A stretch of DNA of 64,000 nt from Physcia stellaris (taxonomy: Eukaryota > Ascomycota > Lecanoromycetes > Caliciales > Physciaceae). Location: contig JABSSW010000025.1 in the NCBI GenBank assembly GCA_018902385.1, positions 372,001 to 436,000 of the forward strand. Reading direction: 5' to 3'. The translations under genes were made by a program, and so were the position numbers. Under the pieces are notes generated by a model. It did no database searches. It was given only the letters and a program-made list of their open reading frames with translations, and was not told the DNA's origin. Positions 1 through 64,000 of this stretch are shown here, piece after piece. Within the stretch, counting starts at the first letter, position 1, and the number at the start of each line of letters is the position of its first letter.

Positions 1-912
1 CCGAGTCCACTCTGCTAGCAAGTGATCGACGACATTGACGTCTGGCTGTTCCAAAATCTTGTTAGGCACCGCCAATGCAGTATTCAATTTTGCGTCTAGC
101 TGATTTAAAGGAGTCTCTTGATATTTGACCAGCGCTTTAGATTGGTCAGACCCAAGCGGAGATGGTTCTATTGCGAGTCTTTCATCACCTCCTGGATGCT
201 CTACTCCGTTGTATCTGGGTGGTGGACTTTCGATTGGGCTCTTGACATCCTCGTCATGCTCTTGCTCCGCCAATTCGTAAAGTTTCCGGAGATCCACAAA
301 TGACCAGTGCCGGACAACGACCATGTTTTGTATTTCGGCACGCTCTTGCAGCATGTCTTGTTCCTTGGGACGGTGCTTTGAGGGATCCTCACTATGAGAT
401 TGTTAGTTTGAGTAGGATCAGGGACTTCGGGGAACCTACTAAGACTCAGCAATGCGCTTTCCCAGCTGTAGCGTTTGTAACATGATCGAGAGACTGAGTT
501 TGAGCGACTCGAGCTGTCCAAGCAAATATTGCACTCTTTGCTTCTTAAAACACCATTTGACTCTCTGGGCAACAGTGATGGCTCGAATGTGACCCTTCTC
601 ATCTTTCTTCTGTACCATCTCGACCATGCTTTTGATCTCCTCGAAGACGGTTCTGCTTTGTTTCGCAATCTCATTGGTGGTTTCAAGCGCGGTCTGGGTT
701 GCGATCGACTTCGAATCCTCCAGAGTAAGGCCCACTTGCTTCAACATCAAGGAGAAGAGTGAAATATGTCTGGCGATACTCTGGATCTCGACGTCGGCCG
801 AGGCGATCTCGACTCCGACGGCGTTGAGGATCAAGGAAAGGCGAAAGCCTGCCCCAGCGACGCCGATGACTGAAGCGATTATCCTAAATGCGTCATATGT
901 CAGCATGATCAT
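1..912 (-). CDS. Fungal STAND/PigL-type N-terminal domain protein (runs off left edge)
   Basis: The reading starts at 912 and gives a helical N-terminal region (YDAFRIIASVIGVAGAGFRL followed by a long amphipathic stretch) that resembles the Fungal_N/PigL_N domain found at the front of fungal STAND and related proteins, which bind membranes or partners and often serve in non-self recognition. My model is exon 440..912, a 48-base intron at 392..439 (donor GTAGGT, branch ACTAAC, acceptor CATAG), then exon <1..391. The second exon is acidic and proline-rich and reaches VNVVDHLLAEWT at the window edge, a tail type I associate with this fungal group. No NACHT or NB-ARC domain is visible because the gene is cut by the window. 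Family assignment is from pattern only; the intron is supported by frame continuity across it. Confidence 0.6.
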
Positions 913-2078
913 TGATCTTTTGCGATTCTCGGCCCAACACGTACCCTATTTCGGCCATGTTGCTGTACGAGTGTCGCGCTCGAAGTAAAGTTGCGTTCCT
1001 GAACAGGAGTATATTTTATACGGATGATCGGCAGGGCGGACCATGGAAAATTCGTCAACTGGTGGGGACTGTTTCCGAGAATGGAGGGGCGAACACGAGT
1101 TTGGTCACAGAAGGAGATCATTCCATTCCCTTCTGAAGCCGCATCTTGAAACGCTTTCTCTCTTCACCTGCACGACCAATTCATCGGGCACTGACACTGG
1201 GCTTGAACACACGCGGTCTGTCGCCAGTCAGCCTATGGAAAAGTCGACATGTTGTGTAACTGCTCTGGGCGAATGGATGTGCCCCGCGTCGATTGGTGCG
1301 CAGTAACGTCGGAAGTGCCTTAGCACAGCCTTGGAAGGCTCGCTGCAGGGCATCACGCCGAGAAGATTGGTAGTCATTCGGTGATGCTGATTCACGTTGA
1401 TTGCAAATATGAAGCGATCAGAATAGTGTTTCCAGAGTAAAGTCGAGGTTGTGAGAAAGCACTTCACGAAATAGCAATTTCACGGCCAAGAGCTGGCGGT
1501 GACCCAAAGCGGGAAAGCGGATGTTCCTTTTTTGTCTCTTCACGTTTATGGCCTTGGGGCTTTTGGATCTCCCAATGATGCTTCAACTTGTTTCAAGACA
1601 CATTTCTATAGATACAAACCCTAGACGCAAAGCCTTCCTCTGGTCCAATCCAGATCTTCGCTTGACTAGCAAGGCGCCTCATGAAACCAAGGTCGCTTGG
1701 CGAGCAATCCTTAGCGCGCTTCCAGCGTCCAGTATTCAGCCATCAATTGACGATCTTCAACCAGCTGCTCCGACGAAGGATTCTACCCGTCATAATCATA
1801 GCCTTGAAGGCTTGAACACATTTACCAGCCTCTAGCGATCCAAAGATATGACATCTTTAGTGAAGTCTAATTGTGGCCCCCAAATAGCAGGTAGCACTAA
1901 GAATTATCAGAATTACCCCTGCGTACTACCGATCCTTTGGTGCTACGACTTGAGCCGTGTCGAAAATGGCCGAAAGGGCATGCTCCAGCCTCGTCGTATA
2001 TCTCCTCTGTGTTTTTCTTTCGGCTCTTCAGAGTTTGCGACCTCGCTTTCCTCGTCCCTGTCCGCGGTTGTCCCTTGA
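913..2078. other. Intergenic, no gene recognised
   Basis: Balanced-composition DNA. Several open frames of 70-105 codons exist on both strands (for example + 1521..1835, starting with a hydrophobic run), but none has a recognisable domain or convincing splice partners. It probably holds the 5' regions of the divergent genes at 912 (minus) and 2079 (plus). Confidence 0.5.
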
Positions 2079-3323
2079 ATGACAATGTCCATCTTTTTCT
2101 TGTTGTTGTCATTCTATATACTTGGTAGCGTACATGGCGTCGAAGTCACCCCGAATTCGGATTGTGCTTCCTTCTGTCTCCCATCTACGAACCTCGATCC
2201 ATCTCTAGACCTTTCTTCCAGCACACAAACTAGAGACCTAGTATGTAACGACTGGGAACTCAACGGTCCCAACTCAACTCGAGTGGGACGGCTTTTCCAC
2301 GATTGTCTCCAATGTGAGAGTAACAGCACCGCCGTCGACAAGCCGACGAAAGAAAATGATGTTTACTGGTTTCTCTGTAAGCTTTGCGTGTACTCCTCCG
2401 CAAGATGCTAGCTGATATTCTTCTTTGGAATAGTCAACACGAAGTTTACCCTCGACTGGTGCATTTTCTCCTACCCGGACAATAATTCCACAGCCCAATC
2501 CCGAGCTTGCAGCGACACCTGCGCAGGACCCCAAAGCGCCATGAAACTCGCCATGACCGACCAACTCCTCAAGACGAATGCGAGCCTCCAATACCAGTAT
2601 TGTGAGGACGGAGACGGTGCTTTTGCCAAGAATGTTGATGACTGCGTGGAATGTTTGCAGCATGTGCCGCAGTCGATGGCTTTGGTGAACTGTAAGAGAC
2701 AATCCTTTTTCGTTATACTTGCTCCGTTGTGGGGGTGCGGCGTTCAGGGAACCGAGCAGTTGAACTGACAAGGGGTGACAGATCTCCGCGCCTTGAAAGC
2801 AGCCTGCGAGCAACAACCCAAAGCCGGCAATGGCAAAACCGTCAAGCTTGCCTTCGACCTCTATGATCTCGATTCCGCTTCTGCTTCTGCTTCTCCATCG
2901 GTCTCTTCTACCAGCTCATCCATCTCTTCTTCCGCCAGCTCATCAGCCCCGGCCAGCTCCTCGACACCAACTATCACAGCCACCAACGCACCTGCATCCG
3001 CATCCGCCTCCCCATCTCCACTCTCCACCACCACCCCTTCCCCATCAGCCAAAAACACCCACACCCTCCGCCTAGCCCTCGGCATCTCCCTAGGCCTCAT
3101 CCTCCCCCTCCTCCTCCTCTCCGCCTTCCTCATCTTCTTCCTCCGCCGCCGCCGCGCCCACCGCAGCCAAACCCCAAAACCGACCCTAGAAATGCAGCAC
3201 TCGGAACCCACCCAATCCCCACCTTCTTACCGCAACGGCCCGCACCCGGTCCCAGAAATGCAAGCCCCGGTCTCTGACTTCGTGCCTGAGGTCGATGGCG
3301 ATAAACCCCCGCGGTACCGGTGA
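2079..3323 (+). CDS. Single-pass cell-surface protein, Cys-rich ectodomain with Ser/Thr stalk
   Basis: Model: join(2079..2376, 2434..2691, 2782..3323), 365 residues; the introns of 57 and 90 bases have GTAAGC and GTAAGA donors and keep the frame. In order: a signal peptide (MSIFFLLLSFYILGSVHG), an ectodomain with many cysteines and N-glycosylation sequons (about 20-210), a low-complexity Ser/Ala/Thr/Pro stalk (about 215-278), one membrane segment (about 281-306) followed at once by RRRR, and a short cytoplasmic tail with two proline motifs, PPSY (332-335) and PPRY (361-364). The layout matches fungal wall-spanning sensor or adhesion proteins. The PPxY motif suggests WW-domain ubiquitin ligase (Rsp5-type) control of turnover, which is inference. 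No enzyme domain is seen. The second in-frame ATG at 2085 is an equally good start. Confidence 0.8.
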
Positions 3324-4085
3324 AGGATAAGTGGCTGGTGACGCCGACGAGGAGTCGGAGGGGGAGCAGTCTGAGGGAGGTGGAGTTGCCGGTGTATGAG
3401 AGGGAGGAGGTGACGGGGGAGTTGGAGGCTGGGGAGGTGGGCAGGGACAGGGGAGGGGACTGGGGGCTTAGGAGGGCGAGCTGATTTTTTGATTGGGATG
3501 TGGGTTGTGTTAGCGATTTGCATCGTTTGTGGAATTGTTTTCGGGTTCGGGCGTGGTGCTTTTATGTGTGCATGTGCTGCGCGGTTGTGGGTTTTGGGGC
3601 GTTGGGGGTTGGTGCCTAATGTACATGGCAGTGGGCGGTGATGACTTTATACCCTTTCATCGCTAGAATGAGGAGGGGAAGAGAGGACGGTGGCGTCGGT
3701 GTGGAGGATTGTGCTTTACTTGGGTAGGCCGGGGGGAGGGGGTTCAAGCAGGCTGGAGAACGGGCATAAAGCTTCACGATCCACTGGACCTGCCATTCCG
3801 CAAGCACGGGCGCAACAGCGAACCATCGAAAGCTTACCCCCATAGGTTCCCGATCATCTATCACCGCACTGCAGCCCTCAAGTTATGCAAGCAGTGTGAA
3901 GGTGTTGAGAATTTGGAATTGAGATTGAGAATGAAAGCTCAGGCTATGGTACTCGTGCGCACGAAAGACGTGCTATGCATTTATCGCCTCCGACCAAGCC
4001 GTATGCCAGCTTGCCTACGCCAAAGCCATCGCTTCTGCCCTCAGCAGTATGCCAACCGCGCACGGATTTTCCTCGGGTACACCAC
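3324..4085. other. Convergent intergenic region
   Basis: Lies between the 3' ends of the surface-protein gene (plus) and eL42 (minus). The first part is strongly purine-rich on the plus strand (GGAGG-type runs at 3340-3480). A 126-codon open frame at 3709..4089 has no recognisable features and I regard it as chance. Confidence 0.45.
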
Positions 4086-5116
4086 CTAGAACACCAGCGC
4101 CGCGCCCTTTGTCTTTTTGTCGCCCCTGTAATTATAGTCAGCCTCTGGATTTGATAGTGATGCTGGTTTTATGGCTCGGCTATTGTTGTGATCTTTCTCC
4201 CGGGCGTTGACTCCTCTTCTCTTCTCGGGCGTTGACTCCTCCCACAACCAATCTGCCCCCACAGTATTGCTCTTTCCCGTGACATCCCCCCCTCGGCCCC
4301 GCTCCATCCTCCACTCCCACATTCAGACCCAATTATAATCGAAACATATACATACCCCAATTCGAAATGCTTACACCTCTTCAGCGCCAGCTGCGCTTTC
4401 GTCTTGCACACCGTGCATTCCAGCCTCAGCACCACCTTCTTCGTCGTCTTGGCCTTTTTGTGGAAGACCGGTTTCGTCTGTCCGCCGTAGCCGGATTGTT
4501 TGCGGTCGTAGCGGCGTTTCCCTTGGGCTACTGATGAGGCCTGGGGGGTGGATTAGTAAAGGTACACTAAGCTATCTGCGACGCGGAGGGCGACTTTGGG
4601 CCGAGGTAGTGGTAATGGTGTAGAGGAGAGGGAGAGGATGATAGGAGGATAGGAGGAGGCAACGTACTTTGCCGGCTTTGTATTGTGTTACTTTGTGCTG
4701 GGTGTGTTTCTTGCATTCTTTGCCCTTGCAGTAGGTGCGGCGGGTTTTAGGGACGTTGACCTAGGTTGAGAAGATGAATTAGCATCCTAGTCTTTCCAAT
4801 ATTTGCTGGAGTTGCTGTTGGCTTCCTAAGCGGGGCAAGGTGTTGGAGAACCATAGGTGAGGGCTATGGTATGGCATTGAGACTGTTGGATCTTCTGCAG
4901 CAGGCTTTGCGGCAGCTTTCAATCTTAATTTGGGCTCTGAAAATCGTAGAAGGCCCTCCATGTCGTGCTCGTGGGGACATGCACAAGTCGTCCATGCTTA
5001 TCTTCCGTGGCAGCCGCGATGATTGAGAGCTCCTGTTTCTCTTCCCGCACGCCCCTTTCAGATATTTCCGAGTGGCCTAGGGGATGTGTCTAGATATAAG
5101 CTGGCTCACTTACCAT
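4086..5116 (-). CDS. RPL42: 60S ribosomal protein eL42 (L44/L36a)
   Basis: Model: complement(join(4086..4125, 4356..4540, 4668..4760, 5114..5116)), exactly 106 residues, the usual eL42 length. The first exon is only the ATG, followed directly by a 353-base intron (GTAAGT ... CTAG); the other introns are 127 and 230 bases. The protein begins [20 protein letters not shown], has the zinc-ribbon cysteines (C12, C17, and ECTVC further on) and ends [13 protein letters not shown], as in yeast and mould eL42. It sits at the 60S E site near the CCA end of the exiting tRNA. Residue 56 is proline ([11 protein letters not shown]), the state linked to cycloheximide sensitivity in yeasts; that consequence is inferred. 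Long first introns after the start codon are common in fungal ribosomal protein genes. Confidence 0.96.
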
Positions 5117-5530
5117 TGTGACGAGCGCAAAGGTGCCTGCTTTGTTAGAGTCGTGATTTGAACGTCGTTGCCGCCGCTTCTATGACAGTCGAGGATCTTG
5201 TGTGGTACATCTCGCTTAGCCTTATGCCAAGACGGAGATGTAATTTACAGTACCTTATCTAGCCCGCTGAGCCCGCTTACAGTACGAGCTAGCGCAGCTG
5301 AGGCATATCACAGAGATCTGACGAGAGCGGCTTGATTCTGGTGATACTTTCTGAGGCCTCGAACGGTAAGAGACTTGCGTTAGACCAAATCTATATATTC
5401 TTGCCCGGCTCAAAAGGGTACCCAGCCGGAGATTGCTAGAGAGCCGTACCGTGTGACTAGATATATTTACTTCCATCTACCAAGTCCAAGAGTCCGCAAA
5501 AACGTGCAAATCCAATTGATCATCCATCTT
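5117..5530. other. eL42 upstream region
   Basis: Holds the promoter side of eL42 and the 3' flank of the 2H gene transcribed toward it. Short T/C-rich stretches are present, but I cannot mark a specific box with confidence. Confidence 0.4.
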
Positions 5531-7275
5531 CTAACGGGCAAAGCCATTTCCCAGTCGAATAGTCTCTCCGCCACCATACCACAGCGTCCCCTTCCGACAG
5601 TCAAGACCCTTCTCTTCTCCCACAATCCATTCGCCCCCATTGTCGATTACCTCTTCCTCTCCGCCTCCTTTAGGCCAGAACTTGTCTTGTAACCATGCGT
5701 TCACTTCTTCGATCTTGTCGATCAACCTCTTAACTTTCTCATTGTCCATATTGACGGTAGTTTCTACCTCTTGTTCTTTACGAACATTTCCATTCTGCTG
5801 CACGGAGATGTCCTCCTGCGAGACGAACCGAGCAATAGTCAGATGTGCAGACGGGACGGTATATCGACTCGCAACTTCCACGCCAGCTTCAGTGCAGAGG
5901 TCGTAGAGTGAGCGCCGAAGGTGATGGTAAGTGTAGCTATCGTCTCGGACGATCTTGGCCTCTGTAGCGTTTGCAGGATCTAGATCGACTCCGTTGGCGT
6001 TTTGAGTTGTTCTAGTTGAGGAAGAAGTAGAGGAGAGCCTTTCGCCCGCGGCTGGAACGAAGCTGAGTGCTATTGCTGCTGTGTCATAGCTTAGCATTGG
6101 CTTGATGAGGCGAGTGCGGTGCGTGTAGGGGAAGTCGGTGATCTAAGAGGCCCAGATGTTAACTTAGAGAATTCGTTACGTAGAAGACTGTGCAGAGATA
6201 CTGGGTCACGAAATATCAAAATTAGAAAGACACAGCTTCTAAGCTCCTCCAGAATATGCTGCTACTCTAGTCCCATTTGACCGAGATAAGCAGACGGTAT
6301 CGCTCTTTCAGTGGGAGTGACCGTAGTTGCCAATCAAATCAAATCTATTCGTAAGTACCTTCCTGAATTCAAACGACCCAGCAAAGAATTGAAAGCCAGA
6401 ATCAACGGGCACAAAACATAGTAAAGTACTATTCAATGGGATAAAGTACCTACAGCAGGAATTGCATGACTCAATTGCTGCACAAGCTTCTCAATGGCTT
6501 GTTGAGTCTGCGAATGCGTTATCTCTAGCGCTGTCATATGCAGGCATTCTATTGGCATAAGCCAAAGATCTGTAGCTGCAGTCAGGACTATATCTCTTGA
6601 ACATTCTCTTCCAATCTCGTCCTCGAAGGATAGGTCGTCTCGGAATCCGTTCTATATATTATTTTCCATCAGGGTAAGATCGAAATGGACAAACTCGACC
6701 TACTTGGCATAGACTCCTTCAACATGGCCTGCACTTCCCCGATCAACCCTTTGAGAGCATTAGGTGGCCGAGCCCAAAATACGAGACAATGCCTTGGGTC
6801 GATGAAATGCGGATGTTGGGTGTGATGGACTAATTTAAACAGAATGGGATCTATGCTGAAACCCCGAAAAGAAGAATCAAGCAGCTCGGCTCTTTTTTGA
6901 GCGTTGCGTGCGGTACGATGAGTGGCGTAGCGAATTTGGATTAGTGCCTACAGTAAGGAGCTTTTGATTAGCTACGGATGAGATAATGCCCGCCAGAGCC
7001 CCGGTGATGAATTCTATCTCCTCTTATGCCATAGTTCAAATCTAGCACTTCATGTCTCGAGCCCTGAATCTAGGGGCTTGAAAGCAGAAAATGATCGCTC
7101 GTAGGAGAGGATGTAGGTAATCTACGGAATTACTAAGTCTTGCTTGGAATATATGAGATGCTAACCATACCTGATCGTTCTGACAGGCTAGAATGAGAGC
7201 ATCATACGGGTTGCTAAAAGCGCCGACAGTAGCACCAGAAAGATCCTCAAAAATATTACTGTCACTCGAAGCCAT
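5531..7275 (-). CDS. 2H phosphoesterase-superfamily protein (RNA ligase/cyclic phosphodiesterase-like)
   Basis: Model: complement(join(5531..6142, 6454..6638, 6704..6947, 7171..7275)), 381 residues, every junction GT-AG and in frame. The two hallmark HxT motifs of the 2H superfamily are both present: LHMTALE (H150, T152) and SAHLTIARF (H278, T280). These two histidines normally line one active site for cyclic phosphate or RNA-end chemistry (LigT/CPD-like). The conserved end (GLDCRKGTLWYGGGE) matches a set of uncharacterised fungal proteins. The start NPYDALI follows a short acidic leader; the upstream ATG at 7275 is the only one in frame. The acceptor of the second intron is the least certain: I chose ...CCGAG because it keeps the frame. 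Substrate unknown; no signal peptide, so probably intracellular. Confidence 0.8.
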
Positions 7276-9035
7276 GATGGATCGACGTTCTGATCGTGGA
7301 CGAGTAAATGAGTTGCAGCCACTTTCAAGGCTCGCTTTCCATCTTGATTAAACTGTCAGAGTAGGCCTAAGGATGGTCAGACTGATCAATGGAGGCTTCT
7401 GGATCGAGGTTTTATTGCATGTACTTGCTAATGTCTTATGATAGTAGATCGGACGTCTTTATCTCCATGGATTTAGACGCTTGTATCCAAATACAAGACC
7501 GGTATCGAACATCAAGTCATGAATCACAGAACTTTTACATCCTCCCATGATCATCATGTCATGTTATTCTCATGTCATTTTATTCTCACGTTACAGGATG
7601 TACAGAGTACAATCATCCTAGAGTGGAGACACGGTCATTATTATTTGCAGTTGATTGTATTTTTAGACAAGTCTGTCCACCGCTAATGCTTATGCATTTG
7701 AATGTCAGATTGACCGACATTGGAAACCTTGAAACACTATCCAGACACTTCTTATTCTGATCTATGCACTGGTAATCCAGGTGCTCAGATGACTGACAGT
7801 ATATCATCCTTCTCTCTTGATCTTTAGCTATGGCGTAAGTAAAAGCATTATCGAAGAGCGGTGAAGATTCTGGGCTGTAGCCAGTACCCACCAATTCACT
7901 ACTCTCACGACCCAGAAACAAAAAATTGTTGGATTGTTTATCTCGATCATCGGTTCTGGACTTGACAAATAAGCAACCTTAAAATCTAGCATGGAATCCC
8001 GGCGTGTCACTCTTCCAGCCTCGAACAAAGATGTTTGGCTGATCCTCCCATATCCTCGAGTCAATATTCGGCCTTGGTGAATTAATAAATTTCTCATTGC
8101 ATCTCTAATAAGCTCTTTAACAGCTTTTTACTATTGAGGACTGGCCTAACTGGAAGAAAGGCGGGCTTGGCGGCTCACCTACAGGTAAAATTCCTATCGC
8201 TCTAACCGGCCCATAAGCGCTAGTTGTAGTCTACGAAGCAGTGATAGTCCCGTTACCCTGTTCTGCTATCGTTACTTGCTCTTCGTCAAGATTCGGGTGA
8301 GAGGGAAGACCGAGCTGTGCGAAAATAGTAGGAAGAGGCCGGAAATGACCCAGACCAAAGGGTCAAAATTTCAAGATCGACAATATCTGCAATAGCGCTA
8401 CAGCTCCTCGCAGCACACTCGACAGAAATAGAGGCCTCTCAGAGGTACTCGAAGCATACAGAGCGCGAAAATGACTAGTTGAAGCCAAGAACGGAGGTGC
8501 AAATCAGAACTAGCCTCCAAAAGGAAATTCAAGATCAACCTGTGGGAATTGGAGTTTGGACAAGGTGTCGGAAACTCACGGGAGCGGCATGTTCATGGTA
8601 TCAGTTTATGGATTTTGTTATGATACATGGCTAACATGGATAGAGCTGCCTATCTACGAGTACCATCACACATTCTGGAACAAGCATTATTGATCGAGAC
8701 ATAGCCACCTGGCTTCTTCGCTGGTCGCGATCTATTAACTTTCAAGATCCACAAACAAAACCAATCTAATCCAATTAAGATTGCTTGGACCTCCTAACCC
8801 ACGGAAATGATAATCCATGTTCGGGATGATGGCCTTGTACATTTCGCTTGAAGCTAGTCAACATTGAAAACAAAGGGAGATCAGACGCTCATCTTATAGC
8901 CGACATGATTATTCCCAATTTGTTCGACTGTAAATTCTCAGTTTTATGGTCAACATCAACGCTGTTCAGAAACTCTATCAATCTCAACTTTTCTTTGCAT
9001 TTACATTAATTTCTGACTTTCAGTCTTGAACTTTA
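7276..9035. other. Intergenic, no gene recognised
   Basis: About 1.8 kb without a convincing gene. Overlapping minus-strand frames at 7613..7921 and 7828..8097 look partly protein-like (RGYGRISQTSLFEAGR) but cannot be joined or assigned, so they could be remnants. A cluster of CATGTCAT/ATTCTCA repeats lies near 7550-7595. Confidence 0.4.
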
Positions 9036-9071
9036 TTGTTGATATTTGCTCCCGGAAAACCATATAATATC

Positions 9072-9284
9072 ATGGGCAGAAGGGCCAAATATCAGACCGT
9101 CGAGGAAAGAAAGGGCGCGCGATGTGAACGCGCGCGCCTTGAACGCATAAGAGCAAAAGCGAATCAAGGCTCGAGTGATTCAAGTCTCGCTCCCTCAGCA
9201 GCAACATCTAGCTCCACACCACCAGGTAGTAAAGCTATACTCATTTTCCTTTCTATAGCTTTGTACAACTTCAGACCACGCTGA
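9072..9284 (+). CDS. Possible small basic gene or first exon, unidentified
   Basis: From ATG 9072 the frame reads MGRRAKYQTVEERKGARCER and continues as a basic, Arg/Glu-rich segment, then a Ser/Thr/Pro-rich stretch. This looks like genuine coding composition, perhaps a nuclear or nucleic-acid-binding leader. A donor-like GTAGTAAAG lies at about 9226, and a second frame at 9295..9597 could be a following exon, but I cannot fix the splice. The rest of 9285-9944 holds nothing else I recognise except the promoter of the next gene. Confidence 0.3.
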   Translation: MGRRAKYQTVEERKGARCERARLERIRAKANQGSSDSSLAPSAATSSSTPPGSKAILIFLSIALYNFRPR

Positions 9285-9868
9285 TAGCGCCTTCATGTTG
9301 TCTACAGACAACGTAGAGAGTCAAATATCAGAAAAGCAGAACTTCACGCCCACCATTCAGCATCAAGAGATGTCAAGCTTGAGCCTTCGATTGTTGACGA
9401 AACCTCTGCCCTCTATCCTTCACATCCACTCTCATCCTAGTAGAGTCTTAAAGCTCATGGAAAGACTGCTAGCTGATGAGAACTGGCCTTCAAAAGGATA
9501 TCCGCTTTGGATCGGGCGCGGCGTCCACCATGTCAGAAGTCACTGGTCTTTGACACGTGCAGGGTTTTGTACTATCGTCGGTCGACGACACATTTAACAG
9601 CACGACGTGCACTCTCCTGGGATGGATCGAAGCCTTGTAGGTCTAACCTCGCTGGATTGGAAATGTTGCAGGACGTAAGGTATTCTGAGGTAAGGTAGTA
9701 AAGGGCTATTAGTAGAGTAAGTGCTGAATAAGCAGTCGGCTCAATGCCGCAATGGAAGGTGCGGATACCTCGGGATGCAAGTTCCTTCGCCTGCTGAAAA
9801 TTAAATCCTCAACATGACTCTTACACATCTCAACAAAAAAATAAAAAATGTTTCGCTCTTCCAACTTC

Positions 9869-9878
9869 TATATAAATG
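9869..9878 (+). promoter_or_regulatory. TATA-like box of the caspase-like gene
   Basis: TATATAAATG lies about 70 bases before the ATG at 9945, with a CA-rich leader (CCATCAACCACTATACAGCA) between them. Position and sequence fit a TATA element; no experimental start site is known. Confidence 0.45.
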
Positions 9879-9944
9879 AATTTCGAAACCTACCTAGAGC
9901 TCATCGACGATCCTCACCCTCCATCAACCACTATACAGCACTAA

Positions 9945-11708
9945 ATGTCTCAGAGCAATCCTAACAGGACAAAGCTGCTCTTAGTGCTCGGTGTTACTCA
10001 ACACAATGACGATTGGATGATTGGAGATTTCACCGGCTTCATGGCGGCATTTAGAGAGGAATTTGCTACCATGGGAGACTTTTTCACAGCTGTCGACCTT
10101 GACACCTATGTCAAGGGAAAACATAGTAGTATCAAATTTGGGCGAGGAACTTATGAAAGAGTAGTTTATGACAAAAGCTGGGTAGACCAGGGAAAGCCTA
10201 AGCCGTATACTCTTGTTCCTTCTTCCGATCTCAAGGCCAGCACTCTAAATTGGATGGCAAGACAGGCCCAGCTTTGCGATTCAAACGATACTGTCCTTGT
10301 CATCTTGATTGGCCACGGCGATAGAAATGGTAGCGTCTTAATAGGTGACCACCTTTTATCCCCCGGCGAAGTCAGTAAGGCGCTTACTAGCTTTGATGCT
10401 GGGGTGAACATCAACGTTGTTACCAATGCATGTTATGGAGGTGTCTTGGTGAGCCACGAGAGTCTCCGCGAGTCGCAAACAAAGAGATACATTCAGGCGG
10501 CAACAACCAGTGAGGAACTGTCCGCGGCAGAATTTGATAGCTTGTCGGGCACCATGAGGTCTCCAAGCGGAGAATCTCAAAGCTCCTACTTTACCGGAGC
10601 CTTCGTCAAGTCATTAGCAAACATTTCTCTCAAAAGGCCTCCCATTAGACGCCATAGCCTCACACTTGAAGATCATTTGGAGAACCTAACCTTACAAACT
10701 TATACAAGAACCCCGCCAGGTTTTAGATCGACGCCGTCTGCTTTTTACGACTGGTCTAAGTCTATACCACTAGAACTGATTTTAAACCTCGAGTATGCCA
10801 AGATTTCAAGAAATCCTACCGACAGTTCTCGTTACGCTCGGCTGGAGTCCGATACCACTATAATGCAGGACATGCTTAGTAAATTAAGTTTGGGCTTGGT
10901 CAATGCGAACGAGGATGATACTATAGTTGACATCGACGAGGGGACATTCGGATCAACAGTTAAGAATTACCTCACTACTATTGGTCGGGCCGTGGATGTT
11001 TACGAGGTAGTGACATGTGACCGGAATATATTCGGAAAGATTGAAGATGGTTTTACGGAACCATTAATGAAAGCACAATGCTTGGTTGAAGTCACATTTC
11101 GAATTCGAGCACAATCCACGGCATTCGAGGTACTTATGATGCTCCAGGAGCACAGTTTTGTGAAAATCGACGCGCTGGCTAATCCAGCCGATCTACGACT
11201 GCATACAGTTGAGGTGTGGGACGTGATGTTGGCACTAAACACTTTCGATTTCTTCGTTGAAACAAAACCTCTGAAAGGCGCGTTGTATCCATTCTACGAA
11301 GAACCGGTGATGTGGCTTGCTACGATGATCGTACGAGGCGCGATTGTTGAAGACTTGGACATTATAACCAATTTCATCTGGTTCTCTGGTGTACTGGGTG
11401 CTTTCGATCCGGAGGCCTATCGAAGCTACTGGCCCGCAGGAAGACGGTTGAAGGTGGATCCGGAGGCATTAACGGTCATGGAAACACCACGTTGCTTCGT
11501 TGCATTCATCCTTCCGGTAGGTATGGGCAAGCATGTCGATCGTTTGTCAATTTACGAGCACGTCAACGAGGCTGTGGAACAGACCGAGTCACTTTTTCAA
11601 AACTACTTTCGCCTCACACCCGATCAATTCCGTCCAGCGAAATGGATTTCTCATTTTCATGTCCCAGCTGTGTTCACCAGCCAAGGATCAAGCAAGGTTA
11701 GTGGTTAG
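9945..11708 (+). CDS. Clan-CD (caspase/legumain-like) cysteine peptidase homologue, intronless
   Basis: One uninterrupted 587-residue frame. After a short lead (LLLVLGV), a beta strand leads to LIGHGD with H124, and a second strand leads to TNACYGG with C163. This His-Gly ... Ala-Cys dyad, spaced 39 residues, is the signature of clan-CD cysteine peptidases (caspases, metacaspases, legumain, gingipain). The p20-like part takes up about residues 8-270. The remaining 300 residues have no domain I recognise. There is no signal peptide or membrane segment, so the protein is probably cytosolic. It lacks the Q/N-rich prodomain of standard fungal type I metacaspases, so it is a separate branch, perhaps linked to regulated cell death or heterokaryon responses (inference). 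It lies 700 bases from the edge of the large repeat block. Confidence 0.75.
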   Translation: MSQSNPNRTKLLLVLGVTQHNDDWMIGDFTGFMAAFREEFATMGDFFTAVDLDTYVKGKHSSIKFGRGTYERVVYDKSWVDQGKPKPYTLVPSSDLKASTLNWMARQAQLCDSNDTVLVILIGHGDRNGSVLIGDHLLSPGEVSKALTSFDAGVNINVVTNACYGGVLVSHESLRESQTKRYIQAATTSEELSAAEFDSLSGTMRSPSGESQSSYFTGAFVKSLANISLKRPPIRRHSLTLEDHLENLTLQTYTRTPPGFRSTPSAFYDWSKSIPLELILNLEYAKISRNPTDSSRYARLESDTTIMQDMLSKLSLGLVNANEDDTIVDIDEGTFGSTVKNYLTTIGRAVDVYEVVTCDRNIFGKIEDGFTEPLMKAQCLVEVTFRIRAQSTAFEVLMMLQEHSFVKIDALANPADLRLHTVEVWDVMLALNTFDFFVETKPLKGALYPFYEEPVMWLATMIVRGAIVEDLDIITNFIWFSGVLGAFDPEAYRSYWPAGRRLKVDPEALTVMETPRCFVAFILPVGMGKHVDRLSIYEHVNEAVEQTESLFQNYFRLTPDQFRPAKWISHFHVPAVFTSQGSSKVSG

Positions 11709-12414
11709 ATATCAAGAGAATTTTGTCTTCCAAAAAGACTCAATATATGTAGGCAGTCGACTCCGTGGTCAATGATAGAAATGACTAAAAGAGAGATTCA
11801 CACATTGTCAGTAGAAGTCAGATATATCAATCCTTCGCATGCTACCCGAATCGTCTCAAGTTGTAAATTCTTGAACCTGTCTCTTGTAAAAATAAACCAT
11901 ACGTAAGGATTCCATCGCGCGCTATATGCCTCCAATCTCCTGCTGCCAATTTTCAGTTTCGACTTTGATGCTTGCCTCGATCAATGAGCCCGCTTCCCAT
12001 CTAAGAGCGGATTGGCATTCTGCTGAAACCGTTTCTCATCATTGCGGAGTCAAGTCGAGTCATTCAATGGAGGTTCGTGATCAATCTTATTGTCGCTGCG
12101 TTGAGAAGCTTGTCTGAACCTAAATGCATGAGCATGAGTTGACTTCAATGTTAAGCGCCTCCTTCGATGTCGCTCTGTATGCTCCAGTTATGGCTCTTTT
12201 GGTCTGATATTGAACAAGGTGTGGACCTCGTTGAGGGGATTGCTACTTACGAGCAGGTCTCTCGCGCACTCTCTGCTGGATTGTTGTCGCCATTGATCTG
12301 CGTAAAGCCAAGTGAGCTTCAAAGTCAAGTAAATGTTCGAAGAACTACTATAGAAACGCGTGAAATAAGCAAAAGACGTGCGAAACGCGTTTTTCATTTT
12401 CTCTTCTCATGAAC
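11709..12414. other. Transition zone to the AT-rich block
   Basis: Ordinary base composition with ApG, GpG, CpC and CpT all common, up to about 12.41 kb. No gene is recognised; the short frames are unconvincing. The switch to mutated DNA occurs within a few tens of bases around 12,415. Confidence 0.5.
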
Positions 12415-14199
12415 TTGGCGTGCCAAAAAGCGTCGAAAAACATTCGTAATTCTAATCTAAATAGAAATCTAAATCACGATCATTTTTCGAAAATTGTCTT
12501 GATGTTTCGAACATCATGTTACACACATGAATGATTTAAATCAATTATTATCACATGAATAAAAACATGCGTCATGATAATATACATGATTTTGATCAAC
12601 ATTCACATTAAATTGAAAAAACGAAACGAAATTGATATTACATATTTGCACAATTGTAATAAATTTTCATGACAATTTGAAATAATTGAATCATTTTAAA
12701 TCAAAATAAATATGTTATTGTTATTGTGATTTCGAAAATATTTTGAAATTCAAAAAGTTTTCACGTTGTTGTTGATTGTTCAATCTTAAAATATTTCAAA
12801 ATTAAATTTTTGCGTTTTCGCAAAATTTTCGATATCAACGTTCATTATTATTTGAATTTTAAAATTGTATCGTTTGAACAAAATAAACGATTTCGAATTG
12901 CAACAACGTTTGTTTTAAAATTTAAATTATCAAATATCACAATCATTGTCATTATTTTCATTTGACATTATTATTGTTTTGTTATCGCGTTGTTGTGCAA
13001 AATATATTGATAATTTACAATTATACGTTGAAACGTTGATGATTTTGCGTTCAATTATACATATAATTACGTTGAAATCGCAAAAATCAAACGTTTCGTT
13101 GAAATATGTCTTCATTGATTTTTGATAAAATCAACATTTTTTTCGCATTTTTTTATTATTTTATTTCATCATATGCATATGATAATAAAACATAATCTAT
13201 AAAAAATATTCATTAAATTCGTTTGACGCGAATGATCGATCGAAAAAAATTTTGATCAATTTTGCGTTCGTATTTTTTAAAGTCGATAAATTCAATCAAT
13301 ATTTAATTCACGTTTTCAATGCGATAAATTATCAAATTTTTTTCGTTCAATCATCAAAATTCATTTTGAATGCGAAAGTTCGTACAGTTGTTTCGCATTT
13401 TGCACATCAGTCAACAATCACATATGATTTTCATTTATTTAGTCGAAATTGTAAAACAGAAAAAGCGCAATTCAACGTTGCAAAAATAACGAAAATCGAT
13501 TCATTATCGCAATAGTTTTGTGATTTGAAAAATTATGTTACAGTCAAATTTGTGTTCGTTTCGCAATGTTTCGTTTTTGAAAATTCAATTTTCAACAATG
13601 TTTGCAATGTTTCAATACGATTTCGATCATAACTCAATGCGACAACGATGAATTTTCGATATTGTTGATTATTTGAATAATGTTCATTTTGTGCTTCAAA
13701 ACGAATTTTCGATTGTATGTTTTATTTATTGAATGCAAATGTTATTAAGATGCGAAATCGATGAAATCGCAAATCGAATGCGAAATCATTTCGCAATTTT
13801 ATCAAATTTGACTTTAATTTTAAGAATTTTCGACAAAGTTTTTTTTAAAAAAACTTTCGAATTTATTTGTTATATAATAATTATATTTTTATTATATGCA
13901 TATGCATATGCATACATTATACATATTTAAAACAATAATTTTTTTTTAATATATTTTATTTTAACGCGATTTCGTTGCATGTCGCATGTCGTATATCGCA
14001 TGAATTTTTACGATTTGTCAACGTTTTTGACAATTTTCATGTCATTTTTCATGTTAATTTGTATCGCAAAATATTTTTACAATTGTTCAACAACGACATC
14101 AATAATAAAAATGAATAATACGTTTGCAATAATTTTGTTCAAATGTGTTCAATATGACAAAACGTAAAATATATCATGAATCGTGCTTGAATAGACGTA

Positions 14200-17100
14200 T
14201 TATTGACTAGCTAAACGAAGACAATAAATCTGCAGAAACAAGTATGTACAAAATGATGAAATTGTAAACAATGTGCGAACGTCAAGTTTCAAATCACGCT
14301 AATCTCGTCAGAAAATTAAGACATAATTCGATTCAAACATATTTGTTTAATCATTTATCATATTAACTATTTATCTGTCAAATCTATCTGTCAGACATGT
14401 TCGTAACATTATTTTTTTTTTTCGCGAACGTCGTCTCGACGATTCGTTGTTGTTCGAGATTTGAAAATCTTGTTGAGAATTTTGCTGATCAAATTGTATG
14501 ATTGCAAAATTCAGAAATTTCACGATCATCATTTTTCACTTCAACGTTCGATAAGATTTGACGACAATTTTGAAAATGTTTTTGACACGATTCAACTTTT
14601 CATGCGATGTAAGTTCTGACTGTAAATAACATCGAAGAGATAATCGAATCTGAGTTGTTGAATAAAAGTCGTGAAATCAGAAATAAATGAATGAAAATCG
14701 AATTCGTGACGTCAAATGCTAATCGAAAATAGTTTCGATTAATGTCAACATGACGATTTTTTTTCGAAAACGACGACGATTCGCTGAGAGATTTGATTCG
14801 TTGACGACGATTTGAAATATTGAAATCAACGTTTTGAACGATTTTGAATTTGTTGTCGTGAAATGATTACGATGAAAGTCGTTTATCATTTCGCGAACAT
14901 TATCGAATTTTTCGTTATCGACATAATATCACGTTCGATCATGAAATCAGTTCGATCAATTGACACGATATTGAAAACGATTGTAATGATATCGAAATTT
15001 CAAAATATCGTTCACTTTTCATTCGAAATTCTCGTTGATTATGACGAAATCGAAAAATTCATTGATTTGATTTTGAAAAAAATCACGAAAATCTTTGCGA
15101 AAAAATCAGCAATGAAACACATCGTAAATTCGCATGATTTTTGACAATTCGAATCGATAAAAATTGTCTTTACGTTTTAATATTTTGTATGAATTTAATT
15201 TTTGTCATCAAATTTGTTAAATGATTTGATCGTTTTGATGTTTCGTCGATTCAAAAAAACGAAATTTTTTCGACGTATTTCACGATTTTTCGATGTTTGT
15301 TGATTTGAGTTGTTATACGTTTTTGAATTATTTTTGCATGATTTCGTACGTAATTGAAAATATTTTGCATCGTGTCGATGATATTTTCTGTTTTGACGAT
15401 CAAAAATCGCTTTTTCGTCGTAACATACGAGATAAAATTTGATGAAAAATTCATACGAAAATGAAAATTTTATTGATGAAAAATGATGATAATTTTGTTG
15501 TTGCAAATATCGCGTTGTTGTTTGCAAATTCGATCATGAACAATCAAACGTTTCAATCGTTTTGCATGTAATTGCAATATTGTCGCAATTGTTTTCGATA
15601 TTTTGATTGATTTTTTCGATTTGTTCATCGATTTCTGAATGAAAAACGATGAAAAATTTACATTTGATGTCGAGAATTCTGCAAAATGTTTGTCAAACGA
15701 ATGATATGAATTGAAATTTTCGATTTAACGTTAAAAAAAAAATAGTTCATGCGTACGAAACACGTAATTGATAAATATTTTGATCGTGATTTTCGCATTT
15801 GTATTTTCATCGTCGACGATGCAAAGCACGTAATGACGTTTTTACTAAATTTGTCGATTATCGTGCAAATGACGTTGTGATCGTGAACGTCAAACAATTC
15901 GATGATAAAATTATAAATATGTCGATTCAACGTTGCAAAAAAATGACTAGAAAAATGAATAAATCGTTTTTCGATTTTGAAAATTTTCGTACGTTGACAT
16001 TTATGACAATTGCGTACGTATCGACGAACGAATTTGCGCATGTTGAATCAATAATAATCGCGACGTATAAAATTTTTCATGCGATTAAAATTTGAATGTT
16101 TGAAATCGAAAATTCATGAATTTTTTGAAAAAATTAACGAATAAAAAAACGTCGACAAACATTCATAATCGATCATCTCGATATAAAACATCGTTTTTTT
16201 CATTGCAATTTCGTAAATTGATTTCGTTCATTGAAGTGAGATTTTGTTCGATGATTTCACGATACGTCGTGCAATCATCGTCAGCTTTATTGACAATCAA
16301 AACTCGTTCGTAAATAAATTCGTCAATTTTTATTGCGTGAATTTCGAATCGTTCGAAAATAAACAATATTTGTTTTCGATATTGATGTCGTTCATCAATT
16401 TCGTTTTTGAATCGAAAATCAAACATACGAATCAAAACATCTGTTTTGACGTTTTGAATTTCGAATTGAAATTGAATAACAATGTTGAATTTCGAAAAAG
16501 TTTTTGTTCAACGAGTTTGACGAAAAGTAAATTTTTTTGACGTCATGAAAATTTTCAATTTTTGTGATCGATGAAAATTTTGATCGATTTTCGATGTTTT
16601 CGAATTCAAACGTCAATGTTTTAAACAACGAATGATGATTAATAGTTTTTTGTCATAAATTTCGTAATTGCATTCGATTGAAATCATGTTGCGATTGTAA
16701 AAAACAACGAAATGCAACATTTTTTCGTCGTCGTATTGAAATAATATTTCTGCATTGACGTAATCAGAAAAATCGATTTTCAAAATGATTTGTTTTGTTC
16801 GATCGTAATGTCGTAATATGAAATTTTCGTCACTGTTTTTTTGAAAAATTGAAAATTTTTTCGATCTTTTCAGTTCATTCGAAATTCACAAATTTCTTGA
16901 TCATTCGAATGAGAATTCGAATTTTTTCGAAAAATCACGAATGAATCGTCTGTAAAAATTGACGAAATTCACGAAAATTTGTATTTTTTTCAAATTCGTA
17001 GAACGTTTTCAATTGACAATGATTTTTATTTTCTTCGAATTCATGCGAAGATCATCTATCGATAATATGACGTTCAAAAAGATCACTTTTTTTTTGAAGA

Positions 17101-20100
17101 ATTCGCATTTCTCAATATTCATTTGTAATTCGATTTTTTTGAATTTTTTCAATATTTTACGAACGTAAACGATGTGTTTCTTTTTGAATTTGCTGTAAAT
17201 GAGAATATCATCTAAATAGATTTGACAGAAATCGTTCAAAAAATTGAATAACAAATCGTTCATGTAATGTTGTCAATTCGCGAATTCGTTGATCAATTCG
17301 AAAAATAACATTCGATATTTGTATGATTTCATGAAAATAACGAACGTGATGAATTTTTCATTTTTTTCATTCATTCGAAATTTGTTGAAAATCGATATAA
17401 TATTCAGTTTGATCAAATATTTGCAATTTTGCATTTTGATTAAAATTTTTTCGATCAAAAAAATGAAATATCGATTGCGTTTCGTGATGTGATTAAATCG
17501 TCGATAATTCACACACAAACGTAATTGATCGTTCGATTTGATTGTAAATAAAACGAACGAAACGTATGCAATTTGATTGAATACGATAAAATCTTTTTGA
17601 AAATTATTTTCAAATATTTTTGAAGTTTTGAAATTTGAATTCGAACAAAAAATATATTTTGTTTCGAAACAATGAATTGTTATCGTTTAAAAATTCGATT
17701 TTGTGATCGTAAAATCGATGCGATAACAATTCAATTGTTTTTGAAAATCGAATATTTTTGACAAATGTTTGAAATATTTGAATATTTTTTTCATTATGCG
17801 TTCAAAAATCGACTTGATTTGTTCGTGTTTCAAATTTCTTTGATCATGACAACAATTTTCAACGATTCAAAATTTGTTCGCAAAATTTTGAACGCGAAAT
17901 CGATTTGATTGATCGTAATGAAAAAACATTACATTTTTTGTTTTTTATTTTTGAAATCGACGAATAAACAGAAAAAAATTGTTTCAATCATCGCGATATT
18001 CATTGAATCGTTTGAATTCAATTTCGATGAAAAAATTTCGAATTGTTGTTTTTTGATTTTTCAACGTTTGTTGCGTTGTTTTTCAAATTTTTTTTTGATG
18101 AATGTCGTTTTCGTAATTGTTGTGATATCAATTTTTGAATTATTTGATTCGATGATTGACGACTCGTCATCGTCATCGACGTTCGAATGAATTGAACATT
18201 CGAAACATTTCGAATCGAATACATTTGATTCATTTTCAATTGTAAAAAACAAAAATTTGATTTTGAAACGAAACAAAATGATATATCGAAATTTTATTAT
18301 CGTTATATGTTTCGAATTGTTTTTTTGCGATAATACGATATCACGACGTCAATTAAATACATTTCATCGACGATTTGATTTGAAAATTTTCAAACGTCGA
18401 ATTTGAACAATTTGACTAAATATATTGTCATGATGATTGCATTTGAACGATTTGAAAATCAATTTATCGTAAATCATGTTCAATATGATTTCATGTTTGT
18501 TCATTCACGATTTTTTTAAAATTATCGAATGATTATTCAAATCGATGATTAACAAAAAAACGATCAATTCGAAATGCAATTCTATCGTTAATTTAAAATA
18601 TATGACGTGAATTATTGAAAAAATTTGACGATCGTCGAATTCAATCAATGATTTCGATTTCAATAAAAATACGAATTTCATGTTCAACATGTTGCATACA
18701 AATTGCGCGATTTTTTATCAATGAATGCATAATCAATTGCATCAATGTTTATTAAAATTTTTAATTTATGTTTATTATCGTTGAATGATAACGTACAATT
18801 GATAATTAAAAATCGTTTGATGAAAAAATCAAACAAATCATCATCGTGAATAAAAATTTTTTTAAATATTCATCAATCGCGTTTTTGATGTGAATTGTTA
18901 ATTTTTCGAATTAAAATCATTCGATTCGACGATTAAATTCATGTACGATATTTGCATTTTGTGTCAATGACGTTTTTGATGTTTGTGAACGTTCGAACAT
19001 TTTTTTCAAACGTGATTCAATTCGTTACATGTGAAACATTTGTTCGTGACGATCAATTTGTCGATCATCGAATCACGAATTTTGATTTCAACGTTGAAAT
19101 GTAAAAATGAACTGTAAATTTCACAAAAAAAAATCGAAGAACAAATTTCGTAAAAAACATCGAAATCGAAACGACAAAAATTGATTTGAATTGAAACAAT
19201 TCAAAACGTTGTTGACGTATCGCGATTTTTTTTTTTTTCGAAAATTCGATTGTCGATTGTATATTTGTTGAAAAATGATTCGAATTTCGTCGAACGTGAT
19301 AAATTCACGTGAATATACATTCAAAATTTTTTTCAAATTTCAAAAAATTTTTTCATTAATTTTTCGATTTTGATGATTTCGTTATAATAATTGAATTGCT
19401 AAAACGAAAAAAATGAAATGAAAAAAAAATTGAAAATTTTGAATATTCATGATCAATGTTCGAAATTGATTACGCATATTGCGTTTGAAATAAAATTTTC
19501 GTAAATAATGTTCAAAAATTTCAACATCATAAATCAATTTTGAAATGATTTGAAATCAATATCACGAATCGATTGTATGTGATTATCGACATCATTTTTA
19601 GTTCAATCAATCAATAATGATTGCGATCATGTTCGTGTCGTAATGATCAACGTTGATCGTCATTTTATCGTGTATTTTTGTTTTTCAAACACGTCAAAAA
19701 TTTTATTTCATCGATAAATTTAAAAAATTTGAATGTGTTTTGAAACGTCGTTTGTTTTTTTGAAAAAATTAATTACGTTAATTTTATCGTCGTTTTTTTC
19801 ATCGTCGACGTTCAGATTTCGTGCACGATCGCGAATTTGATCGTCAAAACGTCGTGATTTTTTTTTTCAAAAAATGTAATTTTTTGTTTGATCAGAAATA
19901 AATCACGTTGTTTTTCGTATTCGCTTTTCAAAATATTCAATTTTCGACGAAATTTCATTTAGTTCGACATTCGTATTGATCAATTCGTCACGATCGACGT
20001 TGACAATATTGTACAAATTTTGATATTGAATCAAAACGTTCAAATAATTGTTTCGATCGATGCGTAATCGATCAAATTTTTTAAAAAATCGACGATTTTA

Positions 20101-20560
20101 TGATTGATTCATCATTTCAATTGATCGTTGATGACGATATTCAGAAAATGAATGATTTTTTCATTTTTTTTTCATTTTTATGAAATCGATCGTTGATACA
20201 GATCGACGACGTTTGAATTGATCAACGAAATTTTCGTCAAAAAAATTGTCGTTAATTTTATGCAACATACGATTCACGTTGACGCGTAACGTTTTGAAAC
20301 GTTGTTCATCGAAATAGAAAATTCGAAAAAAATTGTTTCGTGATGATTTCGAATCATAATTGAAAATGAAAAATTGAAAATGATAAAAAAAAAAAAAAAA
20401 TTAATCGAATCAGTTTTCGTCTTTTATCGTCGAAAATTTCGTCGTTGTTTCGTTAAAAAAGTTTTCAAATCATTTGTTTGATCAACAAAACTTTTTGTCG
20501 TTTATTTCGTCAAAAACTTGATCGATTTAAGATTTTATTTTTGAACGTTCGCGTATCTCG
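14200..20560 (-). mobile_element. Ty3/Gypsy LTR retrotransposon fossil A
   Basis: Parts in minus-strand order: a gag-like region (about 20.3-19.1 kb), a region that may hold the protease (about 18.7-18.0 kb), reverse transcriptase (about 17.5-17.0 kb, with the YLDDILIYS box and an upstream CVNYRRFNHITKRNR motif), and integrase (about 16.05-15.65 kb, with the HHCC-finger part CHKCQRTK). Gag-RT-integrase order places it in Ty3/Gypsy. The 3' LTR appears to end at 14,409 with GTTCGTAACA; the run just after it on the plus strand is pyrimidine-rich, as expected of a polypurine tract on the element strand. The right-hand LTR is not resolved. The element is thoroughly broken, with many breaks, and old. 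The 14,200-14,409 stretch is less altered than the interior. Confidence 0.8.
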
Positions 20561-20565
20561 ACGAG

Positions 20566-20637
20566 CGATAAAAAATTCAACAAATTCATATTGTCAATCG
20601 AAATCGATCGAATTCGTACGATTGAATAAATAAAATG
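20566..20637 (+). repeat. Left copy of terminal direct repeat of fossil B
   Basis: Nearly identical to 27,367-27,435 (shared core TTCAACAAATTCATATTG, ending AATAAATAAAATGT). The homology fades on both sides, which is odd for an LTR; see findings. Confidence 0.75.
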
Positions 20638-23549
20638 TAAATAAAAAACAATTGCAAAACGTAATTTGTTTTGTAACGATTAATAAATCAATATATTACA
20701 TTTCAAATTATACATTTTTGATGTCAATAATTCATTAAATTATATTATTTCTAATACGAATTTTACATTTTAATCGTTATCATATTTCAAAATGATGTCA
20801 TTCGTGTATATTTAACAAAACACAATTTTGTTGTTTCGCATACATCATGTCGAATTTTGATAATGATTTGTTTTTTGAATTTGTCGAAAATGTTGATTTA
20901 TTTTTTTGATTGATTTATTACAAACAACAAATCGAAAAAAATCACAAAAAAAAATCAAATTGCAAATTCGAAATATCGAACGTTCGAAATTTGTAATTTT
21001 TATTTCATTTGTAATTTATTTTTTTATTTTTGTTTTTGATTTTGTTTGAAAATTTTTCGTCATGAAAATTATCGAAACGATTTCGAATCAATATAAAAAA
21101 AAAAATTACAAAAAATGAAAAAAATATTGCAAACAAATGAAAAATCAATTCACGTAAAACAACGTGAATTACATGATTCAATTTTCGAATTTAATCAAAA
21201 TCGCATACGTTGATATTTATTTTAAATCAAATAACAATGCGAACAAATTTTGAAACGCAAAAATCGATTTTCATTCAAACAAACAATACATTTGAAACGA
21301 ATTCAAAATTTTTTTGAAAAACGACATCGAACGAACAATCACGTTGCAACAAAATTTTTTGAAAAAATATCGCAAACACAAACAAAATCACAATCAATCG
21401 ATTAAAAATTACAATGTCGAACGAATAAATATGTTTGTTGAATTGAAATTCGAATTCAAATTCACGAAAACAATGAAATTCAACGATTTTCGTGACGAAT
21501 TACGTTTGAAATTTCGTTGCATGCTTTTTAAAAAAAAAAATTTCACAAAAACGAAATTGCTTGAACGATTCAAACGTATGAAAAACGTTCAAATTTTGAA
21601 AAAAAAATTCAAAAATTTCAAAAAACGTAAAATTTCGTTCGATATTGACAGTTTTGAAAACGAAAACGAAAAATTCAAAATTGCGAAATTCAAAAATAAA
21701 AAAATCAAAAATATTAACAAAATCAATTCGAATCACGAATCAATCAAATCGAAAAATATTCGAATGTATCGTTGATTCGTCAACGAATTCAAAAAAATTC
21801 AAAACAAAAATAATTGTATAAATTGTGACAAATCAAATCATCAAATCGAAATTTGCACAAACAAAAAAAAACAAAATCATTTTCGTTGATCAAATTTTTG
21901 AACAATCAAAAAATTAATCGATTTGATGATTTTCGTTCAAATCGTTAAAAAAAAAAAAATTTTCGAATTTCGATTTCGATACGTCGTTTTTTTCAAACAT
22001 GAACAAAAATCATGTTAACAAAAAAAAAAAAACGACGCAAAAAATTTAAAAAATTTATAATTCGTAAATGCGTCAAAATCAAAATTAACATACAAAACGA
22101 AAACAAAATTTGAAACGAATCGAAAACAATATTCGATACAAAAACGAAAATTAATTTGATAAATCATGTTTATGCGAAAAAATTGAATTTTCGTCGTTTT
22201 GAAATTTTAAATTGTGATACAATAACAATTGACAATCATCGTTTGAAAACGTATGACGTTTATTTCGTACAATTCGAAATGTCAAACGTCAAAAAAATTA
22301 ATCGTTTTTTCGAAAAATCGTTTTTGATCGTGAATTTGAATTGAAATTTAACGTTAAACATGTTTTGAATACAATTTTCGAAAATCAAAATGAATTGAAA
22401 CGATGACAATATCAAAATTTGACGTTACAAAAACAAACATTTTATTTTTATCACAAATTGTATCGAAAACATCGAATTAAAACAATTGATCATAAACGTT
22501 ATCGATAACGAAATTGAAACGTATTTCATGTTCATATGAATGTATATTGACAAACAATTCGACATGCATGAAATGCACGTTTCAAAACGAATTCAAATAA
22601 AATTTGTTTTGATTGAAATGAAAAAACAATTCGATATCAAAATCACGCTTTTCGATATTTTGAAAACGTATGAAAAATTCGATAACGAAAATAAAATTTA
22701 CGAATTATCGAATCATGATTCAAACGATCATGTTATTGATTTAAAAAAAAACAAAAAATCGTCGCATGAATCAATTTATTTTTTATTCGAAAATGAATTT
22801 CGAATATTACGTGTTTACATCGAAAAACATTTAATTAACGATTTCATTCGATTTTCACAATTTTTTGCAAAAACGTTCATTTTGTTCGTCAAAAAAAAAA
22901 CGATAATTTACGATTATGCGTGAATTACAAAAATTTTAATGTTTTCACGATAAAAAATAAATATTTTTATCGTTAATCGATGAAAATTTAAATAAATTCA
23001 ACAAAATCGTCAAATATATCAACATCGATTTGATTGTTGTTTATCATCGATTGCGTATCAAACATGAAAACGAATGAAAAACAATTTTTCGTATTCGATA
23101 TGATCATTTCGAATATAACGTATTTTTTTTCGATTTCATTAACGTTTCGACGACGTTTCAAAATTTTATCAATCGAATTTTGACGATTCGTTTCGATATT
23201 AACGTCATAATATATTTGAACGATATAATAATTTATTCGATAAACGTCGAAATTCATGTCGACGATGTCAAATGAATTTTTGATCGTTTTAAAAAAAAAT
23301 TATATATTGTTTTTGAAAAATGCAAATGATTCGTTGACGAAATAAATTTTTTTGAATTCGTTGTTTTATTTCAAAAAAAAAAATACGAACGCAAAACAAA
23401 AAAATCGAAATTATTCAACAATGATTCAATATTTCGCAACGTTTTCGACATCATGCAATTTTTCGATATCGTTAATTTTTATCGACGATTCATTAAACAT
23501 TTCAATAAAATTGTTGAATTTTTGATCGTTATGTTAAAAAAATCGCAAA

Positions 23550-24195
23550 AATTACGAAAAAATATTCGTAAACGCAAACGAAATCAAAATCGAAATCGCA
23601 ACAAATTATCGAATATTCACATTTTTTTGATCAAAAACGTTGAAAATTTTCAAAACGTTGAAAATTTTCAAACGATTTCGCAAAACATTTATCGAAAATC
23701 AATTTTACGTCATTTTTTCGAAATGCAAAAAAAAAAAAAATTTTAATATTCGAAAATCGAAATTTTCAAAAAAAAAAAAATTAAAAAATTTTATTTTCGA
23801 AAAAAAAAAAAAAAAAAAACGAAAAAAAAAAAAAAAATTTTTTAAAATTTTTTTTTCGCGCAAAAAATGAAAATTTTCGTGAAAAAACATTTCGAAATTT
23901 TTTCGAAAAAAAAAATTTTTGCGAAAAAAAAAAAATCGAAAAAATTTTTTTCGATCAAAAAAATTTCGCAAAAAAACAAAAAATCGACGATTTCATTAAA
24001 AAAAATCGAAAAAATTAAATTTAAAAAAATCGAAATCAAAAATTACGAAAAAATATTCGTAAACGCAAACGAAATCAAAATCGAAATCGCAACAAATTTT
24101 CGAATATTCACATTTTTTGATCAATGAAACGTTGAAAATTTTCAAACGATTTCGCAAAACATTTATCGAAACATCAATTTTACGTCATTTCGATT
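23550..24195 (+). repeat. Internal duplication around an A-rich block in fossil B
   Basis: About 165 bases at 23,550-23,715 recur with few differences at 24,031-24,195. Between them, 23,720-24,030 is almost pure A/T with long A runs. It looks like a segmental duplication inside the pol region of the old element. Confidence 0.7.
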
Positions 24196-24786
24196 TCGAA
24201 CGTGTTATTCGAATCGAAATCGACGCATTCGACAATCGAAATCATTTTATGTCAACAAAACGACGAAAATCATTGACATTTTGTTGCGTATTTTTCGCGC
24301 AAAATGATTTCGATCGAATGTCAATTACGAAATTCATGACAAAAAATTGTTGATTATTGTGATTTCGTTCAAACAATGAAAACATTATTTCGAAAACGCA
24401 AAAAAACAAATTTTGTTTTTATTGATTATCGCAATTTGAAACAATTTATGATCACAATTAAATTGTCGTCACGTCAAATTCGATGAATTCAAAAATTGAA
24501 TCGATATAATTTTTTAATCGATTATCGTTTCGATAACAAAAATTTTGTTGACGAATTTTCAAAACGATTTGATCACATGATGATTATTGAAAAAAACGTC
24601 GAAAACAATCGTTAAATTTTGAAACAATTGCAAAAATCATTGATCGCAAATTCGAAACGTTTCGAAAAAATGCGAATAAATGCGATCAAAATCATGAATG
24701 AATGCGATGCATGTCATGAAACGATTCATGAATGCGATATAATAACATGAAACGTCGATCGCATTTAAATGATTCAACAATCGAAT

Positions 24787-24900
24787 CAATCAACGTTGTT
24801 TCGAAAACATTTGATTCAAAAAATTCAAAACGAAATCGAATTTCAATCAACGTTGTTTCGAAAACATTCGATTCAAAAAATTCAAAAAATTCGAAACATT
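24787..24900 (+). repeat. Two-copy tandem repeat of about 58 bases
   Basis: The motif ATCAACGTTGTTTCGAAAAC followed by an ATTCAAAA run occurs twice in a row within fossil B. Confidence 0.7.
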
Positions 24901-27366
24901 CGATTGAACAAAAATCAAACGTGACATTCATAAAATGAAAAATTTTTGTGTTAAAATCAACGATTGTATTTGAATGCGCAATGCATAAAATTCGAATACA
25001 AATTGTTTTACGAAAAAAAACGACATATAACGACGAATCAACATTTTCATTGTTGAATTTCGTTCGTGATTTGATCGTTAAAAATCAATTCGTTTTTGAA
25101 ATATGTCGAAAATTAATTATTTCGAAAACAAAAACAAATAATTGACAACACAAAAATGAATTTTTGTATTACGACGACGTCGTTTACATTTCAAAAAATT
25201 TGCGTGAAAACGTTATTCGTGTCAATCACGATAATTCGTTCGTTGATCATTTCGACATCGAACGAACGTTAAAATTGATACGTCGAAAATATTATTGATC
25301 GAATCAAAATTTTATCGAAATTTTTGAAATGCGACAACAAATCAAAAAACATTGTGAAACATGCGTCGTTTGCAAACGAAACAAAATTGCACGACACAAA
25401 TCATACGACGAATTTTTTTTTTTTTCGATTTTTGAATTTAAATGAATTGATTTTTTCATGAATTTCGTGACAAAATTTTTTTCAAATAAAACGTGAAATG
25501 AAACGATTTACGATTCGATTTTAATGATTGTGAATCGTTTAACGAAAATGATTCATTACATATCAATAATTAAAACGATTTTCGCAAAAAATTTGATCGA
25601 AATTTTATTTCGCGAAATCATTCGATTTCACGATTTTTTTTCGTCAATCGTTATCGACAAAAATTTCATTTTCACATTCAAATACAACGATGCGCTGTGT
25701 TACGTTTTGAAAATCAAACATAAATTGTCAATCGTTTTTCATTTTCAAATCGATGAACAAATCGAGCGAATGAACAACGTCATGAAACAATTTTTTCGCG
25801 TTTTCGTCAATTTCGAACAAAATGATTGAATAAAATTGTTGTTCATGATCGAGTTCGTTTACAACAACAGCAAACACGCATTCACAAACATTTTTTCGTT
25901 CGAAATTATGTTTGAATATTCGTTTCGCATGTTTTTCGAAAAAACATGAAACAAAAAAATTAAATTCAAATTCGCAAAAAAACACGTTGAACATTTAATT
26001 GAATTATTTCGAATATTGAAAAACAATTTATTCGTGACACAACAACAACAAACGATGTACAAAAACGAACGCACGAAATCAATGTCATACAACGTCGAAA
26101 ATTACGTGAATTTGAACGATAAAAACATCAAAATTAAACGAAACAAAAAATTGAAATGAAAATTTTTGAATCATTTCAAATTTTAAAAATTATAAAAAAT
26201 CAAATTTATCGTTTAAATTTATTCAAACGTTGACGCATTCACGACGTTTTTCACGTTTTTTTTTTTAAAAAAATTCAATTTAAAAAAAAAAAAAAAAACA
26301 TACGTCACATTTTTTTGAATTTTCGTATCAAATTGAAAATATTGAATTCGACGAAAACATGAAAATGAAAATCACGAAAAAATTTTATGAAATCGAAATC
26401 ATTAAAAACAACAAAATTTTCAAAACAAATGAAATTTCAAACAAATTTTACAACGAATTCGATTTTTATTATTTGATAAAATGAAAAAATTATGAAAACG
26501 CGATTTGAAAATTTGCATCGTTTGTCAAACATTTTCGAAAAATTTTGCGACAATTTCACAACGAAAATTCAAAAAAATTTGATGTCAATAAAAAAACAAA
26601 TCATCGAAAATCACGAAAAAAATGAATTGAAATATTTATTGCATGTTAACACATTTTCGTTTTCAAAAATTTTGTGTGTTATTTATTGTTTAAAATTTAC
26701 GACGCATGAAAAATTGAATTGTGTCAAAAACATTTTCAAAAATTGTTGTTCGATTTGATCGAACGATAAATCGTTGAATAAAAAATGTGAAATGAAATAA
26801 AAAAAAAATTTCGAAAATTTGAATATCAATGCGATCGCGATTAATGAACGTTTATCGCGTTACACATTTTTTCATGATATCGATGTTGATATTCGAAATA
26901 AAAAAATGAAAAAATGAAAAAATGTTCGAATTCAAAATTTTTGTCAACAAATCAATTGTCAATCATCATATCGAAAATTGTGAATGATACGAAATCAAAC
27001 ATTCGATCATGAAAACAACAAACAATTGATTTATCAAATTATGTTTTTTTTGAATCATTCAAAAAAATGTTTTTCAAATTTTTAACGCAAATTGATTATT
27101 GAATTCGAACAAAAATATTTCGAAATGCGAAAATCACGATCATAATGATTTTTCAAATCAATGCAAAATCAAAACAAACAAAATACGTCAAAATTTTTGT
27201 TAACATGTTGATTTCAAAAAATTTCGATGTTTAAAAAAAAACGTATGTAAAAAATAAAAATTCAAAATTTTCGAAAATGCGATTCGCATTTCGTCAAACA
27301 ATTCGATTATCGAAATTCGAATGATTTCGAAAAAAATCAATTTCAATCATTTTACAATTCGATCAA

Positions 27367-27435
27367 CGATAAATTCAACAAATTCATATTGTCAATCGAA
27401 ATCGATCGAATTCGTACGATTGAATAAATAAAATG
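27367..27435 (+). repeat. Right copy of terminal direct repeat of fossil B
   Basis: Partner of 20,566-20,637, about 6.8 kb away in the same orientation. Confidence 0.75.
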
Positions 27436-30369
27436 TGAATAACTCAAATATGTATGTTGTTAAATTTTTTTTTTTTATGTAACAATCGCTAATCAATACA
27501 ATTTTTTAATTCAAAAACAAATGCAAATGAATCAACGATATCATTATCAAAATATTATATGTTTTGTTTTTTAACGACGAACGCAAAATTTTGAATCACA
27601 TGTCAATTACGATCAAATATTTTCAATTTATAACATCAAATACATTGTGATTCGTGTGTACAATGATTCACATGATTTTTAAAAAATGAAAACATAAATT
27701 TTATAATCAAATATCGTTTCAAAAAACAATATTGTTCGATAAAATATATATTTTCATAAATATCGTTTGTTTATGTTCGAATAAAAATTTATAAAAAATT
27801 GAAACGCGTTTGAAAAAAAACGTTTGATAAACGCAAAAAATTGATCGACGAAATGTTTTTCGCGAAATTCGATCGACATCGAAAAATCAAATCAAAAAAT
27901 AAATTTCGATTTCAACGAAAAAAAATATATGACAATTCGAACGATAATGAAAATTTCGATTTGATGAATTTCGCAATATTTTCGATAAAACAATGATATT
28001 GCATGTTATGTCGCATTTGATTAATATTAACGAAATGTTCATCGTTAATGTTTCGACGATTTATATTGTTTTTCGCAAATTCAAAAAAAAAAAATTGATG
28101 AATCGCGACGCGATTTTTCGCGATCAAACGACAAAAACGTAAAAAATGTTCGAACAAAAAATGACGATTTTCATGAAAAAAATGATCAAATGACGTTTGA
28201 CGACAATTTATTCGACGAATTGACGTCAATGAATGATTTTATCAACGTTAACAACGATCGTCGAATCGAAAACGAAACAATCGAAAAAAACGCGACGATA
28301 AAAACATAATTAAAAATTGAATAAATTTGTTTGATTTGAACAAAATTTGCGAACAAAATTATCGAAAAAATTTTTGTTGCAATTTACAAAAATAAATATC
28401 ATTCGATTTTTTGTTGCAATAATTTGATTTGTTCACGAATGCAAAAATCAAATCAATTATTTCGACACGTTGAACAGTTGTCGCTGCACGAAATTAATGA
28501 TTGTCAATTGATCAAAAAAATCGACGAATAATTATATCGTTAAAAAATCAACGCAAAATCGAAAATAAATATAATCGACACATTTCACTCGATATGCAAT
28601 GCATTTATTTTAAACGAAAAAAATTGAAATCATGTCGTTAATGTTGAGAAATCAAAATTCGATTGATTCGCGCATCGTTGATGTCATGTTCGATGTCAAT
28701 ACAACGTCGACAACGAAAAATTGAAAAAATAATTCAAATCAATGAAATTTGCAATATACAATATAGTTAACAAATATCACGCAAAATGCGACGATGTCAA
28801 ACAAAAAAAAATCAACGCAAAATGAATGCATTGAATTTTGTTGATTGAATAACGCGATTCGAAAATTTTGAATACAAATTGTTTTTGAATACAATTTGAA
28901 CTCAATTCAAAAAAAAATGCAATGTTGAAAAAAATGAAATGATTTGATAATACGACGAAAATAATAAACAATTTGACGACGATTAAAATTACAAAACATT
29001 TTTTAAATCGACGACGAGAATTCGAAAATTGATGAATTTGATTCACGACGATTCATTTAAAAATTTTCAAAAATTCGAATAATCGACAAAATGTTCAAAC
29101 GTTTAACAATGAACAAAATATGTTTTAATCATGTTTCAATGATCATCGTATTTCAATTTGTTTGAAAAATTTTCAACAACGAAAAAAAAAACAATTCGAC
29201 ATTATTTACAATGACATCATGCATGACATCATGCATAAAAAATTTTCGAAATTATCGTGATTTTATAATATGATAAAAATCATTGAAAATGTAAAATTGA
29301 CAATATTCGAAAAAATTTGATATTATGAAAACACGAATGAAATTTTTCATACATAATATTCACAATGTTGTCAAATATTTTTGCGAACGTTGTAATGCAT
29401 AAATTTTCAAATAAAAAACAATACAAAAAAAACAAAAATTCGAAAATGTCATTAATTAACATGAAACGATATGTTTTTCAAAAATTTTGAATTTTACAAG
29501 TTATTGAAAATCAAAAAAGCATTGACAATAAAAAATATGATTGTCAATTTGAACATTTTTGTCAAATTGAATAATTATTTCATCAATTTGAAAACGTTTA
29601 ACATTTTTGTAAACAATAACATACGTTTGATTCATCAAATTCGTTTATAAAATCTTAACGTATTTAAGAAATCGATCGTCAATTTGCGAATGATGTATGA
29701 AAAAACGAAAAACGTGAAAAAAAAAAAAAAAATTATTATTCGTGATATTTTGCTAGATATTTTGCAATTTTTCGATATTCGTATCAGACGAAATACAACG
29801 TTGCATCGTATTTTGTTTGATTTTTGCAAATTTTTGCGTATTGATGAATTTATTTGATCAAATGTTGATCGTATTTTCGAATTTAACAAATAAAACGTTA
29901 TTCGTTTTTCGATGATTTTTTTTTTGACGATTATTTCATTTTGACGTTTTTTGTTTCGAAAATCGATTCATTTCGCAAAAAAATTTCGATATTCATTGCG
30001 ATCATTGACGATGTCGTTTGTGCATTAATTTCATTACGCAATTTTTTCGAACGTTTTTTTGTTTCAACGTTTTTTTTTCTATTTCAAATCGATCAATCAA
30101 AACTTTTCAATGCAAATTACGTTATTATCGTATTACAAAACGCGATTACGAATTTGACATTCGAAAATCATTATTTAAATCATTTTTTTCGTCGAGACGT
30201 TGCAATTGAAATTCGCAATGCGAACGTTTTTGACGATTTAATCAAATTTTTAAAAAATGAAAATTCGAAACGTTTTTGTTGTATATCGAAAATAACAAAA
30301 ATATATTTTTATGTATCGCGACATCATCAAAACGATTGAATTGTTTTTTTTTTTTTCGTTTTTTTGACG
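27436..30369. other. AT-rich remainder without recognisable domain
   Basis: Same CpY-depleted composition. Frames of 80-130 codons are present on both strands (for example + 29,941..30,339) and have the look of mutated coding DNA, but I could not match them to gag, pol or a transposase. Confidence 0.5.
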
Positions 30370-30374
30370 ACGAC

Positions 30375-30561
30375 TGTCAGGGGCCGTGCCTGGCTAGGAG
30401 GTAAACAGGTAGCAAAACGAGGATATTTGATCTAGGGAGCAAATATCTACATGGAGGCCGAATGCCAGAAGTAGGAGTGTGCGCCAAGCCACACTAGTCC
30501 TCATATGGACTCCCGCTGATAAGATAAGCTCCCAACCGAGATCTCAGGCATGCTCGTAACA
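30375..30561 (-). repeat. LTR (3' LTR of TRIM-like element)
   Basis: 187 bases, TGTCAGGGGCC ... CTCGTAACA on the plus strand. It matches 32264..32450 at all but 3 sites, and all three differences are C:G to T:A in a CpC/GpG context. Confidence 0.95.
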
Positions 30562-32263
30562 CTATCCCCCCGTCTCCTCCAAGCTTCGTCCCGAAGCGAA
30601 TAAACCACTCCTCCTACCGATCGGCATTGCGAAGGGATCCATTGGCTGTGGCCCAGGTACCAGCCTGGCCATGGCAGGAGCAGGAGGGCCCAAGCAGTTG
30701 CGGTAGGCGTGGAGAGGTAAATGCGAAAGCAGGAGAAGGAGGGCGGAGGCAGAGGATATAAGGCCACGAAAATGAGGACCTTGTTGAGGACCTTGACCTC
30801 GATCGATGCGGGAGATACCTGCAGATTAGTATGGTGGATCGGCCGATTTCTCGAGCAGAAGCAGCAGGGCGGTATCGGTTCCGCAGGCGTATGCTGTTTC
30901 AAACTCCTCGGATTTGGGCTTTTCGAGTCCTTATTAATCGGCGCGTCCTGATTGGCTGCAGGTTCTGGGCAGGGCAGGGTGTTGGCGCATCGACGGCTGG
31001 CAAAGGGCTGCGGAGAAGGCGGGCTGATTTGGCCGTGCAGCAGACCCGCATTGACTGTTGTTCTCCACCTCTTCATGCCATTTGCTCTCGTATCGCTGCT
31101 GTGGTGTAATAGGTCCACCTCCCATTGGTGTTGACTGCGGAGGTGTAAAGAATCGAACGCTTTTGGTGGCCATTGTAGCGGACCCACTGGGTGCCATTGT
31201 AGCAGGCAGAGTCGCTGGGACTGGCGGAGCGGAGCGGAGCGAGGATTTCTCGGCCATGCTGGGGGTGTAACAGGCCTAGAAACCGAAAATTTTGTTTGGG
31301 GTTTTGGGTGGTTGTTTGTTGGTTTGGTGGTTTGGTGTGTGTGTGTGGCTTCTATCCCCCTCTTTATCAAGCGGTGTCCCAACGCTTCAAGGAGGTGAGT
31401 ATTGTAGAGGCCATTTGGTGGGTGGGCTGACTGGCTCAAGGAGGCATGGAGGTCGTCTATTGGCTGGATGTCGACTGGTCTCGACGAACAAGGAGGTCGA
31501 CTATTGACTGGGTGCCGAAGGCTCGAAGGAGGAGGTCGGCTATTGAGTCGTTTCGTCGACATGAAGGTGCTCTATGTAAATTCTTCATTCAACTCACGGA
31601 GGTTCGTCCTGTGGCTCCGTGGCCCCCTCAGAGGACTTGGGTTGAACGCCAAGTGGACAGCATCCACCGCCCCCAAAGGGGGGACTTCTCCATTAACGCA
31701 GGTTCACGGCCATTCTCGCTGGCCCACGATGCGCATAGTGGAAGTGAGGTGCAACCACCGCCTCCAAAGGGGGACTTTCGTTTCGTGGAGGTTCGTCCTG
31801 TTGCTCCACTCACGGAGGTTCGTCCTGTGGCTCCGTGGCCCCCCGCAAGAGGACTTTCGTTTCGTAGACATGAAGGTGCTCTATGTAAATTCTTCATCCA
31901 ACTCACAAAGACGTCGTGCTTCGTGGCCTCCCTCTGAGAGGACTTCACACTCTGGCGGTCTTATTTTGCTTACTCGCGTACCCCGACGAGCAACCTGTTT
32001 CGAAGCAGGACGTTTGGCCGGGTGTCAGTTAGTCTCGCAGAACCCAGGGCGAGAGATCTTGCTGTGCTAGAGGCAGTGAACCACCGTCACTGCGGGTTGA
32101 TAGGTAATTGCGCTGGAGGCGTCACCGTCGCAAATTGACTGAGATTTCGTGCTGGAGGTGTGCGACCGTCACGAATTGAATGGCCGCGTTTCTTTCTACT
32201 CGCTGGCCGTTTGGTTGCGAGTGTGGAGTTTACATCGCCCGTCACGATGGAGATCAAATATAA

Positions 32264-32450
32264 TGTCAGGGGCCGTGCCTGGCTAGAAGGTAAACAGGTA
32301 GCAAAACGAGGATATTTGATCTAGAGAGCAAATATCTACATGGAGGCCGAATGCCAGAAGTAGGAGTGTGCGCCAAGCCACACTAGTCCTCATATGGACT
32401 CCCGCTGATAAGATAAGCTCCCAACCGAGATCCCAGGCATGCTCGTAACA
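32264..32450 (-). repeat. LTR (5' LTR of TRIM-like element)
   Basis: Partner of 30375..30561. It ends at the second ACGAC target duplication. Confidence 0.95.
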
Positions 32451-32455
32451 ACGAC

Positions 32456-33036
32456 GTCGTTTTTCGACGTGTCTTGAAATTGTGAAAAATAATTAAATTT
32501 TGAAAATTGTTTTGTTGAATCATTTTGTTCAACGAAATCGATTTTGCAAAATCATTTTGTTTTGCAAAATCATTGTTTGCAAATCGATTATGTTCAAAAC
32601 ATCAAAAATTTTGTACATAACAATGAAAAAAGTACGCAACATTAATTCGTTCAAATTAAACATGAATGTTAATGCAAAAATAACGAAATAAAAAAAATTT
32701 GAAAAAATCGATTTTTTAATTAAATAAAAAATCATTGTTTTTTTTATTTCATTTTTCATTTTTCGTTTTTTTTTTGTTCGTTCATTCATTTTTTGTTTTT
32801 GATTTTTTTCGACGTTTTCATTTTTTTTGAAAATTTTTTTTTCGTTTCAAAATTCAATCGCAAAAACAAAAAAAATAATTAAATTTTGAAAATTGCTTTG
32901 TTGAATCATTTTGTTCAACGAAATCGATTTTGCAAAATCATTTTGTTTTGCAAAATCATTGTTTGCAAGCCGATCATGTCCAAAACATCAAGGATTTTGT
33001 ACATAGCAATGAAGGAAGTACGCAGCATTAGCTCGA
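32456..33036 (+). repeat. Right remnant of AT-rich block with a direct repeat of about 165 bases
   Basis: Copy A (about 32,486-32,654) and copy B (about 32,876-33,032) align over about 165 bases. Copy A is fully mutated. Copy B is mutated on its left part but keeps normal ApG, GpG, CpC and CpT from about 32,968 onward. The spacer 32,655-32,875 is A/T-rich with long T runs. This is the continuation of the old block interrupted by the TRIM-like insertion. Confidence 0.85.
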
Positions 33037-33181
33037 GCTAGTCACGTGTGAGAGTCTAGACCAATCCCTAAATTCTTTCAGCGCCTTACCTATGAGAGTG
33101 TCCAAGCTCTAGAGAGCCACTATCGGTGGCACTGATACCCCTTTAGCACATACGTGATTGAGTGGTGTGTAGTGATCGGGC

Positions 33182-33790
33182 ATGTTCGACGTCCAGCTGC
33201 GCTCCCTCAAGGACAGCATCTTCGATCCCTGCTGTCGTTACATCCCCCCATCCATCTCCCCTCTCCACATCACAGCTGCCGCTTTCGTCGCTGGGCTTAC
33301 CGCATGTTACACCGCAAGCCATCACAACATCCCCTCCTCCCTCTTCCTCTGGCTGCTCAACCGAGCCCTAGACTGCCTCGACGGCACCCTAGCACGTCAC
33401 CGCAAATCCGCATCCGACCTAGGCGGCTTTCTCGACTTACTAGGAGACTTCATCGTATACTCCCTGATCCCAATCTCTCTCGCTATCAGCCACCCCGAGG
33501 CCTGGGACGCAGTTGCTGTTCTAGAAGCTTCGTTCCACGTCAATAATTTCGTTCTGTTTTACGTTGCCGCTATTGCAGAGAAGCAGGCTGCTGCGAAGGG
33601 CGAGAAGTCTAAGGAGCTGACGAGCGTTGTGATGAAGCCTGCGCTGGTTGAGGGGATGGAGAGTGGGCTTTTGTTTACTGCTATGCTTGCGTATCCGGAA
33701 CGTTTGCGGTTGTTGGCGTGGGTGATGGCTTTCCTTGTTGGTTTGGGGATCTGTCAGAGGGTTGCTTGGACTTTTTCTGCGCTTAGTTGA
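33182..33790 (+). CDS. CDP-alcohol phosphatidyltransferase family protein
   Basis: Intronless, 202 residues. The full catalytic signature of the family is present: D64, D67, G68, A71, R72, G81, D85 and D89, reading DCLDGTLAR then GGFLDLLGD. Enzymes with it join a CDP-linked group to an alcohol (for example in phosphatidylinositol, cardiolipin or choline/ethanolamine lipid synthesis) inside a membrane; the aspartates bind two metal ions. Hydrophobic segments lie at about 30-45, 85-105, 118-133 and 175-198. At 202 residues it resembles the short bacterial-like and mould-specific members rather than CHO1 or CPT1. The exact substrate cannot be told from sequence. The start lies about 150 bases from the end of the mutated repeat block, yet the gene is intact. 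Confidence 0.88.
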   Translation: MFDVQLRSLKDSIFDPCCRYIPPSISPLHITAAAFVAGLTACYTASHHNIPSSLFLWLLNRALDCLDGTLARHRKSASDLGGFLDLLGDFIVYSLIPISLAISHPEAWDAVAVLEASFHVNNFVLFYVAAIAEKQAAAKGEKSKELTSVVMKPALVEGMESGLLFTAMLAYPERLRLLAWVMAFLVGLGICQRVAWTFSALS

Positions 33791-34299
33791 GGTCGTTTGG
33801 TTCTGGCAGTTAGTGTAGCTTGGATGACGTGAGCTTTCTGTTTTCGGGGGAGTTGATGGATTTTCTACGCCTGAGTCCGAGGTGTAGGTCCTGGGATGCG
33901 TACATGTTTTGGGGGCTTCTAAGCTGATTCAGTGGGCAGTCGGTACGTTTGCAAAAATGCTTCGAGGGGTATATGCTGAATCGAGTCAACTGCCGAGCTG
34001 TAGCCGTGTAGGATGCCTTTTCGGAAAGGTATCTGAGGGAACAGCTCGAGAGCTTCCGCATCTATCAATCGAAGAAAGCCTCATGGATACGCATTGTCTC
34101 ACAGCGGGCAAGACTATGCGGCTTTATGGATCAAGGCGGTCAACCTCCACATCTTCCAGTCTAGTTATGGTCCTTTAAGGATCTTGCTTCCTAGGCAGAC
34201 TTGTGGCATATACAACCCACCACACCAGACGGCTCGCCACCATGGCTGATATGCTGTTCCGTCACCACCTCCTTCTATAGCATCACCCCCATCACATTG
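33791..34299. other. Intergenic
   Basis: 3' flank of the preceding gene; no further gene, repeat or RNA recognised. Confidence 0.4.
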
Positions 34300-34896
34300 T
34301 AGCACATTATTTCCACAACGCCAGGATTCTCCGTATGATGCTCAGCTGTCGCGACCTCTTTCCATCCCTCTCGGGAAGAAGCAGATACCTGAGAAGGTGG
34401 ACACCCTTCACATGCGCCATCTCTCAAAAAAATCCCTGGATACAAAGGTCGCTTGCAAACTTCCACGGTGACACTCTCGAAGTCCATGGCCAGCAGCCTG
34501 GCATCCTTTATTGCCGGCTCCATCTGCACTTCAACATGATTCGCCAGCGTGATCTTAACGCAGTTCCTCCGCTTATTCATAGCGGCGACGGTCTCCGTGA
34601 AGTTTTCAGACCGCATAGACCTTCTCCCATCGGGAATACGCTCCGAGAAGCTCTACATCCTGTACCTTGGCTGATACAGCTACTGGAAGAAGATGCGGTA
34701 CGGGCCTGTCCAATACTGGCGGGAGGGGGTGTACTACCTTACATTGCTAGATGTGAGCGCTCGTAGTCGACGGCGAATGCTGTCTTGGTGGGGCGCTGCT
34801 TTCGTGGCTAAGGATAGAGCATTTGAGGTTCGGGCCAAGGCTGTAGATTATGCTGCGGATCTCGAGGAGAAGATTCCCGAGAGTGCTGAGAGATGA
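34300..34896 (+). pseudogene. Probable host pseudogene of a small membrane protein
   Basis: One plus frame reads as protein for nearly 190 codons up to the stop at 34,896. It has a hydrophobic segment (SMASSLASFIAGSICTST), a second one (LTQFLRLFIAATVSV) and a basic, aromatic C-terminal part (YSYWKKMRYGPVQYWREG, then DYAADLEEKIPESAER). It is interrupted by four TGA codons at 34,336, 34,390, 34,537 and 34,672, with no TAA or TAG between 34,303 and the end. The last two sit where tryptophan would be natural, consistent with TGG-to-TGA change in a GpG context. A minus-strand frame (34,275..34,616) overlaps and is the alternative reading. Family unknown. Confidence 0.35.
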
Positions 34897-36051
34897 TGGA
34901 GATGATGGCTCTGGTGATGTAGACGTTTTAGATGTGGCTTTTGGGTATTGAAAACCTTGAGATATGTTATATCCCAGAAGAAGAGATCTTTAATCCTGAA
35001 AGCATCTAAGAGAAATTGTACAGTAGAGGAGCTTTCACAGATAATCTAGCCCCCCCTCGCTAGAACTCATAAGATCATTCCGCGTCTCACACTAATATCA
35101 AGGAAAACATAATTGAAATTTTTGTAGAGTGCCGAGATCGGACGACGAGTATTTTGTGGAGCGATTTACAAAACCATACTCAGAAGACCAAACACCCAAA
35201 CCCCAAAAATATTGCACTCCTAAGTACCAGGCCAAAACATCTTCAGCCCACCCCAGAAGCCCTCAATCCATAACGGGGTATACTTGAGCGTGAGAAGCAG
35301 ATCAAAGCATCAAGAGACATCTTTGTGTGAAGAGTGATCGAAGTCAATATCATCTTTACCCGAGTGATGTCTTTTCTCTATCAGATATGTATTCTGTTAT
35401 CAACTCGCCTCGCTGGTAAATGTCGGCATAATCGCGAGTGGGTGCTATCGAGGACGGTAGACATGGTTTGAGATGCTATAGTTAGCTGTGCGTAATGAAT
35501 TGTCCTTCATAAAGCAGAACGCATTGATCTGACGTCTCGAACGCAGAAGTTGAGATTTGCGATTCCATTTGACATTGAATTGCAATCAAGGGAATCAAAT
35601 GATGAAGAAGTCGATGATTCAGCAATTGTAAAGTTTGAAGGGCGTCCAATACTACTGTCACGTCACGCTGTATCAAGCCGTGTATCTTTACCAATAGAGG
35701 ACCAATGAAAGGATGTTTAAGCAGGTAGATGCGATAGAAAAAGGTACTTCGGAGGACGCTATGTACACAAACAGCCGCGCCGGCGAAAGAAAGTCTAGGA
35801 GCTCATTGGTGAGGCCGTGCGAGGGGGGCCAAGATCGAGCAACGGGGAAGAAGTGAGCATAGTTGCACCGTTGATGGCGACCCTTGTCGACACTGGTATC
35901 ACAATGATGTCAAAAGCATGATAGAAATGCATGCTATAGAGTTCATCGATCTTAGGCCGTAATGCTTGCTTCGTCTTTTAGGGATACTCATATCACTCAC
36001 TGCCGCTGCTCTCTTTTAGAGCAACAGATCAACCTCTCTTCGCATACCACA
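34897..36051. other. Intergenic, no gene recognised
   Basis: 1.15 kb of ordinary composition. Short frames only (the longest is about 70 codons at 35,482..35,694 minus); none is convincing. Confidence 0.45.
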
Positions 36052-36818
36052 CTAAGGCGGGGCTAGACCCGCTTTCTTCAGAGCTGCCACCGAATCTGGG
36101 CCCAGGACATCGAGATTGCCGCTTACGGCCTACATTATGATTAGCCTTCATCCCAAAACATCCTTATATAGAATGGGGATCTGAGAAAGGTTGTGCCTTG
36201 TAGACAACAAAGGCTCGATAGGTGTACAGGATATTTCCGTTAAGGAATGATACAGAGCCGAATACCACTTACGAAGATAGTCAGTATCCTCCTCGCGATC
36301 TTCCAGCTCCCATCCGACAACTCCTTGACCCAATTATCGAAAAACCGCTCATAGTACGTAACGACCTGGCCAGTGAGGTTTCCAGATCCAAAGTAAATAG
36401 CTTGCTGATAGCTGATGGACTTCGCCGTACCATTAATAAAGTCATAAGCGAAAACGTTGTCCGATACATGTTGCGTTTTATACGGCGCCAAGTCAGAGGT
36501 CAGGAAGCTCTCGTATTGGGCCAGACTGGTGATGGGAAAAGGAGCGACACTAGCATTGACATTGCTGGTAAATGCACCGGAGAGAGCGCTGTAATTCTTG
36601 GTGTCGAGGGCTAGTCCGTAGAGTGAGAGGCCCTGGGTGATGGCGACGATCGCATCCGTGTCGCCTGTAAGGTATGGAGGCACTACGTCGAATTGAGGGG
36701 ATTCGCTGAGTGCATTGGTCGGGTCATCTGTTGCGTTCGTGATTCCCTGTGAGAGGATAATCCGAGGAAGGAGACCCAAGGCGAGAAAGCGGGCGAACGA
36801 AAGCAGTGAGAAATACAT
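36052..36818 (-). CDS. Secreted SnoaL/NTF2-like protein
   Basis: Model: complement(join(36052..36129, 36273..36818)), 207 residues. The single 143-base intron has donor GTAAGT and acceptor TGTAG and joins in phase 0. The N-terminus (MYFSLLSFARFLALGLLPRI) is a signal peptide, cleaved near SQG. The mature part has several NxS/T sequons and the alternating helix-and-sheet pattern of SnoaL-like folds (GLSLYGLALDTKNYSALSG, then FITNVNA-type strands, QVVTYYERFFDNWVKELSDG and WKIARRILTIF). Such proteins form a cone-shaped pocket. Fungal secreted members are mostly uncharacterised, so ligand and catalysis are unknown. The last exon (AVSGNLDVLGPDSVAALKKA) completes the C-terminus and ends at 36,052. 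Confidence 0.8.
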
Positions 36819-38295
36819 GACTTTCGGCTATTGCGAAAATGATTGATCCAACGAAGCTTAGTATTGGGATGAGAGAGACTTAAGGAAGGAAGTAGTAGAG
36901 GGAAAGCGCTGGCTTCTTATACACGCAGTCCTGACTTTCATCCTTCGCGGGGTAACAGTGACTTCGATTGCTCAGAAAATTCATGACACCGAGTTGCATA
37001 ACAGTCAAGTACTGGCATCCGTCAAGGCTGGTGGATATTCCGATCAAGCGGTCGACGTTGCAGGATGCCTGACGCGCAGTGATGTATCCTACAGCATTAA
37101 ATGCTTCTTACATCTCAGTATTGCTCGCATTCGGTATACTCGTATGTACCCCGCAGAAGAGGAGAAGCTGACGTAAATCCTACAAGACGGTTTATTCCTT
37201 TCCAAGGTGGTGCAAACGTCATTCGCGCAACTCGGAGCGTCATCGTAGCCGGGAGTGCTCGGTCGTCCCCTCACACATTTCCTGGTGGGTGAAAAGCCCA
37301 GTTGCAACAGTTGCGAAGAAGCAGCCATGAGGTCATCAGGCCAATGTAACACAAGAAGGTGAACGGAGGGTTTATACAGTCAAGACGAAGTACCAGTGTA
37401 CAACTGTTAGTTGAACTCGGTTGCTGTCGCACCAGGGCCAGGCGGGATTTACGCCCTAAGAGCGCCAGAGCCAGCGGGGAGTGGTCCCGCTCCGGTTAAA
37501 AAGCTCGGGCCCTTCCAGCCCAAACTGCTCGAGGCATTGTACCCGTCTGCATCTGGCGGCCATCATCAGCGCCACCAAGGAAAGCCACTGCGGGAAATGA
37601 GGAAATGACTACAGCGGAGAGAGCTGGGACTATGGCGTGTCCCTACGTTACAGTCTTCTCAGTATGCCCAGCGTCACCAATACACAGCGCCTACTATTAC
37701 ATAGTCCGCTCGCAACGTTTTCCACTGAAGCAAGACGGTTACCGCGTTCGGAGTACCCGAGTACTGGAATCATGAGCTTCCCCGTGCTGATCGATGAGTG
37801 GACAGATCGCTGCCATCTCGTAATATTCTTTTGGCAAGGTGCAACGCTTATCGCGCTACAGATGCTCGAGAACTCTCATCGTGCTTTAGCGCGATCTGCC
37901 AGGGTCGGCTTCTGTAGCGACGATCATTAATTGGCCTTGGAAAATCTGTTGACAGCATGAGGCTATGCAGGGATAGGTTGCCAGCAATCAATTTGAGCCT
38001 CTCGTTTGATGGTTCGACAGACAGAGGGCCGAGACATCAAATATGCAAGTGGCCGGATGAATTCGGTCGCACATACCGTACAAACATGGTCGTCGGTTGC
38101 CACAAACTCGGCTTATTTTTGGTGGCGTGAAGGTCGTGATGACAGCCGTGGATATGTACATTAAATATAGGGCCTGCGTGGGTGAGTTTATTAGCATGCC
38201 CCAAGACAAGCTGTATCTTTCGATAGTGTTCGTTCCTTCACTTGCCTTCTTCATCACTCTTAATCCCCTGCTTCCGTAGCATCTGATCGCGTACG
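36819..38295. other. Intergenic, no gene recognised
   Basis: 1.5 kb. A CT-rich leader upstream of 36,818 fits the promoter of the SnoaL-like gene. Frames at 37,411..37,608 (GPGGIYALRAPEPAGSGP) and 37,637..37,930 are proline- or serine-rich, without partners or domains. They may be decayed coding DNA or chance. Confidence 0.4.
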
Positions 38296-39780
38296 ATGAC
38301 CGTCGAAGAGCCATCGAGCGAAAAGGCCAGACAAGGTGTCTTGGTTGACTGGGAAGACAATGATCCCGAGAATCCGCGCAATTGGAAGAGGAGCTACAAG
38401 ATCTGGCTAACAAGTCAATTGACGATGTATACTGCCATTGCAAGTCTAGGGAGTAGTATTGTGTCTCCAGCAGGAGCCGCCATATCCGCCGACATGGGGC
38501 TAAGTTATCAAGTTACCGTCCTCAACATATCACTGTATATTCTCGGATTTGCCTTTGGGCCCCTGCTGTGGGGACCTACCAGCGAGATATGGGGAAGGAG
38601 ATTCACCTTGCTACCAGCCCTGTTTGGCCTTGCGCTGCTATCGATCGGTTCTGCAACAAGCAGAAATGGACCGTCCATGTTCATCACACGGTTTCTGGCG
38701 GGCGTCTTTGGTTCATGTCCGATCTGTATGGTCGGTGCGGTTCTTGGGGACATCTGGCATCCAAAACAGCGAGGTGCAGCTATAGCTTTCTATTCGATGG
38801 CGAATTTTGGAGGAGCTATGCTTGGTCCCTGTAGGTTATTGATATCAAGATTGCCCTAATGCGGTGCTGACTGTAGCACAGTGATTGGTGCCAGTATAAT
38901 GGTCAATTCCAGATTAGGATGGCGATGGACAGAATATACACAGGCGATCGTCTCGTTCGCTATCTTTGGAATTGGCTGCTTTGACCTCCCCGAGCTTTAT
39001 GCTCCCGTCCTCTTAGTCCGCAAAGCAAGGCGTTTACGAATGACTACCGGCAACGAGAATTTCTATCATCCGCATGAGAACTTGAAGCTGGACTTGAAAT
39101 CTGTCGTCAACACACACTTGACCCGGCCTTTGCGCATGCTGTTCACAGAGCCCGCTGTTGGAGTCATATCACTCTATGCGTCTTTCGTTTATGCTCTTCT
39201 CTATCTTACTTTAGAAATTTTTCCCATTGTGTTCGAACAAGATCGAGGATACAGTCTTGTAGTCAGTACACTTCCGTTCATCGGTAGTTTCGTAGGGTTG
39301 TCATGCGCCGCGCTTCTCAATCTGGCAAATCAGCCAAGGTACATTCACATCGTCGATGATCACGGAGGAAAGCCAGTGCCAGAGGCACGACTCATGCCGA
39401 TGGTGCCCGGCGGGCTGCTCCTGGTTGCAGGATTGTTCTGGTTCGGATGGACGGCATCTCCGCGGTATCACTGGGCGTCTCCAGTCGTTGCTGCCGGATG
39501 TATTGGAGGTGGCTCCAATATTATAACACAACAGACTAATAATTTTCTCGTCGACACCTACGGGCTGTATGCCGCAAGCGCCGTTTCAGCCAATATTGTC
39601 CTTCGTAGCATTTTGGCTGCTTCGCTCCCACCCGTAGCGAGACCGATGGTTGGCACCTTGGGTGTTGGCCCAGCGATGAGTATCTTAGGCGGAATTGCAT
39701 GCCTTGCATTACCAGTGCCCTTCTTTCTTACCAGATACGGTAAGAAGTTGAGGAGTAAGTCCAACTTCCAGACCCCATAG
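38296..39780 (+). CDS. MFS transporter, DHA1 polyamine/multidrug type
   Basis: Model: join(38296..38830, 38882..39780), 477 residues. The intron is 51 bases (GTAGGT ... CACAG); this acceptor gives GPLIGASIMVNSRLGWRW, the expected loop. The cytosolic leader VDWEDNDPENPRNWKRSYK is typical of fungal DHA1 carriers (TPO/FLU1-like). Loop motif A is GPTSEIWGRR (93-102), and the motif B arginine is R132 in TRFLAGVFGS. About 12 membrane segments can be traced, with the large central loop at about 220-245. It would exchange protons for polyamines, drugs or a secreted metabolite at the plasma membrane; the substrate cannot be inferred. The gene appears intact. Nearest neighbours are a secreted cupin and a SnoaL-like protein. 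Confidence 0.9.
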
Positions 39781-41396
39781 GGACGCTCAAACTCTGCGTG
39801 TCCCTTATAGCGCTTGAGGTCCAAGAAGAGGCAGAGGGACCCACGTACAACCCAGTGCTCAAACCATTGCATTTTCCTGATCATTTGATGTGGCTTAGGC
39901 TTTGGACGACGGGGAACGGCGCGGGGGATGCATTATGATTCCATGCCAATCTCCTGCTCCCGCTCAAAGCTTTTCAAGACGCGTCATCCAAATGTCGATT
40001 GCTGATGGGATGCCCTTGGTCCTGGATAACGCTAGGTTCTGTTAAGATGCGATGTTCTCAGCCTCTCAAAATAGGATGCTCGGCCAGTCTTCGACTCTTC
40101 CCTGGCTGCTCGGTCAAATTTCGGCCCGAACCTCTGGCGAGGCGTGGTAACCTCGCCCTGTGCTTGCACTCTACATCATCACAACACCACATTTTACACG
40201 AGGCTTTTCTCCGTCCAATACAAGTACCCAGTACTTGTATCGCCGAGACTACCACGAGGAAGGGGGGTGACACGTTGCTTTCCAATCCTCCCGATCCGAA
40301 ATCCGGCCTAGACAGCTTCTTATCGCGAATCACAACCCCCGGCAGGGATGTGGTCAGCTTATGCCCAAACTAGCTCAATCTTTGTCGCTTACACCCTTGC
40401 CACGATTGGAGATGTGGGAAACGACTAACTTGCTGGACCGTGGACGTGTTCCCATGAGCGTGGAAATCTACCGATACGAGGGTTCCTTCACACCACATCA
40501 TGAAAATGCAGATCTTAGGTGATAAACCGCTCTAGATGTCAGAAGCCTGAAAGAATGACGCCAGTATGAAAGATTATTCCTGTCAAGAAGTATTTTGGCA
40601 TTTGGTTACAACCGCATCATCTGGATCATAGTGTGCTTCTCTCGAAGTTCCCGTGGTTTAAAGTCGGATCGTCGTATTGTCCTGTCCAAGACTTCGAGAT
40701 GGGATACGTGCAGACATTGCTAGTCAATTGTAGCTCCATATGCGAAAATACTTGTGGTAGATGGTGTGCAATATTCACATATACCTTTCAGCGCGATTTT
40801 TACCTGGTTGTGGGACTGACTAGTTGAGGAGGATGCTGTAAAGACTCATCGCATGGAAGTGTTAGTCAGGCTACCATACGTGCACCAAGATCTCCGCGAT
40901 GGTGATACTGCAGGTGCCTTTGGAAAGAGCGTCAAAAACCGTCAACCAACATTTTCATTAGAAGAGGCTAAAGACTATAAGCACCAAATAAACTTTCGAA
41001 TCAATCCTACGGTGTTGGTGTTGTCAAAAAATAACAACCAGGCTCAATTGCTGACGAATCCACTAGTCGTGCCCACTGTTAGCATCATTCAGTTGAAAAG
41101 TGCTCAGCCACCGCTCGAAACCTATGATATTTCGCTAGCTTCCGCAATTGGCCAACATGAAGCCTGGAGGATCACTAGGCACAACCAGCTGAAAAAAGCT
41201 GAGATTCTGACTGTGCCGTGCCACGTAGGAAAGAGAACATATATATTAACCTCGTACAAATCGACGTGGTGGAGCCATGAACGATCTCGGGGATTGTTGG
41301 TTCTGCTCATCCAGTCACAGCGCATTCTTGACCGTTCTCCAAAGGTACCTCTCCATACCACAACAGAATAAGGCTTTTTCACCAAAATAGTCTGCG
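39781..41396. other. Intergenic, no gene recognised
   Basis: 1.6 kb. The longest plus frame, 40,853..41,371 (172 codons), has no domain, no signal peptide and unremarkable composition, and it ends just before the cupin start, so I regard it as chance within the upstream region. Confidence 0.45.
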
Positions 41397-42149
41397 ATGC
41401 ATCTCCGAAACGTCGTCAGACTGCTCGCATGTGCTACGGTCGTGTCAGCCAGTCCCATATCGCAACGAGCAACGAATTCTACAATACCTCCCTCAAATCC
41501 TCCCATCACCCAGGACCTGCTAAACCAGCTCCAGCTCGCCGCCAACAGCGAAGCCCGCTTTGAGATCCTCAAAGCTCAAGGTCCAGCCGATACTTGGCTC
41601 AAGTACGACTTCAACCCCGCGGCAAATCCGAATCCTGGCGGCGGTAAAGGCCTTGGCGGTCAGGGCGACCTTGCCAACCGTGCGACCTTCCCTGCCCTCA
41701 TCAACCTAGGTGTCGCCATGTCGGCGGGCTTCATGAACCCATGTGGCATGAACAAACCACACATCCACCCGCGCGCGAGCGAGTTCCTAACTCTGGCGAA
41801 AGGCGACAACGTCCTTACGGGTTTCATCCTCGAGAATGGTCTCCAGACTCAATTCAGCACCACGCTCTCGTTGTACCAGGGTGCCATTTTCCCCCAAGGG
41901 AGCATCCACTATGAGTTCAACGACAACTGCGAGCCTGCTGTGTTCCTCGCAGCGTTCAGTAACGAAGATCCGGGGCTGAGTACCATTGGGAAGAACTTCT
42001 TCGCGCTCGATCCGGATGTCGTGGATGCAGATCTTGGTTTTCCGGATCAGCTTGATGGGACCAATCTGAGGCAATTCGATGCTGCGATCCCGAAGTCCTT
42101 CTCCCAGGGCCCGAAAGAATGTCTTAAGAGGTGCAAGATACCATACTGA
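41397..42149 (+). CDS. Secreted germin/spherulin-like cupin
   Basis: Intronless, 250 residues. Signal peptide MHLRNVVRLLACATVVSAS with cleavage near residue 19. A single cupin_1 domain covers about 45-215. Motif 1 is CGMNKPHIHPRASEF, with likely metal ligands H122, H124 and E129; motif 2 is FPQGSIHYEFNDNCEP, with H171. C116 and C178 may form the disulphide seen in germin-like proteins. The family (spherulin 1, germins) binds manganese. Some members have oxalate oxidase or superoxide dismutase activity; fungal secreted members are often stress- or wall-associated. Activity of this one is not predictable. The gene appears intact. Confidence 0.9.
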   Translation: MHLRNVVRLLACATVVSASPISQRATNSTIPPSNPPITQDLLNQLQLAANSEARFEILKAQGPADTWLKYDFNPAANPNPGGGKGLGGQGDLANRATFPALINLGVAMSAGFMNPCGMNKPHIHPRASEFLTLAKGDNVLTGFILENGLQTQFSTTLSLYQGAIFPQGSIHYEFNDNCEPAVFLAAFSNEDPGLSTIGKNFFALDPDVVDADLGFPDQLDGTNLRQFDAAIPKSFSQGPKECLKRCKIPY

Positions 42150-43261
42150 TTGCGTGGCCTCGCGCAGTTTCGCACACTCTCACGGCCTTGGGTATATATG
42201 CATTTGGATGGCATGATTGAGGACAAAGATGGATTGTTTCATAGAGACTGTACACATGTGATAGATATTGGCATAGTTGAAAATTTGACTTTTTTGCCAA
42301 TTGTTTAGGCATCATCGATTATCGTATCATCATCCCTAGTATTCCTCTCAGTTGTTGGTGTTCTTATTACAGAATTGTCTAAGATGCGGTGCATCACCCC
42401 AAACGCACCCTTCGTCCCTACTTATCAATGCAAAACAACTGTACGGAATCATTGCATCAAAAGGTGCTTTCGATAACCGCATCCAAAGAATCTAATGAGC
42501 TTCTCTGGTCTCGTATGAACAAAAGCTGCTCCCAAAGCTGGCAGTCCACATAAACGCCTTCTCAAGAAGCTAGCTACACTCTTCGACCCAGAGAATGTCA
42601 AGTCCAGCGCTCTCTACGTAGATGAAAAGCCAAAAATTGAGATCACCAGCAATGAAAGACGCGCCGATCTTTTATCGTAATCTTGAAGCGACACTTGATG
42701 CTCGGAGGCGAGATCTTACTCTACTAGTCACGAACCCGAAAATATCACAGGAGAGCTAGACTGTCGATTCTGGCTCGAACGATTTTGTTTCTCTGGGAGC
42801 AAACGAGCGAAAGGCGCACTCTGAACGTGTTACTCAGCCTTAGCTCAGGAGTAACAGCGCACAGATAGTCTATGCCGCTGCTTGACCATCTCGGGTTCCG
42901 AGCACTTGGGGAGGGCGTCTGGGTGGATGGGGCAATATGCCCTTCGTGTTCGGGGGCATCCACCACCTATTTGGAAAGTTTCCATCTCGATAAATATGGA
43001 CCGAAAGGTTCACAGGCGTGCGACATTCGATGTTTCAAGAGTCGCTGATGTTCATTCCGAGGACTGGTAATCCGACCGCGGCTCAGGCGGGATTCCTTTT
43101 AGCGACCGCTGTTACCTGGAACAGACGCGACCGTGACCCTAGAGCTCCAGCTGCCTGAACCCTACGAAAGTGTAATCTTCCTGTACGTTTCGTCGTCCTT
43201 CATCCTCTTACTCTTTCATCTAAATCTCTCAAACCTTCCGTGTCGGAGCAAATGAGCCAGC
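42150..43261. other. Intergenic, no gene recognised
   Basis: 1.1 kb with only short frames. The last 120 bases are C/T-rich (CTTCATCCTCTTACTCTTTC), as in fungal core promoters, ahead of the DUF4188 gene. Confidence 0.45.
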
Positions 43262-44240
43262 ATGTCCCCTCAGTCTTTTCTCGTCACCGCTCAGCAAGTT
43301 CTTGGAGAATTGCTCGAGCCCAACGACTTCAACATCTCCACCTGGATGGCGATGGGAGCTTGTGTCATGTTTCTCGTTGAAAGATTCCTACCACATGTGC
43401 TCGGCGGCTGGCTCCCCTTTGCGTACCTTGGTTATCGTTTTGTAAAGATGATCGTCGATACTGCCAGGTTACATACGGGCAGCTACACAAGCCTCATCAC
43501 CGGCCGTTGGACCGCCACTTTGAGTGCACCCAACGAATCTGGGGTTATAGATAACAGCCGGCAAGGAGTTGTCCTCTTCATCCTGGGTGCACGAATCAAT
43601 CAGTACGTGACGGCGCTCACACTTCTACAGTCCACATCTAACCTGTCCCAGTCCTCTCGGCAAGCTGTCACCAGGTGCTTCCGACATTAATGATGCACTG
43701 CAAAGCATGTGGGTTGAAGCAGAAGCGAATCGCCAGAAATGGGGCTGTAAGTCACACAATAATGCTATCGTGGTTTGCCCGCTATTCTAGTGTCATAGTC
43801 TTATACCATATTCTCTAGATTTAGGGCGGACCGAGGCCTTAGTGGATTACTCAGATAGCGAAAGAACTCCCACATTTTGGCTCACATACTGGCGGGATCT
43901 CAAAGGTCTTCAAGAATTCTCACACTCAGCAGTTCATCGTTTCGGTCGGGACAACTACAATGCGAGAAAATACCCCTACATGGGAATCATGCATGAAACC
44001 TATCATGCACCTCAGGGCTGCTGGGAAACACTTTATGAGGACTTTCCGCGATGGGGACTCGGTGTGTATACATCAAGCGACGGTCAATATTTGGAGCAGA
44101 TCGGCTGACTCAACGAAGGCAACATCAACTATTTAGTCCAGCAAGATTCAAATCAACTCAAAGCTGGAAGTACGCTCAAGCGAACATCGAGAGTGTCAAC
44201 CATGCTCGGTCGCATGGGCCAAGACAAGCTCAAGAAATGA
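43262..44240 (+). CDS. DUF4188 family, monooxygenase-like (Af470-type) protein
   Basis: Model: join(43262..43602, 43652..43746, 43819..44061, 44137..44240), 260 residues. The introns of 49, 72 and 75 bases all keep frame. After a hydrophobic segment (about 25-70) the core reads GVVLFILGARINHPLGKLSP, then MWVEAEANRQKWGYLGRT, TFWLTYWRDLKGLQEFSHS and YPYMGIMHETYHAPQGCWET, the conserved blocks of DUF4188. A member of this family is the monooxygenase-like Af470 of the fumagillin cluster, and others are scattered in mould genomes. The fold is related to small dimeric alpha-beta-barrel monooxygenases. No secondary-metabolite synthase is visible nearby, so a metabolic role is open. The short basic C-terminus (LGRMGQDKLKK) is normal for the family. 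Confidence 0.88.
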
Positions 44241-45162
44241 AGGACTGGCGCCATATTGGCACTTGCTTCGAAGTCGTGGGACCAAATCTCACGGCACAAT
44301 GTCACACATGGGTACTATACAAAAAGAAGCCACAAGGTATGATATCGCCCAGAGCCTATTTTCAAACCCTAGTGTGAGGAGGAGTGTGTATAGCCACTTT
44401 CTGCCTATCGTAAAGCGTTAATGTGGGTGTGATTGATGTCGAAGTACGTTCATCCAGCAGCAAGCAGTCCACGATCTCGAGTGGCTGAATACCCTAAACT
44501 GTCATGTGTCCGTATAGTAATCGCTATTGAGCCTTATTTTCAAGACGGTCATTTAGCTTTTGGCGTTAAGCGGTCGTCGCGTGTCGAAAGGTCAATCGAG
44601 TATGAAACATGTGGGCATCTAGCGGACAAACATGAGCTGATATCGATCCCGTCTGACTACAGCGTCCCCAGTAGTCCATGGATTATCTTGTTATTCTCTT
44701 CACTGCTTGCTATGGATAGTCCAGCACGCAGATCAAAAAACATTCCGTGATGTTGCGATCGAGACAAAGACCCCGAGCGATTAACATACACAATAAATCA
44801 ACATTGAGCTTGGCGAGCAGGTGACGTCCGATGTGTCTGCTAGTTGTATTAGGAGGGCCACTGTCCGCCACAGTGAATATTTGACCCGCTCCTGCTCTTG
44901 GATACTACGAGTGCACGGACGATCTGGCTAACGCTGTAGAGCATCCAGGCCCAAGGCTCTCCTTCCTCTTCAGGTAATGCTGTACATTTTTACGCCTCGT
45001 CTTGGACTTTGTAAAGGAACGACTAGAGTATTAAGATAGACTTCTTGCAAGGGCATGATGGATGATCAACCTGCGGTATATAATCCTGTCAATGAATCAT
45101 CATATATCAAAGAGTCTGATGATACAGGGATTTGATCGAGTGAATCAATTCCCAGCACCCAG
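44241..45162. other. Intergenic, no gene recognised
   Basis: Between two convergent genes. A frame at 44,433..44,750 (plus) has no recognisable domain. Confidence 0.45.
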
Positions 45163-46951
45163 TCAACCGATTTGCGACGCCGAGGCATACAGCCACCATT
45201 GCAGACACCCAGAGGGCGAATCGACTTCCACCCTTCCCCCAAAGTCCGGCCCGTCTAGACGACCTGAACCAAACCGTCAATACTTTCCGAATTCTCCAAA
45301 CGCAGTGGGAGGAAAAAAGGTACTCACATCCCGAAACAACCTTCTGCAACATCCTCGTACACGCCAGCCCCCTCGGCACCGCGTAACTCTGCTCATTCTC
45401 GCAGCCCGTCTGATTCGCATCAAACTGCACCCCAACGTCAATCTCATAATCCATAGATCCATCTCTGTCACAGGCGCTCTGATCCTTCGGAATATTCGGC
45501 ACCGGGGGCCTCGGCGATGTCGTCAGGCAGTACGTGCCGCCCTTATACCAGAAGCGATCTCTGGCATATCCGTTGATTGGGACACCGTAAGGGGCGTCTT
45601 TACGACTCGCGTCCGCGGTGTAAGTGTCCGAATTGCAGTATTTGTCGATGGCGTCGTTGGCGGTTTCGGGCGTGAAGGCCTTGAACCCCATGCCGCCGCC
45701 GTTGTCGAATGCGCCGCAGATGACCTCTTGAGTGCTGAATGGTTTGATGGTTGTTTTGACGCAGTCGGCGAGAATGGTGCCGCCTGTAGCCAATGATGTC
45801 GTCAGTCATTAGAAACAATTAGATGAGATAGCTAAGCGGTTGCGAAAACACTAAGAGGGAAAGTTACATGACGGACATACCATACAAGTCAATAGAGTCA
45901 GAGAGGCCCGACTCAACTGGTACACAATCGGCTAGGGGGCGGTTTAGCAGGAATTTGCATCGGGCCTCGTCCCATGTTGTTTTTCCGCCAGCGGGGCAAC
46001 TCTCGTTGACGGCGTAGGTCGACGTGATTGTAACCCCGAATACACCGTCCGGGGAGGTATAATTTCTACTGATGCCGTCGTCGGTGATGTCGATTCCATG
46101 GCCACAAAAATTCATGACATTGCCCTTCATGAAAACGTTATCAGCGTAAATTGAAAAAGACTTGAGATTTGTGGACTGCTCACGTTCGCAGTCCTCCAGT
46201 GGAATATCGGCGCCTTGTCGACTTTCGGAGCACACGTAAGCGCGCCTCTTGGTGGCTCGACGGGCGGCGAGATGTTCAGCTGGTCTTTGAAGAGGTCGAA
46301 TACCAAATTTGGATCATCTGGAGGGTTAACGTCGAGGGGAAGAGGTCCGGAGGTGTAGGAGATGGGCATCTCGGTGGTCGGAGATACTGACGACCTGCCA
46401 AGAACGATGGTCGAAGTGGATACACCGGTGCTGGCCGTCAGGGAGCAGCCGGAGAGCGTCGAAGACGACGTCGAGCATCCAGTAAGTGAGGACTGTATCG
46501 TATGCGACGAAACCCATACCACTTCGGTGCAGCTAGCTACCCCAAATGTGGCAATGGAGGTTGTACAACCTGGAGCAGGAATGCTGATTGAGGGTTGTGG
46601 GTCTTCAGGTATTGTTGGAAGCTCAGGTGCCTCCGGCGGTGGTATGACTGGTGCCGGAGCGAATGGAAGTGGGATCAATGGGGGGATCAGGACCCAATCG
46701 GCCGTTGTACTGGCAGAGACCGGGCTTGTGTGGCTACCAGTCGGAGAGACATATGTAAGTGTATATGGTGACGAGGAGACTGTCGTCGTTACAGTAACTA
46801 CGGTCTGAGGTTTGGTAGCGGTAGCACCCGGTTGTGCATTTTGACGATGCCTCAGTCTCGGTTCTGGGAGTGACCATGATGTTCGTGCAATGCTGCAGAT
46901 AGTGAGGAGAGAGAGTAAGAGACACTGCATTTTGAACATTTTGCTAGGCAA
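45163..46951 (-). CDS. Large secreted protein with Ser/Thr/Pro-rich N-terminal half, unknown function
   Basis: Model: complement(join(45163..45263, 45328..45783, 45881..46124, 46184..46951)), 522 residues; the introns of 64, 97 and 59 bases all keep frame. Signal peptide: MQCLLLSLLTICSIARTSWS. Residues about 40-130 are a Thr/Ser/Pro/Val-rich linker, followed by a short cysteine cluster (PAPGCTTSIATFGVASCTEV). From about 255 on comes a cysteine-rich globular part (NFCGHGIDITDDGI, WDEARCKFLLNRPLADCVP, EVICGAFDNGGGMGFKAF) ending ASASQIG. I know similar mould proteins only as hypothetical, sometimes next to glycoside hydrolases. Probably extracellular or wall-bound. The start could be either 46,951 or the in-frame ATG four codons on. 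No catalytic motif seen. Confidence 0.78.
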
Positions 46952-47457
46952 GCGTTTGGTAAGATATCTGAGAATGATTTATATATACATCCGTATGTCT
47001 CAAGCTATGACGTTCTACCACAGGCACCTGTCGTACTTATAACGAGATCTCGACGAGGCGGATTTGGATTGCTGCATGACTTGGGCAGTGCAGATGGATT
47101 CCTCCCGAAGCATCACGACCAATTCTTAGGACTCAGACTAACCAACGTATTTGAAATACTGCAGAGAAGAAACAGCGAGAATAGTACGAGATCACCAGAC
47201 GCTCGCCAATGCTTCAGCTGGCCGTTAGCACCTGGTAATAATGGCAAGGTATCTGCGGTTCCGCAAGGATCCGAAACAAATGTGGCACAGTGTACTCGCC
47301 ATGCTCAATGGCTGAGGTGGTAAGTATAAGGCTGATCGCTCGGAATTAGGAGTTTCATATATGTCAGCAGGATTCCGGCGCGTAAATATACAGTTCCGTG
47401 GGTTCCTACCTGCGCCGGGTTAATAGTGCTAGTGCGACCGCAGGGATTACCGCATTA
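46952..47457. other. Upstream region bordering the pogo insertion
   Basis: Contains a TATA-like TTATATATAC (46,979-46,988, on the side of the minus-strand gene). No gene seen. It ends at the TA target of the transposon at 47,456-47,457. Confidence 0.5.
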
Positions 47458-47474
47458 ATTGACCAATAAAACAG
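47458..47474 (+). repeat. Left terminal inverted repeat of pogo element 1
   Basis: ATTGACCAATAAAACAG, preceded by TA; pairs with 53,316-53,332. Confidence 0.7.
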
Positions 47475-47823
47475 TAAGTTATAATCCAGAGATATGTTTT
47501 GATCTCGATTAAAACGATGTTTTATAATCGAAAATGTTTTACAAATCAAAATGCTTAATAGATCAATTGATAAAATGATTAAGCAATTTTTAATCAATAA
47601 AATCGTTTATCGTTCGCAATTTTGAAACGATTTCATTTGCAAAACAATTGATATGCATTTCTTGATGTTTTGATCGTTTCGTATTTATTTATTGATCATG
47701 ATTGACGATTTCAAAATGCGCGCGTTTGAAAAATTAATTTGTATAAAAATTGTTTTACAAATTGTTTTTATAAAGACGAAAATCATGATTTTGTTCAATT
47801 TCAATTATTTTTTTCAGCATATT

Positions 47824-47991
47824 GTTGAGAAATACAATTTTCGCAAAAAGATAATCAAGAAATCAATTGATATAATCTGACGAAAAAAATTAATGCGTTT
47901 TTGTTGAAATTAATGTCTTGACATTCGCACATTTTTTTGTGTTTTCATTTCATGTATGTTAATCATTTATGATTTTTTCAATAGATTATGA
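47824..47991 (+). repeat. Left direct repeat of the nested element
   Basis: Aligns with 50,945-51,142. Base differences are mostly C:G to T:A in a C-pyrimidine context. Confidence 0.75.
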
Positions 47992-48502
47992 AAATCGAAT
48001 TAACAATTTTCGTTACATTTAGTATCAATTACAACAACATGTCGAAACACACGAAACAATAATATTTAATCGCAGACAATACAGAAATGTCTACACGCAA
48101 TAATCAATTCAATGAAATATTCAATTTAATCAAATCAAAACGATTTAATTGCAATCGAACAATATTCAATATTTTGATACACACACGATCAATACATCAA
48201 TATTTTCAATTACATCGATAACATTTTTTATTTATTTATCAATTTTTCGAAACAATCAGTTTTCGAATCATTTATCATTCAATCAAAATAACGATTTCAT
48301 TATTTACAAAACATTCGTTTTTTTCGATTCGTGCATTCGAAATCGTATACAAACATTTAAAAAATGTATTTTTCATTTTCGAATCGTCGTTCGTTTTTTT
48401 TTTTTGATCATTTCTTTTTTGCATTTGCATTTCAAATGAATCAATAACGCAAAATTTTCGATTTTTGTACGAACAACATCAACAAAATCAAATCAATCAA
48501 AA

Positions 48503-48931
48503 ATGCGCTTGATTCATTCAAGCAAAAAAGATACAAAAAAATTATTTAATGTGAAAGCACGAATCGAAAATAAAGAACAAATTCAAACAAAAAGCGAAAA
48601 AATCATTGAAACAAAAAAAAAAACTCGCATAACAACGAAACGAGTTGAAAAATATACGTGCAAACGTTGCAAAAGCAAATTCGATAACAATATCAAATTT
48701 CACGAACATATTCGTATTCGTCATGTCAAAAAGTCGAAATCGAAATTTGTTCAACAATTTGTCAATTTGTTATTTCATTTTCTATTTCATTTGTTTCGTC
48801 GTTTCGATCGATTTCATTCATTTCGTCACTTTTTACGTTATCGAAATTCATATTTTTTCGATGTTCGTATCAAAAATTGTATGCGAACGTTCAAAAACAT
48901 GTCATTTATTTCGTCGATTGCAACATCATGA
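48503..48931 (+). CDS. C2H2 zinc-finger reading frame inside the nested element
   Basis: A 142-codon frame. A lysine-rich, charged N-terminal third leads to one classic finger, YTCKRCKSKFDNNIKFHEHI continuing to RIRH, which fits C-x2-C-x12-H-x4-H exactly, followed by VKKSKSK. The remainder is Phe/His/Arg-rich and reads like altered DNA. Similar single-finger frames with a basic leader recur in repeats of other moulds, as far as I remember. The finger part keeps more normal codon use than its surroundings. A nucleic-acid-binding role is likely, but whether it belongs to the element or was captured from the host is unknown. Confidence 0.55.
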   Translation: MRLIHSSKKDTKKLFNVKARIENKEQIQTKSEKIIETKKKTRITTKRVEKYTCKRCKSKFDNNIKFHEHIRIRHVKKSKSKFVQQFVNLLFHFLFHLFRRFDRFHSFRHFLRYRNSYFFDVRIKNCMRTFKNMSFISSIATS

Positions 48932-49899
48932 AAAGCGATATTTTGAACAGAAATAACATCACGCTCAATCGTTGCATCGAAGTTTTTTCGTTTTTCGATT
49001 GCGACATTCAAATCGATGTGCAAATTGTTAAAAAATACAAACATTGTTTGTTCGTTTATTTCATCGTTTATTTCGTTTCGAACATTTACATTATCGAAAT
49101 TTTATTTCATCGTGAACGATTTGTTTCGCATGTTCGTTGAAAAATCGAATTCATTTAATTTGCAACGACATCAAATGCGTTCGTTTTTTTTTCGCGATTT
49201 TGACAAATGCAATTTCGCAAACAAATATAATTTTATACAAAATCGCATTACGTTATATTTTCATGCAACGATTTTATTTGTTTCGAAATCGATCAAATTC
49301 GAAATATTTCAATCAACATATGTTCGCGAAAATTTTTCACGTCATTTTTCGATTTTTTATTCGATTTCATCTATTTTTCGTTTTCAAGAATTTTCAAGAA
49401 TTTTTCGTTCGTTTTTTGTTTGCAAATATTGTCAAAAACGTTTCGTCATTTATTGATTTATCGATTGAATCAAACGAAATGTTTCAAAAATTAAAAATAA
49501 TGAAATATATATAAAAATGCGTTATTGACGTTTCGTTTTTTTTCATTTTGCTTTGAGAAAATATTGATTTTTTCTTGAAAAAATTATTATTTCGAATAAA
49601 TTAAAATATGTTGTTTGTTTGTTTTGTTCGTTCGTTTTTTTAATAATCGTTGATCGATTTGAAAAAACATAAAAGTTGTTGTTGTTTTAATGAATTTCGA
49701 TAATTCGTTTTTTTCGTTCTATTTCGATTTGAAAAAGTTTTAAAATTTGTATGTTTTGTTTTATTGTTTCACGAATGTGTAAAAATTTATTTTTGTGATT
49801 TCGTTTTGATTTAACACGATTAATTATCGTTTTTATTTTTTATTATTTTTTGAAATTTAGTCGTTCGATAAATACGAAAAAAAAAATGAATAAAATACA

Positions 49900-50160
49900 A
49901 TTTTGACAATACAATTTCGAAAAAACGTATTTGACGTATTGTACGAACAATTGTTAAAAAAAAACAATCTATTTGACAATGCAATTTCGAAAAAAATGTA
50001 TTGATCACGATTACATTCACAAATAATATCGTTTCGAAAAAACGTATTATACAGTTTCGTATGACAAAAAATCAAATAATGTCGTTTCAAAAAAACGTAT
50101 TATATAGATACGATTTGAAATCACATAATATCGTTTCGAAAAAACGTATTATGCAATCAT
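49900..50160 (+). repeat. Array of near-palindromic motifs, period about 52 bases
   Basis: The motif ATATCGTTTCGAAAAAACGT (then ATTAT) recurs at about 50,026, 50,078 and 50,129, with weaker copies at about 49,911 and 49,984. Each is close to a palindrome around TTCGAA, giving potential hairpins. Confidence 0.7.
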
Positions 50161-50944
50161 TACATTTCGATTTTGCAAAAAAAATAAAAATTCGATCAAG
50201 AATTCAAAAATCGATCAAGAAAAACAAATAATGTTGAAAATATTTGATTTTTCGCATATTAATCAATCTGATTTTCTGACAGATTTTAGTCAAATCAAAA
50301 AGTTCGAATTTGTATTTTTGCATCGATGCATGTTTTTTATATCGATTTCTCGATTATTTTCAGTTTTTCGCATCGTGTTCGACATATTTTATGAATTTTT
50401 ACAATTAAATTACATAGAAATCGATTCATTGATGTCGCAAAAATATTTAAAAATCTTGTAACACAATGATGTTATCAAATCATAATGTGATTTGCATTTT
50501 CGTCAATATCGCATTATTCAAACAATTGTTATTTGTTTTATGATATATTTTTTATTCAATTCTAAATATCAAATTTCACATCGATGTTTCATTTCGTGAA
50601 AAGTCAAATTCAAAACGTTGCATTTTTCAAATTCGATCAATTTTTCGATCGCATGTTTTACAATTCGATTTTACGTTATATTTGAAATCGTTAAATTATC
50701 GAATTTCGATTCGTTCGTTTTTGCAATTTTCACATCGATGCATGAATCAAAACATATCACGTTGAAAAATTTGTTCGAAAATTTCAAACAACGCATCGTT
50801 GAAAAAAAGTCATATCGTTGAAAAAGTCACGTCGTTAAAAAGTTTCAAAACACGCATCGTTGAAAAAATTTGCACGAAAACTTTAAATCAAATTGAATTC
50901 GTTAAAATATTGAACAGAAAACACAGACGAATGCTGTGAAAAAG

Positions 50945-51142
50945 TGTTGAAATACAATTTTCGCAAAAAAAATAATTCAAAAATCAATTGATATAATCTG
51001 ACGAAAAAAAAAAAACTAATGCGTTTTGTTGAAATTAGTATTTTGACATTCGCACATTTTTTGTGTTTTCATTTCATGTATGTTATTAAAACAACGAGAT
51101 TCAAAACAATAAAATGATAATCATTCATGATTTTTTCAATAC
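50945..51142 (+). repeat. Right direct repeat of the nested element
   Basis: Partner of 47,824-47,991, same orientation, about 3.1 kb apart. Confidence 0.75.
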
Positions 51143-51491
51143 ATATCGATATTATAACTTTTTTTCACATTCAATTTTTCAAAAATCATTTTTCAGACGT
51201 AATGTTATTATTTTTTTCTTCAAAACGACGATTTACGTTTTGATTTTATTTTAAAATCGTCAAAAATCGTGTTGATTAACACGTTCGAAAAATTCAAATC
51301 GTTTTTTTTTTGCGAATTCAAATCAATCAATCGTGTTCAACAATTTTCGATTTGTTGATTTCGTTGTTGTCATCGAATTATTCAATCAAGAACGTCGCGA
51401 TCATGTACAATTATTAAATTTCGATGAACAAATTTCTTTTGCACAAAAATTTGAATCAAATTGAAAACTCGATCAAATCACACGTCGTCGA

Positions 51492-52736
51492 ATGTTTTAT
51501 ACTCGTGAAATCAAACTCGATGCTATCAATTATGCTCTCACCGCCAAGAATCGTGTAGGCAGGCCTATCAGTAAATACATGGCGTCAAAGAGGCTGGGTA
51601 TTACGATACAAATGCTCAAGAATTGGATCAAGAAACAGCACGATATCGAAATCAGCAAAAAAAATACACGCAAAATCAAATTTATTTTTCGTGATCGAAA
51701 ATTCATTATGAAAAGTGAATTCATCGAACTTTTTATTGAAATCAAGAATCGAAATCGTCGAATCAATAAACGATGATTTGTTTATACGGCCAAAAGCATT
51801 TATCAACGTCTGTATTCGAAACGAGTCAATCGTGATTTTGAAAATCGTTTTCAATATCAAGATTTCAAATTTTCGATGTATTGATTTATGAAATATCGTC
51901 GTCGAAATGATATTTCAATCAAACGTTCAACGAAAATAAATCAAAAAATCGATGATTTTGAAAAATATTTTTATTTGTATGATATATGCTAACGTTTCAA
52001 TGTCACTCTATAGGCTCCTGCGGAATTTCGTGAACACATCGTCTGTTGGTTACAATTCAATCGTCGCAATTTTTAATTTTTTCAAATCAAATTTTTTTTG
52101 CATGAAAGATTTCGATATCAATTGTATTATATCGATAACATGAATCAAACGTTTATTTTTTACGAATTTTTACACGACGTCATTTACGACTTCAAAAAAA
52201 TTAAAACAATGTGAATTAAACAATCAAAAAACGATTGAAAAAAACGTTGTGCAATTTTTCAAATATACGTTTCGACAAACGATTTGATGTATTGCAAATC
52301 GTTGTTAATTTTCAAAAATTTAAACAAACACGTTTTCAAAAAAAAAATGCAGAAATATCACAAGAACGTCGTCGTTCAATGAAACAAAAAAACGTATTGC
52401 AACACGAAAGTTATGCTGTATTGATTGCAACATATGTACAAATTGATCATTTTCGACCGTTTACAGATTAAATCTTCTCGTTTGCTCTCGTTTGATGTAT
52501 TCGCTGATCAGAAAACATTTGAAATCAAACAAACTTTCAAGAATTTCAACGTCATACCGTCCTTCATACCATCCGGCTGTACAGACTACGTACAAGTTCT
52601 CGACGTCGCCATCAATAAACCTCTTAAGATGATGTTGGCGGACGCCGCCGAGCGACATTACAGCGATAACTTCGAGAAATGGCAGAACAATACGTATACC
52701 GTTGGCGATCGACGCACAATGTTGATTGATAAATAA
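51492..52736 (+). pseudogene. pogo-type DDE transposase, broken
   Basis: Two readable islands flank a mutated middle. The N-terminal island (51,492-51,660) starts MFYTREIKLDAINYALTAKN and contains a helix-turn-helix (KYMASKRLGITIQMLKNWIK) of the Psq/CENP-B type that binds the transposon ends. The C-terminal island (52,540-52,736) gives IPSFIPSGCTDYVQVLDVAI followed by NKPLK, the conserved last-acidic-region block of DDE_1 transposases, then NNTYTVGDRR. The 0.9 kb between is AT-rich and CpY-depleted, without one continuous frame, so the enzyme is dead. Confidence 0.75.
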
Positions 52737-53315
52737 ATGAAATTTGAATCAAATTTCACAAAGAAAAAAAACACGTTATTCGTGATATTTTCAAACAATT
52801 CGATTTTTCATTTGATCGTCGATAATTTCGAAAATCACGAATTCAACGTCAAAAATATCAATGATTTGAAATTAAAAAATTGACGATTATTTGTTTTTAC
52901 AATTGAAAATGTTTACAACGTTTTGAATTCAACAAAACAGCGAAAAAAAAAACGATGAACAACAGCGTCAACGAGTACGTTCATGATACAGAAAATTTGA
53001 ATTTGCAAAACGAAAACGATAAATTAGTCGATACAAAAAACATTACAAATTCGAAAATGAGTTTTGATTCGTCAAGCGAAAAAACGACGTGATGTAATGA
53101 TCGAATTCAAAGCATGTAATATCAGATCGAGAGCGTAAATAGAGAAAAACACAATAATATTTTCATTTTTTAGTATTTCGAATCAAGAATTATGTATCTT
53201 AATTTCAGGATTCAGGCAGATTTCAAAAACATATCTTATAAACAAAATCCCCCTATCGTCAGAAAATCTCATTTGGAACCGTGTTTTATAACTCAGGGTG
53301 TCTTATAACCCGAAG

Positions 53316-53332
53316 AGGTCTTATTGGTCAGT
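53316..53332 (-). repeat. Right terminal inverted repeat of pogo element 1
   Basis: The reverse complement is ACTGACCAATAAGACCT, followed on the plus strand by TA. Confidence 0.7.
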
Positions 53333-54420
53333 TAATACGATACTTTGCGGCAAAATAGGGGCCGGAAGAGGCGTGCACAGCGTAATCGATGCTAGAGTGG
53401 CCTCCATAACCGTGAGGTTATGGAGGATTCGAGCGCCATTCTCTTAGTGTGTTACATAGTCGGTTCAAACAATCAATTAGATACAGCCAAGCAACAAGCA
53501 AATCGCGGTGTGCCATGATACATTGTCGACCTGGCGCTGAAATGCCCTGTACAGAAAGAGTTCCAGCCCCGAAGAAATATCTTCGTAAAGGATTTCTTAC
53601 GTTGGGCGGTAAGCTGAAACAACCACCAACTCACCATCGAAACATGCTCTTGCCATAATGTATCCATGACTTCCAGGGCTGGATGATCCACGTGGTATCC
53701 CACGGTCTGGTAATAAGTGGTGCTAATTTAAAATACACCGACAGATCCACGATTACCTGATTTGGGGCAGAATCAGAAGATGATGTTTTTTTCATGTCAT
53801 TTTCATAACGTCTCTATTGCGTCTTCATATATTTTGTGCCAACTACGGGTAAGCGTGTTATCATATTGGGTGTATCGATGGCGATGCACGGGAGGCAAGG
53901 TAGCACCACACCAGACCATGGGATATGAATGATCCTGATCGTATATACCAACACCTGTGTTTCAAAAGGACGGCTTCAGTTAATTGAGCTGAGCTGATTT
54001 GATTTGAAGAGGCTTGGGGCTGTTGGTATACGAGCTGTGTGATCATTTTGTGTGGTCAAGGGTGTCCCACGGATTCTATGGGAATTAGAAGTCGACATCA
54101 GGCCCTGCCGCTGATGCAGACTTACCAAGCGTCATGCCAATAATGGCTGAAACCCTGTTGAAGCGCCGTTGAGGTGTCCGGAAGTCCCAGCTGATGTGGC
54201 CAGGGGTTTTGATCTACGAAGGATCAGTCTTTTGGGCAGTGTTCTGTTAACCAACGTAGCCTAGAGCTAGGTTCCCTCGTGCAAGAAGAATGACTCCCCA
54301 GTCCAGGGCTGTATTTGATGTTGCTAAATTTTCGAGAGAAGCGTCCTTGTCGTTGCAGAGGTCAAATGTTATAAGAAAGCAGTTTCTCGTGGGATCTGTC
54401 GTAACAATAGCCAAACCAAA
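53333..54420. other. Intergenic with a perfect hairpin
   Basis: About 1.1 kb of normal DNA to the right of the transposon. Contains the 11-base hairpin at 53,401-53,426 (listed separately). Short frames only. The last 200 bases form the upstream region of the metallopeptidase gene. Confidence 0.45.
53401..53426. other. Perfect 11-bp inverted repeat with 4-base loop
   Basis: CCTCCATAACC, loop GTGA, GGTTATGGAGG. A perfect stem; function unknown (cruciform, transcript hairpin or transposon footprint). Confidence 0.8.
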
Positions 54421-55922
54421 ATGGCCAGAACGACTTCCTTTCGTCAAAAGCTGGCATTTCTGCTGCTTATTTTTGTTGCTGTCTTCAGTGGTATCATTGT
54501 GGCCGAAGATGACGACGCCCAGATTGACAAGTTCTATATTGTCAGCACGGAAGATCCAGCAACGGGAGGTTGCACTCCTGACGATGTTCGGAAAGTGAAG
54601 GCTGCGTACACAGAAGCCATGAAGATGGTCCGAGGAGCAATGAGTGACATTGACACTTTCAATGCTCCTCGAAGGTGCGTCTTTTCATCCATCTTTCCTT
54701 TTATGTCCATCAAGAATGCCAAAAATGATTCTCCGATACGACTTTCCGACAATCAGCCTTTTGGGTGTCCTGATCCTTCTAGACGAAGCGATGCTGATGT
54801 CGAGATCTATTCTAGCAAAGATAATGTTGGTGATCAACAACAATACGACAAAACCTATAGTATGCTTGCTCAAATGTTTGGTATTAAAACCGTAGATGTG
54901 GGTGGCGGTCCACAAAAACCTGATGAACGCAGGCGCCTTGATACAATAAGAGGTAAGTCTCAAGTGTCTTCGAAGGACCTATGCTAATGTACTGATCTTT
55001 GGCAGAAGTCTTCGAGAGTCTCCAAAGGAGGGCAAATGACCCAGTTCCCACAAACCCCAACGAAAGAAAATTGATATTCTGTAATAACAACGGCATTACT
55101 TATCTAAGCAATAGCGATCGGCTCCCCAATGGTCAAAGTGTTTGTAAGTCAATGAGGATTGGATGGCATACCTCTTGATCGAGATCGTTCAATAGTGTCC
55201 GGTGATTACGGCTGACATTGTTTTAGCTACCTTAGGACAGCCTTATGGAATCTTCTTTCAGCCGGAAAAGTACGATGAAGATGGGAAACCGATTGCTAAA
55301 CCTATGTTATACCCTGCTCCAGCAACGAAGAATCCAGGTGATACCCCCCGGGTGGAAGACTCGATATGTAAATCAACCCATTGGGCAACGACCCATCGGC
55401 TGAGCGGTCGAATGTTCCTGTGTTCCAAATTCTTCGACCTTCGTCCAATAGTATCGCCAAGCCAGGATGTTACCCAGAATATGAGACTTGACGTCTACTT
55501 TTCTGCATCAAGGGTTCTGGTACATGAGCTTGTACATTTGTGGAATCCCAGTAAGTGTTCTGGGCGGTGAGATGGCGACACATATTGCTAATTAGACCAT
55601 ACAGTCCGTGACTTGCAAGCTGTAAACATGAGTCCAAATTTTCAACGTCCAAGACCGAGGCTGGATTCTCCGGTCTACTTCTTTGACAGATGTTATGATT
55701 TAGCGGACAATTACCCCGAGGATACTGTCAGAACTGCCGACACTTTTCAAGAATTTGCTGCCGTAAGTGAGCTTGACTTTATCATACCGTAAACCTGACA
55801 TTTGGTATTAGGGACAATTCTATAGGGGTTGGATGTGGTTGACGACAAAGGGAAATGATGGGAGATTACAAAAGGGAAGTGCTTGGCCAATTGCTCAGCC
55901 ATACACATCACCAACGAGTTGA
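54421..55922 (+). CDS. Secreted HExxH metallopeptidase-like protein (M35/deuterolysin-like)
   Basis: Model: join(54421..54952, 55006..55143, 55227..55550, 55605..55762, 55812..55922), 420 residues. The introns of 53, 83, 54 and 49 bases all have GTAAGT-type donors and good branch sites (ATGCTAAT, GGCTGAC). Signal peptide: LAFLLLIFVAVFSGIIVAED. The zinc motif is HELVH at 323-327 in VLVHELVHLWNP. Downstream, RTADTFQEFAAGQFYRGW resembles the aspartate-bearing segment of aspzincins (M35), which supply the third zinc ligand from an Asp rather than a second Glu/His. The first 220 residues look like a propeptide or a separate domain. No exact family match from memory; the peptidase call rests on these two motifs. 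The gene appears intact. Confidence 0.75.
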
Positions 55923-56787
55923 TCGCAAAGTTGGATCATGGTCGCGATAATATGTTTGCAGCTTGTTAGGTGTGTCATGAATAGTCGGGCGGTGGTTGGT
56001 TCGGTCGCTTCGCAATAGCGTGTAGATGCAAGCCAAGATATCATAGATTTTTAGGAATAGAGACGCGATGAATCGAGGCGAGAGTGTGACAGCTCTATGA
56101 AGAATACGACGTTCGCATCAGCTAGTAATAGAGTATATCAGTACTAAGTTGACAGGCCAGGCTCGTGGTGACTAAAGATGTGGAACGCCAAGCTTTCAGT
56201 AGGATCGAGAAACAAGAGGCCGTTCAATGGCACTAACAAAGGATAATTTCTAGTCTGCCTCTGGATGTTCCTCCCCTTAGTCAACAGAGGCTAGATTTGA
56301 ATGTGTTACTAGTTTGTAGTGGATTCTAACAGAATTTTGGCTACGTGGGGGAGCTCACTTACTATGCGTAATACTATAAATTGTGGCCCTCCTTGGTGTT
56401 CCACCATTAATGATCACCATGAGCCAGGCTTGATCCGAGAAGACCAGAATCCACGTTGACCTTGATAACATGGGAGTCGAAGGGTGACTATATCATACTG
56501 AGGAGAACCGAGGTGAAATGCCGCAACAAATTGATGTTCACAGTCCACTTAAGACTCGTTGTGGTTTAGTCCGCCTTCGTGATTATGTTTGTCCACAATT
56601 CTTGCGTGGGAAATGCCTTAGTATGACTCTTTAATCCACGACTAAACAAAACTCATTGGAAGCTCCAGGCAGCGATCAATCTTGGTATCCAAGAATGGCC
56701 ATTGTTCTTTGAAGACGTCTTGATTCAAGAGAAGATGCAAAATTGTCGACAACTCAACAATCGTCAAACGCCGAAGAAAAATAGCAT
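55923..56787. other. Convergent intergenic region
   Basis: No gene recognised. A 71-codon minus frame at 56,642..56,857 overlaps the end of the next gene and is probably a shadow or an alternative 3' exon. Confidence 0.4.
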
Positions 56788-57748
56788 TCACGCCAGTGCC
56801 TTTGGTGGTCGCCAGAAATCCAGACGGAGATGTACTTGCCTCTCCTGGAAAATCCACCCGTTCTGCTGCATATTCTTCACCGGTTGCACGAACGACTTCT
56901 CATACAGGTCTGCCTCGGTATCCCATTCGTAAGGAAGACTAGATTCGAGAGGATTCTTGAAACGAGATTCGGACTCTTCACTGTCCCAAGAAAACAATGA
57001 TATAAGCGTGCATGATAAGCCCATAACAGTCTCGTTCCATCCTCTGTGATATGTGGTAAGAGGACACGGCGGGTCGTCGCTCATTTCAGGCGTAGATTTA
57101 CCTAGAAAAATGTCGATGGATCTGAGATCTCGCTCACATTGGTCCTGATGAAGAGAATCGGGAGGTTTCATGTACTTCCATATCAGGATCTCATCAATTT
57201 GAGTGCATGTGCAAGGTTGAGGTCTAGATCCTGAAAATGATCCTTCAAATGGAACATTGTAGATCTCTGGCAATGCTACAAGCAGAGGGAGGAGTGAGTT
57301 CCATGGGAGCGTTGATGCTGTGGTCGATGGCGAAGTGCTGCTCATGAATACGGACTGTGGTGCCCTCGTCTTCCAATCTACGAGCAGAATTTCAATAAGC
57401 AGACATCCTGATAACACGATAGTAATCCATCGGGATCTCACTTATGAAGACAATCCACTCGTTTGAGATTGGTTCCGTAATCGCCACGTAGATACCGTCA
57501 TAAGAAGACATCTTGGATATCTGCACAAGTGTTTCATTCAAGACGTCCGAGTTTACTCTCTCTCGAAAATTGAACCAGATGATGGTGGTGACTGGAAGAT
57601 CACGGGGTTCCATTGAGAGCCGGGGATACATTTCATAGAATACCATTGTTTCTCGAGCAGTAGGACTGCTGGGAATGACTCGAAGCTGATGGGTAGGGTA
57701 CTTGTCAGATATTCGTCGCAGCTGAGAAACCAGTGCGAGAACCGGCAC
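56788..57748 (-). CDS. Hypothetical protein, unidentified
   Basis: Model: complement(join(56788..57377, 57442..57748)), 298 residues. One 64-base intron (GTGAGA donor, CGTAG acceptor) joins VFI to NWKTRAP in frame. The first 100 residues suggest an alpha/beta domain (LVSQLRRISDKYP, LPVTTIIWFNFRERV, YDGIYVAITEPISNEWIVFI); the rest has cysteines (PCTCTQID, CPLTTYHRGWNETVMGLSC) and many acidic residues, with no membrane segment or signal peptide. I do not recognise a family. The start at 57,748 is the most upstream ATG of the frame, but further upstream exons are possible. Confidence 0.55.
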
Positions 57749-58626
57749 TTAGGCGGTTGAACGGCGTCAAGCCGTATCTTTCAGCTTGGATCGCCTTACC
57801 TAAGTAGTCTCAATGGGCTCAGCCGATCCTACGTTACTACTATACCCAATCGGGACGGAGATTCCTGCCCGATTTCGCTTCGGCGCCCCGGCGCGGCCAG
57901 TAGTTATATGCTAGGGCGGAAGCATGAGGTGCCGACTCCGGCCGAGTCGCCGGCTGAGACTAATTCGGCTGCCTGCCCAATAGAACAGTTGCCCTAAACG
58001 CCCGCTCCAACCGTTCAGGGAGGCGCAAGGTGCGCGCGAGATAAAATCAAGGTCTTGATCGGTCTGAGACCTCGCCTTTTCCTAAGTCATATGAATTCGT
58101 GTGGGAATGATCTAGCTGGAGTGAATTAGTTTACGGACCGTGCCATGTTGATCAGTCCATGTGGCCCTGTGATTGGGGTCTACGCCAGGATGGACCTGAA
58201 AAAAGGGCACTGGAGTCCACGAAGTTCACAGATTTAAGATTTGCAAATCTCGAGACAAGATGCTGGGGGCGCCTAAGTACAGTACTCGTTTACACCCGGA
58301 AGTGGGTCAAACCTAGTAATGGGTCACGGGTTAGGGTTGGTTAGGGTTAGTCAGGGTCCACACCTGAAATCAATCGGAATTGAACGAAAATGGGGGCAAT
58401 CACGGTGTTTCCAAGCAGAAAGGATGGTAAGTCTGGGTGACAGATATGAGATAGCTAGAGAGGGCAGATTATTGGGTGTAAAAGGAGCGAGGATTGGAGG
58501 TTGGTAGAGCAGTAGGGTGAAAGGCAGGCTGAAGTGATATCTTGGCTGGCAGAGATGAGGAAGTGCTTGGACGTCGCATAGTGTATATATATGCAAATAA
58601 GGGACCAGTATCCTAATGGAGCGAAT
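57749..58626. other. Intergenic with telomere-like hexamers
   Basis: No gene recognised. GC-rich stretch at 57,870-57,960. At 58,329-58,356 there are two TTAGGG units and a degenerate TCAGGG spaced by a few bases, an interstitial telomere-like patch. Confidence 0.45.
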
Positions 58627-58871
58627 CTGGCTGGATGGCCTAGCGGTTAGAACTGTAAGTAAGCACTTTCCACCCGTAAGGTCGCCGGTTCGAGTCGCGG
58701 TGATGACAAAAACTTAACGGTATCAATCATTGAAATACATGAAAACAAACAAGCGCATAGTTTAGTCTGAGCAATGGAAGACCCCCAAGGTAGTTGGATT
58801 GGTAATTTGGAGCCCCCGCTAACATGTGGGGTATAACAGGCAACAAACATCACTTTTTTGTTGTTGTTGTG
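58627..58871 (+). mobile_element. tRNA-derived SINE (candidate)
   Basis: A tRNA-like head contains an A box (TGGCCTAGCGGTTAGA, 58,636-58,651) and a B box (GGTTCGAGTC, 58,687-58,696) at the spacing used by RNA polymerase III. The T-arm stem does not pair, so it is not a working tRNA. About 150 bases of unrelated body follow, and the end is a T run with GTT repeats (58,853-58,871). This head-body-simple-tail layout is that of a SINE. I could not define clean target duplications. Confidence 0.5.
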
Positions 58872-60205
58872 GCCATGGTGGAGGCTCGCGCGGGATATGG
58901 AGCAAGGAGGGAGAGCGGTTGGAGTGTTGACAGGACAACGGCGATTGCAGATAGGAGTGACAAGGCAGGATCGAACCGAGGTGGTGTATGAGTCGAGAAG
59001 GAGAAGGTGATAGAGGCATCGCTCGAGAGGATAAGGACGATCTAGTCGTATTTGGCGAAATGGGTGGTGGTGGAGGAGGTGAAGAAGGAGGAGGAGGAGG
59101 GGACCGAACAGATGCTTCGGCAGACTTCTTGTGGTTGGCGAAATGGGTGGTGGTGGAGGAGGTGAAGAAGGAGGAGGAGGAGGGGACCGAACAGATGCTT
59201 CGGCAGACTTCTTGTGGTGGATTGCAGGAGGAGGGACGCAACAGGTCGTAAGGTTGCTAATGGCCAGAAGGAATTAGCTCGATGTATTGATGTGAAAGTC
59301 ACTTACCTCGTCGTCATCGAAAGCACTGTCGCACGATCACAATTGGGCGTGTGTGAGGCTTACGACGTGATGAAGACCCAGGGACGCGCTGAACCGTGCC
59401 AGAAATACGTCCTTGAAGCTCAGAACTCCGTATTACAGCTCACCGCCACGATGTGAAGGAATATACAATCGTGTAGTATCGTGAATGCAAAGCAGAAGTT
59501 GAAGAAAAAAATAAATAAATGCAGAGGAGGTTGCGAAGACGGCGGGTAGAAGGTTAAACGAGCGTCCGGAGTTAAATTTTACCGATCTCGCAATATCAAA
59601 CCTACGACATGGTGACCATGGATCAACATATGACCATGGATCAACATATGGGATGGGAACGACATATCATATGAGAACACCAGTTTCACCATAAATACTG
59701 CTCAACAATTAGGACCCTCGGCATCACGTCCTAGATAATTATAGACTTTTGCTTTCGGACGACTTTAGACTGCGAATATCCGAGCAGTAGAAGGGAGTTC
59801 ACACTACCTTTTTCGGAAGAGAAGTCGAGCATCATCAGAACATCCCAATGACGACACAACATCGATATTATCCAACTACAACATACCGAGAAAACTTGTC
59901 CGACAGAATCGGGTCTTTAACGTACCACAAGGCCTACTACTAGCCAATCACGCCTATTAAGAAACACCTTCGTACGAATGAGATAAGGGGACACTAAAGT
60001 AAAAAAAAGTAAATAGACGAGATTGTAACATGGAAGGTAACTACAATAAAAACATCTCTTGATGCGGATAATGGCAACCCTCCACAGTATCGTGTATAAC
60101 GATGCCTGCAGTGGGGCCGCCCCTCATAACAAAATTGCTCTATACATGGCCACTGAAAAAACGCCCAAACGCCAACCTCCACCTCCTCGCGCCGCACACG
60201 CCTAT
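58872..60205. other. Intergenic with simple and tandem repeats
   Basis: No gene recognised. Contains the 83-base tandem (59,052-59,217) and a 19-base motif ATGACCATGGATCAACAT repeated twice near 59,612-59,650. Antisense frames are proline-rich only because of the GGAGGN repeats. Confidence 0.45.
59052..59217 (+). repeat. Two perfect tandem copies of an 83-base unit
   Basis: The unit begins TTGGCGAAATGGGTGGTGG and ends GCAGACTTCTTGTGG. The copies at 59,052 and 59,135 are identical as read. The length is not a multiple of three, arguing against a coding repeat. Identity suggests a recent duplication, yet the copies are unmutated, below the usual length threshold for RIP. Confidence 0.9.
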
Positions 60206-61339
60206 CTACAGCACCAGGTGGAGCCGCTTCTTCGTCCCATACGTACGCTGACCTCTTCTTCTCCGGGGATAAAACCAAGAAGGTGATAGTGGCCCCTCTA
60301 CGACACGAGGTCGTAATGTTGGGGCCCGATCTCTATCAACCCCCGGGGTTTGGCTATCTGAGGCTTCTACTCTCTCTGTGGTAGAGAAAACATCCGGAGA
60401 CTCAGAAGCGCGTCGTCCGACCTCGATATGAGAATCGAAGCCGCCGTAATTGTCATGTTGCTCAGGTTGAGGTGATTCCTCGTCCTGAGGCAGAAATAAT
60501 GAAGGGTCGGCGGCGACTTCAGCACGACTACCGGTTGGTTCGTCGGCTTCGTCGCCCTCCTCTGATCGCTCGCGTTCAACAGGAGACGCCAATCGACGCC
60601 TCTTGTTGGGTGATCGCTGCGGAGGACACTGGCTTGTGGACATTAGAGGCGCCCCCACGCTTCTAATGTAAGCCCTCGTGCCTCTTTGGTGCAGAGGAGG
60701 AACGATGGTATTGACGGAGGCCGAGGGCATCACTCCTGCGGCCGCGGACTCCACACGCATCGGGTCTAATCAAATTAACTGTCGCTCAGAACCAAGAACT
60801 ATATGACTTACTCAACGAACACTGCGATGCTTTGTGCCTAAACCAGCACTCGCCGCAGGCCCCAGGCTCACCTTTGGCTTGACGGCAGACGGGGAAGACA
60901 AATTCCGGCTTGTCCTCCCCAGCCTGGGCGCAGCGAGTGCAGCGCTGCGACGCCGGCCGGCCAGCGATCTAACGGTATGGTTAGTGACATATTCGGGACA
61001 CAGGTTTTCGATATGGCTTACTTGAATCGCAAGCGCTTTGAGCTCTTGCGGATGCGTAATATCCGCAGAGATGCGGCCAGGAAAAGCCAAAAGCACTGCG
61101 TGATCGCCGTAGAGGTTGGCGAGGACCGGGCGGTCACCGCGAGAAAGGGCGTTTCGAAGCTAAATCGCCCTCTCGAGAGTCAAATCTTTGTTGTTTGTGC
61201 ATAGCCAGACTCACAGCAGCGACATTGAAGGCGAGAGCGTATCCCTCGTTACTCACTACAATCACGTTAAAACCCATAGTAGCGAATAAATCAAATAAAG
61301 ATACTTACGTGTGGCCAAAGGCCGGGCGTTGCGTGACAT
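60206..61339 (-). CDS. DUF3716-like six-cysteine protein with disordered tail
   Basis: Model: complement(join(60206..60765, 60812..60968, 61022..61159, 61215..61255, 61309..61339)), 308 residues; four introns of 46-55 bases, all in frame. Residues 25-70 read LRNALSRGDRPVLANLYGDH to HPQELKALAIQ. A six-cysteine module follows: C80-x2-C83-x14-C98-x9-C108-x2-C111-x8-C120, with CTRCAQAG and GACGECWFRHKASQC, closely like the DUF3716 module that is often expanded in mould genomes and probably binds zinc. The rest (123-308) is Ser/Pro/Glu-rich and contains NKRRRLASP, a likely nuclear signal. Perhaps a nuclear regulator; members are often associated with repeats and accessory regions. The gene appears intact, 1.3 kb from a pogo transposon. 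Confidence 0.78.
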
Positions 61340-61817
61340 CGTGATGCTTAAAAAAGAAAAAAGAAAAAAAAAGGGAGAAGGTAAGATGTAGTAGAGTGAT
61401 CCTGAAAAAAATCGGCTTCGTCAACAACACATTGTGATTGTACTATATACCAACATTTGTCTGGAGAAAATCATTGTGAGTAGACCAAAAGCAGAACGAA
61501 TAAACGTTGTAACCAAGCATGCGTAAAACACAAGTCGAAAGACAATCGTACGAGTAACGATTTTGAAGAGATACTTCAACCCAATCGAGCAGAACAAATC
61601 AATCCGATTCTCAAGAAGAGGGAGCATATCATCTCACGTAAACAATATCAGGCGAATAGAGTGAAGAGAAAAAAACTAATCCTTTCTCCGAGCAGAACCA
61701 TATGGGTGCAATTTCATCACCACACATAAAGCGACCTGTGCTGTGAAATCAACAAGTAATTGATATGATATTCGTACGAATACACACAGAAAAGTTCAGT
61801 AAAGATAAGAAAGAATC
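61340..61817. other. Upstream region of the DUF3716-like gene
   Basis: A-rich tract (AAAAAAGAAAAAAGAAAAAA, 61,350-61,372) followed by unremarkable DNA; no gene seen. Confidence 0.45.
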
Positions 61818-62482
61818 CTAGTAGAAAGCATCAAGGTATGAATGGATACGGTGGAGAACTCGCGGAGAAGAGAGGCACCGGCAAATCCCGTCAAACGTGA
61901 CAAGACCCCCCCCGCGGTTTAACATCTTCAAAGCTTCTGCAATAATGGCTCTACAACTTCGCTTCATTTGTAAGTATAAACCTCTATTCTTGAGCGCTTC
62001 TAACGAGTACAGTCTGCTCAAACAATCTCCCTGTCAACTCTCGGCGCCCTCACCTCGCCCTCACCTTAATGCCGTCTTCGAGTTCGAGCTCTGCTGAAGC
62101 GAGAAGGAACGCGTACTCGAGGCGCCGTTGACGTCCTTCAAGGCCGTTTTGGAGGTACTATTTCTCGATTGTATCGAGATTTTCGTACAGGCGGCGGAGG
62201 CGGCGGAGGCGGCGAGGATTTCTTGTCAGGCTCTCTCGTCGCCGTGGTGTTTGTCAGCTTCTTCGATCTCGGCTTTCTCGCTTTTGGTGCGTGTTTGGTG
62301 GGCGATTCTTTCGTTGGTGATAATGGAGGCTCTAGTCGTACAGGACTCCATGGAAACATTACTGGTGAGGAGGCAGATCTCTCCGGAGGGGGTAAAACAA
62401 CATCTGTATGCAACGTTGGTGGTTTCTTTTTGGGCGACTGCTTTCTACTCCTCTTCTTCGTTTCGGGTTCTATATCACCCAT
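61818..62482 (-). CDS. Basic proline-rich gene or remnant, structure uncertain
   Basis: The first exon from ATG 62,482 gives MGDIEPETKKRSRKQSPKKK and continues basic and proline-rich (SPVRLEPPLSPTKESPTKHA), probably nuclear and disordered. A second segment reads YLQNGLEGRQRRLEYAFLLA then SAELELEDGIK (about 62,060-62,152), bounded by an acceptor-like AATAG and a donor GTGAGG, so it looks like a true exon. Further minus frames reach 61,818. I could not find a good donor joining the first two segments, so the gene may be decayed or the first exon mis-set. Its upstream side lies directly against mutated transposon DNA at 62.49 kb. Confidence 0.4.
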
Positions 62483-62494
62483 GCATCAATTCGT

Positions 62495-63998
62495 CGTTTG
62501 TTCAACGATTTGAAAATCTGTAAATCAATTTTTCATCGCTTTAAAAATCGCGTAAATAACACGTTGATTAACGATTTCGAAATTCATTTTTTGAGCATCG
62601 TCATAATGATTTTTCGCTTTTTTTTTTGTTTTGTTTAATTTTCAACTTCATCATATCTTTGTTGATTATCTTGTGCAATTGAATTTCCGTTTGAGCTGCA
62701 ATCGTGGCCTTAGTGAGTTTGTCAATAGCCGCAGAACGTTGAGCAGTAGATATTTCCGGATGCTTCAACCGCTCAGCCAGAAGAGTGGTATCTGAAGCGT
62801 TGTGAGGAGTAAACACAGTTGGAAGAGCAACACGACCGTGCTCCGTTACCAACTGCAGTTGAGGCGGTGTAGATGTCCCCTTCGGTATATCTGACTCCGA
62901 AGATGTCTTCGGGAGTTTTGCTAATACAATTTCAGGATCAAATGGTACTAATCCAGCTTCGCGCCAAGCGGAGGCGATATTTCCTGGCGTCATTCCTTGA
63001 TGCCTGGCTGGCTGTACGAGTTCTAGAAAATCGACGACATCAACGTTGTAATATTTTTCGTATCGAATGAGTTCGCGAAAAAATTTTCGATAATAATGAG
63101 CGAAAAAATCGAAAATGTTCACATCGAGAAATTGTAAAAAATCAATAAAATGAGAAAACAGACAAAAAAATACTATTTTATGAACAACGCAAAAACGAAT
63201 GATTTCGTTCGTAATGTGCGAATCATGATCGTCAACGATGAACATACGATATTCACTCGTGATTTTAATAAAAAATTCAAAAAATTGTTGAAATCATTTA
63301 AAATTTATGACGTTGTTCGTTCAATCATTTTCGCTCATAACGATGTTGTTTTTTTGTTTCAATACCTCCACCCATGCTTTCTGTATTTGCTTGCCCTTGA
63401 ATATGAACCAACCAGGAAGTTTCTTTCCTGTTGCAGACACGCATTCGATAAGCGATACCCATTCTCTACTGCCGTTCTGTATCATAGTAACAATCTGATC
63501 CCTGCGGCAATAAACGCGTTGTTTACCCTGAAGCCCTCGGGCGAAGCCCTTCTCGTCCATGTTCCAAGTATCCTTCAACTGAATGTTGTACTCTTTCACC
63601 TTGGAGTCGTAGAACTCGAACCAATCAGACAATCGTTGTGGACTGTGCATCAAAGCCCTTTCTTTGTCTAGACACGCAATGATTCGAGACTCCAGTATGG
63701 GATGCCGCCTAACGAACTTCTGCTGCCAATTTTTGCCTAGTGGTTTCGTGTCCCCTTTGGATACTAGTATTTCTTTAACGCTGAAGCGGATTTGATCTGC
63801 TACTGGTGGCCAGCCCCAAGCGGCTAATTGCATTATCCAATTGACAAGCTCCAGCTCCTCGGCCGGGGTCAGCCGTTGTTCATGTCGGTGAGCGTGCCTC
63901 CGAGTCTGCCGAGGATTTTCTGGACGTAAATGATTTTGTAAAGTAATATTATTGATATTTGTTCGCAACGCATAATTTCGAATAGTGAGTTTTCGCAT
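62495..63998 (-). mobile_element. pogo/Fot1-class DNA transposon 2, transposase broken, runs off right edge
   Basis: The N-terminal part (63,321..63,998) has a CENP-B-type DNA-binding region (LTPAEELELVNWIMQLAAWG, then PLGKNWQQKFVRRHPILESR) and the first catalytic-domain block (NMDEKGFARGLQGKQRVYCR, WVSLIECVSATGKKLPGWFI). The C-terminal part (62,601..63,245) begins with DDHDSHITNEIIRF and LQFLDVNIFDFF, the second and third acidic-residue regions of DDE_1. The central 63,030-63,360 is AT-rich and CpY-depleted while both flanks are normal. The two parts are in different frames, so the enzyme is dead. A further AT-rich stretch at 62,495-62,640 marks its 3' end; the inverted repeats were not identified. 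Not closely related to transposase 1. Confidence 0.78.
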
Positions 63999-64000
63999 AT

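Follow-up and report, generated by a model that had tools for sequence, protein, structure and literature searches.

CpC-first, CpA-sparing C-to-T mutation in repeats of the lichen fungus Physcia stellaris

RIP contexts described in other fungi

RIP in Neurospora crassa, which depends on RID and has a DIM-2-dependent branch, changes C to T in repeats according to the base 3' of the cytosine, and is described as CpA-led (PMC12543289). That paper surveyed 1,239 genomes and concluded that a CpA preference is common to RIP-like defences. In one Neurospora family, RIPCAL found changes at CpT to outnumber those at CpA (PMC2621366). Physcia stellaris resembles N. crassa in its 3'-base context, in having both RID-family and DIM-2-like genes, and in strand-biased copies. 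It differs in the order of targets: CpC is changed more than CpT, and CpA is spared.

CpT is also a major target in Magnaporthe oryzae, Botrytis cinerea, Sclerotinia and Anisogramma anomala (PMC4352252, PMC10998396). In those fungi CpA is affected alongside CpT and CpC is not among the signatures given in the cited passages, whereas in P. stellaris CpC comes first and CpA stays near background. Context-specific C-to-T hypermutation is found in basidiomycetes as well (Microbotryum, Rhizoctonia AG8), where the named target is CpG (PMC2621366, PMC4014442), the best-preserved context in P. stellaris. A table for Rhizoctonia AG8 gives CpC changes the shortest mean spacing (214 bp), yet its authors name a CpG bias (PMC4014442).

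Other lichen fungi, e.g., Cladonia rangiformis and Endocarpon pusillum, likewise carry RIPped repeat compartments. Cladonia is reported to have homologues of both RID and DIM-2, and its repeats show a GC peak near 16% (PMC12542154), below the 23-30% of the P. stellaris block described here; this suggests a wider context in Cladonia. The Endocarpon repeats have classical RIP scores (indices 1.47 and 0.70; PMC3897900), unlike the P. stellaris block.

The mutated block and its edges

The window analysed is a stretch of 64,000 nucleotides of P. stellaris (contig JABSSW010000025.1, positions 372,001 to 436,000). Its features, in window coordinates, are listed below.

12471..30374, no strand: saturated block, with CpC/GpG absent, CpT/ApG almost gone and CpA and CpG kept (dinucleotide counts, 100-bp bins)
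15661..17272, minus strand: retroelement pol remains in open pieces (Pfam matches Integrase_H2C2, RT_RNaseH_2, RVT_1)
21000..23722, plus strand: family 1, 40 scored copies from 291 candidates, 20 rows aligned
29693..30374, plus strand: family B, all 19 rows saturated, 17 with a CC+GG of 0 and 2 with a CC+GG of 1
30370..30374, no strand: left copy of a 5-bp target duplication, ACGAC; right copy at 32451-32455
30375..32450, no strand: younger LTR element, unmutated and with a GC of 0.55, that sits inside the block; its 12 relatives supply C>T counts
30375..30561, no strand: its left LTR, 187 bp, 3 differences from the right LTR
32264..32450, no strand: its right LTR, 187 bp
32451..32965, no strand: mutated block continued past the insertion (100-bp bins and repeat comparison)
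32871..33036, no strand: right-hand member of a 160-bp direct repeat whose left-hand member is at 32485-32650; in this repeat the switch from mutated to unmutated sequence is visible at about 32965
47501..53200, no strand: another block bearing this signature, becoming patchy beyond 51500; 47600-50600 is family C

The saturated block (12471-30374) contains no CC or GG, against 584 expected from base composition, and CpT/ApG is reduced to about 10% of the expected number; CpA and CpG are retained. This bears out the original prediction that CpC and CpT are lost and CpA and CpG kept. Over the nearly identical interval 12415-30369 the counts are CA 1108, CG 1099 (O/E 3.75), CT 84 (O/E 0.10) and CC 1; in the sense of the other strand they are AG 92 and GG 1, and TA has an O/E of 0.38. 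The flank at 1-12414 is normal (CA 805, CC 716, CG 637, CT 890), and an AT-biased host composition was rejected on this ground. Depletion is alike on both strands across the block, and a one-strand transcription effect was likewise rejected. CpG deamination was also rejected: an O/E of 3.75 is no depletion of CpG, the mark looked for as a sign of CpG methylation and deamination (MIP-like, Masc2-type), and the C>T fraction at CpG is low across three repeat families (0.022-0.082).

The left edge of the saturated part falls between 12401 and 12500 in 100-bp bins. The right edge, at 30374, is the insertion point of the younger LTR element. Mutated sequence restarts at 32451 beyond this element and extends to about 32965; the true block therefore spans about 12.47-32.97 kb and is interrupted by the element. 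The block consists of old retroelement DNA that is present in many copies. When 10 pieces of the pol region were searched against Pfam, three matched above the cut-off, three matched weakly below it and four gave no match. A scan of viral contigs with the reverse transcriptase piece found no relative. The edge piece at 12415-12875 has a single other match, at 71%.

Standard RIP indices miss the block, as had been predicted. TpA/ApT is 0.39 and (CpA+TpG)/(ApC+GpT) is 1.42, both on the unRIPped side of the cut-offs of >0.89 and <1.03 (PMC3897900), so canonical CpA-directed RIP is not indicated. An alternative index, (CpC+GpG)/(TpC+GpA), is 0 in the block and 0.77 in the flank.

The prediction that old reading frames stay long fared less evenly. 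Stop triplets are indeed scarce (0.0561, against 0.0870 predicted from base composition), but the frames are not longer: those of at least 40 aa average 63 aa in the block versus 72 and 73 aa in the flanks. CAG codons do not turn into stops, yet their ApG is targeted like any other. The block has no Gly, Pro or Trp codons. For a process with these targets the genetic code leaves TGG to TGA as the one direct route to a stop, so the damage to the elements is mainly missense.

Target order in repeat families

The younger element and its 12 relatives allow changes to be counted by context. All three differences between its LTRs are C>T at CpC, on one or the other strand. Relative to the element, the fraction of C>T in the 12 relatives, which share ancestry and are not independent of one another, is 1230/3315 (0.37) at CpC, 536/2839 (0.19) at CpT, 227/2792 (0.08) at CpA and 196/2461 (0.08) at CpG. 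CpA (0.081) is thus at the CpG background (0.080). Forward changes (C>T/G>A) exceed reverse ones in 11 of the 12 relatives; the exception, L039, has 71 reverse and 64 forward transitions relative to the reference. The CpC:CpT hazard ratio ranges among the copies from 1.1 to 3.3 and is at least 2 in 8 of the 12. The 5' neighbour and the +2 base have little effect. Mutation is graded among copies, and GC-normal and mutated copies coexist in one family; little mutation is seen in the young element and in its nearest relatives (81-83% identity), even though these are repeated sequences.

Two other families give the same ranking. In the 20 aligned rows of family 1 the changed fraction by 3' base is 66/66 for C, 0.858 for T, 0.067 for A and 0.022 for G, and transitions make up 86.5% of the mismatches. 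Its polymorphic columns (CpA 161/291, CpG 50/262) show a weak effect at CpA above CpG. The values in family C are 95/103 for C, 0.782 for T, 0.110 for A and 0.082 for G, with transitions only 61.9% of mismatches. Family B could not be used for direct counts because all 19 of its rows are saturated (L050 and L051, which match the neighbouring segment, were left out). The target order is CpC > CpT >> CpA, CpG. A pyrimidine 3' of the cytosine, as originally proposed, is therefore the right context, but the two pyrimidines are not equivalent. CpA and CpG were not lost equally with CpC and CpT in any of the three families.

The C-to-T changes are concentrated in AT-rich blocks, which inside the window are multicopy, and depend on the 3' base. 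Among 60 1-kb bins sampled from the genome, the signature is present in 9 AT-rich bins and absent from 51 with GC of at least 0.40; the bias in unique host DNA that would have spoken against the proposal thus did not appear in these GC-normal bins.

The assembly was built from Nanopore and Illumina data together (PMC7513301), and in a Nanopore-led assembly base-calling or assembly errors at methylated cytosines might imitate C-to-T change. The grading among copies, the strand bias of some of them and the GC-normal copies beside mutated ones make such an artefact extremely improbable. So does a search with one block piece as query, which picked up 16 proteins in other data, of which 13 lack Gly and 14 lack Pro; some of the 16 may be from P. 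stellaris itself. A taxonomic spread of the signature is only hinted at by these proteins.

The signature might also be the known CpT-rich RIP of the Magnaporthe or Botrytis type, with nothing new. CpT signatures have been published repeatedly (PMC4352252, PMC7882544, PMC2621366, PMC10998396), and to that extent the claim that this context has no published case does not hold. In the cited passages of PMC4352252 and PMC10998396, however, CpT is accompanied by CpA, which in the LTR family is at background, and a CpT-rich type is at odds with CpC as top target; this explanation is highly improbable. Literature searches for a CpC-first, CpA-sparing RIP found none. The CpC-first, CpA-sparing context is judged to be a new form of RIP.

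Candidate methyltransferases, strand bias and mechanism

The RID/Masc1 and DIM-2 homologues that had been suggested as candidates are present. The genome of P. stellaris has three C5-methyltransferase loci: a long RID gene (932 aa, contig C5) and a short DmtA-like RID paralogue (508 aa, spliced by eye, contig C6), both with PPCQ, and a DIM-2-like gene with an open frame of 1118 aa. In a protein tree of 29 rows, from which 5 of the 32 proteins selected were omitted as too short or unmatched, the DmtA-like gene and a Heterodermia relative form a long branch of their own; the tree, which has long branches and open forks, does not single out either RID paralogue as the one that acts. A search for APOBEC_N gave no match, but neither did the control genomes, so that this silence carries no weight.

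Changes at CpC are strand-biased (p<0.01) in 5 of the 12 relatives of the young element, and 4 of these survive correction for 48 tests. The bias is to the plus strand in L044, L046 and L047 and to the minus strand in L045 and L048. CpT is biased as well as CpC in L045 and L048, and CpC alone in L044 and L047 (p<0.01). Changes at CpA and CpG, which are few and give weak power, show no significant bias in the 12 copies, with CpA in L048 leaning the same way as its CpC (2/99 vs 11/146, p 0.08). The biased runs span about 2 kb, and a runs test within copies detects modest clustering only, with z between 0.12 and -2.66. RIP, including that of Neurospora, comes in bursts that favour one strand of a given copy.

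Strand-biased C-to-T runs of this length in retroelement copies would also be left by an APOBEC-kind deaminase acting on single-stranded cDNA. Editing of cDNA should always mark one strand, and here three copies lean to plus and two to minus. APOBECs show a preference at the 5' base, which has no such role here, where the 3' base matters. This origin is scarcely credible.

Slow deamination is the more serious alternative. A DIM-2-like enzyme could maintain 5mC at CpC and CpT in silent repeats, with chronic vegetative deamination and no burst. The gene is there with its long open frame, DIM-2 is given a CpT preference in Neurospora in the cited part of a review (PMC13297926), and 7 of the 12 copies have no CpC strand bias at p<0.01. 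The bias of CpC in the other five, with CpT in two of them, counts against it because a methylated duplex that deaminates slowly should be struck on both strands alike. Burst-like RIP fits the strand bias better than either slow deamination or cDNA editing, and chronic deamination is unlikely.

Two separate mutators, perhaps the two RID paralogues, one acting at CpC and the other at CpT, might explain why the CpC:CpT ratio varies and why CpC alone is biased in L044 and L047. In each of L045, L046 and L048 the changes at both sites lean to one and the same strand, as from one event, and a pair of mutators is very unlikely.

P. stellaris probably has a RIP-type defence that acts mainly on C with a 3' pyrimidine, on CpC more than on CpT, and hardly touches CpA or CpG. 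The original prediction of a repeat-directed C-to-T process requiring a 3' pyrimidine is supported by three families, the genome sample and the strand bias of CpC and CpT. Homology between copies would trigger bursts of mutation, presumably in the sexual phase before meiosis. The cytosine-modifying step would favour CpC about 2-3-fold over CpT in most mutated copies, and the enzyme may be a RID-family C5-methyltransferase (the long gene or the short DmtA-like one), perhaps with the DIM-2-like enzyme. Catalysis by RID in vitro has been undetected so far, according to the cited part of the review (PMC13297926). It is a tentative idea, with the balance tilted against it, that the Physciaceae swapped CpA-directed RIP for CpC-first RIP by way of the divergent short RID paralogue.

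Most RIP described so far targets CpA first. A natural system that prefers CpC to CpT and spares CpA, beside three candidate methyltransferase genes, makes it possible to test what determines the dinucleotide that RIP attacks. Surveys based on TpA and CpA indices can overlook whole lineages. If the short RID paralogue does play that part, it would be an enzyme whose target dinucleotide is new for RIP, one that silences elements nearly without stop codons and is overlooked by TpA-based surveys.

Composition and extent of the mutated block

The predicted loss of CpC and CpT, with CpA and CpG kept, is borne out by a dinucleotide count: the 2292 cytosines of 12415-30369 are followed by A in 1108 cases, G in 1099, T in 84 and C in one. 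The opposite strand is alike (AG 92, GG 1), and the flank at 1-12414 is normal (CA 805, CC 716, CG 637, CT 890). Base composition predicts 584 CC/GG in 12471-30374, where there are none. TpA is low in 12415-30369, not high (observed/expected 0.38), and because of this the usual RIP indices (0.39 and 1.42) would score the block as untouched, as had also been anticipated. A second block, at ~47.5-53.2 kb, has the same composition. At 51501-53200 mutated and normal bins are interleaved, with normal CC+GG at 51501-51600 and 52601-52700 between depleted bins; this patchwork may come from younger insertions nested in the block or from the ends of mutated runs.

The block consists of old retroelement sequence. 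Ten open pieces (nine from the first block, one from the second) were scanned against Pfam; three had a family over the cut-off, four had no match and three had weak matches only. The domains recognized in one region were:

15.66-17.27 kb, minus strand: Integrase_H2C2 (just over cut-off), RT_RNaseH_2 and RVT_1

Segment 21000-23722 (family 1) has 40 scored copies, from 291 candidates. A younger element interrupts the mutated sequence:

30375-32450: younger LTR element of GC 0.55, bounded by TG...CA, with LTRs of 187 bp and the target duplication ACGAC

Its long ORF (30504-31571, minus strand), the one scanned, has no Pfam match, and the element therefore looks non-autonomous. To its right mutated sequence goes on to ~32965, ending ~200 bases short of an open frame (33176 on) that encodes a CDP-alcohol phosphatidyltransferase domain. 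This edge can be read within a 160-bp direct repeat: past ~32965 the right copy has C/G where the left has T/A, the differences lying in CpC and CpT contexts, plus one CpA. The leftmost piece, 12415-12875, has a single other genome match (71%); therefore, either low-copy DNA is affected or mutation has spread out of repeats. Directly left of the block, 9945-11708 holds a 587-aa open frame with no Pfam match. Farther right, an 84-bp unit occurs twice, head-to-tail and 100% identical, at 59052-59218. A DDE_1 transposase piece (62604-63293, minus strand) adjoins CC/GG-poor bins at 62501-62750 and 63001-63250; the element there is mutated in part only.

Target context, strand and distribution

Mutation among the twelve relatives of the LTR element (70-83% identity) is graded, from none to heavy. 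Against the unmutated element, pooled C-to-T changes by 3' base were CpC 1230/3315 (0.371), CpT 536/2839 (0.189), CpA 227/2792 (0.081) and CpG 196/2461 (0.080). In L046, the copy with the highest CpC mutation, the values were 0.83, 0.42, 0.09 and 0.08. The CpC/CpT hazard ratio was 1.1-3.3 over the 12 copies and at least 2 in eight, and the 5' and +2 bases mattered little. Two copies, L038 and L039, are hardly mutated; against the unmutated element, L039 shows 71 reverse versus 64 forward transitions. Three positions separate the two LTRs of the young element itself, each of them a CpC on one or other strand; CpC was therefore the first target there, and the process is not solely ancient.

Other families show a similar order. 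For family 1, the best-scoring 20 of 40 copies were aligned, including the window's own; transitions made up 86.5% of mismatches. Pairwise C-versus-T fractions with identical 3' base were C 66/66, T 0.858, A 0.067 and G 0.022. Polymorphic columns (T context 224/224, A 161/291, G 50/262) indicate that CpA is slightly more affected than CpG. Family C (47600-50600; 13 rows, the window plus 12 others) gave C 95/103, T 0.782, A 0.110 and G 0.082, its copies being more diverged (transitions only 61.9% of mismatches). Family B (29693-30374) is saturated in 19/19 rows. Flanking-base counts thus give a CpY excess in the LTR-element relatives, family 1 and family C, and CpA and CpG loss did not equal that of CpC and CpT. 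The original prediction that a pyrimidine is needed 3' of the C holds as a preference, but CpY is not hit evenly: CpC leads.

CpC changes are strand-biased in five of the 12 copies (p<0.01), towards plus in L044, L046 and L047 and minus in L045 and L048. CpT bias matches in L045, L046 and L048 (in L048, 1/111 versus 37/136 by strand) and is absent in L047. Correction for 48 tests leaves four of the five, L046 dropping out. The other seven copies show no strand bias, and CpA and CpG, with few events, reach p<0.05 in none of 12 (lowest 0.08). Slow deamination of methylated duplex predicts equal strands, and the five biased copies argue against it; editing of retroelement cDNA is disfavored because both directions occur among the copies. 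RIP in Neurospora is strand-biased.

The assembly examined is 43.97 Mb in 147 contigs; the published genome of the host, the lichen-forming ascomycete Physcia stellaris, from cultures grown from ascospores, is described as a 46.57-Mb Nanopore/Illumina hybrid assembly, and 'repeat-induced' is absent from that paper's main text (PMC7513301). Ten 6-kb stretches chosen at round positions gave 60 one-kb bins. The base 3' of C was near-even in the 51 bins of GC >=0.40 (A/C/G/T.284/.226/.209/.281), so that the bias does not extend to this DNA. Eight bins of GC <0.32 gave.447/.001/.490/.062 pooled, with TpA/ApT 0.43, and one of intermediate GC resembles them; these nine lie in two of the ten stretches. 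As far as tested, the signature is repeat-directed.

Coding consequences and methyltransferase genes

A single C-to-T change can turn CAA/CAG (at CpA), CGA (at CpG) or TGG (at CpA or CpC) into a stop, so a CpC/CpT process is limited to TGG to TGA. For example, in silico CpY saturation of one 587-codon frame gave 9 stops, as many as it has Trp codons, and 251 changed residues; CpA saturation gave 26 stops and 153 changes. Since CC and GG are absent, the block's 186 ORFs (stop to stop, 40 aa or longer; 11731 residues) lack Gly, Pro and Trp. Old reading frames had been expected to stay long: stop triplets are indeed scarce (0.0561 versus 0.0870 expected), but mean ORF length, 63 aa, does not exceed that of the flanks (72 and 73 aa). 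Searching proteins with the RT piece as query brought up 16 in other data sets (14 of them from ENA); Gly is missing from 13, Pro from 14 and Trp from 10, although the query itself favors such matches. These argue against an artefact of one assembly, though their hosts may include P. stellaris.

The look for RID/Masc1 and DIM-2 homologues turned up RID-family and DIM-2-like genes. A C5 DNA methylase search of the assembly gave four matches at three loci, two being exons of one gene. L026, a 1118-aa frame with PF00145, DUF7893 and catalytic motif SPCQ, is DIM-2-like by reading. L027 encodes a RID-like protein of 932 aa with a 99% match in Physcia stellaris; the relatives that have names among the 120 listed we take to be lichen fungi. 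The third is:

L025 2401-4060: a DmtA-like gene (508 aa, spliced by eye), the second methyltransferase of the RID family

Its protein shares 72% identity with one from Heterodermia and 38% with Aspergillus flavus DmtA. A quick 29-row tree places it apart from L027, on a long, fully supported branch with the Heterodermia protein. Both RID-family proteins have PPCQ; at motif VI, L027 has EQT and L025 EET. Judged by sequence, the three loci are candidates for the mutating enzyme.

Comparison with known RIP

No CpC-first, CpA-sparing RIP was found in the open-access literature, as covered by titles, abstract openings and passages. Clutterbuck's work, reportedly a survey of RIP in ascomycetes, lies outside that scope. 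In the portions consulted, Amselem 2015 describes CpA, CpT and CpG signatures, 'CpC' not occurring in that text (PMC4352252), and Badet and Croll 2025 ascribe a common CpA preference to RIP-like defences across 1,239 genomes, with Physcia unnamed in the main text (PMC12543289). RIPCAL 2008 found CpA dominant, with CpT high in some families and exceeding CpA in one Neurospora family (PMC2621366). CpT to TpT dominates in RIP-capable controls (PMC7882544), and CpA and CpT are both given as targets elsewhere (PMC10998396). One hypermutation is called CpG-biased, yet the table gives CpC changes the shortest spacing, 214 bp (PMC4014442). Passages of three lichen papers (PMC12542154, PMC3897900, PMC9907504) contained no CpC signature; a Coccidioides review uses 'CpC dinucleotides' once and is a possible precedent (PMC9409882).

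The general RIP features open to testing were found here, and the canonical CpA test was negative. The signature is real and is seen again in genome stretches that were sampled, and the process works like RIP with a new target order, CpC > CpT >> CpA, CpG.
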